Positions 1 through 40,294 of a stretch of DNA of 40,294 nt are shown here, piece after piece (position 1 is the first letter of the stretch; each line of letters begins with the position of its first letter). The notes below the pieces were generated by a model. That model ran no database searches and was not told where the DNA came from. It saw only the letters and a list, made by a program, of their open reading frames with translations. Position numbers and translations under genes: made by a program. The stretch is from Lachnospiraceae bacterium A4 (GTDB lineage Bacteria > Bacillota > Clostridia > Lachnospirales > Lachnospiraceae): positions 3,442-43,735 of the forward strand of contig KE159527.1 in NCBI GenBank assembly GCA_000403215.2. Reading direction: 5' to 3'.

Positions 1-377
1 AGCCATATGCGTGTGCTTCTCCCATTCCCTTCCCTAAAAGGATGTGCAACATTCATTTCCACATATTTTTCAATTATTTCATCAAAATTAGATTGCGGCA
101 TATCATCAATATGTTTTAGTGCAGCGTCCAAATACATTACAGGAGCAAATCTAAAATTACCTTTTGCAATATTTACTGTCCTGATTTTTCCCGCAAAATC
201 ATATATTTCTTCAAACAAAAATTTATGAATTTTAGCAAGCCCAGAAAATTTTCCAACTTCGCAATTTTCAACAATGTTACTTTCATATAATTTAATGGCT
301 TTAGTTTTACTTATTCTCTCTTCTACTCTTGCGAGTTCTGCCGAATTATTAATACCTAATTTATTTTTCAGAGCCAT
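1..377 (-). CDS. Fic/DOC family protein, 3' part outside window
   Basis: Reading from 377 to the window edge gives about 125 residues beginning [20 protein letters not shown]. It contains the Fic signature [12 protein letters not shown] near residue 113, with the catalytic His followed by the FxxGNxR anion-binding loop, plus the flap segment KGNFRFAP. Fic enzymes transfer AMP (or a related group) from a nucleotide to a Tyr, Ser or Thr hydroxyl of a target protein. The start is supported by GGAGGG six bases upstream. It lies 23 bases downstream of the 401-745 gene on the same strand, so both are probably one transcript. The gene continues past base 1, so any C-terminal inhibitory helix cannot be seen. 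Family identification is firm; the target is unknown. Confidence 0.9.
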
Positions 378-400
378 AAACCCTCCATAAATCTATTATT

Positions 401-745
401 TCATTTCTTTTTGTATGATTCTCTTTTCTTCTTACACTCTTTTAACTCAGATTTTTTATCCTTAAGGATTTCGATAATTTGTTTCTTTGCTTTACTTATA
501 TCTTTATCGCTTGGTTCTTCATACATTTTATTTAGTTGCTTTTTAATAATATTAGTAATTTCGTTTTCATTATTTTTAATTTCCTTAATACCTCTATCCA
601 CAAAGTTAATACAATTTTTTAAATAATCATTGTCCATAGAATCATAACTATGTGTTTTTCCTGCTCCATCTTCCCAATATCCTTTGCCAGCATTCAAATA
701 AGAATATCCAATTTTTATAGCCAATTCTTCATAATCTATATACAT
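401..745 (-). CDS. Small charged protein of unknown function, upstream of fic
   Basis: 114 residues, not recognised. The N-terminal half is mixed (MYIDYEELAIKIGYSYLNAG); the C-terminal half is rich in Lys, Glu and Asn and looks helical or coiled-coil (KKQIIEILKDKKSELKECKK). No signal peptide or membrane segment. A purine-rich AGGAATAGG site precedes the ATG. It sits immediately upstream of fic, where small Fic antitoxins often lie, but I do not see the inhibitory motif [ST]xxxE[GN], so an antitoxin role is only a position-based guess. Low GC like fic suggests the pair arrived together. Confidence 0.6.
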   Translation of the reverse strand: MYIDYEELAIKIGYSYLNAGKGYWEDGAGKTHSYDSMDNDYLKNCINFVDRGIKEIKNNENEITNIIKKQLNKMYEEPSDKDISKAKKQIIEILKDKKSELKECKKKRESYKKK

Positions 746-789
746 AACCTATTCCTTTCTCTTATCAGCATTATCTTTCAAATTATTTA

Positions 790-996
790 TCAGAAAAATG
801 CCTTAACATATGCCAATGTCTTTTCCAACAAGTCCTCTGGCATCTTCTCTACAAACTGAATATTCCTACTGATCACATCCAAGCATTTCATATATTCTGT
901 CAATATCACGCCTGTTGTCTTCGTTCTATTATCCAAAGGAATATGTAGCGGAAATTTGTTACTTGTATCGGTAATAGGACACACAACAGCAAATTT
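790..996 (-). pseudogene. MazF/PemK-type toxin, C-terminal remnant
   Basis: About 68 residues matching the C-terminal two thirds of a MazF/PemK endoribonuclease: KFAVVCPITDT, then FPLHIPLDNRTKTTGVILTE and a terminal helix PEDLLEKTLAYVKAF. The family is about 110 residues, so the N-terminal strand and loop carrying part of the RNase active site are missing. The reading frame runs straight into the transposase fragment that begins near 986, which probably caused the loss. No MazE-like antitoxin is visible. In an intact system this protein cleaves single-stranded mRNA; this copy should be inactive. Confidence 0.75.
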
Positions 997-1582
997 TGAG
1001 CTGGCGACACCCCAAAGCGGTGACTGGAAGATAGGAGTGCGCCCTGTGCTAACAAGGCTTTGGGGTGAACGGGTAGTCTATGCCTTTGTTACTGCCCCCA
1101 AAAAGGGAGGAGACAGCCGCAGGCTGTTCTTCTGTACAAAAAAGCCGGATGAGATTACCCTCGATTACAGCCTTTGCGCAGACGAGCGTATGCGGAAATA
1201 CGGGGAAGAGGATATCAGCTATCTTCCTCTGGCTTGTTACCAGCTGCGCTGGAACATCGAAGTCTCTTATTATGAAGGAAAGACTTTCTGGTCACTGGAA
1301 GAATACCGCATAAGAAGCCGTGAAGGGATAGAGCGTCTTATCAACCTTCTGGCTGTTTCTTACAGTGCCATGACACTGCTTCCTTATAGTGATGAAACAT
1401 TTTCATCTTATCAGTCTTTCAGCGCTCAGGAGACCCGATTTGAGATCGGACAGCAGATTCAGGCCAACATAATATTCAACAGTTTTGTGGAATCGCTTGA
1501 AACTGTAAAAAAAGCCCGTGCGTTGGTAAAGTTATTAGAACACCATATTCAGTCTTGGATTAGAAGGGTCCAAAAACTGTAA
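986..1582 (+). pseudogene. IS4-family transposase, C-terminal fragment
   Basis: Roughly 190 residues of the C-terminal part of a DDE transposase. It carries the IS4 signature Y-2-R-3-E-6-K in YQLRWNIEVSYYEGK near base 1238, which holds the third catalytic acid. The first two catalytic Asp residues are absent because the 5' half of the gene is gone. An in-frame ATG at 956 lies inside the mazF remnant and is unlikely to be a real start. The junction with mazF lies between about 986 and 1010. It is not the same element as the complete IS4-family copy at 35818. A relic. Confidence 0.7.
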
Positions 1583-1820
1583 ACTGCTGTTCCATACTAA
1601 ATATCCTCCTATTTTTGATTAATATGCTCTCGGAATCTCGAAGCCTTATTCTATGCGACATCCAAGACTCCATTTTTACAAATTCCCCCCACTTTTTTCT
1701 AAAACTTTTCAAAAAACTATTGACAAACCGCCTAAAAAATGCGGCGCTTCGCGCCCTTATTTATAAAAGCAATTCGTTCCGGCCCCGGCCGGTGCAGACT
1801 TTTTGATTGGGGGCGATTTT

Positions 1821-3302
1821 TTGAAACCTTATAACCCAGGCGGACATTCCGCCTACCAGGATCGTGTCCTGGCGCAGCTTCGTAAATACTATCCAGATGC
1901 TGTCTCATCCCTGCCTGCTTCCACATGGGCGGTCATGGAGAAATTCTGGAACCTTGACCTCTCTGGCATGGACTCCCTGATGGCTGATCGTTACTCTGAT
2001 TTCGGCCCTGCTCCAAGGCTTCCCTCCGACATGCTCCGCTCCATCCTGCTTTCTGTGGAGTTCAAGGTCACTTCCTATACAAGATGGGCTGCCGACCTCA
2101 AGGAGAACCATCTCCATGCCATCCTTTCCGGATTTCCTGTCGGTGATACCCCGGGGGGCGGTACCTTTTATGATTTTCTCAGCCGTTTATGGCTCTCTGA
2201 CAAAAACAACCTTTCCGATCCCGTCCACCCTCCAAAGGAAAAACCCAAAAAGCCGGAGAAGAAAGGGGAAAAAGCACCTCCGGTCGAGAAAGTAACCGTA
2301 AAGGATCTCCTTGAACAGTTTGAACTCCATCCGCCTAAGGACATGGCTCCCTGTAAATGGCTTTATGAGATCTTCAAAGTGCTTTTCCTTAACCAGTCTG
2401 TAAATAACGGGCTGATTGACCTTCTTAATCTTTCCCCTGCTGGGGATGGCACTCCGGTTTATACCGCCGCACAGGAACGTAAAAAACGTACCTGCAGCTG
2501 CCTGAAAAACGGCATCCGCGACTGCCGATGCGACAGAGCCTGCAGCCAGCCTGACTGTAATATCGGATGGGATTCCCACAGGGAGCGTTATTATTTCGGT
2601 TATGACCTGTATATGCTCACCGCCTCCGATTCGGAAAAAGACCTCCCTGTTTTCCCTTTCCTCGGTCCCGCTTCCAGGCATGATTCCATCGGTTTCCTTT
2701 ATAACTGGTTCTCCATGAAGCAGTCCCTGCCGTAAGCTAATGTCACAAAACTGCTTTTAGATTCTGCACATGATGCCATGCCTTACTATGAATACTGCCG
2801 TGACCATGGGATCGTTCCTTTCATTGACCTGAATGCCGGCAGGGGACGGCCTCCTGTATACAAAAATGATTTTACCATTAACGATGACGGTGTCCCTGTA
2901 TGCAGGGAAGGCCATGCCATGCGCAGGGACGGCAGCGAATCAGCAAAAGGAAGGACAAAGTTCAAATGTCCAAAGATCAGCTTCGCCGGGGACAGTGTAA
3001 CCTGTACCTGTGATAATCCATGTTCTGACGCAAAATATGGCAGGACTGTACACCTTGTCATGAAAGACAACCCAAGACTTTTTAATGATCCGCCACGCAG
3101 CAGCAAAGAATGGAAAATGATATATAATGCAAGGACTTCTGCAGAACGTTGTAACAAACGTGAGAAAGTAGACTATAAATTAGAATACGGCAGATACCGT
3201 TCCTCTCAGATGTGGTACTGCCGCCTGTCCGCCATCATGATGTGCCAGCATCTTGATGCATGGGCCCTGCCAAAAGCCTCCCGACTAAAAGACGTCCTTT
3301 GA
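1821..3302 (+). pseudogene. IS1182-like DDE transposase with one internal stop
   Basis: Two reading frames, 1803-2735 and 2778-3302, are in the same phase and separated only by a TAA at 2733-2735. Together they encode about 493 residues of one transposase. Candidate catalytic residues are Asp in SPAGDGTPV, Asp in KLLLDSAHDA just after the stop, and Glu in the ERCNKREKVDY region. A Cys-rich insert (CSCLKNGIRDCRCDRACSQPDC) lies before the stop. The likely start is TTG at 1821 (LKPYNPGGHS) behind a GGGGGCG site. A single base change (for example GAA to TAA) explains the break. Family placement in the IS1182 group is from general resemblance, not a search. Confidence 0.65.
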
Positions 3303-3347
3303 GCAGGCACTTAACTAAATAAGCAATACCATTATAGACCATGTCCG

Positions 3348-3378
3348 GCGCAGGGTCTAGTAGACTGCGCACTTTTTT
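3348..3378 (+). terminator. Hairpin with T-run after transposase remnant
   Basis: GCGCA (3348-3352) pairs with TGCGC (3366-3370), with further GTC/GAC pairing inside, followed by ACTTTTTTCT. It fits a rho-independent terminator near the end of the insertion element. Confidence 0.5.
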
Positions 3379-3617
3379 CTCTAAATTCATTTCAACTGTT
3401 CCGTTCTGGACAATATTTACTTTTCAATGTTCAGCCAACCGCTGGGCTTTGGTCAGCAGGCTCATGATTCCGAGAGCCTATAAAGTAATATGTACAAACA
3501 ATAATAACATATCAAACAAATAAAGTGTACACAAATCTGAAGTCTACATTTAAATTTCTTGTAGACTTCTTGTAGACTTAAAACATATTTTTACATATAT
3601 TAGTGATTTTAGTATAT

Positions 3618-3653
3618 AAAAAGAGGACTCTCAATTATTTATCAAGAGTCCTC
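3618..3653 (-). terminator. Terminator of the NifU-like/GGGtGRT operon
   Basis: GAGGACTCT (3623-3631) and AGAGTCCTC (3645-3653) form a 9-bp perfect stem. Read on the minus strand it is followed by TTTTTATA, a standard intrinsic terminator 26 bases after the GGGtGRT stop. Confidence 0.85.
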
Positions 3654-3678
3654 AAATCCTTATAAATCAAGGATATTC

Positions 3679-4695
3679 TTAGAACTTACCTTCCTTCGCT
3701 GCTTCCTCGATCGAAACTGCAACCGCAACGGTAGCGCCAACCATCGGGTTGTTACCCATACCGATGAGTCCCATCATCTCTACGTGAGCTGGAACGGAAG
3801 ACGAACCTGCAAACTGTGCATCAGAGTGCATACGTCCCAAAGTATCTGTCATACCATAGGAAGCTGGACCTGCTGCCATGTTGTCAGGATGGAGTGTACG
3901 GCCTGTACCGCCGCCGGAAGCAACTGAGAAATACTTCTTGCCTGCTTCGATTCTCTCCTTCTTGTATGTACCTGCAACCGGGTGCTGGAATCTTGTCGGA
4001 TTGGTTGAGTTTCCTGTGATAGATACATCAACGTTCTCTTTCCACATGATTGCAACGCCTTCGCAAACATCGTTTGCTCCATAGCAGTTTACCTTGCCGC
4101 GAGGACCATTCGGATCCGAGTAAGATTTCTTAAATACTTCCTTCACAGTGTTTGTATAAGGATCATACTCTGTCTCAACAAATGTAAATCCATTGATGCG
4201 GGCAATAATCTCTGCTGCGTCTTTTCCAAGACCATTTAAGATTACACGAAGTGGTTTCTGGCGAACCTTGTTTGCCTTCTCTGCGATTCCGATTGCGCCC
4301 TCTGCTGCTGCAAAAGACTCATGTCCTGCTAAAAAGCAGAAGCAGTCTGTCTCTTCTTCCAGAAGCATCTTGCCCAGATTACCATGTCCAAGACCCACCT
4401 TGCGGTTATCTGCAACGGAACCCGGAATACAGAATGCCTGAAGTCCCTCGCCGATTGCTGCTGCCGCATCTGCCGCTTTTCTACAGCCCTTCTTGATTGC
4501 AATTGCCGCACCGACTGTGTAAGCCCAGCAAGCATTCTCAAAGCAGATTGGCTGAATCTTCTTAACCTGATCATATACGTCAAGACCTGCGTCTTTTGTA
4601 ATCTTCTCTGCCTCCTCGATGGAGTTGATACCGTAGCTCTTTAAAACCTCGGTAATCTTATCTATTCTTCTCTCATAGGATTCGAATAATGCCAT
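3679..4695 (-). CDS. GGGtGRT family protein
   Basis: 338 residues with the family-defining motif SGGGTGRT near residue 260 and a Gly/Ser-rich tail (PASYGMTDTLGR, GSSSVPAHVEM, GMGNNPMVGA). The family is named for its motif and has no established biochemical role; it is seen mainly in anaerobic Firmicutes next to a NifU-like scaffold, as here. No signal peptide or membrane segment, so probably cytosolic. Several Cys (CFENACWA, DCFCFLAGHE, VNCYGANDVCEG) could bind metal or a cluster. Start supported by AGGAGG upstream. Two bases separate it from the preceding gene, so the two are translated from one message, and a terminator follows. Family call is firm; function unknown. Confidence 0.9.
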   Translation of the reverse strand: MALFESYERRIDKITEVLKSYGINSIEEAEKITKDAGLDVYDQVKKIQPICFENACWAYTVGAAIAIKKGCRKAADAAAAIGEGLQAFCIPGSVADNRKVGLGHGNLGKMLLEEETDCFCFLAGHESFAAAEGAIGIAEKANKVRQKPLRVILNGLGKDAAEIIARINGFTFVETEYDPYTNTVKEVFKKSYSDPNGPRGKVNCYGANDVCEGVAIMWKENVDVSITGNSTNPTRFQHPVAGTYKKERIEAGKKYFSVASGGGTGRTLHPDNMAAGPASYGMTDTLGRMHSDAQFAGSSSVPAHVEMMGLIGMGNNPMVGATVAVAVSIEEAAKEGKF

Positions 4696-4697
4696 AA

Positions 4698-5402
4698 TTA
4701 TTTTACCTCCTTATCTGTTCTAGGATCAATAATCTTAACAGCATCCGCAACACGTCCGTACTGACCTGAAGCCTTCTCCCATGCTGTATTCGGGTCATCA
4801 CCCTTCTTAATAAAGTCAGTCATCTTACCAAGGCTAACAAACTTGTAACCGATAATCTTGTCGTCAGCATCCAGTGCGATACCTGTAACATAGCCCTCAG
4901 CCATCTCAAGATAACGAGGTCCCTTCTTCAATGTACCGTACATTGTACCAACCTGGCTTCTAAGACCCTTTCCTAAGTCCTCAAGACCTGCACCAACAGG
5001 AAGTCCTTCCTCGGAGAATGCGGACTGGGAACGTCCGTATACGATCTGTAAAAACAGCTCTCTCATAGCAGTGTTGATCGCGTCGCACACAAGGTCTGTG
5101 TTCAATGCTTCCATAACAGTTCTGCCCGGAAGTAACTCTGCCGCCATCGCTGCGGAATGTGTCATACCAGAACATCCGATTGTCTCAACCAGTGCTTCCT
5201 GAATGATACCTTCTTTTACGTTCAGGGACAACTTGCAGGCACCCTGCTGCGGTGCACACCAGCCTACGCCGTGTGTAAAGCCGGAAATATCTTTTACTTC
5301 CTTAGCCTTTACCCATTTCGCCTCTTCTGGAATCGGTGCACAACCATGATTACCGTCACGTGCTACTACACACATTTCTTCAATTTCCTTTGAATAAATC
5401 AT
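4698..5402 (-). CDS. NifU/IscU-like iron-sulfur scaffold protein
   Basis: 234 residues related to the NifU N-terminal scaffold fold. It keeps scaffold-like Cys positions: GWCAPQQGACKLS, ETIGCSGMTHSAA and LVCDAINTAM. An extra N-terminal segment (CVVARDGNHGCAPIPEEA) and a C-terminal extension of about 90 residues set it apart from the ordinary 130-residue IscU. Scaffolds of this class assemble transient Fe-S clusters and pass them to apoproteins; a partner is probably the adjoining GGGtGRT protein, whose ribosome site lies over the end of this gene. The ATG at 5402 is preceded by AAAGGAG. No cysteine desulfurase is in the window. Confidence 0.85.
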   Translation of the reverse strand: MIYSKEIEEMCVVARDGNHGCAPIPEEAKWVKAKEVKDISGFTHGVGWCAPQQGACKLSLNVKEGIIQEALVETIGCSGMTHSAAMAAELLPGRTVMEALNTDLVCDAINTAMRELFLQIVYGRSQSAFSEEGLPVGAGLEDLGKGLRSQVGTMYGTLKKGPRYLEMAEGYVTGIALDADDKIIGYKFVSLGKMTDFIKKGDDPNTAWEKASGQYGRVADAVKIIDPRTDKEVK

Positions 5403-5442
5403 GTGAAAACTCCTTTCGATTACTTAACTTATATTTTGAATG

Positions 5443-5460
5443 TGTGACATACGTCTCACA
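5443..5460. promoter_or_regulatory. Possible operator palindrome upstream of scaffold gene
   Basis: TGTGA-N8-TCACA lies 41 bases upstream of the NifU-like start. The half-sites resemble those of the CRP/FNR family, but the spacing is two bases wider than the usual N6. No -35/-10 pair could be placed securely in the surrounding 245-base gap (5403-5648). Confidence 0.3.
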
Positions 5461-5648
5461 TTTTTAACGCAGGAACATATGTGCATATCACCATGATATT
5501 TACATACAACTCCTTATCATACGTCTTCTGTAAAAATGGACTATGATATGTTACCCACATATTGATATTTTCGCACATTTTTTTAAAAATAGCAATTAAA
5601 AAATCATAATTTTGTCAAAAAATTGTCAATTTTATAGAAAAAGCAAAT

Positions 5649-6317
5649 CTATTTTGTTTTTTTGGCGATTTCTCCCTGCTTTTTGTAAATGCTGTCCGCC
5701 TCGACATACCCTCGTACCATCGAAGTCGGATAGACGTTGGCATTGCGCCCGATGACAGTTCCCGGATTGAGCACGCTGTTGCAGCCGACCTCCACGTTGT
5801 CTCCAAGCATAGCCCCCATCTTTTTTAATCCTGTTTCTATATTCCCATAAGGAGACTTGACAACCACAAGCGTCTTATCGCTCTTGACATTGGACGTGAT
5901 CGAGCCGGCGCCCATGTGTGACTTGTAGCCGAGAATACTGTCTCCTACATAATTGTAGTGAGGAACCTGCACTTTATTAAAAAGAATCACGTTTTTTAAT
6001 TCTGTGGAGTTACCGACCACTGCGCCTTTCCCGACAATGGCATTTCCGCGGATAAATGCACAGTGGCGGATTTCTGCCTCCTCATCAATAATACAAGGTC
6101 CATTGATGCTTGCGGTGGGCGCTACTGTCGCTGACTTCGCAATCCAGATCTTATCACCGCGCTTTTCGTATTTGTCGGCTGGCAGCGTCCCGCCAAGCTC
6201 GACAATATATGCCCCAATCTTTGACAACAGCTCCCATGGATATACCACTCCGTCAAAAAGCGGTGCTGCGATTGTTTCCTGTAAATTATAAAGATTTTTG
6301 ATTTGTAACTGTTCCAT
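5649..6317 (-). CDS. Left-handed beta-helix acyltransferase-like protein
   Basis: 222 residues built of hexapeptide repeats: PTASINGPCIIDEEAEI, GNAIVGKGAVVGNSTE, VGDSILGYKSHMGAGSI and MLGDNVEVGCNSVLNPGTVIG. VPHYNYVGDS followed by GAGSIT closely mirrors the acetyltransferase half of GlmU, so it is probably a sugar-nucleotide or GlcN-1-P acyltransferase homologue. It lacks the N-terminal uridylyltransferase domain of GlmU and has instead an 80-residue leader with no recognised motif. Such proteins are trimeric and cytosolic. The start has GAAGGAG upstream. Topoisomerase III lies upstream on the same strand. Substrate cannot be read from the sequence. Confidence 0.75.
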   Translation of the reverse strand: MEQLQIKNLYNLQETIAAPLFDGVVYPWELLSKIGAYIVELGGTLPADKYEKRGDKIWIAKSATVAPTASINGPCIIDEEAEIRHCAFIRGNAIVGKGAVVGNSTELKNVILFNKVQVPHYNYVGDSILGYKSHMGAGSITSNVKSDKTLVVVKSPYGNIETGLKKMGAMLGDNVEVGCNSVLNPGTVIGRNANVYPTSMVRGYVEADSIYKKQGEIAKKTK

Positions 6318-6362
6318 TTTGTTCTCCTTCTTTAGACAATAAACTGATCAAACTATCTGTTT

Positions 6363-9300
6363 TCATGAATATGACATCTCGCTTTCCGGCTCTTCGAACC
6401 CTGCCGCGCCTGCCATCAAGGACGCCCAGTACTCATCTGATGCGGGTTCGGCATCGGGTGGTGTGTTCTCTGTGGCGGGCATTGTATCCAGACTCGGCTG
6501 GAAGGTCTCCTCCTGAGAAGATTTTTCTGCCGGCGTTTCACCCGAATGCTCAAAGTCAAACTGTATTTTCTCATCTGTGTATTTTAAATAAGCGTCAAAC
6601 GTTTTTCCTGCTTTTGACACAAAACCAGTTATTTTCTCTTTGGTTTTTCCGTTTGTAAAAAGCTCCTGTACTGTCTCCTCATGAATGGAAACCTGCGCTA
6701 TGGTGTGTCCGACCTTAAATCCGCATTCGCACTCATAATACCATTGGCTCTTTTTTAGTTTATGCGCATTGCACCTGGGACATGCAAGATTTGTCTCTGT
6801 CGGTGCTGGTCTGTCTGGAAAATCAAAGACTGCCTGCCCGTCCTTTGTAAGCTTTAACGCCGCGTCAAACTTGGCGCCGCTCTTCGATAGAAAGCCTTCG
6901 ATCTTATCTGTCTTTTTCTCGGAAAGAAGCTTTTTGACAATCGCATCGGACATCTTAACGCCTGCAATCTTTTGATTGATGAAAAAGCGGCAGCTATGCG
7001 CCGCATCTTCCTTGCTGTAATTGGCGCAGCCATAGCCAAACGATGTCTTGACCACCTCACCGCCGCACAAGGGGCAGACTACGTCTTTGAGCTTTTGCTG
7101 CTCAACATCATCAAAATCAAATTTCAGGCCTGTCACCTTGCCGGACGCATCGCGGCTAAATATTATGCGCGCATCAAATTTTTTGCCTGCTTTTGACTTA
7201 AAGCCGCGGATTGTTGAAGTCTTTCCATTTGTCAGCAGCTCCTTGATTTGAGCCTCGGAAATATCCTTGCCTGCCATCTTGCCAATCGAGAATTTACAAC
7301 TGTTTTCATCCAGCTTATCATAGTTGGCACAGCCATAGCCAAACGGCGTTTGGACAATTTCACCGCCGCACAGAGGACAGGCTGCCTCCTTGATCTTCTT
7401 AACCTCCACCTTTTCGAAGTTAAAATTGACGAGATGTTTCCCATCATCACCCTTTTCCAGCACTAAAACGGCATCAAATTTTTTGCCGGATTTGCCTTTG
7501 AAGCCTCTGATTGTCCCGGTGATGCTGTTGGTCAGCAACTCCTTTACCTGCGCAGGCGTCAACTCCTTATCGGCTATTTTCCCAATCGCAAATTTACAGC
7601 TGGCAGGCTCCTGCGGATTATAGTTGGCACAGCCATAGCCAAAGCCCTTTATCATCATCTGTCCGCCGCAGTCAGGGCAGACCACATCTTCCAATACCTG
7701 CGGTTCATTCTGCGTAAAGTCAAAATTAATTTCTATTTTGCCATCTTCATTTTTCTGTAGCCTCAGTGCTGCGTCAAACTTTTTCTTCTGTTTGGATACA
7801 AACCCGCTTAATACCGCCGTATGACCATCTTTGACCAGCGCACTGCATTCCTCGTCAGACAGCGCTCTCCCCGCAATCGTGCCAATCACGAAATTGCAGC
7901 CGCTTCCGTCCTTTTGATAATTCGAACACCCGTATCCAAACGGTGTTGTCACGATCACACCGCCACATGCGGGACACGCTGCCTCCAGCTTTCTGCGCGC
8001 GCCAAGCCCCTTTGCCCCCTTGCCGCTAAACTGGCTGATCTGGGCTGCAAGCTGCTGCGTCAGGTCTTGATCGCGAATCTGTATCGTCTCCCGCCGGATA
8101 AAGTCCTCAAGCTTTGCGCGGTAATCCTTCACATCAACCGTTCCGTTTGTGATGCCGTCCAGCCCCTTTTCCCACGAGGCAGTCATCTTGGGATTCAGCA
8201 GCGCTGGAACCGTCATCGCAACGACCTCATACACCATCTCGCCAAAATTCTGCGGCGTGATCACCTGCGTTTTCTGATTGAGGTTTAGATAGCCAATCCG
8301 AATCAGCTTTTTGATAATCTCCGCCCGCGTCGCGCTTGTCCCGATGCCAGAACCTTTGATCTGCGCGCGAAGCTCCTCGTCCTCAATAAGCTGACCTGCA
8401 TTTTCCATCGCAAGAATCATTGAACCAGATGTATACCGTTTGGGCGGTGTCGTCTTGCTCTCCCTGACTTCAAAGCCATTCACGACAAGAACATCACCTT
8501 TTTTCAGCGTATTTGCCAGTGCAAGCAGCTTTTTGGCATTGTTCTTCTTCTCTTTGCTGGTATCCTCTGTGCTTTCACCGCTTTTTGCCTGCGTCGGACT
8601 GACGGATTTATTGGATCCGTCGGCTGGACGCTCGTCCTCGTCGGCATCCTCGAGCGTCCTGCCCAGAACTTCCAGAAATCCAAGCACTTTCAGCACCTTC
8701 GCAGATGCAAACAAGGACTCCTTTTCGATACCCACGACCAGTTTGAGCGTCTGGTATTCTGCCGGTGGATAAAAAATGCTTAAAAACCGCCGCACAATCA
8801 AGTCAAACACCTTGCTCTGAAGCGGTGTCAGCGTCCCCAGCTCTGACAGCTGCCCCGTTGGAATGATGGCGTAGTGGTCTGTGACCTTGCTGTCGTCCGT
8901 ATACTGGGTTTTTGCGATATTGGCATAGAGATTTTTGGACAATATATGATCGGTGAACTGCTGTGTTGGCGTGTATCCTTTTAAGGGCACCAGCGTCTTA
9001 TCTATTTCCTTTGCAACCGCTGTCGTCAGCACTCTTGCGTCCGTTCTGGGATACGTTGTCAGCTTCTTTTCATATAGATCCTGTGCAACCTGCAGCGTCT
9101 GATCGGGGCTGATTTTAAACCGTTTCGCACACTCTGCCTGCAATTCTGCCAAATTAAACAGCAGCGGCGCTTTCTTCTTGGCAATCCCCTTCTCCAAGGT
9201 CTTGACAAGAGCTTCTTTTCCCTGAAAGGAATCAATTAAGCTCTCGGCATCTTCTTTTTCCTTAAATCCGTTTTCCTTGTAAAGCTTTGTGGATTCAAAA

Positions 9301-10055
9301 TATACAGAACCCTCCACCGCCTTCCACTCCGCCTCAATATTGGCATCTGTGAAATCTCCAACGACTCTGTAAAAAGAAGTTTCCTTGAAATTGCGAATCT
9401 CGCGTTCTCTGTTGACAACCATGCCAAGAACACAGGTCATAACCCTTCCGATGGCAATGGCAGTGTAACCTTTTGTCGCCGCAGCATCATTCAGCAGTTT
9501 TCCGTATTTGACGGACATGACGCGCGAGAAATTAATGCCCATGGCATAGTCCTCAATAGAGCGCATAATGCCGGATTTCCCCAGATTTTCATAAGCCGAC
9601 ATCGGTTTTGCCTGCGCCATGCCGCGCTTGATCTCCGCCTCGGTCTGTGAGTCAATCCAAACGCGCAGCTCCTGCATTCCTTTGCGCACACCGCCGAAAT
9701 TGCGGATATTTTCCTCGATGGTCTGCCCTTCTTTTCCGGAGTCACCCGCCCAGTACACAGTGTCGATATCCTCGCGCTGAAGCAGCGCATGAACGATGTC
9801 GTACTGCTGTTTGACATTTTTGATGACGCCGTATTTGTATTTTTCGGGCAAGAATGGCAGATCCTGCAGAGCCCATTTCTTGTAGCGGATATCATACTCC
9901 TCCGGGTAGACCATCTCAACCAGATGACCGACGCACCATGTGATGACGTATGTGTTGTTTTCTATGTAACCATTGTATTTTCCTGACACCTGAAAAACCT
10001 TCGCGTAATCCTGTGCCACCGACGGTTTCTCGGTTATGATCAGTTTCTTTCCCAA
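6363..10055 (-). CDS. topB: DNA topoisomerase III with C-terminal zinc-ribbon repeats
   Basis: 1230 residues. The N-terminus (KKLIITEKPSVAQDYAKV) is a Toprim domain with a later acidic metal site (YWAGDSGKEGQ). The type IA core follows with the active-site Tyr in TTYPRTDAR near residue 335 and the GSGIGTSATRAEI motif. From about residue 690 come four units of roughly 90 residues, each opening CPxCGG and containing GYGCxNY, then a divergent fifth (CPRCNAHKLKKSQWYYECECG). The enzyme relaxes and decatenates DNA through single-strand passage; the repeats bind zinc and probably DNA. Typical TopB is about 650-730 residues, so the tail nearly doubles it. The start is TTG with GGTGGAG upstream. It lies 20 bases after the reductase gene. 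Confidence 0.93.
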   Translation of the reverse strand: MGKKLIITEKPSVAQDYAKVFQVSGKYNGYIENNTYVITWCVGHLVEMVYPEEYDIRYKKWALQDLPFLPEKYKYGVIKNVKQQYDIVHALLQREDIDTVYWAGDSGKEGQTIEENIRNFGGVRKGMQELRVWIDSQTEAEIKRGMAQAKPMSAYENLGKSGIMRSIEDYAMGINFSRVMSVKYGKLLNDAAATKGYTAIAIGRVMTCVLGMVVNREREIRNFKETSFYRVVGDFTDANIEAEWKAVEGSVYFESTKLYKENGFKEKEDAESLIDSFQGKEALVKTLEKGIAKKKAPLLFNLAELQAECAKRFKISPDQTLQVAQDLYEKKLTTYPRTDARVLTTAVAKEIDKTLVPLKGYTPTQQFTDHILSKNLYANIAKTQYTDDSKVTDHYAIIPTGQLSELGTLTPLQSKVFDLIVRRFLSIFYPPAEYQTLKLVVGIEKESLFASAKVLKVLGFLEVLGRTLEDADEDERPADGSNKSVSPTQAKSGESTEDTSKEKKNNAKKLLALANTLKKGDVLVVNGFEVRESKTTPPKRYTSGSMILAMENAGQLIEDEELRAQIKGSGIGTSATRAEIIKKLIRIGYLNLNQKTQVITPQNFGEMVYEVVAMTVPALLNPKMTASWEKGLDGITNGTVDVKDYRAKLEDFIRRETIQIRDQDLTQQLAAQISQFSGKGAKGLGARRKLEAACPACGGVIVTTPFGYGCSNYQKDGSGCNFVIGTIAGRALSDEECSALVKDGHTAVLSGFVSKQKKKFDAALRLQKNEDGKIEINFDFTQNEPQVLEDVVCPDCGGQMMIKGFGYGCANYNPQEPASCKFAIGKIADKELTPAQVKELLTNSITGTIRGFKGKSGKKFDAVLVLEKGDDGKHLVNFNFEKVEVKKIKEAACPLCGGEIVQTPFGYGCANYDKLDENSCKFSIGKMAGKDISEAQIKELLTNGKTSTIRGFKSKAGKKFDARIIFSRDASGKVTGLKFDFDDVEQQKLKDVVCPLCGGEVVKTSFGYGCANYSKEDAAHSCRFFINQKIAGVKMSDAIVKKLLSEKKTDKIEGFLSKSGAKFDAALKLTKDGQAVFDFPDRPAPTETNLACPRCNAHKLKKSQWYYECECGFKVGHTIAQVSIHEETVQELFTNGKTKEKITGFVSKAGKTFDAYLKYTDEKIQFDFEHSGETPAEKSSQEETFQPSLDTMPATENTPPDAEPASDEYWASLMAGAAGFEEPESEMSYS

Positions 10056-10075
10056 GTTTTATTCTCCACCCTGTT

Positions 10076-10879
10076 CTATTTTTGTTTTAGAGCCTGCAGT
10101 ACCTGCAGGACGGTCAATTGAAGCGCGTCGGGGATCTCCGCCCGCGCGGGTATGACTGCCTGGTACACTTTATCCGGACTATGCTCCAGCTCAAACACCG
10201 GATATGGGATCTCGAGCTGGTCGCAGACCATTTTCTGAAATTCATAGTAGTCCACGGTGTCCCGGCTTCCGATGTGGAAGATCCCTTTCAGATCATGATC
10301 CAGAACATACTTTGCACACGCGCCCACCTGGTCTGTGAGGGTCACATTTACGTGGTCATTCGGATATGCTGCCAGCGGCTCCCTGCTCGCACTGTGCTCC
10401 CGCAGCAGCTGTATTCTCGGGCAGTCCGGCGCCCATACAGACGGGATGCGGAATATGATCAGCTGCCCGGAAAGTTTATGCTCCAGCATCGCCTCGCAGT
10501 CCCTCTTGTATTTTCCATAATCTGATCCGGGGTTCGGCTGTGCCTCCTCCGTCCACGGCTGGGACATATCCCCGTCAAATACATTGGCAGTCGATATGAA
10601 CAACAGCCTTTTTGCTTTTCCGCCCAGCCAGTCAGCCAGTGTCTCGTGAAATCGGTATTGTGCCTGAAAATCTCCCCGCATGGAAGATATCACGACATCG
10701 GGGTTCTCTTTCTCCAAAATGCTGATCAGCGCGTCCAAGTCCTCCGCCGGCAGCTGATAGCCGCCCTCCACTTCGTGGTGTCCTGCGGTGACCACCACCT
10801 CATACGCTTGTGTCAGGCTCTCTTTGATGGCACGCCCTACAAGACCTGTTCCTCCGATAATAAATACTTTTTGTTTCAT
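10076..10879 (-). CDS. Extended-SDR sugar nucleotide reductase-like protein (RfbD type)
   Basis: 267 residues. N-terminal Rossmann motif IGGTGLVGRAI binds NAD(P)H; the catalytic YxxxK appears as YGKYKRDCE near residue 140, with FISTANVFDG before it. This arrangement is that of dTDP-4-dehydrorhamnose reductase and related sugar-nucleotide-binding proteins, but no other rhamnose genes are nearby, so the substrate is open. GGAGG lies eight bases before the ATG. It is followed by topB on the same strand with a short gap, so they may share a transcript. Confidence 0.75.
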   Translation of the reverse strand: MKQKVFIIGGTGLVGRAIKESLTQAYEVVVTAGHHEVEGGYQLPAEDLDALISILEKENPDVVISSMRGDFQAQYRFHETLADWLGGKAKRLLFISTANVFDGDMSQPWTEEAQPNPGSDYGKYKRDCEAMLEHKLSGQLIIFRIPSVWAPDCPRIQLLREHSASREPLAAYPNDHVNVTLTDQVGACAKYVLDHDLKGIFHIGSRDTVDYYEFQKMVCDQLEIPYPVFELEHSPDKVYQAVIPARAEIPDALQLTVLQVLQALKQK

Positions 10880-11061
10880 CCCTGTTCCTCCGATTTGTAA
10901 ATATTTCCACTATTCGACTGGCGGTACTGGCAAAACCTCAAACAATTCATATAAACGCATCATCCCCTGTTTTGCTGTTGTACTCGATTGGTGTGAAAAC
11001 TGGTTTTAAAAAATTCATAGTCCCTGCCCATCCGTGTTACGCTCTTTTGCATTGCGGAACT

Positions 11062-11110
11062 AACAGACTGGAAAGGGACTGTCAGACCGACAGTCCCTTT
11101 CCAGTCTGTT
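11062..11110. terminator. 22-bp perfect hairpin at the end of asd
   Basis: The arms 11062-11083 and 11089-11110 are perfect 22-bp complements with a 5-base loop. The stem abuts the asd stop codon. On the plus strand it is followed by T-rich sequence (TTTATTTCTTTG); on the minus strand, the direction of asd, there is no T-run. It may protect the 3' end of the message, or end any transcript entering from the left. The 180 bases between it and the reductase gene show nothing else clear. Confidence 0.6.
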
Positions 11111-12195
11111 TATTTCTTTGTGATATACCCCTGCGCTTTGAGAAGTTCCGCGCAGAGTACGGCTCCGCCTGCCGCGCCGCGCACTGTATTGTGCGAAAGT
11201 CCGACAAACTTCCAGTCGTAAACACTGTCCTCGCGGATTCGTCCTACAGAGACACCCATGCCATTTTCATAATCAACATCAAGGTTTACCTGCGGTCTGT
11301 TATCCTCCTCAAGATACTGGATAAACTGCTTTGGTGCACTCGGAAGGTTCAGTTCCTGTGGCACTCCTTTGAAATTCACTAATTTCTCAATCAACTGCTC
11401 TTTGGTCGGCTGCTTTCTGAACTTGACAAACACGGCAGCCGTATGGCCGTTTAATACTGGTACGCGGATACACTGGCAGGTGATGACAGGCGATGCTGCC
11501 GGCTCAATCACACCGTCCTTGATCTCGCCCCAGATTCGAAGCGGTTCCTTCTCGCTCTTCTCCTCCTCGCCGCCGATGTACGGGATAATATTGCCCTCCA
11601 TTTCAGGCCAGTCCTTAAAGGTTTTTCCAGCGCCAGAAATCGCCTGATAGGTCGTCGCAACCACCTCATACGGCTCAAACTCTTTCCATGCTGTCAGGAC
11701 AGGCGCATAGCTCTGAATCGAGCAGTTTGGCTTGACTGCCACAAATCCTCTTGTCGTGCCAAGGCGCTTTTTCTGGAACTCAATAACCTTCATGTGTTCA
11801 GGATTGATCTCAGGCACCACCATCGGAACGTCAGGTGTCCATCTGTGCGCGGAATTGTTGCTGACTACAGGGGTCTCTGTCTTAGCATAATCTTCCTCAA
11901 TCTTTTTGATTTCTTCTTTGGTCATATCCACTGCGGAAAATACGAAGTCAACCTCGGAAGCAACCTTCTCCACTTCATTGACATTCATAACGACAAGATT
12001 CTTGACTGCCTCCGGCATCGGTGTTGTCATTTTCCATCTGTCACCGACTGCCTCCGCATATGTTTTTCCAGCAGAACGCGGACTTGCCGCGATTGTCGTC
12101 ACCTCAAACCACGGATGGTTCTCCAAGAGCGCAATAAATCTCTGCCCTACCATACCTGTACCGCCAAGAATACCTACTTTTAATTTTTCACTCAT
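11110..12195 (-). CDS. asd: Aspartate-semialdehyde dehydrogenase
   Basis: 361 residues. Makes L-aspartate 4-semialdehyde from 4-phospho-L-aspartate using NADPH, the branch point to lysine, diaminopimelate, threonine and methionine. N-terminal GILGGTGMVGQRFI is the NADP-binding loop; the catalytic Cys is in KPNCSIQS near residue 153; QAISGAGK and GLSHNTVRGAAGG are substrate and dimer segments. The sequence is of the archaeal/fungal-like ASADH type rather than the E. coli type. I place the start at MSEKLKVG because GGAGGAG lies just upstream; the longer reading frame to 12234 adds 13 poorly conserved residues. Upstream genes on the same strand are the SMI1/KNR4 gene and argH. Confidence 0.93.
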   Translation of the reverse strand: MSEKLKVGILGGTGMVGQRFIALLENHPWFEVTTIAASPRSAGKTYAEAVGDRWKMTTPMPEAVKNLVVMNVNEVEKVASEVDFVFSAVDMTKEEIKKIEEDYAKTETPVVSNNSAHRWTPDVPMVVPEINPEHMKVIEFQKKRLGTTRGFVAVKPNCSIQSYAPVLTAWKEFEPYEVVATTYQAISGAGKTFKDWPEMEGNIIPYIGGEEEKSEKEPLRIWGEIKDGVIEPAASPVITCQCIRVPVLNGHTAAVFVKFRKQPTKEQLIEKLVNFKGVPQELNLPSAPKQFIQYLEEDNRPQVNLDVDYENGMGVSVGRIREDSVYDWKFVGLSHNTVRGAAGGAVLCAELLKAQGYITKK

Positions 12196-12265
12196 TTTTC
12201 TCCTCCATTCTGCTGATCGAACTATCAGCATCAAAATTTACTTGATAGATTATATTTTTTAGTTA

Positions 12266-12838
12266 TCAAGTGCCAAACATTAGTTTGCCATCTTTTCTTA
12301 CAATAGCATTTCTTTCTGTATCATAAATATAGATACCCTCTTCTAAATTTTTTAAATAGGATATAATAAATTCTTCAAACGAATCTGCAATCAAATTGCG
12401 TTCTCCTTCATTATACCAAAACGTTATGATCTGTCCAACATTTCCACCTTCAGCAGGATCATAATCAATACAAATAGCATGCCCATCGGCAGTACTTGCA
12501 AATGGTATCCATTTAGAATTACACCATTTATCCTTTATTCCCTCCTCAGGCTCTGCTTTGATACCATCTTGATCACATTGCGGCTCTACTATTTTAAATG
12601 CATCCCAATTTTCCAAAATATCTTTTGCAGAATTTAGACTAAATAAGTCAAACAAAGAATCTCCGATATCACCCTGTCCATTGTGCAGCTTATATAAATT
12701 TTTAAATTCCACTGGCAATGTAAGACCTGTTTCTGATTCGATCTGATTCAGCATAATATCATCTACTGGTTCATTAAAACATAAATCTGCATCTTGAATA
12801 CTTGTGACAGCACTTACAAATTTCTCTGCCAGAGTCAT
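12266..12838 (-). CDS. SMI1/KNR4 (SUKH) family protein
   Basis: 190 residues. The family signature is LTLPVEFKNLYKLHNGQG, followed by WIPFASTADGHAICIDYDP, a glycine-poor acidic segment and SFEEFIISYLKNLEEG. SUKH proteins are frequently immunity factors against polymorphic toxins, though many are orphan proteins of unknown role; no toxin gene is adjacent. I chose the ATG at 12838 because GAGGG stands seven bases before it. An earlier in-frame ATG at 12859 overlaps the argH stop as ATGA. It lies between argH and asd in the same orientation. Its lower GC than those two suggests later arrival. Confidence 0.8.
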   Translation of the reverse strand: MTLAEKFVSAVTSIQDADLCFNEPVDDIMLNQIESETGLTLPVEFKNLYKLHNGQGDIGDSLFDLFSLNSAKDILENWDAFKIVEPQCDQDGIKAEPEEGIKDKWCNSKWIPFASTADGHAICIDYDPAEGGNVGQIITFWYNEGERNLIADSFEEFIISYLKNLEEGIYIYDTERNAIVRKDGKLMFGT

Positions 12839-12855
12839 ATATTTTCCCTCATGAT

Positions 12856-14235
12856 TCATTTAAGACTTAAATACTCCTTTTGAATACGAAGAACCTCCCG
12901 CATCGCATCTGGCCCCGGCGCGCCGATTGTCGTGCGCTTGTTGACACAAGTCTCAAGGCTGACTGCCTCAAAAAGCTCCTGTTCAAATACTGGACTGATT
13001 GCCTTTAACTCCTCAAGGGACAGCTCATCAATCGCCTTGTCCTTCTCGATGCAATACAGCACCAGCCTTCCGATAATGCCATGTGCATCTCGAAACGGCA
13101 CCCCATGATTTACGAGATAATCCGCCGCGTCTGTAGCATTGGTAAAGCCCTTCATGGCGCTTGTTTTCATGACCTCTTTGTTGAATTTTAATGTGTTTAA
13201 CATTCCCGTAAACAGCGCCACACAGCCCTTCACAGTGTCAATCGCATCAAAGGTCAGCTCCTTGTCCTCCTGCATATCTTTATTGTATGCCAGCGGAAGC
13301 CCTTTCATTGTCGTGAGGATTGATACCAACGCGCCATATACGCGCCCTGTCTTGCCGCGCACCAGCTCTGCGATATCAGGATTTTTCTTCTGCGGCATGA
13401 TGCTGCTGCCGGTCGAGTACGCGTCGTCGATTTCCACGAAATGATATTCATTACAATTCCATATGATAATCTCCTCGCTGAAACGGCTAAGATGCATCAT
13501 AATGGTAGACAGTGCAGACAACAGCTCGATCACATAGTCGCGGTCTGCCACAGCGTCCATGCTGTTGAGTGTCGGACCACTGAAATCAAGAAGCTGTGCC
13601 GTATAATCCCTGTCTAATGGATAGGTAGTTCCCGCCAATGCACCTGAGCCCAGCGGACAGTAATTCATCCGGGCATAGATGTCATCAAGCCGCTGTCTGT
13701 CGCGCTTGAACATCTCAAAATATGCCCCCATATGATGTGCCAGCGTGATTGGCTGCGCCTTCTGCAAATGCGTGAAGCCGGGCATATAGGTCTCTATATT
13801 TTCTTCCATAATATGAAGGATACTTTCAAGCAGTTCTTTTAGAAGTGAATTGATCTCAACGATTTCATGCCGTGTATAAAGCTTCATATCAAGCGCAACC
13901 TGATCATTTCTGCTCCTGCCTGTGTGCAGTTTCTTGCCCGCATCACCGATTCTGTCAATCAGATTTGCCTCCACAAAGCTGTGAATATCTTCATATTCGT
14001 CTGTGATCTCCAACGTTCCGTTTTCAACGTCACTTAAAATCCCTTCTAATCCTGACAGGATTTGATTCTTCTCATCCTCCGTCAGTATTTCCTGCTTCGC
14101 AAGCATTTTTACATGCGCCATGCTGCCCTCTACGTCCTGCCGAAAAAATTTCTGGTCAAATGAGATTGATGCATTAAAATTATAAACAAGCTTGTCTGTT
14201 TCCTTGGTAAATCTGCCGCCCCAAAGCTGTGCCAT
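12856..14235 (-). CDS. argH: Argininosuccinate lyase
   Basis: 459 residues, full length for the family. Cleaves argininosuccinate to arginine and fumarate, the last step of arginine synthesis. Visible signatures: MAQLWGGRFTKETD at the N-terminus, HTGRSRNDQVALD, TYPLDRDYTAQLL, and the fumarase/lyase signature GSSIMPQKKNP near residue 280 with the catalytic Ser. Tetrameric cytosolic enzyme. AGGAGG precedes the ATG, and a good promoter lies about 95 bases upstream. argG is not in the window. The stop overlaps the earliest possible start of the SMI1/KNR4 gene. Confidence 0.96.
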   Translation of the reverse strand: MAQLWGGRFTKETDKLVYNFNASISFDQKFFRQDVEGSMAHVKMLAKQEILTEDEKNQILSGLEGILSDVENGTLEITDEYEDIHSFVEANLIDRIGDAGKKLHTGRSRNDQVALDMKLYTRHEIVEINSLLKELLESILHIMEENIETYMPGFTHLQKAQPITLAHHMGAYFEMFKRDRQRLDDIYARMNYCPLGSGALAGTTYPLDRDYTAQLLDFSGPTLNSMDAVADRDYVIELLSALSTIMMHLSRFSEEIIIWNCNEYHFVEIDDAYSTGSSIMPQKKNPDIAELVRGKTGRVYGALVSILTTMKGLPLAYNKDMQEDKELTFDAIDTVKGCVALFTGMLNTLKFNKEVMKTSAMKGFTNATDAADYLVNHGVPFRDAHGIIGRLVLYCIEKDKAIDELSLEELKAISPVFEQELFEAVSLETCVNKRTTIGAPGPDAMREVLRIQKEYLSLK

Positions 14236-14328
14236 CTTATCGTCGCCTCCTGTTGTTTTGATTCAGTACAATCTATAAAAAATTGCAGTGTTGTCTCAAC
14301 CGTAACATGCCGAATACAAATATTAGTA

Positions 14329-14357
14329 ATAATAGCATAATTTTTCTATCGTTGCAA
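14329..14357 (-). promoter_or_regulatory. Promoter of argH
   Basis: On the minus strand TTGCAA (14357-14352), a 17-base spacer, then TATTAT (14334-14329), a good sigma-A match about 95 bases before the argH ATG. I did not recognise an ARG box. Confidence 0.65.
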
Positions 14358-14396
14358 TAAAAAATCGACGGCAAACGCATGAATGTTAGACGCCCG

Positions 14397-15479
14397 TCAA
14401 GGAATGCTTTTTAACAGTGCTAGTCTTTGAAGAAACATTGGATAATATTGGGGCAGCGCTGCAAAGCTTGTCTCATCAAGCTCCCGAAGCTGATTGAGCC
14501 CAATCCGCTGAACAGCCACAACGGCGGCCTCCCGCTGTGTCAAACGCTCTCCAAATACAGTCTGGCAGTTCGCCCCGTCAAGCTGGTCATACGCATGAAA
14601 GGCTTGGTTAAAATCCATGAGTTTATGCAGATGCATCGGCTTGTTCGTCGCATTATCCACCAGCACGCCCCAATTTCCCCAATGCCTGTCCGTATTCCCC
14701 ACCAGATAGTCAACAATGTTCATCATATAATAATTGTGCGCATCGAGCCTGAGAATATAATCTAGTGTTTTGATATCATGATTCTGGGCATAAATCTCAA
14801 ATGCCTCCATGGATACAATCGAACAATCTAAAGAGGTCATATTTTCGCTCACACTGACTTTTTCCCCGTCAAAAAAACGCTCCTCATACAACACCTGTGC
14901 GACATCAAAGCATCTACTGATCTGGCTTGCAAGCAATTCTCTCTCAACAGCCTTTCCGCCGCCGTCCTTCAACAGCCAAAACACCTGCTCACTCCGCTGC
15001 CACGCCTTAGGAAAACAGCCATTTGTCGATAAATCCCTCGCCAGACATTCATTTTGAACAGAGTACTGCCTGCCTCTTAGCGAAATATCCATAAAGGTAT
15101 TCTCCAGATGATTTTCATATAGATTGACTGTATGAAAGCCAATCTCCTCGTCTGCTGTCTTTACCCAAAAAACATCTGTCAGCGACACGCAGCGGTAAGA
15201 CAGTGCAAGCTTTGCCCGGTCCCTGTCCGTCACGGCCTGCTGTACACCAATACTGTTTAAGATTTCCTTCGCATATGTCCTGTCCAGTGTCAGTACTCGG
15301 GAGGCACACCAGTAATAAAAATTGGTGATATTGTTCACAAGGGTGTCTATGTCCTCTGCCTCCTCCAGATACAGGCTGTAGGGTATAAATGCTTCGTCGT
15401 ATACTGTACAGTGGCCTGTTTCGTCGATTGAGGCTGTCTTTTTATCTTTGTGCATGATTTCATAGGTTTTTTTCTGCAT
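14397..15479 (-). CDS. HipA-like kinase-fold protein
   Basis: 360 residues. The C-terminal half carries a HipA-type catalytic segment: DYLVGNTDRHWGNWGVLVDN followed 14 residues later by LMDFNQAF, matching the NxDRHxxN loop and the metal-binding Asp. The N-terminal 180 residues show no recognised motif. HipA proteins are Ser/Thr kinases, normally paired with a small HTH antitoxin HipB, but no hipB-like gene adjoins this one. It may be one of the stand-alone relatives seen in Clostridia with unknown target. GGAGG lies 12 bases before the ATG, a long spacing. It stands alone on the minus strand, divergent from the ABC genes. Confidence 0.65.
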   Translation of the reverse strand: MQKKTYEIMHKDKKTASIDETGHCTVYDEAFIPYSLYLEEAEDIDTLVNNITNFYYWCASRVLTLDRTYAKEILNSIGVQQAVTDRDRAKLALSYRCVSLTDVFWVKTADEEIGFHTVNLYENHLENTFMDISLRGRQYSVQNECLARDLSTNGCFPKAWQRSEQVFWLLKDGGGKAVERELLASQISRCFDVAQVLYEERFFDGEKVSVSENMTSLDCSIVSMEAFEIYAQNHDIKTLDYILRLDAHNYYMMNIVDYLVGNTDRHWGNWGVLVDNATNKPMHLHKLMDFNQAFHAYDQLDGANCQTVFGERLTQREAAVVAVQRIGLNQLRELDETSFAALPQYYPMFLQRLALLKSIP

Positions 15480-15522
15480 TTAGATTTGTTACCTCCGATT
15501 TGTGATAAGAAATTTTCTTTTA

Positions 15523-15541
15523 CCGCTTTAGCGGCTTTTTT
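15523..15541 (+). terminator. Short hairpin with T-run in the hipA-like/ABC gap
   Basis: CCGC-TTTA-GCGG followed by CTTTTTT on the plus strand. With no plus-strand gene upstream it may be an early terminator in a leader, or chance. The rest of the 285-base divergent gap shows the ABC ribosome site (AAAGGCGG) but no riboswitch I recognise. Confidence 0.35.
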
Positions 15542-15764
15542 CCTATGAACGGATCTATGGATAAAAAATGAACTAATCCCCCTCATGCATAACTTTGTGG
15601 AGCATAACAAAAAGGGAGTTATTTTATTTGCATCATATCATAACTATACAGGGCTTGCAAGCGATTTTCATTGGTTTATAGCACTCTTACCCCACTTTCA
15701 CATATACTATTCTATACCTCTATCCATCAATCTCAACCTAACACAGAAAGGCGGCGGTCACGAT

Positions 15765-16553
15765 ATGTCAAAACCTCATCAGGATAAGCCTATTCTCCGT
15801 CTGGATCACGTAAATTTTTCTTATTATAGTAATCTTGGCGAAGTAAAGGTATTAAATGACATAAATTTTACAGTTGAAAAAGGTGCCTTTGCGGCACTGG
15901 TTGGTCCCAGCGGCTGCGGCAAATCGACAATCCTCTCCTTGATTGCCGGACTGCTCAAACCCGTAAGCGGCTTCATCACCTATTACTCTGATGATTTCAA
16001 TGCTCCGCGTGTCGGATACATGCTACAGCATGACCACCTGTTAGAATGGCGCAGTGTCTATCAGAACATCACGCTTGGTCTGGAAATACAGAAAAAGAAA
16101 AATAAAGAGAATCTGGAATTGGTCGATGAACTGCTGGACAAATATCATCTGTCCAATGTCAGGAAGCAGAAGCCGTCCGCACTCTCCGGCGGTATGCGGC
16201 AGCGCATTGCCCTTATCCGCACACTTGCCCTGCGCCCCGACCTGCTTTTGCTCGACGAGCCGTTTAGCGCGCTGGATTATCAGACGAGGCTCAATGTGTC
16301 TAAAGATGTCCATGACATTATCAAATCCGAACAAAAGACAGCTATCCTTGTAACACATGATATCTCAGAAGCGATCTCGATGGCTGACGTTATATTTGTG
16401 CTCACAAAACCGCCCTGTACGATAAAAGATGTCCTCCCCATCGAGTTTGAAGCCAATGGGGTTCCGCGCGAGGATATGAGAAAGTCAAGTCTTTTTCAGG
16501 AGTATTTTGATCAAATTTGGAGGGAAATGCAAGATGAAAATACAGAAAAATAA
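15765..16553 (+). CDS. ABC transporter ATP-binding protein (SsuB/TauB type)
   Basis: 262 residues with all nucleotide-binding motifs: Walker A GPSGCGKST, Q-loop MLQHDHLLEW, signature LSGGMRQR, Walker B LLLLDEPFSALD and switch VTHD. The sequence belongs to the nitrate/sulfonate/taurine and pyrimidine-precursor group. It energises import through the membrane partner encoded next. The reading frame is open back to 15585, but I take ATG 15765 (MSKPHQDKP) because AAAGGCGG stands before it and similarity begins there. Its end overlaps the permease by 20 bases. No substrate-binding protein is nearby, so the substrate is not determined. Confidence 0.88.
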   Translation: MSKPHQDKPILRLDHVNFSYYSNLGEVKVLNDINFTVEKGAFAALVGPSGCGKSTILSLIAGLLKPVSGFITYYSDDFNAPRVGYMLQHDHLLEWRSVYQNITLGLEIQKKKNKENLELVDELLDKYHLSNVRKQKPSALSGGMRQRIALIRTLALRPDLLLLDEPFSALDYQTRLNVSKDVHDIIKSEQKTAILVTHDISEAISMADVIFVLTKPPCTIKDVLPIEFEANGVPREDMRKSSLFQEYFDQIWREMQDENTEK

Positions 16554-17376
16554 CCATGAAACCAACGATATCATCAAAAGTGATGCCGCGGCGCTTACCA
16601 TCGGGCAAAAAAACTTTCTGCGGCGTCAGAAGCTGCAAAAACTGTACATATTTTGGAGCCGGATTCTGTTGTTTGCGGCCTTTGTGATGCTTTGGCAGGT
16701 GTCTGCTGATCTGGGCTGGATTGACAGTTTTTATTTCAGCTCGCCCATCACCATCTCGAAGCTTTTCTGGCATGATGTTCAAGATATGTCCCTGTTGAGC
16801 CATATTGGCATTACGCTTTTGGAGTCGGGTGTCAGCTTTTTGCTAATTATCCTATTCTCCCTGCTGACTGCGACATTTTTCTGGTTCTATCCCTCACTGG
16901 GCAAAATGTTTGAACCGTTTTTGATTGTGCTCAACAGTCTCCCCAAGTCCGCGCTTGCACCGCTGATTATTGTGTGGCTTGGCACTGGTCCCCGCACTAT
17001 TATTCTATGCGGAATTTCTGTCGGAATATTCGGCTGCATTTTGAATTTATACCAGTCTTTTGAGCAGACCGACCCTGAACGGCTGAAGCTCATCGAGACA
17101 CTGGGCGGCACGAAATTGCAGGCTTTTACAAAGGTGGTATTTCCCGGAAATATTCCCACGTTTATCTCTCTGTCAAAGGTCAACATTGGTCTGGCATTAG
17201 TCGGCGTCATCATCGGGGAGTTTCTCGCTGGCAGAAAGGGATTGGGATATCTTATCATCTATGGAAGCCAGGTTTTCAAGCTCGATATGGTCATCCTGAG
17301 CATTGTGATTCTATGTGTGATTGCAATGGGAATCTATGGACTTTTGAACCTGCTCGAGAAGAAAATAAGTTATTAA
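16534..17376 (+). CDS. ABC transporter permease (SsuC/TauC type)
   Basis: 280 residues, about six membrane segments (for example LLFAAFVMLWQVSADLG and FLLIILFSLLTATFFWFY). The cytoplasmic EAA loop that docks on the ATPase is LIETLGGTKLQAFTKVVFPG. ATG 16534 (MKIQKNNHE) is preferred over 16507 because GGAGG lies ten bases before it. It forms an importer with the upstream ATPase. Normally a lipoprotein or secreted binding protein completes such an operon; here the next sequence downstream is the small RNA promoter, so the binding protein has been lost or lies elsewhere. Confidence 0.88.
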   Translation: MKIQKNNHETNDIIKSDAAALTIGQKNFLRRQKLQKLYIFWSRILLFAAFVMLWQVSADLGWIDSFYFSSPITISKLFWHDVQDMSLLSHIGITLLESGVSFLLIILFSLLTATFFWFYPSLGKMFEPFLIVLNSLPKSALAPLIIVWLGTGPRTIILCGISVGIFGCILNLYQSFEQTDPERLKLIETLGGTKLQAFTKVVFPGNIPTFISLSKVNIGLALVGVIIGEFLAGRKGLGYLIIYGSQVFKLDMVILSIVILCVIAMGIYGLLNLLEKKISY

Positions 17377-17414
17377 TAGGCTGTTATAAAAAATAAAAAT
17401 GAGAACAAAACAAT

Positions 17415-17443
17415 TTGACAATAACATTACTCCGTGATAAGAT
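17415..17443 (+). promoter_or_regulatory. Strong promoter of the antisense small RNA
   Basis: TTGACA (17415-17420), exactly 17 bases, TAAGAT (17438-17443): near-consensus sigma-A. No protein start follows. It drives a short terminated RNA. Confidence 0.8.
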
Positions 17444-17449
17444 GACTAT

Positions 17450-17537
17450 AAATAAGGATGCTGCCGATAGACGGTTAGCCCGGTCAAATTTTGGTTAAAT
17501 AACCGCTAAGTTTGCGAGGCTTGGGCGGTTATTTTTT
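17450..17537 (+). ncRNA. Small RNA, putative type I antitoxin
   Basis: About 88 nt from the promoter at 17415 to an intrinsic terminator: AATAACCGC (17498-17506) pairs with GCGGTTATT (17525-17533), then T residues. The last part overlaps, in antisense, the 3' end of the tiny toxin gene at 17529, so both genes share the terminator. Its 5' part (CTGCCGATAGACGGTTAGCC, 17461-17480) repeats the 5' part of the toxin message (CTGCCATAACGGTAGGCGG..., 17730 downward). Because the repeats are inverted in the DNA, they are the same sequence in both RNAs, not complementary. TAACCGC (17500-17506) is complementary to GCGGTTA in that 5' toxin region, giving a second possible contact. The layout is like par/fst loci. 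Confidence 0.6.
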
Positions 17538-17630
17538 TGTGTTGTTACTTCCGATAGCATATCCAAGTCCAAATGCGGTCAGTACAAGACTAATTACCGC
17601 TATCAGACTGTCAATCGTCATCATTCGCAT
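17529..17630 (-). CDS. Tiny hydrophobic peptide, putative type I toxin
   Basis: 33 codons from 17630 (31 from the better-spaced ATG at 17624): short N-terminus, one membrane span SLIAVISLVLTAFGLGYAIG and a polar, basic tail SNNTKK. This is the plan of Fst/holin-like type I toxins, which insert in the membrane and collapse its potential. The ribosome site GAGGG stands eight bases before ATG 17624 and can pair with CCCTC segments of the 5' leader. The leader has strong hairpins (17680-17700 and 17652-17668), as expected for a message whose translation is held back. The stop codon lies inside the shared terminator. Family membership is by plan and composition, not a search. Confidence 0.6.
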   Translation of the reverse strand: MRMMTIDSLIAVISLVLTAFGLGYAIGSNNTKK

Positions 17631-17743
17631 CACCCTCTTCTGTCCATATTACTGTATTTCGTACAGTTCTCTATGTAATCGGAGGGTCACAGTCCCTCCG
17701 CAGAGGGCTAACCGCCTACCGTTATGGCAGTACCCATGAAGGT

Positions 17744-17771
17744 ATTATAGCAGAAATGGGCAATGCTGCAA
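17744..17771 (-). promoter_or_regulatory. Promoter of the toxin message
   Basis: On the minus strand TTGCAG (17771-17766), 16 bases, TATAAT (17749-17744). The message would begin near 17736, giving a leader of about 110 bases and a total of about 240 nt to the shared terminator. Confidence 0.6.
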
Positions 17772-17804
17772 TTCATTTGTATGTATTAAGCTAATTAAAT
17801 CAGA

Positions 17805-17839
17805 AGAAGCAGCCCCGCTTACAAGCTAAGGCTGCTTCT
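17805..17839 (-). terminator. Terminator after the small gene at 17863
   Basis: AGAAGCAGCC (17805-17814) and GGCTGCTTCT (17830-17839) form a 10-bp stem. On the minus strand it is followed by TCTGATTTAATT, only moderately T-rich. It ends the two-gene transcript 18614-17863. Confidence 0.6.
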
Positions 17840-17862
17840 CCTCCAAATCTTACATCTTGAGC

Positions 17863-18066
17863 TTACATTATGGTATCGCCATCACTGATTTTCTGTATGA
17901 GCTGCTGCATTTCCTCTTTGCTTTTTACATCTTTGCTTCTGGCGATTACCTGCTCTTTTTCGTACTCTGTCATCTTACCGTAATGATTGATTGCCTGTTC
18001 GTCCATCGCCATGCCAAACGCCAGACCAAGCGGCAATCCACTCTGCAAATTATCTGTATAATCCAT
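17863..18066 (-). CDS. Small soluble protein of unknown function
   Basis: 67 residues: a short Gly/Ala-rich start (LQSGLPLGLAFGMAMDEQA) and a Lys/Glu-rich helical C-terminus (MTEYEKEQVIARSKDVKSKE). I have the impression that similar small proteins occur widely in Lachnospiraceae without assigned function. GAGGTG precedes the ATG. It lies 101 bases after the 18168-18614 gene on the same strand and before a terminator. Confidence 0.7.
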   Translation of the reverse strand: MDYTDNLQSGLPLGLAFGMAMDEQAINHYGKMTEYEKEQVIARSKDVKSKEEMQQLIQKISDGDTIM

Positions 18067-18167
18067 TCTTGCACCTCATATTCATCTCTGATTACGCTAT
18101 GAAAGTAAACTCCAATTTCAAATGGATTTTACTCTCATAGCATTGCCATGCTGAGGCGTTCCTATGC

Positions 18168-18614
18168 TCATAAGAGGATATTACCAGTTTTTGCATCTGA
18201 CAGCATTTGATCAGCCAGTTCTTCAGAAGTGCCGTCAAGCTGCATAATATAATCAATCGCATAGGGCAGTGATAATGATTTATATAATAAATTTTCATAA
18301 AATGACAGTTTGCCGTCCTCTCCATTATAAAAAGCATCTGACATGACACTGACAATTTCGATCAGTTCCTCCCTTGTCAAATCCTGAACAAGCGGCGCTT
18401 CCTGCACCAGAGTTTCCTCTGCAAGCACCTCCAAATCCGTATGACTCCAGTATTCGGAAAACTCCGTCTCATCCTGTCTCTTTCCCGTCAGTTCTTCAAG
18501 TTTACGCAGCGCCTCTGCAATATCGCCCTCCCCATTGGCAATCTGCTCAATCAGTTCTTCTGCCAGTTCTAACTTTTCTGCATCTGGTTTCGGATAGATC
18601 AGTTCCTTTCTCAT
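18168..18614 (-). CDS. Acidic hypothetical protein
   Basis: 148 residues, strongly acidic and probably all helical (KLELAEELIEQIANGEGDIAEALRKLEEL; later LTREELIEIVSVMSD). No membrane segment, signal peptide or recognised catalytic motif. AGGAGG stands before the ATG. It is the first gene of a likely two-gene transcript with 17863-18066. Function not recognised. Confidence 0.65.
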   Translation of the reverse strand: MRKELIYPKPDAEKLELAEELIEQIANGEGDIAEALRKLEELTGKRQDETEFSEYWSHTDLEVLAEETLVQEAPLVQDLTREELIEIVSVMSDAFYNGEDGKLSFYENLLYKSLSLPYAIDYIMQLDGTSEELADQMLSDAKTGNILL

Positions 18615-18788
18615 TGGTCATTCCTCCTAGTATAATAATGATATAGCAACAAGAGCTATAGTTAATAAGTTACAAAGACAAGTCAAACAGATAGCTGAAG
18701 GGGAATATTCCTTCCACCATCAGATGCTGTCAATAAAAAGATTTATCATGTCTGAGGTTTCCTTAATGCACCAGACAAAATATTGAGG

Positions 18789-18794
18789 TATAAT
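18789..18794 (+). promoter_or_regulatory. -10 box inside the IS110 left end
   Basis: TATAAT with no strong -35 at the right distance. It would start an RNA near 18801 across the structured 190-base region before the transposase. Confidence 0.35.
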
Positions 18795-18800
18795 CATCGA

Positions 18801-18992
18801 AGGCAGGATCATTGACGTTTCCTCCTTGGGAACCAGTGGTTTTCCACTGGCCATACCTCTTAGAAAGTCTGTCAGTCCATTCGGTGGTGATTTATGTTTT
18901 GGCTGGTTGGGAAGCCCCAGGCTATACCTGTATAAGCCGCTAGGTTGTGTATCCGCCTTTTGGAAATGGATGCCTGCCGGAAAGGATATATA
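18801..18992 (+). ncRNA. Putative IS110 bridge RNA region
   Basis: About 190 gene-free bases between a TATAAT and the transposase start, with clear secondary structure, for example CCAGTGG (18833-18839) and CCACTGG (18844-18850). IS110-group elements encode in this position a guide (bridge) RNA of about 180 nt whose loops specify target and donor DNA. Position and length fit; loop-to-DNA matches could not be tested because the element ends are uncertain. The bases from 18660 to 18788 probably include the left boundary. Confidence 0.45.
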
Positions 18993-18994
18993 CC

Positions 18995-20329
18995 ATGCAA
19001 TACCAGAAAGTACTTCAGATGCTTAACTGCATACCTTATCTCTCAGTCGGACTTGATGTCGGCGCAGATTTCACCTGGATGTCCATCATGCTCCCCAATG
19101 GCACGCTTACCGGTAAGCCGTTTAAGATCATACATTCCGATCCGCAGTCCCGGGAGCTCGCCGTCACAAAAATAAAGGAAGCACAGGAAATGTATTCTCT
19201 CAAAAGCCGCTGCTTCCTCGAGTCTACCGGGATATACCACATCCCGCTTCTGTGCTTCCTACATGATAAGGGTTTTGACTGCTCCGTCATTAATCCTATC
19301 ATTACTAAGAATAGCACAAATTCGAACATAAGGAAACTGCATAATGATAAATTTGATTCAAAAAAGGCAGCAAGGGTTGGGCTTGATGCTTCTCTTAAGA
19401 CTTCTATCGTCCCTGATGACGAAATCATCGACCTTCGGAACCTGGTGCGCGACTACTATTACTACAAAGATCTGCAGTCTGCTGTTGTCCTGAAACTGAA
19501 TGCGGAACTTAAGGTGTCCTTTCCCGCATACCTGCAGGTATTCAGCAAAATCACGACACTGACTTCCCTTAAACTTCTTGAATCATACCCCCTTGCTACG
19601 GACATGCTTGCCGCAGCAAAGGACGAGATTGTCAAAACAATCAGGGAAACTGCACATTTTGGTGAAAAATATGCCCTCTCCAAATATGAGGCCATTTTTA
19701 TCGCTGCAGAAGACGCCGCTGTTTTTGGACGTGCACTCCCAAGTAATGCCCTCCGAATCAGGCTGTATATAGAAACTTACCGTGAGTACCAGAAACATCT
19801 TGATTCCATACTTGAAGAGCTTCATAAAGCAGTGGATGGATTACAGGGAAAACCGGTCCATAACCAGATCTGCCTTATCCAGTCCCTGCGGGGTGTAGGT
19901 TTCCTGAGCGCAGTTGTGCTGATTGCAGAAATGGGTTCCTTTGAACTGTTTTCTTCCCCTAAAAAACTTTATGCCTACTTTGGACTGGATCCTGCTGTAA
20001 AACAGTCAGGCAAATTCAATGGGGACAGGGTACATATGTCCAAGAGGGGTTCCAGCCTTGCCAGACGCATCCTGCATATGGCGGCACTCAATAACCTTAA
20101 AGTTGATAGGGGTACGAAAATGCCCGTAAACCCAGTCATTCATAGTTACTATACCGACAAATGCAGGAGCAAGAAAAAAAATGTGGCTGTCGGGGCTGTG
20201 ATGCATAAAATCTGCAACATCATTTTTGCCATGCTCAGGGATAATAAGCCGTTTGAAATGATCACACCACAGGAGCATTGTAAACGCTATGAAGTTGACC
20301 ATCCTTCAAAACCAGACAATGCAGCCTAA
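18995..20329 (+). CDS. IS110-family transposase (DEDD recombinase)
   Basis: 444 residues. The N-terminal RuvC-like domain shows the acidic residues in VGLDVGADFTWMSI, FLESTGIYHIPLL and NDKFDSKKAARV. The C-terminal Transposase_20 domain has LRGVGFLSAVVLIAEMG, YFGLDPAVKQSG and MSKRGSSLARRI, the last with the conserved catalytic Ser. The start is ATG 18995 (MQYQKVLQML) behind AAAGGA; the frame is open further upstream to 18947. It inserts DNA using a bridge RNA without terminal inverted repeats. Full length, no stops, so possibly active. It stands between a small gene and the SDR promoter and disrupts nothing visible. Confidence 0.92.
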   Translation: MQYQKVLQMLNCIPYLSVGLDVGADFTWMSIMLPNGTLTGKPFKIIHSDPQSRELAVTKIKEAQEMYSLKSRCFLESTGIYHIPLLCFLHDKGFDCSVINPIITKNSTNSNIRKLHNDKFDSKKAARVGLDASLKTSIVPDDEIIDLRNLVRDYYYYKDLQSAVVLKLNAELKVSFPAYLQVFSKITTLTSLKLLESYPLATDMLAAAKDEIVKTIRETAHFGEKYALSKYEAIFIAAEDAAVFGRALPSNALRIRLYIETYREYQKHLDSILEELHKAVDGLQGKPVHNQICLIQSLRGVGFLSAVVLIAEMGSFELFSSPKKLYAYFGLDPAVKQSGKFNGDRVHMSKRGSSLARRILHMAALNNLKVDRGTKMPVNPVIHSYYTDKCRSKKKNVAVGAVMHKICNIIFAMLRDNKPFEMITPQEHCKRYEVDHPSKPDNAA

Positions 20330-20509
20330 ATGCCAGACATAATTTTAAATTTCCACACAGGTGGGTTTATTAAAGTTACCCTTTTTTAGAAACTGGCACA
20401 AATAAATTTTTTTAATAAATTTCTCAAATTACTTATTGACATTTCTTAGCTGGACTATTAATACAATCATATTTTATATTCTTTTTTCCTGTATTTATTT
20501 GATCGCATA

Positions 20510-20518
20510 TGTTATAAT
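20510..20518 (+). promoter_or_regulatory. Extended -10 promoter of the SDR gene
   Basis: TGTTATAAT, an extended -10 (TGn plus consensus TATAAT), about 50 bases before the SDR ATG. A TTGACA further upstream (near 20447) could drive a second start. Confidence 0.6.
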
Positions 20519-20568
20519 TAAGATAACGCAAAAATCAAAAAAATCAAAAACATTCAGGAGGTAATCAT

Positions 20569-21333
20569 ATGGGCAGACTTGACGGAAAGGTAGCAGTGAT
20601 CACAGGAGGCAACTCAGGCATCGGTGCCTGCGCAGCAGAGCTTTTTGCAAAGGAGGGCGCAAAGGTAGTCATCTCAGCGCGAAGGGTAGAACAGCTCGAG
20701 GCGGTGGCTGACAAAATCAAAGCAGCAGGCGGCGAGGCATTGGCAGTTCCCTGCGACATCTCAGACAAGGCACAGTGCAGTGCCGTGATCACTAAAACGC
20801 TTGAAACCTTTGGCACTGTGGATATTCTGGTAAACAATGCGGGTGTCGTTGACAGCGGCATTGAAGCGGTTGAAAAAGTAACTGATGAAACAATTGACAC
20901 ACTGATCGACATCAATACCAAGGGCACGCTCTACATGACAAGAGAGGCGGCAAAAGTGATGGTCGGGAAAAAGACCGGCTCTATTGTGAATGTTGCCAGT
21001 GTGGCAGGCTACACTGGCGGCGGCGGTGTGGCTTATGTGGCAAGCAAGGCGGCAATGATTGGCATGACCAAAAATATCGCGATGCGCTGTGCCAGCGTCA
21101 ACGTGCGCTGCAACGCCCTCTGTCCGGGCAGCGTCGTGACACCGATGACAATGGGCATGAAGAAGGAAAATCTCGACCCGGATATGATGGGGGCGATGGC
21201 AAAACATGCCGACTTATCCCTGCCAGTGTGTATGCCGGAGGAGGTTGCCAATGCGATTCTGTTCCTTGCAGGCGACGAGTCCTCTGCAATCACAGGACAG
21301 ATAATTGTTATCGACCACGGCGCTGATCTGTAA
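20569..21333 (+). CDS. Short-chain dehydrogenase/reductase (SDR)
   Basis: 254 residues, classical SDR size. Cofactor loop TGGNSGIG, NNAG structural motif, catalytic Ser in VNVASVAG and YxxxK in AYVASKAA; DISDKAQC follows the second strand. ARR after strand 2 (ISARRVEQ) suggests NADP(H) preference. It reduces or oxidises a ketone or hydroxyl group, but the substrate cannot be read from the sequence; 3-oxoacyl-ACP reductases and hydroxysteroid dehydrogenases share this form. AGGAGG lies before the ATG. It has its own promoter and a strong terminator, so it is monocistronic. Confidence 0.88.
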   Translation: MGRLDGKVAVITGGNSGIGACAAELFAKEGAKVVISARRVEQLEAVADKIKAAGGEALAVPCDISDKAQCSAVITKTLETFGTVDILVNNAGVVDSGIEAVEKVTDETIDTLIDINTKGTLYMTREAAKVMVGKKTGSIVNVASVAGYTGGGGVAYVASKAAMIGMTKNIAMRCASVNVRCNALCPGSVVTPMTMGMKKENLDPDMMGAMAKHADLSLPVCMPEEVANAILFLAGDESSAITGQIIVIDHGADL

Positions 21334-21370
21334 CACGCTGATATTATTGGACACTTTTTAATAGTTTCAG

Positions 21371-21423
21371 GGACTCTCAGAAACAGATTTGATCATCGTA
21401 TCTGTTTCTGAGAGTCCTTTTTT
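21371..21423. terminator. 18-bp stem terminator between SDR and hydrogenase
   Basis: GGACTCTCAGAAACAGAT (21371-21388) and its perfect complement (21400-21417), followed by TTTTTT on the plus strand. It stands between two convergent genes and ends the SDR message. Confidence 0.9.
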
Positions 21424-22930
21424 ATTCCTTCAAGCACTCCGGCTGGCGCACTTCCTGTCCCGGAAGTTTTTGTTCGGAAGAATTTTTGAAGCTGAGCAAA
21501 TCTTTTGTCGCTGTCGGAATCGCAATGTTCGTACCTGCCCCGGCTACACAGCCGCCCGGACACGCCATTCCTTCAATCAGGCAGCCGTTTTTCTTGCCAG
21601 CCTTCGCAAGCATCAAAATCTTCTTGCACTCAGAGAGACTCTCAGCATGTTCGATATGAATCTCTGTGTCAGGATAATACTCTTTGATACATCCCTCAAT
21701 AGCGCTGGCAACGCCGCCTGCTACACCGTAGCCGCGCCCGGCAGCCGTCGCATCGTTCATGGCATCCATCGCCTTGATCTCCTCTAATAAAATACCCTTC
21801 GCCTCAAACATGCCCGTCAGCTCCTCAAAAGTGATCACAAAGTCCACATCTGAGCGGATTGTCCTGCGGCTTGCCTCGAGCTTCTTGCTGGCACAGGGGC
21901 CGATAAATACCACACTGGCGTCTGGGTGTTTCTCCTTGATGACTCTGGCAGTCGCCACCATCGGCGTCAGCGCATTGCTGATTTTATCAATCGTTTCCGG
22001 GAAAAATTTCTTGGCAAGCATCGACCATGAAGGACAGCATGAGGTAAGCAGAAATGGCACTTCACCTGTCGCGACCTCTTTCACATAGTGCTCCGCCTCT
22101 GTCATGGCGCCCATATCGGCGCCGATTGCCGTCTCATACACATCAAAGAAGCCTAATTCCTTGAGTGCGGTCTTTAACATATCCGGTGTCACCTTGGGTC
22201 CAAACTGCCCCACAAACGCAGGCGCCACCTGCGCAATGATTTTTCTGCCTGACTGCATCGCGCGGATCAACTGAAAAATCTGCGATTTATCGGCGATAGC
22301 GCCAAATGGACAACTCACCATACACTGCCCGCAGGAAACACATTTTTCATCGTCGATCACAGCCCTGCCGTGGCTGTCAGAGTGAATCGCATTCACGCCA
22401 CAGTGTGCAAGGCATGGACGCTGCTGGTGGGAAATCGCATCATAGGGACATACAGTCTTACACTTACCGCACTTGATACATTTCTCCTGATCAATTACAG
22501 AGCGCCCGTTTTTCATCGTGATCGCGCCTCTAGGACAAACCTCGTTACACGGATGGGCAAGACAACCCATACATTTGTCTGTAACCTCGTACTGGTTCTC
22601 TGGACACGCATTGCATGCAGATGCAATCACCTGCATCAAAGGCGGCTCATAATACTTTTCGTCAATATTACTCTCCTCCACGCCCTGACTGACCTGAACT
22701 GGCTCGTCCTCCGGGCGAAGCGACATTCCCATCGCAAGGCGTGTGCGCTCGCGGATAATCTCCCGCTCACGATAAATATTATCCCAATAAGGTGAGTTTT
22801 CTGCATCTGCGAGCTTATAGGGAAGTGCCTCCATATCATCCACCAGATTTGTGGAATGATATGCCATATTTGCCACTTCTCTGAAAATCGCGCGCCGTGT
22901 TTTACGGACCTGTGTATCTATCCCTCTCAT
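21422..22930 (-). CDS. [FeFe] hydrogenase with ferredoxin-type domains
   Basis: 502 residues. It reduces protons to H2 with electrons from ferredoxin, the usual electron sink of fermenting Clostridia. Cys-rich modules span residues 106-210 (CNACPENQYEVTDKCMGC, CIKCGKCKTVCP, CVSCGQCMVSCP). H-cluster motifs follow: TSCCPSW at about 296-302, GPCASKKLEA at about 344-353 and EGMACPGGC at about 453-461. The single-subunit form with this N-terminal arrangement resembles the group B hydrogenases common in gut Clostridia; that grouping is inference. AGGAGG precedes the ATG. Maturases HydE, HydF and HydG are not in the window. Oxygen-sensitive and cytosolic. Confidence 0.93.
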   Translation of the reverse strand: MRGIDTQVRKTRRAIFREVANMAYHSTNLVDDMEALPYKLADAENSPYWDNIYREREIIRERTRLAMGMSLRPEDEPVQVSQGVEESNIDEKYYEPPLMQVIASACNACPENQYEVTDKCMGCLAHPCNEVCPRGAITMKNGRSVIDQEKCIKCGKCKTVCPYDAISHQQRPCLAHCGVNAIHSDSHGRAVIDDEKCVSCGQCMVSCPFGAIADKSQIFQLIRAMQSGRKIIAQVAPAFVGQFGPKVTPDMLKTALKELGFFDVYETAIGADMGAMTEAEHYVKEVATGEVPFLLTSCCPSWSMLAKKFFPETIDKISNALTPMVATARVIKEKHPDASVVFIGPCASKKLEASRRTIRSDVDFVITFEELTGMFEAKGILLEEIKAMDAMNDATAAGRGYGVAGGVASAIEGCIKEYYPDTEIHIEHAESLSECKKILMLAKAGKKNGCLIEGMACPGGCVAGAGTNIAIPTATKDLLSFKNSSEQKLPGQEVRQPECLKE

Positions 22931-23057
22931 AGCTTAGCCTCCTGCGTATCAAAATTTCTATATCTGAAATAACTCTGAACAGTATTATTTTGACATATTT
23001 TTAACAATAATTCAATATGGCGGTACAATTTTTTTCATGCTGGCTTTTTCATGGCCA

Positions 23058-23801
23058 TCAAAAAGCTTCCTCCGTGATCTTGGCACAGTCCTCCGGCGAG
23101 AATACGTACTCACTCTGATATTGTTTTCTAAGCTCTGCCATGGGCATTCCAGACAGCGCATTTTGTATATCCCGCTGCAATAAGGAGATGACCTCACAAA
23201 ATGTCGGTGTGTTATAAACCTCCTGAGACCATTTTTCTAAAACATTGGCAGTGCAGTCGGGCGCTTCGTCCATCTCCTCCAGAAAAGGAACTTTGAGATC
23301 TGCGAGATCACAATCCACGATCGACTGAACACAATTCCAGTCAATGATGTGCTCTCTGATTTCCTCAAATAAAGAAGAAGCATCTATTAAAAAAATATTA
23401 TAATAAGGCTCCCCTTCTGCCCAGTTCCAAAAATACTGCGCCTTAAAGTCATAATATGCCTCGTCCTTGTCCAATTTCTCCGTATCGCCTGTTGCAATCT
23501 CAATCACTACGGCGTCCAGACAGTCTGCAAACCGCATAAATTCAGACGGCTCTATTTTTCCCTCCTGATAATCCCACAGCATTTCCATAATAGTCTCCAA
23601 AATCTCTGGCGCAGGAATTTCAGGCACCATCAGGCGGTAAGAATTCCACCATCGTGTAAAGATCAAAAGCTGCGCATTGATTGTCACTTCAAATGGATAT
23701 GCCGCAAAGCATTCCTCCGCCAAATCTTTCAAATCAAGAATGAATTTGGACTTCTCTGCGCCGCTCAGTGCTGCAAAATCAATTTCGTGTAGTTTTGCCA
23801 T
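23058..23801 (-). CDS. Hypothetical protein after glycogen debranching gene
   Basis: 247 residues from MAKLHEIDF, acidic, Trp-rich (FTRWWNSYRL, QYFWNWAEGEP) and largely helical; no signal peptide or membrane segment. Not recognised. I use ATG 23801 because AGAGGGAG stands nine bases before it; the ATG at 23810 touches that site. Only 15 bases separate it from the debranching gene upstream, so the two are co-transcribed, but this gives no clear role. Confidence 0.65.
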   Translation of the reverse strand: MAKLHEIDFAALSGAEKSKFILDLKDLAEECFAAYPFEVTINAQLLIFTRWWNSYRLMVPEIPAPEILETIMEMLWDYQEGKIEPSEFMRFADCLDAVVIEIATGDTEKLDKDEAYYDFKAQYFWNWAEGEPYYNIFLIDASSLFEEIREHIIDWNCVQSIVDCDLADLKVPFLEEMDEAPDCTANVLEKWSQEVYNTPTFCEVISLLQRDIQNALSGMPMAELRKQYQSEYVFSPEDCAKITEEAF

Positions 23802-23816
23802 TTCGAACATCTCCCT

Positions 23817-25814
23817 CTACATTCTTTCGTAATCATATACTGCCCGCAGAAGCTCCGTCACACTCCATGCCTGCGCGAAACACCCTCTTGACACTGTTGG
23901 CGTCTCCCCGTCGTAAATCTCTGCAATCTGGGACACACAGCCTTCTCTAAGCCATGCATTTAGCGCCTCAAAGCCTTCTGCCAGCTCGGTCTGTATGCGC
24001 TCTTTTTCCGCCATGTCCTCACACTTCCCTGCATAACGAATGCAGGCTCTGTAATATGCCCCCAGCGGAAATGCCCACACGGTTCCTTGATGATACGCCC
24101 TGTCGCGCTCCTCCATCGGTCCGATGTAAACGCGGTGAAAATCAGGGTCCTCCTTTGCCAGCGTGCGCAGGCCAACCGTCGTGTACAGCTCATCTTTGAC
24201 TTTTTTGAGAATGGACGCCTCCTTTTCAGCAGAAAGCATGGTAAACGGCATGGTCAGCGCCCAGATTTGGTTGCACCGGATTTGATTTTCATCATTCCCG
24301 CCCGACAGTACATCTTTTAAACACTGTTCGTTTTCGTTCCAGAATTTCTCCTGAAATGCATCTTTGACCTTTGAGGCAAGCTCTTGGTAGTTCGAATCCT
24401 GTGTAAGCGCATACATCACCATCAGTGCACTGTACCAGTACGCATTGATCTCCACAGGCTTACCATGTCTTGGCGTCGGCAGGAAATCACCCACACGCAC
24501 ATCCATCCATGTGAGCTGCTCGAGCCCCGCACCTGCCATGACCAGACCATCGCTGTCCATGCCGATGTGAAAATCTGTGCCATGTTGATATCCGTCAATA
24601 ATCTGTTTTAATACAGGCAGCAGCTCGTCCCGAAATGCCTTGTCGCCAGAGTACTCCAGATATTCATACACTGCATTCACAAACAGCAGCGGCGCATCTG
24701 CCGAATTGTACATCGGATTCTCACCGCCCTCTGGAAACAGATTGGGCAGCAGTCCATTTTTCACATATTTGGCAAACGTCCGAAGAATGCTCTTGCACTC
24801 CTCAAAGCGTCCAGTCACCAGTGTCGCTCCTGCGAGCGAAATCATGGTATCCCGTCCCCAGTCCTCAAAAAACGGATAGCCCGCGATAATGCTTTTGCCA
24901 TCTGTAGAATCCCGCCGCACGACATACGCATCTGCACTCAGCACAAGCTGCCGTCCAAGGTCTGAGGACAGATTTGCCTGTGTGAGCAGTTGGCTTTTGC
25001 GCGCGCTGTTCTGGCGCATAAACTCGTGATAGCATTCTTGTGCACAGGCATCTGGCTTCTCGGCGCTAAGCAGAAGATAGATGTTCTTTGATGTACAGTT
25101 TAACGTACAGTTCACAAAAGCATTGCCAAATGCCACTCGCCCGTCGCGCTCATCCTGCGAGAAATACATCTCTCCAAACAAATGCGCCGGCTCTTGTGAC
25201 AGTGCCGCATTCGTCGCAAGATAAAGCTGCCTATCCCCGCCTGTGATACAGTACTGCTTGTCCTGTGCGCCCGCTGCTGCCTCATCACACAGCGCAAGCT
25301 TATATTCCTCGAGTTGCTGTACGGCATCAAACTCTTCTTTTTTGGAAGTGAAACGAAACAGCGGCGTCAGTTCCAAAGACACCTCCTTCCCAGACGGATT
25401 GTCCAGCTCATACCACAGAGCAACTGTATTTTTGCCATGCACCATCAACAAGTGCTTCCTGACCGTCACTTCGCTGACATGGAATGTCCAGACAGGTGCC
25501 TTTTCGTCCAAATCGTCATAGACAAATTGCTCCAAGTACCGAAATCCCTCATAATCTTTTCCTGACTGCATACGCTGTGATGTCAATATATACTCCTGAC
25601 CATCTATGACCAGCTTTTCGAAAATATTTGACACCAGATGTTCTCTGACATTCGGCGCCCTCTTCGCGGACATCAGAAGCGCCTGATCACCCCTTGCTGC
25701 CGCCCCGATCACAGACAGACTGCTGTAACCGCCCAGTCCGTTTGTGAGCAGATAACAGTCCTTTTCCCCTTCCGTTATGTTTGTCCAGTTCTTTTTGTCA
25801 AATTCAAATCTCAT
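23817..25814 (-). CDS. Glycogen debranching enzyme, amylo-alpha-1,6-glucosidase
   Basis: 665 residues. The N-terminal beta-rich domain has LLTNGLGGYSSLS, typical of bacterial and archaeal GDE; the C-terminal (alpha/alpha)6 glucosidase domain has PFFEDWGRDTMISLAG, LLPNLFPEGGENPMYNSADAPL and GCVSQIAEIYDGETP, with acidic residues matching the GH133 catalytic pair. It removes alpha-1,6 branches from glycogen or limit dextrins, releasing glucose. Cytosolic. ATG 25814 with AAAGGGAT upstream. The other glycogen genes are not in the window. Confidence 0.9.
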   Translation of the reverse strand: MRFEFDKKNWTNITEGEKDCYLLTNGLGGYSSLSVIGAAARGDQALLMSAKRAPNVREHLVSNIFEKLVIDGQEYILTSQRMQSGKDYEGFRYLEQFVYDDLDEKAPVWTFHVSEVTVRKHLLMVHGKNTVALWYELDNPSGKEVSLELTPLFRFTSKKEEFDAVQQLEEYKLALCDEAAAGAQDKQYCITGGDRQLYLATNAALSQEPAHLFGEMYFSQDERDGRVAFGNAFVNCTLNCTSKNIYLLLSAEKPDACAQECYHEFMRQNSARKSQLLTQANLSSDLGRQLVLSADAYVVRRDSTDGKSIIAGYPFFEDWGRDTMISLAGATLVTGRFEECKSILRTFAKYVKNGLLPNLFPEGGENPMYNSADAPLLFVNAVYEYLEYSGDKAFRDELLPVLKQIIDGYQHGTDFHIGMDSDGLVMAGAGLEQLTWMDVRVGDFLPTPRHGKPVEINAYWYSALMVMYALTQDSNYQELASKVKDAFQEKFWNENEQCLKDVLSGGNDENQIRCNQIWALTMPFTMLSAEKEASILKKVKDELYTTVGLRTLAKEDPDFHRVYIGPMEERDRAYHQGTVWAFPLGAYYRACIRYAGKCEDMAEKERIQTELAEGFEALNAWLREGCVSQIAEIYDGETPTVSRGCFAQAWSVTELLRAVYDYERM

Positions 25815-26186
25815 ACAAATCCCTTTCTTATCGATGTACTCCTCGTTTTACTGATATCAATAGCATATCACAGAATAAAGCGGAACTAAAAGCTTTTCAT
25901 CAAAATATTTTCAAATATTTTACTTGAAGAACCACTTTATACGTGATATAGTTACAAAACACTCGTGCTACAAGCTGCGAACCATGTTGCGGACACTCAT
26001 ATCTTCTACGAAAAAGCTCTATCAGCTTGCTTTCAGACAGTTACAGTATTAAAAATTTATAACGTGGCTTGCATATTCTTCCAGAAAAAGTTAGTATGAT
26101 ATATAGATGTACTTTAACATACTAAATCATGAAAGATTTTTATTTTTCTACAGTTCCTAAGATTACTAAATAGAAAGGACGGCTTT
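25815..26186. other. Gene-free divergent region
   Basis: AT-rich gap between the divergent debranching and antiporter genes. It contains the antiporter promoter near 26069-26097 and its ribosome site AAAGGA. No gene, and no c-di-AMP or other riboswitch that I could recognise, although K+ transporters often have one. Confidence 0.5.
26069..26097 (+). promoter_or_regulatory. Promoter of the K+/H+ antiporter
   Basis: TTGCAT (26069-26074), 17 bases, TAGTAT (26092-26097), about 90 bases before the ATG. Confidence 0.55.
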
Positions 26187-27779
26187 ATGACTTTTATCCT
26201 ACTCCTCGTAGCAATTGTGATTCTGCTCTGTGTGATCGCAGAAAAATTTTCCGGCAGATTTGGAATGCCAGCATTAATTCTGTTTATGTTTATCGGTATG
26301 CTCTTTGGCAGTGATGGCATCTTTAAAATACCATTTAACGACTATAAGCTTGCAGAGAATATATGTTCTATCTCCTTGCTGTTTATCATGTTCTACGGCG
26401 GCTTTAACCTGAAATGGGAGCTTGCAAAAGGCGTAGCCGTAAAGTCTGTTCTTCTATCTACCATCGGCGTAGCCGTCACAGCGGCAGTCACAGCCCTCTT
26501 TGTAAGGCTGGTGCTTGGCTATACATGGCCGGAAAGCTTTCTGGTCGGTGCAGTGCTTGGTTCTACGGACGCTGCGAGCGTGTTTGCCATTCTGCGCCAG
26601 AAAAAACTAAATCTCAAGGACAGCACTGCCTCCCTGTTAGAGATGGAGAGCGGCAGTAATGACCCTATGGCATATATGTTGACCTTTATTGCACTGGGAA
26701 TTATTTATTCCGGCGAATCAGAGCATATTGTGATGCGCATCTTCCTGCAATTAGTTGTCGGCTCGCTGGTCGGTTTGATTTTTGCACTGCTGACCATCCG
26801 TCTGATGACCAAGACGACACTCGTATCAGAGGGGCTTGACACGATTTTTATGATAGCCATGGTCCTAATCTGCTATGCCCTGTCGCAGATTCTTGGCGGA
26901 AATGCCTATTTAAGCGTCTATATTATGGGCGTTATTATCGGCAACAGCCGTATTAAGAGCAAGGCTACGCTCATACCATTCTTTGACGGTGTTACCTCTC
27001 TTGCGCAGATTTTGATCTTTTTCCTGCTGGGACTTCTGACCATTCCGCATGAAATGTCAGACGGTATCCTCACTGCAATCGTGATCACGACCATTCTTAC
27101 CTTGATTGCAAGACCTGTTGCCGTTTTCCTGCTGCTAAAACCTTTTCACTGTTCTGCGCGCCAATGTCTGCTGGTGTCATGGGCAGGACTGCGCGGCGCC
27201 TCCTCCTCGGTGTTTGCCATTATGGCAGTGGCGGGCGGCGTCATCATGCCGCACAACCTGTTCCACATTGTCTTTATGGTATCGCTGTTCTCGGTTGCCA
27301 TACAGGGCACGCTGCTTCCAAGAGTCGCTGAGAAACTGGATATGATCGACGAAAATGAAGATGTCCGCAAGACCTTCAACGATTATCAGGAGGACGCTTC
27401 CATCACACTGATTCGCATGTACATACCCAAAGGGCACAACTGGGAAAACAAACTCGTCAAGGAAGTATCCTTCCCGACAGGATCCCTTGCACTGATGATT
27501 AAGCGAAATCATGAAACCATCATCACAAAGGGCGATACACTGATTCTTGCCGGTGACAGCGTGATTCTGAGTGCGCCATCATACAACCCAAGCGGTGATG
27601 AGCTGCTCGACGAGATTTTTATTGACCGATATCATTCGTGGTGCAACCGCACGATCGCAGACTTAAATCTGGCGCCTGACGAGCTGATTGCGATGATCAT
27701 GCGCGGCGAGGAATCTCTGATTCCTGACGGAAAGACCAGAATCTTAGAAGGAGACAGAGTGGTGACTTACCGTGAATAA
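26187..27779 (+). CDS. Potassium/proton antiporter, CPA1 (NhaP2/CvrA) type
   Basis: 530 residues. About 12 membrane segments in residues 1-390, including LGSTDAASVFAILRQ (the ion-binding acidic region) and LLEMESGSNDPMAYMLTF. The C-terminal cytosolic part from about 405 is a TrkA-C (RCK_C) domain: YIPKGHNWENKLVKEVSFP, then GDTLILAGDSVIL and a final repeat ending GDRVVTY. It exports K+ or Na+ in exchange for protons, for pH and ion balance; RCK_C domains often bind c-di-AMP. It has its own promoter and hairpin and no operon partners. Confidence 0.88.
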   Translation: MTFILLLVAIVILLCVIAEKFSGRFGMPALILFMFIGMLFGSDGIFKIPFNDYKLAENICSISLLFIMFYGGFNLKWELAKGVAVKSVLLSTIGVAVTAAVTALFVRLVLGYTWPESFLVGAVLGSTDAASVFAILRQKKLNLKDSTASLLEMESGSNDPMAYMLTFIALGIIYSGESEHIVMRIFLQLVVGSLVGLIFALLTIRLMTKTTLVSEGLDTIFMIAMVLICYALSQILGGNAYLSVYIMGVIIGNSRIKSKATLIPFFDGVTSLAQILIFFLLGLLTIPHEMSDGILTAIVITTILTLIARPVAVFLLLKPFHCSARQCLLVSWAGLRGASSSVFAIMAVAGGVIMPHNLFHIVFMVSLFSVAIQGTLLPRVAEKLDMIDENEDVRKTFNDYQEDASITLIRMYIPKGHNWENKLVKEVSFPTGSLALMIKRNHETIITKGDTLILAGDSVILSAPSYNPSGDELLDEIFIDRYHSWCNRTIADLNLAPDELIAMIMRGEESLIPDGKTRILEGDRVVTYRE

Positions 27780-27811
27780 TGGGCTGTCGGGAGATTTCCC
27801 GACAGCCCATT
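27778..27811. terminator. 15-bp hairpin between convergent genes
   Basis: AATGGGCTGTCGGGA (27778-27792) and TCCCGACAGCCCATT (27797-27811) pair perfectly around a 4-base loop. No T-run follows on either strand, so it is a terminator of weak type or a 3'-end stabiliser shared by the antiporter and fprA. Confidence 0.6.
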
Positions 27812-27825
27812 AAAACAGTTTCACA

Positions 27826-28986
27826 TTATGCTTGCAACAGCTCCTCTGCAAGTGCTTCCATCTGTGGAAGGTCTTCTGCTTTCATAGCAGACTTGATCGT
27901 CACTACTGGTTCTGCAATACTGAGCTGCTTTGCGCCTTCCAGCAATGCCTTCATACTCTTTGCCGCTGTCGGCGCCCACGAACCATTTTCAATGATACCA
28001 ACCTTACGCTTCTGGTAATTCTTTGATTTGAGACGGCTTAAAAAGTCCTCCATCGGCGGGAATACACTGGCATCATATGACGCTGCCGCTATGATCATAT
28101 GGCTGTAACGGAATGCATCTTCCACCGCTTCATGAAGATCGTCTCTGGTCAAATCAGAGAGAACCACCTTCTTAGCACCCTTCTGCTCTAAGATTTCTTT
28201 CATTTTCTTCGCCGCCTGCAATGTATGTCCATGAATCGAGGCACAGGCAATCAGCACGCCCTCGTCCTCCGGTTCATAGCTGCTCCACACTTGGTACTTA
28301 TCAATATAATAGCCAAGCTGCTCTGTCAATACAGGGCCATGCAGCGGGCAAATCGTACTGATTTCTAGTGCTGCTGCCTTTTTTAATAGTGCCTGCACCT
28401 GCATTCCATATTTTCCGCAGATATTAATGTAATATCTTCTTGCCTCACAAGTCCAGTCCTCGTCCGCATCGCGCGTGCCAAATTTGCCAAAACCATCTGC
28501 GCTGAATAATACCTTTTCAGTCTGATCGTAAGTGACCATCACTTCTGGCCAGTGTACCATCGGTGCCATAAAAAACTGCAGGGTATGCTTTCCAGTGCAG
28601 AGCGTATCCCCTTCTTTTACAATGACTGCCTTCTCGCCCGGGTCAACTTCAAAAAACTGCTGAAGCATCTGAAATGTCTTTGCATTTCCAACAATTTTCA
28701 TCGCTGGATAACGCTGTATTAGCTGCATAATACTGCCGCCGTGGTCCGGCTCCATATGCTGAATGACCAGATAATCAACAGCCCTTGCGCCAACTGCCTC
28801 CTCCAGATTTTGCAGCCACTCCTGTGTTGCACGCGGATCCACTGTATCCATCACAACAACCTGCTCGTCCAATATGACATATGAATTATATGCCATACCG
28901 TTTTTTACCTCGTATTGTCCTTCAAAAAGTGTGATTTCCCGATCATTGACACCTATATTGATGATCTCTTCTGTAACCTTTTCCAC
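27826..28986 (-). CDS. fprA: A-type flavodiiron protein (FprA family)
   Basis: 386 residues. The metallo-beta-lactamase-like domain carries the di-iron motif HMEPDHGG plus MVHWPEV and CPLHGPV; the C-terminal flavodoxin-like FMN domain has ASIHGHTLQAA and AAASYDASVFPP. It reduces O2 to water, and in some members NO to N2O, protecting anaerobes. I choose a GTG start at 28986 (VEKVTEEII) because GGAG lies ten bases upstream; the frame extends to 29022 with a Lys-rich stretch lacking a ribosome site. Its upstream neighbour in an element-free chromosome would be cotJC. Confidence 0.9.
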   Translation of the reverse strand: MEKVTEEIINIGVNDREITLFEGQYEVKNGMAYNSYVILDEQVVVMDTVDPRATQEWLQNLEEAVGARAVDYLVIQHMEPDHGGSIMQLIQRYPAMKIVGNAKTFQMLQQFFEVDPGEKAVIVKEGDTLCTGKHTLQFFMAPMVHWPEVMVTYDQTEKVLFSADGFGKFGTRDADEDWTCEARRYYINICGKYGMQVQALLKKAAALEISTICPLHGPVLTEQLGYYIDKYQVWSSYEPEDEGVLIACASIHGHTLQAAKKMKEILEQKGAKKVVLSDLTRDDLHEAVEDAFRYSHMIIAAASYDASVFPPMEDFLSRLKSKNYQKRKVGIIENGSWAPTAAKSMKALLEGAKQLSIAEPVVTIKSAMKAEDLPQMEALAEELLQA

Positions 28987-29144
28987 TGTTCTCTTCTCCT
29001 TTTTATACATTTTGCTTTTCAATGCTGTTTAAGCTTTTTCGCTTTTAAACAGTCTCTAACTATCATTGTACCACAAAATCATGATATGAAAACCCCCAAG
29101 TATCACATTTTTATTTCAAGTTCTCTTCATTCAATCCGCTCCTT

Positions 29145-29188
29145 CAAAAAAGCAGGTTTACAGTGTATTTTCTGCAAACCTGCTTTTT
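29145..29188. terminator. Terminator beyond the cotJC 3' end
   Basis: AGCAGGTTT (29151-29159) and AAACCTGCT (29176-29184) flanked by A-run and T-run on opposite sides, so it works in both directions. It lies about 60 bases after the cotJC stop and would end the intact cotJABC message before fprA. Confidence 0.75.
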
Positions 29189-29243
29189 GTTTCATGTGTA
29201 GTTCTATCCGTCAGCGATGCTTGTGTGAAGCTCTGTCTTATGT

Positions 29244-29327
29244 TTATTTGTCAAACTCAGGGTTGAACGCATAGAAATTGCGGGCATCAAGATTCTCCTG
29301 TGCGATGCGCAGGGCTTCACCGAAACG
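29244..29327 (-). pseudogene. cotJC: cotJC 3' fragment, separated by the integrated element
   Basis: 27 codons and a stop, beginning RFGEALRIAQENLDARNF and ending with NPEFDK. This is the C-terminus expected for CotJC-type manganese catalases and is the continuation missing from the gene at 37988-38557, which breaks off after HFQRFGEA. Both pieces carry the 14 bases CGTTTCGGTGAAGC in the same codon phase, so joining them gives one frame of 198 codons. Here it has no start or ribosome site. Frames continue upstream from it across the end of the toxin gene but only by chance. Confidence 0.9.
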
Positions 29328-29344
29328 GGAGGATTGAAGTAAAT
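29314..29344. other. Attachment site at the recombinase-proximal end
   Basis: Core GCTTCACCGAAACG (29314-29327) followed inside the element by GATTGAAGTAAAT (29332-29344). That arm is the inverted match (12 of 13) of ATTTACTACAATC near the other end. It ends exactly where the toxin stop codon begins. Confidence 0.8.
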
Positions 29345-29686
29345 TTATCTGTTGATTTTCTGCATTTTCTTGATAATAGATTGCCAATACATGCGGTCTT
29401 TCAAGACCCGGATTACCGTAATGGTGGAATCCTCCACAACAAAGAAGATTAAATATGTACTGTAGGGCTTGAAATAAATGCTCAATCCCTCAATCACATA
29501 TCCCGTAGCTTCATAGCCTTTGGGAAAGGAATCCAGCTCTTTGATAGCCTTCTTTATCTTCTTTGAAAAGTTCTCCGCATATTCACGATATTTGAATGTG
29601 TCGAGAATATACTTTTTAGTTGATTTAATATCCCAAAGCGCGTCCTTGGATATTACGATTTTATATTTCTCTGGTTTGTCTGGCAT
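29345..29686 (-). CDS. ParE/RelE-type toxin
   Basis: 113 residues of the ParE/RelE fold: KIVISKDALWDIKSTKKYI, then a helical hairpin and the C-terminal strands KPYSTYLIFFVVEDSTITVIRVLKDRMYW, typical of the plasmid-stabilisation branch. Members inhibit gyrase (ParE) or cleave mRNA (RelE); which applies here cannot be told. Its ATG shares one base with the stop of the antitoxin gene (TAATG), so they are translationally coupled. Its stop lies against the att arm, so it is the outermost gene of the element; it probably selects against element loss. Confidence 0.85.
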   Translation of the reverse strand: MPDKPEKYKIVISKDALWDIKSTKKYILDTFKYREYAENFSKKIKKAIKELDSFPKGYEATGYVIEGLSIYFKPYSTYLIFFVVEDSTITVIRVLKDRMYWQSIIKKMQKINR

Positions 29687-29856
29687 TATATTTTGTCAAT
29701 TTCCTCCCATGCTTCATCAATCGTATAAACATCGCCTTTTTTCAGACTTTCTATTCCCTTGGAGAGTTCATCATATAATGCGCCTATGGCTGCTTTTTCG
29801 GAATATTCGGTTTTTAGGATTTCTTGATTTCTAACTGCCTGTGCCGCAGGTGCCAT
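29686..29856 (-). CDS. Antitoxin of the ParE-type pair
   Basis: 56 residues starting MAPAAQAVRNQEILKTEYSE, with an acidic C-terminus (TIDEAWEEIDKI) of the kind that wraps a ParE/RelE toxin. The start at 29856 is chosen because AAGGGAAG stands before it; an ATG at 29874 overlaps that site. Short antitoxins of this sort usually bind their own promoter by the N-terminal part, but no ribbon-helix-helix pattern is obvious here. It overlaps the toxin start by one base. Confidence 0.8.
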   Translation of the reverse strand: MAPAAQAVRNQEILKTEYSEKAAIGALYDELSKGIESLKKGDVYTIDEAWEEIDKI

Positions 29857-29964
29857 AGTATCACTTCCCTTCACTGTTTTCTTTATTATACGGTATTTAG
29901 TATTGGTGTATCAACAGATTTTTATTAAATTTTCCTCAAAACTGTGTGGCATAGACTTTCATGG

Positions 29965-31473
29965 TTAAATGTTCCAAGTAATCTCAATGTTTCCGTCTGC
30001 AATGCGAATAACTTTGATAAGCGTATCAACTACCGCCTGTCTGTCCTCGAAAGAGAGCGTTTCCCATGTTTTCACATGATTGGTGATCTGTTTCAATCTG
30101 CCCTCTGTGTCTGTGACATTTGCCGTAATGATTTCTTCCTGCAAGGCTTTTCGTTCTGCGTCCAGTTCCGATACTTTTTCGTCTATGTACTTCATCAGAA
30201 CGCCGCTTGCCCCGGACACTTTGGAGAGAAGTTCTTCGATTTCTTCCTCAATCTGTGTCAGACGGATTTTTTTCGTCATATACTTTTGTTCTTCTCCTGT
30301 TTCAGATAGACAGGAAAGGTTTTGAAACTCCGATAGTCTTTCTTTAATTGCGACAAGCATATATTCTTCCAAAACGTCCGCATAAACCGTACAACCCGCC
30401 CCGGTGCAGTTGCTTCCACGGCTTCCCGACTGGCTGCAAACAAAGTAACGTCCCCACCTTGTTTTTGCCTTGCGGATTGTCAGCGCATAACCGCATTTGC
30501 CACATTTTACCTTACCAACAAGCCATGAATTTTTCGGCTTGCAAGTCTTTGTTGACTGTCGGTTATTTAGACACCGTATGCGGCAGGCTAACCATGTCTT
30601 AGAGGGGATAAACCCCTTATGCGGCGCAAGCACAATCTCTTTGTCGGATAAATCACTCTGCTTTCTTGAAGTGGACACCGTACCCTTGTAGAGATAGCAG
30701 GCATTGTAACCCGTAAAATCACTTGCCGGGTTATAGATGTTAGCGCCTTGACTTTGGAAAAACTGATACACGTCAATATCGGCTTGCACATACACGGGAT
30801 TGCGGAGCATTTCACTGATACGGGCGGTATTCCAGTTTGCGCCGCGCAGATTTTTAATCTGATGTTCGTTCAAGTACCGCACAATATCCCCAAGGGAATT
30901 GCCCGTGTCCGCATACATAGAGTAAATCAGCTTTAGCTGTTCGCTTTCCTCCGGGACTTCCTCGTACATGGACGTGCGGATATTGTCAATGACCGTGTTC
31001 GTCAGACGGTAGCCGTAGGGGATACGTCCGCCCATGTAGAAGCCGCGCTTGCACCGTGCATAATAAGCGTCCGTTACGCGCTTTTGTATAGTTTCCCGTT
31101 CCAGTTGGGCGAACACGATGCAGATATTTAACATCGCCCTGCCGATCGGCGTGGACGTGTCAAATTTTTCCGTGGAAGAAACAAACGCCACATGATATTT
31201 CTGAAATATCTCCATCATGTTTGCAAAATCCAAAATGGAACGGCTGATACGGTCGAGTTTGTAGACAATAACCCGTTTGATTTTTCCTGCGCGAATATCG
31301 TTCATCATTTTTTCAAAGCCTGGACGGTTGGTGTCCTTGCCCGAAAAGCCTTTGTCTGTATATTCAATGCAGGCTTCCCCGTGGGTTTCGTATCTGCAAT
31401 ACTCAAGCTGGCTTTCTACGGATATGCTGTCCTTTTTTTCGATTGACTGTCTTGCATATAATGCGTCGTACAT
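29965..31473 (-). CDS. Large serine recombinase
   Basis: 502 residues. The N-terminal resolvase domain has the nucleophile Ser10 in YARQSIEKKDSISVESQ and the KLDRISRS motif near residue 75. A recombinase domain follows with GGRIPYGYRLTN and ISEMLRNPVYVQ, then a zinc ribbon (KCGKCGYALTIR ... CSQSGSRGSNC) and a coiled-coil segment near residues 390-460. Enzymes of this class integrate and excise elements between short att sites, staggered by two bases. It is near one end of the element, as expected for an integrase. ATG 31473 has AGGAGG upstream. Full length, no stops, so probably active. Confidence 0.93.
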   Translation of the reverse strand: MYDALYARQSIEKKDSISVESQLEYCRYETHGEACIEYTDKGFSGKDTNRPGFEKMMNDIRAGKIKRVIVYKLDRISRSILDFANMMEIFQKYHVAFVSSTEKFDTSTPIGRAMLNICIVFAQLERETIQKRVTDAYYARCKRGFYMGGRIPYGYRLTNTVIDNIRTSMYEEVPEESEQLKLIYSMYADTGNSLGDIVRYLNEHQIKNLRGANWNTARISEMLRNPVYVQADIDVYQFFQSQGANIYNPASDFTGYNACYLYKGTVSTSRKQSDLSDKEIVLAPHKGFIPSKTWLACRIRCLNNRQSTKTCKPKNSWLVGKVKCGKCGYALTIRKAKTRWGRYFVCSQSGSRGSNCTGAGCTVYADVLEEYMLVAIKERLSEFQNLSCLSETGEEQKYMTKKIRLTQIEEEIEELLSKVSGASGVLMKYIDEKVSELDAERKALQEEIITANVTDTEGRLKQITNHVKTWETLSFEDRQAVVDTLIKVIRIADGNIEITWNI

Positions 31474-31510
31474 TCTATCTACCTCCTAAAACGTAAGACG
31501 CATATCCACA

Positions 31511-31527
31511 AAACGATCATATCGTTT
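31511..31527. promoter_or_regulatory. Palindrome upstream of the recombinase
   Basis: AAACGAT-CAT-ATCGTTT, a perfect 7-bp inverted repeat 38 bases before the recombinase ATG and after the 59-residue gene. It could be an operator or a weak hairpin; no T-run follows. Confidence 0.4.
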
Positions 31528-31549
31528 CCATGATTGTTTTGCAAGGGAC

Positions 31550-31729
31550 TTACGCATATTTCTTAAAAATCTGATAGAGCCTTGCCCCGATTTCCTGCCG
31601 GGCTTCCTGTTCTGATTTTTTCTGAAAGGCGGGGTAGATGTTGGTAACGGTCAGCCTCATTTTATCTATGGAAAGATTTTCCATGCGTATTTGGGTATCG
31701 GGTGTAGGAGAGTTATTTGTTTTTGACAT
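31550..31729 (-). CDS. Small element-encoded protein of unknown function
   Basis: 59 residues: MSKTNNSPTPDTQIRMENLS, then IDKMRLTVTNIYPAFQKK and a basic/acidic helical tail ending IFKKYA. It has AAAGGAG seven bases before the ATG. The form recalls the small proteins next to recombinase genes in clostridial integrative elements. It lies 76 bases before the recombinase in the same direction and is a reasonable candidate for a regulator or excision factor, but that is inference. Not in the usual open-reading-frame size range, and easy to miss. Confidence 0.65.
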   Translation of the reverse strand: MSKTNNSPTPDTQIRMENLSIDKMRLTVTNIYPAFQKKSEQEARQEIGARLYQIFKKYA

Positions 31730-32310
31730 AAACTTTCTCCTTTGACGGTTTCCCTAAATTTTATGAGAAGCGGCAAGTACACTATACGGGAATAGCGTAA
31801 ACTCCCCCCTCTACTACTTACTACGCACGGGAGGTAAAAAATGGCAAAGTTTTTTTGAAATTTTATAAAAAGTTTAGAATAGCGGAATAGCAAGCATAGG
31901 GATTGAGTACACAATCCCGAAAAATTCTCTATCTTTATGAGAAGTGACGTATAGAATTTTTATTTGGTGGGAAGTTTCCCAAACCCTTATAGAAAAACGA
32001 AAATGGAAAACAAATACAGACATAGAACAGGAGCAAAAAACGTTTTAAGGGCATTTTCGGGGCAATTCGTGAGCAGGCAGGGATTACCCATTACCGCCCA
32101 TAAAAGGGCTTCTAAGCGTCCATAAGGGCAGAAAAAGATATCTGAGATTAAATGATAACATGGAAGCGGGCGTAATCTCCATAGGTTCAATTTGTATATA
32201 ATCAGATATTGCCGTTATGATTTTGTCAATCATTTTTTCTTCTTGTTCGTTAAGTGTCAGTAGTAACAATTTTCCCACGTTACCACCTCCCGGTATGCGG
32301 TTGTCTTTCT
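31730..32310. other. Gene-poor stretch with a truncated gene start
   Basis: About 580 bases. Only 32084-32278 looks coding. The remainder shows AT-rich sequence with short translation fragments in several frames, as expected for decayed plasmid or transposon genes. No terminator or promoter could be placed securely. Confidence 0.45.
32084..32278 (-). pseudogene. Truncated small gene, N-terminal part only
   Basis: GTG start at 32278 with an excellent GGAGGTGG site. The first 38 residues (KLLLLTLNEQEEKMIDKIIT ... YIQIEPMEI) look like a real soluble protein; after them the sequence turns into low-quality reading (RYLFLPLWTLRSPFMGGNG), suggesting a frameshift or deletion junction. Family not recognised. 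Confidence 0.35.
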
Positions 32311-32469
32311 AAGGAACTGTTCAGAAATTACTTGTGACAAGAACGCCGCATAAATGTTCAGCTGCAAAGAAGAAAATCGCAGGCATAGCGGGCTATGTCA
32401 AGATTTTCTGATGCAGCAGATGGACATTTAGGCAAGTTCTTGTCATGAGTAATTTCTGAATAGTTCCTA
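32311..32469. repeat. MITE-like palindromic repeat of about 158 bp
   Basis: The ends are AGGAACTGTTCAGAAATTAC (from 32312) and its near-complement ending at 32468; the match runs about 33 bp with 3 mismatches. Inner segments also pair (GAAAATC near 32372 with GATTTTC near 32402; CATAG with CTATG around the centre), so the whole element can fold into one long hairpin. No coding capacity. It overlaps the stop codon of the MATE gene at 32467, whose TAG is part of the repeat. Size, absence of genes and long terminal repeats fit a non-autonomous MITE. Confidence 0.7.
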
Positions 32470-33798
32470 ATTACATTTTATTGTTCTGTGATAAATAAAA
32501 AATGAAATAATGGCGGTAATAAATTCAGCCACCCAAAAAGCATTCCATACGCCAACTGCGCCAAAAAGTCTGCCAAACAAAAATGCGGACGGAATGGTAA
32601 TGATAATATAACGGCATAGAGAAATAATTAATGACGGCATACCCTTTCCTAATCCCTCCAGCGCACCTGATGAAGTGACAGAAACAGCTGAAACAAGAAA
32701 GCCTGCGCTAATAACACGGAGTGCAATTTCCCCGGTATGAATTGTTTCCGGCACATGAGTAAACAGGTTTATTAGTTGACCGGGAATGAGCAAACAAATA
32801 ATAGTGCCTAAAACCATAATTACGCTGCTCATGCAAAGAACAATATTATAAATTTCCTTAACACGCTTTTGTTCACCAGCTCCATAATTATAACCAATTA
32901 AAGGGCGCATTCCTTGAATGATACCATTAGCAGGAAGATATAGGAAAGTCTGCAATTTATAATAAATTCCTAAAATTAAAATATATACCTCTGAATATGA
33001 GGATAGAATGGAATTTAGCGCTGAAATTAAAACGGACGGCAAAGCCATATTTAAAGTTGCGGGTATACCAACAAAATACAGTTTAAAAGCTGTTTTTTTA
33101 TCAAAAGTAAGAAATTGTCTGCTAATGCGAATACGAATAGGGCGCACAAAGTAGATAACTAAATAGATAGCAAGCGTTATTGTCTGTCCAATGCCGGTTG
33201 CCAATGCTGCTCCCTCTATTCCCATTGCGGGGAAAAAACCAATCCCAAAAATAAGCACCGGGTCTAAGATAATATTTGCGATACACCCACACATCATACT
33301 TATCATAGTTACTTTCATATTACCTACGGCTTGGAATATTTTTTCAAATGTTCCGCCTAAAATAATGATAAAAGTAAAAGAAAAGGCTATAACAGAATAT
33401 CGAATACCGAAATCAATAACGGGTTCTGATGATGTAAATACTCTTAAAAAAGTTGGAATAATAGAAATTACACTAACGGTAATAACGATACTATGTATCA
33501 CAGCAAATACCATGCCTTGTGTAGCTGCCATATTTGCCCTTGAATATTCTTCTGTACCCAAATAAAAAGCTATTGCTGCGTTAATTCCTATGGCAAAGCC
33601 AATAGCAACAGCATTGATAAAATTCTGAACAGGAAAGACTAATGACAATGCCGTCATAGCGTCCTCACTAATTTGGGCTACAAAAAAGCTGTCTACAATG
33701 TTATATAAAGAATTTACCAACATTGAGAGTACCATAGGAAGTGACATTGATAAAATTAATGGCAATACAGGTTTTTCTTTCATAAATTTTTCGTCCAT
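32467..33798 (-). CDS. MATE family efflux transporter (intact)
   Basis: 443 residues, 12 membrane segments, two related halves. Typical features: PLILSMSLPMVLSMLVNSLY at the N-terminus, SEDAMTALSLVFPVQNFINA, VLIFGIGFFPAMGIEGAALA and GMRPLIGYNYGAGEQKRVKE. MATE proteins export cationic drugs or metabolites with Na+ or H+. GGGAGGA lies before the ATG. It is the last gene of the MATE-GNAT-MATE operon and is closely related to the interrupted first MATE, suggesting duplication. The long MITE-like palindrome lies on its 3' end. Confidence 0.9.
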   Translation of the reverse strand: MDEKFMKEKPVLPLILSMSLPMVLSMLVNSLYNIVDSFFVAQISEDAMTALSLVFPVQNFINAVAIGFAIGINAAIAFYLGTEEYSRANMAATQGMVFAVIHSIVITVSVISIIPTFLRVFTSSEPVIDFGIRYSVIAFSFTFIIILGGTFEKIFQAVGNMKVTMISMMCGCIANIILDPVLIFGIGFFPAMGIEGAALATGIGQTITLAIYLVIYFVRPIRIRISRQFLTFDKKTAFKLYFVGIPATLNMALPSVLISALNSILSSYSEVYILILGIYYKLQTFLYLPANGIIQGMRPLIGYNYGAGEQKRVKEIYNIVLCMSSVIMVLGTIICLLIPGQLINLFTHVPETIHTGEIALRVISAGFLVSAVSVTSSGALEGLGKGMPSLIISLCRYIIITIPSAFLFGRLFGAVGVWNAFWVAEFITAIISFFIYHRTIKCN

Positions 33799-33840
33799 TT
33801 TAATTCCTCCCTTAATTTGCTCACATAAAAAAACGTGTAT

Positions 33841-34248
33841 CTATTTGTTTGTCATAAAACAAATAGGATTTTTTGTAAAACCAAAAGGTTCATAAAATTT
33901 TTCTGCATTTTCGGTTATCAGCATTCCTAACAATGGTTTTAAATCTTCATTTTCCGTAATTGTTTTAAGAAGCTGCCTGCCTATCCCTTTATTACGAAAT
34001 TCTTTTTTTACAACTACATCACAAATGTAAAAATGCGTTGCATAATCAGTAATCACTCTGGCAAATCCAACTTGTTGTCCGTTTTTTGTAAATGCACCGT
34101 AGCAGATTGAATGATTGAATGATTTGATGATAGCCTCTTTTTTTCGGTTTTTCGCCCATACAGTTTGCCTTAAAAGATTTACTACCTCTTTTGGGGACAT
34201 ATTTTCAACCCCCGTTTTAATTGTATAAGATGTATCTTCCTTGTACAT
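33841..34248 (-). CDS. GNAT family N-acetyltransferase
   Basis: 135 residues. The acetyl-CoA loop is VVKKEFRNKGIGRQLLKTI (the Q/RxxGxG/A motif as RNKGIG), with YICDVVV before it and a final AEKFYEPFGFTK segment. It moves an acetyl group from acetyl-CoA to an amine; the substrate is unknown, though in a cassette with efflux pumps a small toxic compound or drug is plausible. GGAGG precedes the ATG; it starts two bases after the stop of the first MATE gene, so they are coupled. Confidence 0.88.
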   Translation of the reverse strand: MYKEDTSYTIKTGVENMSPKEVVNLLRQTVWAKNRKKEAIIKSFNHSICYGAFTKNGQQVGFARVITDYATHFYICDVVVKKEFRNKGIGRQLLKTITENEDLKPLLGMLITENAEKFYEPFGFTKNPICFMTNK

Positions 34249-34250
34249 TT

Positions 34251-35612
34251 TTATTTACCTCCAACTATATCTTTATTATTATTTTGAAATCTCAATCTCA
34301 TAAATAGAATGACTGCTGCAACAAACGTCAATAATTCAGTAACTGGAAATGCAATCCAAATACCAATGATTAGTAATGCTTTTTCTAAAATCCACATAAT
34401 AGGTATCAAAAAAAACATCTGTCTAAATATTTGTATCATAATGCTTGGCAACACTCTTTCAATCGCTTGCATATAAGTCGAAATCATTGTCGAAAGCCCG
34501 CAAAATAAATAACCTGTTGCCATAATCCGCATTGCCATAATCCCATAAGAACGCATTTTTTCCGAAGCCATAAACAAACTCAAAATCTGTGTCGGAAACA
34601 GCATGATAATTAATGTTCCAAACATCATTAGAGAAGTTACTAAAATTGTACTGTATCGAAAAACTGATTGAAGCCTTTTTAAATTTCCTGCTCCATAATT
34701 AAATCGCATAATGGGCAAACAGCCTTGTATTAATCCATTAATAGTCATAATAATTAACTGCTGTATTTTAAAATATGCTCCCAAAAAAGCAATGCTCGTA
34801 TCTGAATATGCGACTAAAAACAGATTTACAATCGTTATGGTAAAAGCGTTTAGGGCATTCATAATAAAAGAAGGCAGCCCTAAAATAATTATTTTTTGTA
34901 CAATGCTCCATTCAAAACGAAATCCAACTGTTTTAAGTGCTATTTTATGTTTTGCTTTTAAAAACATAATAAATGCCAAAACCATTGAAACAGAATATCC
35001 CAAAACTGTTGCCGTAGCAGCTCCTTTAATACCCATTGCCGGGAAAAAACCTATTCCAAAAATAAGAAGTGGGTCAAAAATGAAATTGGTTATAACACCC
35101 GTCAGTTGAAACAACATGGGTTCAATCATGTTCCCGGTTGCCTGTATCATTTTTTGAATAACGATATGAACCATGTTTGGTATCTGCATAAAAGAACAAA
35201 TACCCATATACTCCATACACAAAGTATAAATATCGTTATTTTCAGTAAACGATTTGAAGTATGGGGATATAATTAGTAATACCGTTATATTTAAAATAAT
35301 GCCAACCAAAAAGGAAAGGATCAGCCCAAGAGTGACCGTTTTATTTGCTTCTTCCTGTTCGCCTTTTCCAAGATGTCCCGCAATTAGGACATTGATACCA
35401 ATCCCAATTCAAATAGATACCGCGTTCATTAATGTTGTGATTGGAAAAGACAGCGAAACAGCCGTTAATGCGTTCTCGCTTAACCGGGCAACAAAAGCAC
35501 TGTCTAACAAATTGTATGAATATTGAAGAAACATGGAAAATAGTGGCGGTAACGACATTTCAAAAATCAGCTTTCCAACTGGCAGAACTGCCATTTTATT
35601 TTCTGCCATCAT
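34251..35612 (-). pseudogene. MATE efflux transporter broken by one UGA codon
   Basis: The two parts, 35612-35409 and 35309-34251, lie in one phase and together make a normal 453-residue MATE protein. The only defect is a TGA at 35411-35409 in the segment AVSI*IGIGINVLIAGHLG, where a Gly (GGA) would be expected, so a single G-to-T change explains it. No frameshift. GGAGG stands before the double ATG at 35612/35609, and a leader reading frame overlaps it. A downstream start (near 35309) could still make a C-terminal piece. Probably inactive; GNAT and the second MATE downstream remain intact. Confidence 0.8.
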
Positions 35613-35734
35613 ATATCCTCCAAAATTTGATAAACCTTTTCCGGAATGATAACAACAAAAAACCACACAGTTATCAAACTGATAACTGTGTGGCAAAAAG
35701 ATGACATATCAATCCGGAAAAGTCCACTCAACAT
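35609..35734 (-). CDS. Possible leader peptide of the MATE operon
   Basis: 41 codons starting MLSGLFRIDMSSFCHTVISL and ending ILEDI. The frame runs through the terminator hairpin and its TGA overlaps the MATE ATG (ATATGATG), which would couple termination of one to initiation of the other. No strong ribosome site precedes the first ATG; the internal ATG (MSSFCH) is an alternative. The peptide itself resembles nothing known. Confidence 0.4.
   Translation of the reverse strand: MLSGLFRIDMSSFCHTVISLITVWFFVVIIPEKVYQILEDI
35657..35693 (-). terminator. Attenuator-type terminator in the MATE leader
   Basis: On the minus strand CCACACAGTTATCA, a 3-base loop and TGATAACTGTGTGG (a perfect 14-bp stem), then TTTTTT, lie between promoter and first gene. 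An outer inverted repeat encloses it: CTTTTCCGGAATGAT (35636-35650) with ATCAATCCGGAAAAG (35708-35722), 14 of 15 matching. A terminator ahead of the coding region implies transcription is normally stopped and relieved by a signal, as in several antibiotic-resistance leaders. Confidence 0.7.
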
Positions 35735-35745
35735 TTTACAAGAAA

Positions 35746-35774
35746 ATATTATAAGGAATTTTTTCGCTTGTCAA
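35746..35774 (-). promoter_or_regulatory. Promoter of the MATE-GNAT-MATE operon
   Basis: TTGACA (35774-35769), 17 bases, TAATAT (35751-35746), an excellent sigma-A promoter. Transcription would start near 35739, just ahead of the leader frame and hairpin. Confidence 0.75.
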
Positions 35775-35817
35775 TAGTTTTTTAGAAATGTTAAGTTTAC
35801 TGGTGAGTTGTAAGTTA

Positions 35818-37427
35818 CTTATGAGTTGAAAGTTCTCAATAAAAAAAATAACCCTTTCGTATGGATTTATGGTATCTTTAAGTTGCAACACTTAAGAAAG
35901 ATATAAACCACTGAAAGAGTTATTTCATGTATGAGTTTACCATACTTTCCAGTGGTTAACCATACGATTATGATGAATTTTATTGAAAATGTTTTATGCC
36001 ACTTTGAATCCTGTTTTTCCCGCAAGGTTGCTTTCCGCTGGTTTGTAACCATTATCATAGGGCTTATGCTCCGTTCAGATAAACTTGGTGTCACTTCTGT
36101 CATCCGTGACCTTGCACTAAGTCCGGGCTGCTATGATTCCATGCTGCATTTTTTCAGGGCATCCTCATGGTCGTTGGAGGAAATCCGTAAACGTTGGTTC
36201 TCCGCTGTCAGGCTGTATGCTCCCCTCTATAGGGAGGGGAACTACCACGTCCTTGTGGGCGACGGGGTGAAGCAGTCCAAGGAAGGGCGCCGTATGCCAG
36301 GGGTGAAAAAGCTGTTCCAGGAATCCGAAAACTCCGCAAAACCGGAGTACATCCATGGGCATATGTTCGGTGGTCTTGGCATCTTAGCCGGAAGTGTACG
36401 GAATTGGGCCTGCATTCCTTTGAGTATCCGGCTCCATGACGGCCTGCAGGCTGCCATGGAGTGGAAAGGCGCATCTGTTTCTGAGGCTTCCCATGTGGTG
36501 CAGATGGTGGAAGATGCTTATCGCGCAGCCCTTACTTTTGGGAATTCCCTGCTCTTGCTGGACAGATATTTTCTTACTGTACCGGCACTTGAAAAGCTGA
36601 AATCCCTCAACGGCAGCGGGGATGTACACATGGAGATCGTCACCAAGGCCAAAAAGTCCTGTACCGCATTTGAAAGGCCAGGCCCCCGCAAACCCGGAAG
36701 GGGACGGCCTGCCAAAAAAGGAGCGGCTGTCCACCTGAAAGAACTGTTCGCTTCACGCGGGGGACAATTCCAGAAAACGGAGATTGAACTTTATGGAAAA
36801 AGGGAATCCATCCGTTACTACTGCATTGACCTGTTATGGGGGCAGAAGCTGTATCAGGAACTGCGCTTCGTCCTGGTGGAAATGAATGGCGTCCAGGGCA
36901 TCCTTGCAAGCACCAGCCTGGAGCTGGATCCGCTGTCCATCATCCGGCTCTACAGCTACCGGTTCCGGATTGAATGTACATTCCGCGAACTGAAGCAGCA
37001 GATTGGGGCGTTCTGTTACCACTTCTGGTCAAAGTACATGCCGAAGCTAAGCTACTACCAGAAGAAAGGGGAGCCTACGCCCATGGAGAGGGTGGAAGGT
37101 GAAAAACCCCGCCAAAAAGTGTTGGAAGCCGTTCGTGCCATTGAGATGCACATGGCACTGTCCTGTATTGCAATGGGAATTCTGCAGAGCCTTTCTATCT
37201 GCTTTATTGGGAAGGTTAGTTCTAGCCAGATCCGTTACCAGAGGACACCTTCCCAAGGAAGGGTTTCGGAAGCCACCCTTATGTACTACTTCCGAAAACA
37301 TTTTTTCCGCCTTTTGGCGCAAAAACCCGAATTATACATAACGCGAATAATTCAGAGGCTACAGGAAAAGTCAGAAGAACAATGGGATTTTCTGGCTTCT
37401 TAGTGGTACAAACTTTCAACTGTCAAG
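35818..37427 (+). mobile_element. IS4-family insertion sequence, complete (about 1610 bp)
   Basis: Ends CTTATGAGTTGAAAGTT (35818) and, inverted at the right, CTTGACAGTTGAAAGTT (37427 leftwards), 14 of 17 matching. The left boundary is confirmed by the second copy at 40200, identical over all 95 visible bases while flanking sequence differs. No clear target duplication was found. A sequence resembling the IS end (GAGTTGTAAGTT, near 35804) lies just outside the left end. It inserted between the MATE promoter and the HTH gene. Confidence 0.85.
35931..37403 (+). CDS. IS4-family DDE transposase
   Basis: 490 residues, intact. Catalytic Asp in VLVGDGVKQSKEG, second Asp in LLLLDRYFLTVP, and Glu within the IS4 signature Y-2-R-3-E-6-K in YSYRFRIECTFRELK. 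A basic, Gly/Pro-rich insert (GPRKPGRGRPAKKG) lies between the last two. It cuts and pastes the element through its terminal repeats. Only a weak purine-rich site (GAAAGAG) lies near the ATG. It is the only plus-strand gene in the integrated element. Confidence 0.92.
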   Translation: MSLPYFPVVNHTIMMNFIENVLCHFESCFSRKVAFRWFVTIIIGLMLRSDKLGVTSVIRDLALSPGCYDSMLHFFRASSWSLEEIRKRWFSAVRLYAPLYREGNYHVLVGDGVKQSKEGRRMPGVKKLFQESENSAKPEYIHGHMFGGLGILAGSVRNWACIPLSIRLHDGLQAAMEWKGASVSEASHVVQMVEDAYRAALTFGNSLLLLDRYFLTVPALEKLKSLNGSGDVHMEIVTKAKKSCTAFERPGPRKPGRGRPAKKGAAVHLKELFASRGGQFQKTEIELYGKRESIRYYCIDLLWGQKLYQELRFVLVEMNGVQGILASTSLELDPLSIIRLYSYRFRIECTFRELKQQIGAFCYHFWSKYMPKLSYYQKKGEPTPMERVEGEKPRQKVLEAVRAIEMHMALSCIAMGILQSLSICFIGKVSSSQIRYQRTPSQGRVSEATLMYYFRKHFFRLLAQKPELYITRIIQRLQEKSEEQWDFLAS

Positions 37428-37446
37428 TATTTTATATATTTATATT

Positions 37447-37917
37447 TTATTGCATTGGTTTTCCCTGCGTTGGAAAATCCAATGTTGGATTATCCGGGGT
37501 AGGATTTTCCACGATTGGATTATTGTCATAGCTGTCATTCAGCCTTGGGGAAGAATAGACTGTATATTCCATTTCCCGAAGCAATCCCTTTTCATCTCGT
37601 ATTCTGTTGTGGGTAATATATCCTGCCTGCTCCAGTTCGTGTATAATCGTTGTAATAGCGTCTAACCCCTCTTTGTTGATATAAGCTAACCCTTGCAGGG
37701 TAAAATTCCATTCTGGGGGCAATGAGAGCATTTTACAGAGCAATCCTTTTGCCCGTAGGGATAACTGGCGGTTGCGTAAGTGGGTATTTCCGCGAGCAAC
37801 GAGTCAAAGTCAAGCTGGCTTGACCTTGACGACTGCCGCGAGAGTCGAATGCCCAAGGGGGATTCGACATGGCATGATTGTATAATCTTTGACTTTTTCT
37901 GCTCTGAATACTGGCAT
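37447..37917 (-). pseudogene. Plasmid/integrative-element HTH replication-type protein, disrupted
   Basis: The start MPVFRAEKVKDYTIM at 37917 (AAAGGA upstream) and the continuation NTHLRNRQLSLRAKGLLCKMLSL from 37788 belong to a helix-turn-helix protein family common on clostridial plasmids and conjugative elements; winged-helix residues follow (WNFTLQGLAYINKEGLDAI). Between them lie 84 extra bases (37789-37872) with two in-frame TGA codons. The C-terminal PDNPTLDFPT repeat region ends at a stop 20 bases from the IS4 copy and looks shortened. The protein is probably not made. Confidence 0.7.
37789..37872. repeat. 84-bp double-hairpin insertion in the HTH gene
   Basis: On the minus strand it consists of GTCGAAT...ATTCGAC and then a longer hairpin in which GTCAAGGTCAAGC pairs with GCTTGACTTTGAC, extended by CGCGGCA against TTGCTCGCG. 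It separates codons that are adjacent in the family and is a multiple of three. Compact hairpin insertions of this type are usually dispersed repeats; other copies cannot be tested here. Confidence 0.6.
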
Positions 37918-37987
37918 AATAGGCTTGTCCTTTCTTTTTGTGCAAAAGCCGAAGTCCACAGCTTTGAGGGGCGTGTGGATATGCGTC

Positions 37988-38557
37988 TTAGTGATTTTTG
38001 TGTTTCGATTTACTACAATCTTTCCGATTTGCTTCACCGAAACGTTGAAAATGCACAATCTCCCGCGCGCGTAAGAACCGGATTGGATCGCAGACATCAG
38101 GGTCTTTGACCAGACGGAGGATATTGTCATATGTCGTCCGTGCCTTCTGCTCTGCTGCCATGTCCTCTGTCAAATCTGTGATCACATCACCTTTTGACTG
38201 AAATTCACAGGCATTGAACGGAATGCCGCCTGCCGCCTGCGGCCAGAGCGCAAGAGTGTGGTCCACATAGTATTTGTCAAAACCAGACTCCTTGATTTCC
38301 TCTGGCGTGAGATTTCGCGTCAACTGGTATACAATTGCGCAGATCATCTCGAAGTGGGCAAGCTCTTCTGTGCCGATATCTGTCAATACGCCCGCCACTG
38401 TGTTATAAGGCATCGTGTACCGCTGGGCAAGGTAGCGCATAGACGCCGCGAGCTCGCCGTCTGGTCCTCCGTACTGACTGATAATAACCTGTGCAATCTG
38501 CGGATTGGTCTGGGTAATTTTTACTGGATACTGTAATCTCTTTTCATAATTCCACAT
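37988..38557 (-). CDS. cotJC: Spore coat protein CotJC, manganese catalase family, 3' end replaced
   Basis: 189 residues as it stands. The ferritin-like core is visible: VIISQYGGPDGELAASMRYL, then IGTEELAHFEMICAIVYQL with the metal-binding ExxH, and CDPIRFLRAREIVHFQRFGEA with a second ExxH. After FGEA the sequence should continue LRIAQENLDARNF, but reads NRKDCSKSKHKNH and stops; those 13 residues come from the integrated element. The missing end is at 29244-29327. CotJC is a mother-cell spore-coat protein with catalase-type fold. Its ATG overlaps the cotJB stop. The changed protein may keep the metal site, so partial function cannot be excluded. Confidence 0.9.
   Translation of the reverse strand: MWNYEKRLQYPVKITQTNPQIAQVIISQYGGPDGELAASMRYLAQRYTMPYNTVAGVLTDIGTEELAHFEMICAIVYQLTRNLTPEEIKESGFDKYYVDHTLALWPQAAGGIPFNACEFQSKGDVITDLTEDMAAEQKARTTYDNILRLVKDPDVCDPIRFLRAREIVHFQRFGEANRKDCSKSKHKNH
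38008..38044. other. Attachment site at the HTH-gene end
   Basis: Element-side arm ATTTACTACAATC (38008-38020), then ten bases, then the core GCTTCACCGAAACG (38031-38044). Joined to the other element end it gives a 28-base gap between arms with TC (GA on the minus strand) exactly at the centre, the form expected for a large serine recombinase attP. Confidence 0.8.
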
Positions 38558-38841
38558 TAGTTATAGCCTCCTTCCCACGGCCAATCCTGCGTGGCCCATT
38601 TCCATTCCCTGCTGTCCATGTCTGTGATACTCAGTACAAGAGGTCCATACTTTTCGGTATAATCCTTTACCATTTTGTTCTTGAGTGTATTAAATTGTCC
38701 GAACCGCTCCATCGCCTGCTGGTCATAGGGATGAGTGTCAAGATAGAGATTCAGCTCCTTCAACACAAAATCCACCTTACTGATTTCCTGTAAAAGTTTC
38801 TGCCGTTCTGAGTCCATACAAGGTTTGCATCCTGCGTTCAT
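38557..38841 (-). CDS. cotJB: Spore coat protein CotJB
   Basis: 94 residues. Characteristic sequence: LLQEISKVDFVLKELNLYLDT, then PYDQQAMERFGQFNTLKN and a final WKWATQDWPWEGGYN. Second gene of cotJABC, a mother-cell operon whose products are laid into the inner coat; biochemical role of CotJB is unknown. An N-terminal CKPC could bind metal. It overlaps the end of cotJA (ATGA) and the start of cotJC, so the three are translationally coupled. Confidence 0.92.
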   Translation of the reverse strand: MNAGCKPCMDSERQKLLQEISKVDFVLKELNLYLDTHPYDQQAMERFGQFNTLKNKMVKDYTEKYGPLVLSITDMDSREWKWATQDWPWEGGYN

Positions 38842-39011
38842 CCTTTCACTCTCCTCCCTAAAAATGGTTTGTTGAGTTCTGGGAAGATCGTACCTGTCTT
38901 AAACGCTTCATCGAGATTTTCGTACATCGTACAAGTTCTCTGCCAAGGTACATATGCCATTGCCACGGGAAACTGCTCTACATATGGCATCTGTGGTTTC
39001 CATTCCTGCAT
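38838..39011 (-). CDS. cotJA: Spore coat associated protein CotJA
   Basis: 57 residues from MQEWKPQMPYVEQFPVAMAY, with PWQRTCTMYENLDEAFKTGTIF and a basic end GRRVKG, as in CotJA proteins. The start at 39011 is set by AGGAGCGG seven bases upstream; the frame is open to 39131 but overlaps the CPBP gene and shows no similarity there. First gene of the cotJ operon. A sporulation sigma-E promoter would be expected in the 67 bases before it; I could not identify one convincingly. Confidence 0.9.
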   Translation of the reverse strand: MQEWKPQMPYVEQFPVAMAYVPWQRTCTMYENLDEAFKTGTIFPELNKPFLGRRVKG

Positions 39012-39078
39012 ATCTGTACCGCTCCTTGTTCTTTTTTCATAGTTATTATCATAATATGTCAGATTTGAGGGAATGCTA

Positions 39079-40131
39079 CTATGAAAACTCTTCTTTCCGA
39101 CGAAATGGCTTTGCAAACAAAAACATGCCAAAAATCAATCCATTCACGATAAATGACATCAACAGCTCTCCCCATGTAAGCGACTGGTTCTCAAATACGC
39201 TGGCTGTATAAACGCCAGAGACAATCGGAACGAGATTATTGGTCAGATAGTGCAGTATCACTGGAACCCAGATATTTTCTGTTTTCATATAAGCATAGGC
39301 AAAAAAGATGCCAAGCGTGATGCACGTAATCTGCTGTGACAGTACCATCAGCAATTGACTGTCCTGTGTATAGTAAAATAAATCAACCGGCAGATGCCAG
39401 ATGCCCCACACGACGCCGAGCAGAAGCACTCCGCCCCGCATACCAAAACGCTTCTGCATCAAGGGCTGTAGATAATACCGCCACCCGTATTCTTCACCGA
39501 AAAACGCAGTGAACCCAAAAAAGAAATTCACTGGAAGCGCCGCAAGCATCAGCCATGTATTCGGATTCTTCGCAATCATGCCAAAAGCGCTGATCTGTCC
39601 ACTCCAAAGGACTACGAGCACTGTTCTAAAGAGATAAACCCCCACAAACAAAACAATGCAAAACCATGATGCCGCGCTCTTGTTCCAGCACAATCCATAC
39701 GATCTGCGCTTTTCCTTCTTTGTCAAAAGCAGGAGAATCCAGCACGCGATGCTTGCGCCGATAATAAGCACCTGCTGCATCAGCGTCCACAATGAAACTG
39801 GCATTCCCATATAAAATACCATTGCATAAGGCTGAATCACCGATAACACTGCCGCCGCTGCCAATATTACTGTCACACAGCTCAAAAATATAAAAAACAC
39901 CTTTGGAACCAGCGCATCCCCCTTTTGGGTAAACAGCACGCCCAGCATCACCCCCGCCGCCGGATAATACATTTGCGCATTTGGAAACGTGCTCAGGTCA
40001 TAGTGCCTGCTGCTGCCATACCACATGAGCAGCCCCATCAAAAAAGTGACGCCATAGGCGGCTGCAAGATAGATTTTCAGTCTCTTTGCTTCCTGATCTG
40101 ATTTCTTATTTAAATCTTTAACGTCTCTCAT
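39079..40131 (-). CDS. CPBP family intramembrane metalloprotease
   Basis: 350 residues, about eight membrane segments. Motifs of the CPBP (Abi/CAAX-protease) family: FFGEEYGWRYYLQPLMQKRF with the EExxxR pair, GVVWGIWHLPVDL with the metal-binding His, and FAYAYMKTENIWVPVILHYLTNN. Such proteins cleave peptide bonds in the membrane; bacterial members have roles in bacteriocin immunity and signalling, here unknown. It ends 67 bases before cotJA on the same strand and may be co-transcribed. The IS4 copy at 40200 lies 69 bases upstream of its start. Confidence 0.88.
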   Translation of the reverse strand: MRDVKDLNKKSDQEAKRLKIYLAAAYGVTFLMGLLMWYGSSRHYDLSTFPNAQMYYPAAGVMLGVLFTQKGDALVPKVFFIFLSCVTVILAAAAVLSVIQPYAMVFYMGMPVSLWTLMQQVLIIGASIACWILLLLTKKEKRRSYGLCWNKSAASWFCIVLFVGVYLFRTVLVVLWSGQISAFGMIAKNPNTWLMLAALPVNFFFGFTAFFGEEYGWRYYLQPLMQKRFGMRGGVLLLGVVWGIWHLPVDLFYYTQDSQLLMVLSQQITCITLGIFFAYAYMKTENIWVPVILHYLTNNLVPIVSGVYTASVFENQSLTWGELLMSFIVNGLIFGMFLFAKPFRRKEEFS

Positions 40132-40199
40132 TCATTTTCCTTTCTATATTGGATAGTTCCTTATCTGATTAAAAATTGCACCAACTCCATGTCTTCATT

Positions 40200-40294
40200 C
40201 TTATGAGTTGAAAGTTCTCAATAAAAAAAATAACCCTTTCGTATGGATTTATGGTATCTTTAAGTTGCAACACTTAAGAAAGATATAAACCACT
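40200..40294 (+). mobile_element. Second copy of the IS4-family element, left end only
   Basis: All 95 bases are identical to 35818-35912, starting CTTATGAGTTGAAAG, in the same orientation, and continue past the window. Preceding bases differ from those at 35817, which fixes the element boundary. The transposase start would lie outside the window. Confidence 0.9.

What the first reader, a model, noticed from the sequence alone, without database searches (positions are those of the whole stretch)
29244..38557. An integrated element of 8.7 kb cuts the spore-coat gene cotJC in two
Seen in sequence: cotJC at 37988-38557 loses its normal end after HFQRFGEA, and that end (RFGEALRIAQ... to stop) lies 8.7 kb away at 29327-29244. 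Both pieces share CGTTTCGGTGAAGC in the same codon phase, so the join gives one 198-codon frame. Between them is an intact large serine recombinase. Established knowledge: sigK is split by skin elements in Bacillus and Clostridioides, and spsM by SPbeta, with excision by serine recombinases during sporulation. Inference: this is a skin-like case in cotJC, possibly with mother-cell excision restoring the coat protein. I know of no description for cotJC.
Basis: partly seen in the sequence, partly recalled or inferred. Interest (0 to 1): 0.92.

Follow-up and report, generated by a model that had tools for sequence, protein, structure and literature searches.

The report
Excisable element splitting spore-coat gene cotJC
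An 8.7-kb DNA element carrying its own recombinase sits inside a spore-coat gene of a gut bacterium, and comparison with relatives suggests that such elements often split this gene and are probably cut out again when spores form.

Summary
cotJC is cut after HFQRFGEA; its end lies 8,717 bp away, with CGTTTCGGTGAAGC in the same phase at both ends. The join gives the 198-codon CotJC, and a congener (L082) has the empty allele. The window genome shows no other cotJC.

It is not a lone case. Of 80 recombinase relatives kept, 76 match cotJC. Where both gene parts were seen (30 loci) they lie 2.5–9.1 kb apart. Other serine-recombinase groups split cotJC near codons 31, 62 and 136, sometimes two elements in one gene.

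Evidence for function: in one genus, all 5 genomes held have cotJC split at this site with no other copy. In three of its species, which share a collinear 7.7-kb element, the 5' part differs by 29–37 synonymous and 1–3 nonsynonymous changes per pair; the 24-codon tail, without a start of its own, varies at 7 sites, all synonymous. That fits a gene rejoined when needed, most simply by excision in the sporulating mother cell.

Excision itself was not seen: no attP junction in 397 assemblies, a weak test. My searches of the held papers found no cotJC split. It is a new variant of the skin/gin kind.

The parts
38838..39011 (-). cotJA, first gene of the cotJ operon; upstream lies a mother-cell type -10 box (CATATTAT)
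   Evidence: Pfam CotJA 7.1e-18; CATAWWAT or CATANNNTA upstream in 36 of 41 cotJA listed, 5.8% of random stretches
38557..38841 (-). cotJB
   Evidence: Pfam CotJB 1.3e-27
37988..38557 (-). 5' part of cotJC (codons 1-176 genuine, then 13 codons read into the element)
   Evidence: Pfam Mn_catalase 1e-47; unbroken alleles
38009..38056 (-). attL: cotJC half-site, 14-bp core 38031-38044, attP right arm
37447..37743 (-). 98-aa fragment resembling replication-initiation proteins, at the left end
   Evidence: PHROGs 4.3e-07; Pfam HTH_36 only below its cut-off
35811..37434 (+). Insertion sequence (transposase 35931-37403, imperfect 24-nt terminal repeats) inside the element
   Evidence: NCBIfam IS701_3 below cut-off, Pfam DDE_5; transposase in 1 of 81 loci, the window itself; inverted repeat I4
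34251..35696 (-). MATE transporter whose reading frame is broken in two (35409-35696 and 34251-35309)
   Evidence: MatE matches in both pieces
33841..34248 (-). GNAT acetyltransferase, cargo
32467..33798 (-). MATE family transporter, cargo
   Evidence: TIGR00797 5.8e-61, above cut-off
31758..31785 (-). Conserved sigma-E-like promoter ATA-N17-CATAAAAT upstream of the small ORF and the recombinase (prediction)
   Evidence: 60 of 80 loci against 25 of 3,555 random stretches (motif chosen after seeing the alignment); consensus from PMC3789822
31550..31729 (-). Conserved basic 59-aa ORF directly upstream of the recombinase; candidate directionality factor (inference)
   Evidence: homologue within 420 bp upstream in 67 of 76 loci; pI 9.7; no Pfam or PHROG match
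29965..31473 (-). Large serine recombinase, open frame
   Evidence: Pfam PF00239, PF07508, PF13408; PHROG integrase 3e-96
29686..29874 (-). 62-aa ORF, probable antitoxin partner by position only
   Evidence: no family match
29345..29686 (-). ParE-type toxin of a toxin-antitoxin pair
   Evidence: PF05016 4.2e-09
29304..29343 (-). attR: attP left arm TTTACTTCAATCCTCC, 14-bp core 29314-29327, start of the cotJC half-site
29244..29327 (-). 3' part of cotJC up to its stop, without a start codon of its own

Best explanation
This is a mobile, non-phage gene-intervening element. Its large serine recombinase integrated it at a conserved stretch of cotJC (codons for HFQRFGEAL; crossover probably at the central GA of GGTGAAG). 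During growth cotJC is split. In the sporulating mother cell, whose genome is not inherited, the recombinase with a directionality partner (candidate: the 59-aa ORF directly upstream) recombines attL with attR. The element leaves as a circle and the 198-codon cotJC is restored for coat assembly, while the germ line keeps the element. Shown: insertion site, empty allele, att structure, open recombinase frame, recurrence in many genomes, selection on both gene parts in species that share an inherited element. Inferred: excision, its timing in the mother cell, the sigma-E-type promoter, and the role of the small ORF.
For: Site, join and empty allele. 76 of 80 recombinase relatives match cotJC. 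Of 81 loci with the window, 70 have an open cotJC tail within 5 kb downstream of the recombinase, and 7 more lie at cotJC in other ways. attP arms are inverted repeats around the core. Trio L064/L065/L068: main collinear blocks 13.4-21.6 kb at 92.6-93.5%; element-gene dS 0.10-0.34, flanking genes 0.04-0.42; cotJC 5' part S 29/34/37 and N 2/1/3; tail S 6/3/5 and N 0/0/0. Seven variable tail sites, all synonymous; 0 of 20,000 simulated sets of 7 random changes did that. No unbroken copy in 10 of 12 split genomes checked, nor in 5 of 5 of that genus. Window against the unbroken congener: 68 synonymous and 0 nonsynonymous changes in the 5' part, 10 and 1 in the tail. Sigma-E-like motif in 60 of 80 loci. 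Mother-cell type -10 box upstream of 36 of 41 cotJA. SpoIVA encoded in the genome.
Against: No excised circle: attP pattern in 0 of 397 family genomes, none in viral contigs, none in 153 loci; weak, since only some of those genomes carry the element (9 of the 101 matched genomes show the codon-178 break). The promoter motif is not enriched upstream of 20 more distant recombinases at cotJC: sigma-E 1 of 20, sigma-K 1 of 20, controls 63 and 70 of 2,400. In the window's group the spacer is as conserved as the boxes, unusual for a promoter; the motif was chosen after seeing the alignment, and the loci are related. L003, L023, L053 and L054 carry this recombinase group at other targets, two of them (L003, L023) with the same motif. 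Several elements moved between hosts recently, so those interruptions are too young to test. In the trio the recombinase dS (0.18-0.25) is lower than that of the cotJC 5' part (0.29-0.40), so some exchange of the element after the hosts diverged is not excluded. L069 has a decayed tail (my reading). No reads or expression data.
Confidence: 0.7

Rival explanations
1. cotJC is only a safe landing site: loss of CotJC costs little, the elements are ordinary mobile elements, and the gene stays broken.
For: PMC12122855 (passage) recounts that B. subtilis mutants without this protein in the coat show no apparent defect. Recombinases at most 5% different sit in cotJC genes over 20% different in 8 of 325 pairs, so insertion can be recent. 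L069 has a decayed tail.
Against: In the trio with a shared element both parts stay under strong purifying selection, including the tail that lacks a start codon. That genus is split in 5 of 5 genomes without another copy.
Confidence: 0.15
2. The element cycles in and out of cotJC within each species without developmental control, and selection acts on the gene during empty periods.
For: Signs of horizontal movement; unbroken and broken alleles coexist in the window's genus, 13 and 24 of 37 matched genomes (my reading); recombinase dS somewhat below cotJC dS in the trio.
Against: Element and flank divergence overlap in the trio. Five of five genomes are occupied in that genus, which leaves few empty carriers for selection to act on.
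Confidence: 0.12
3. The truncated CotJC (about 180-189 aa) works without its last 22 residues, so no excision is needed.
For: Stops were seen in 1 of 38 5' parts examined (L006, which is split a second time), though 7 more had alignment gaps.
Against: None of the 72 detached tails recognised has a stop, and tail changes in the trio are all synonymous; a dispensable tail would decay. Recognition by similarity favours intact tails, and one decayed tail (L069) is known.
Confidence: 0.02
4. Assembly or binning artefact.
For: Many relatives are metagenome bins; the trio's records bear one study's prefix.
Against: The window's junctions lie inside one contig; the structure recurs in records titled as strains or isolates (L006, L013, L067, L073); att arms agree across many assemblies.
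Confidence: 0.01

Closest known systems
gin, the gerE-intervening element of Bacillus cereus ATCC10987 (PMC5595907, passages read)
   Same: Non-phage element in a sporulation gene, serine recombinase, short shared sequence at both ends, in-frame join.
   Different: Host gene is cotJC in Lachnospiraceae. One recombinase instead of three, 8.7 kb instead of 28.6 kb. Excision and an extra factor (GirX) shown for gin, not here.
skin in sigK of Clostridioides difficile and Bacillus subtilis (PMC5025042, passages read)
   Same: Serine recombinase inside a split mother-cell gene; small directionality factor in C. difficile (CD1234; 53 aa as given in PMC10747680).
   Different: skin is prophage-like and splits a sigma factor that controls the programme; here a structural coat gene is split, and the window copy shows no phage structural genes.
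SPbeta in spsM (PMC4191935, search listing with start of abstract)
   Same: Reconstitution of a spore-envelope gene. A solved relative of this recombinase is YokA of SPbeta (9dxh, 5.4e-14).
   Different: SPbeta is an active prophage.
yin in yabG of Clostridium botulinum (PMC10747680, passages read)
   Same: Split spore gene, serine recombinase, putative small directionality factor.
   Different: Described by its authors as a prophage unique to one strain; the cotJC elements are widespread and hit several positions.
TnpX-type clostridial transposons
   Same: Same recombinase superfamily; a TnpX chain (2mhc) matches at 6.5e-09.
   Different: Not tested beyond that. Target choice and gene content of TnpX elements are recalled, not looked up.

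Membership tests
Sporulation gene-intervening element (skin/SPbeta/vfbin/gin/yin kind) | Element splits the reading frame of a sporulation gene | tested here: met
Sporulation gene-intervening element (skin/SPbeta/vfbin/gin/yin kind) | Encodes a site-specific recombinase near an end | tested here: met
   626 bp from the tail in the window, 14-1,497 bp in 66 of the 68 loci with a measured distance
Sporulation gene-intervening element (skin/SPbeta/vfbin/gin/yin kind) | Short shared sequence at both ends, join in frame, empty allele in relatives | tested here: met
Sporulation gene-intervening element (skin/SPbeta/vfbin/gin/yin kind) | Split gene remains functional (tested as selection on both parts) | tested here: met
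   For the trio L064/L065/L068; for the window consistent, but the age of its insertion is unknown
Sporulation gene-intervening element (skin/SPbeta/vfbin/gin/yin kind) | Excision during sporulation, in the mother cell | not testable with these tools
   No reads; attP junction absent from 397 assemblies
Sporulation gene-intervening element (skin/SPbeta/vfbin/gin/yin kind) | Directionality factor or recombinase under mother-cell control | tested here: inconclusive
   Sigma-E-like motif 60 of 80, not enriched at 20 more distant recombinases; 59-aa ORF only a candidate
Prophage | Phage structural, packaging or lysis genes | tested here: not met
   10 ORFs of the window element against PHROGs: integrase, acetyltransferase, replication-initiation and unknown-function matches, none structural; recombinase relatives: none in viral contigs
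Integrative and conjugative element | Relaxase, coupling protein or conjugation ATPase | tested here: not met
   None among the window ORFs scanned, nor among 7 ORFs of the L064 element; smaller ORFs not scanned

The most novel reading that the evidence does not exclude
In Lachnospiraceae and kin, cotJC is a standing site of programmed DNA splicing. At least five recombinase groups, each fitted to its own conserved stretch of the gene (codons ~31, two near 62, ~136, ~178), keep it split in vegetative cells, with up to two elements seen in one gene, and the mother cell removes them all before the coat is made. The elements behave like self-splicing DNA introns that ride a gene needed only in a cell that leaves no descendants.
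Probability: 0.5. Interest if true: 0.9.

Novelty: new variant of a known kind. Interest (0 to 1): 0.8.

Why it matters
The papers I looked into name a handful of genes split this way (sigK, spsM, spoVFB, spoVR, gerE, yabG). Here one coat gene is hit by several distinct recombinase groups at several positions: 23 genomes of a 150-genome sample, nearly one per genus, list both complementary pieces of a split cotJC (G059, a mere frame change, left out), the window's own split is extra, and in one genus every genome held is split. If confirmed, programmed DNA excision in sporulation would be a common trait of these gut bacteria. It would give many natural replicates for asking why mobile elements settle in mother-cell genes, and a set of compact recombinases with defined att sites.

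Tried and rejected
Excised-circle search: attP patterns in 397 genomes, in viral contigs and in 153 loci found nothing. The four other places in the window genome with the 11-bp core have unrelated surroundings, neither attB nor attP. Recombinase relatives in viral contigs: none. No Rfam family at gathering threshold at 29000-39400. Mother-cell promoter motifs upstream of 20 other recombinases at cotJC: not enriched. A 17-nt inverted repeat between the attL end and the recombinase leader is kept in full in 2 loci and in part in others, with no complementary change elsewhere; left unexplained. TnpW as a name for the small ORF was recalled; Pfam gives no match. Prophage and ICE readings were rejected for lack of their genes. 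Papers: nine searches on cotJC, manganese catalase or intervening elements listed no report of a split cotJC; nearest are C. difficile phi027 and phiCDKH01, integrated beside a CotJC-like or manganese-catalase gene (passages of PMC11222575, PMC12122855, PMC8270841). Only openly licensed papers are held.

Rows dropped before counts: one search kept 80 of 101 relatives. One search's match list was cut by the tool, so tallies from it are incomplete; partial hits there and include some caused by contig ends. One search left out 5' parts with alignment gaps (7 of 38). Element lengths are seen only where the 5' part lies within 10 kb of the recombinase. One search used 26 loci.

Full report
Observation. 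cotJC at 37988-38557(-) has its normal first 176 codons and then reads 13 foreign codons; the missing end lies at 29327-29244(-). The two pieces share CGTTTCGGTGAAGC at 38031-38044 and 29314-29327, the only two copies in the window; no shuffle of 100 had two. Joining them gives 198 codons. The nearest unbroken allele, L082 from a genome of the same genus, aligns to the joined flanks without a gap over 1,135 bp at 88.8%. In the 5' part it differs from the window by 68 synonymous and no nonsynonymous changes, in the tail by 10 and 1. The window genome shows no other cotJC and encodes SpoIVA. A genome of the same genus (G037) has a contig of the same length as the record of L079, titled uncultured Lachnospiraceae bacterium, and with the same cotJC layout, which is my basis for the family name.

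Anatomy. Between the cores are 8,717 bp, listed here from the cotJC 5' part to the tail: a replication-initiator-like fragment; an insertion sequence whose transposase occurs in no other of the 81 loci; two MATE transporters, one with a broken frame, flanking a GNAT acetyltransferase; a conserved 59-aa ORF; the 502-aa serine recombinase; and a ParE-type toxin with a possible antitoxin. No conjugation genes and no phage structural genes were found among the ORFs scanned. Solved chains that resemble the recombinase include TP901-1 integrase, the SPbeta recombinase YokA and TnpX.

Attachment site. Comparing 40 attL-side and 76 attR-side rows (a few are other recombinases or two loci of one genome) shows attB as the conserved cotJC codons around HFQRFGEAL. 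In most rows of the window's group, attP reads TTTACTTCAATCYTCC-CGTTTCGGTGAAGC-AAACCGGGAAGATTGYAGTAAA, whose arms are inverted repeats; a single strand of the window's version folds with z = -2.4. Arms differ in some loci, among them L055, L112, L048 and the L044/L064/L065/L068 group. In four loci at other targets (L003, L023, L053, L054) the shared sequence stops at GGTGAA, which puts the crossover at the central GA (inference).

A family at cotJC. A scan of one genome for each of 84,980 species with the recombinase kept 80 of 101 relatives. cotJC sequence is matched in 76 of the 80. With the window (81 loci), 70 have an open cotJC tail within 5 kb downstream of the recombinase; L026 and L034 end before it but have the 5' part; L047, L055 and L075 have the recombinase the other way round beside the 5' part; L069 has the 5' part and a decayed tail; L077 is masked by N. 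In the 30 loci with both cotJC pieces in view they lie 2.5-9.1 kb apart. Of 85 recombinase reading frames (four of them from genus genomes), 76 are full and clean, 5 are cut by contig ends, and 4 are broken or masked (L023, L066, L077, L124). In L124 the broken recombinase goes with an unbroken cotJC upstream and a relic tail with a decayed core.

Other positions. In the window's genus 37 of 38 genomes have a match; by my reading, 13 have an unbroken orthologue and 24 show it only in pieces, some through contig ends. In 150 family genomes, 101 have a match. Of these, 46 show split or partial copies and 34 show no unbroken copy among the rows listed. 24 list both complementary pieces, one of them (G059) without an element between. 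Breaks, binned by me, fall near codons 31, 62, 136 and 178 in 18, 17, 10 and 9 genomes. In 24 of the 38 stretches fetched, a serine recombinase frame was found, mostly beside a break; the other 14 include the far ends of long elements and contig-cut pieces. These recombinases group by position: L117 and L133 at 31; L113, L120, L130, L134, L144 and, separately, L119, L126, L132, L138, L139, L147 near 62; L115, L141, L145 at 136; the window's with L140, L142, L143 and more distantly L121 at 178. Some genes carry two elements: L020, L048 and L070 at 136 and 178, G001 at 62 and 178, L006 near 30 and at 178.

Is the split gene functional? The telling case is a genus in which all five genomes held have cotJC split at this site, with no other copy found. 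Three of the species (L064, L065, L068) share a 7.7-kb element with a LytTR regulator, ABC transporters and the recombinase (on the L064 copy), in blocks of 13.4-21.6 kb collinear at 92.6-93.5%. Element genes have dS 0.10-0.34, flanking genes 0.04-0.42, which fits joint inheritance; the recombinase (0.18-0.25) is somewhat lower than the cotJC 5' part (0.29-0.40). The 176-codon 5' part differs by 29, 34 and 37 synonymous and 2, 1 and 3 nonsynonymous changes in the three pairs. The 24-codon tail, which has no start codon of its own, has 7 variable sites, all synonymous; none of 20,000 simulated sets of 7 random changes was free of amino-acid changes. Over all five species the tail has 12 synonymous and 1 nonsynonymous variable codon, the 5' part 98 and 12. 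The recombinase is under weaker purifying selection (dN/dS 0.17-0.22). This is what is expected if the gene is rejoined and used. Limits: the trio's records share one study's prefix, L044 and L045 carry more divergent recombinases, and loss and regain within species cannot be excluded.

Control of excision. Upstream of the small ORF and recombinase lies ATAGTGTACTTGCCGCTTCTCATAAAAT. An ATA-N15-18-CATA[AC]A[ACT]T motif, chosen after seeing the alignment, is present in 60 of 80 loci, against 25 of 3,555 random stretches. In C. difficile sigma-E promoters have an ATA -35 box, CATATTAT is called a canonical mother-cell -10 box, and 16-18 bp the more classical spacing (PMC3789822, passages). The cotJ operon itself has CATAWWAT or CATANNNTA upstream in 36 of 41 loci, against 95 of 1,640 random stretches. 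Against this reading, the spacer is as conserved as the boxes, and 20 more distant recombinases at cotJC show no enrichment. The small basic ORF (pI 9.7), kept within 420 bp upstream in 67 of 76 loci, is the best candidate for a directionality factor; size and charge fit what PMC5025042 says of such factors (passage), but nothing else was tested.

Movement. The MATE-GNAT stretch of the window is 97% identical in L006, L016 and L019, whose cotJC is much more divergent, and 8 of 325 pairs have recombinases at most 5% different in cotJC genes over 20% different. Recombinase and cotJC distances are nevertheless correlated (26 loci, Mantel r 0.35, p 0.0095). The elements therefore seem both to move between hosts and to settle for long periods.

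Verdict. Excision in sporulating cells remains to be demonstrated. The cotJC target, the compact non-phage elements and the use of several positions by separate recombinase groups make it a new variant of a known kind.

Noticed in passing
L020 93-12250, L048 3610-11633, L070 176-11637: cotJC in three pieces, with elements at codon ~136 and ~178 of the same gene.
   Followed up: partly
L124 (G034:C11) 1245-7021: Recombinase broken into two frames, cotJC unbroken upstream and a relic tail with a decayed core downstream: a possible natural repair after loss of the recombinase.
   Followed up: partly
window 35811-37434: An insertion sequence lies in the element; its transposase is found in 1 of 81 loci, the window itself.
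   Followed up: partly
window 34251-35696: One of the two MATE transporters has its frame broken in two pieces.
   Followed up: no
window 32312-32468: Inverted repeat of 33-nt arms (91% complementary, 91 nt apart) between the cargo and the recombinase module; origin unknown.
   Followed up: no
window 31494-31510 and 37974-37990: A 17-nt perfect inverted repeat links the recombinase leader to the attL end; also complete in L013, shorter (9-11 nt, near chance) in other relatives.
   Followed up: partly
L136 (G076:C68:13000-18670): Two tandem copies of the cotJC 3' part (codons 59-197), 3.5 kb apart.
   Followed up: no
L003, L023, L053, L054: The same recombinase group with its att arm at targets other than cotJC, joined after GGTGAA.
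   Followed up: partly
L149 (G059:C11:1-5000): cotJC in two adjoining frames without an element between: a frame change or sequencing error, not a split of this kind.
   Followed up: partly
literature: PMC11222575, PMC12122855, PMC8270841: C. difficile phages phi027 and phiCDKH01 are integrated next to a CotJC-like or manganese-catalase gene, so mobile elements meet this gene family in C. difficile too.
   Followed up: partly
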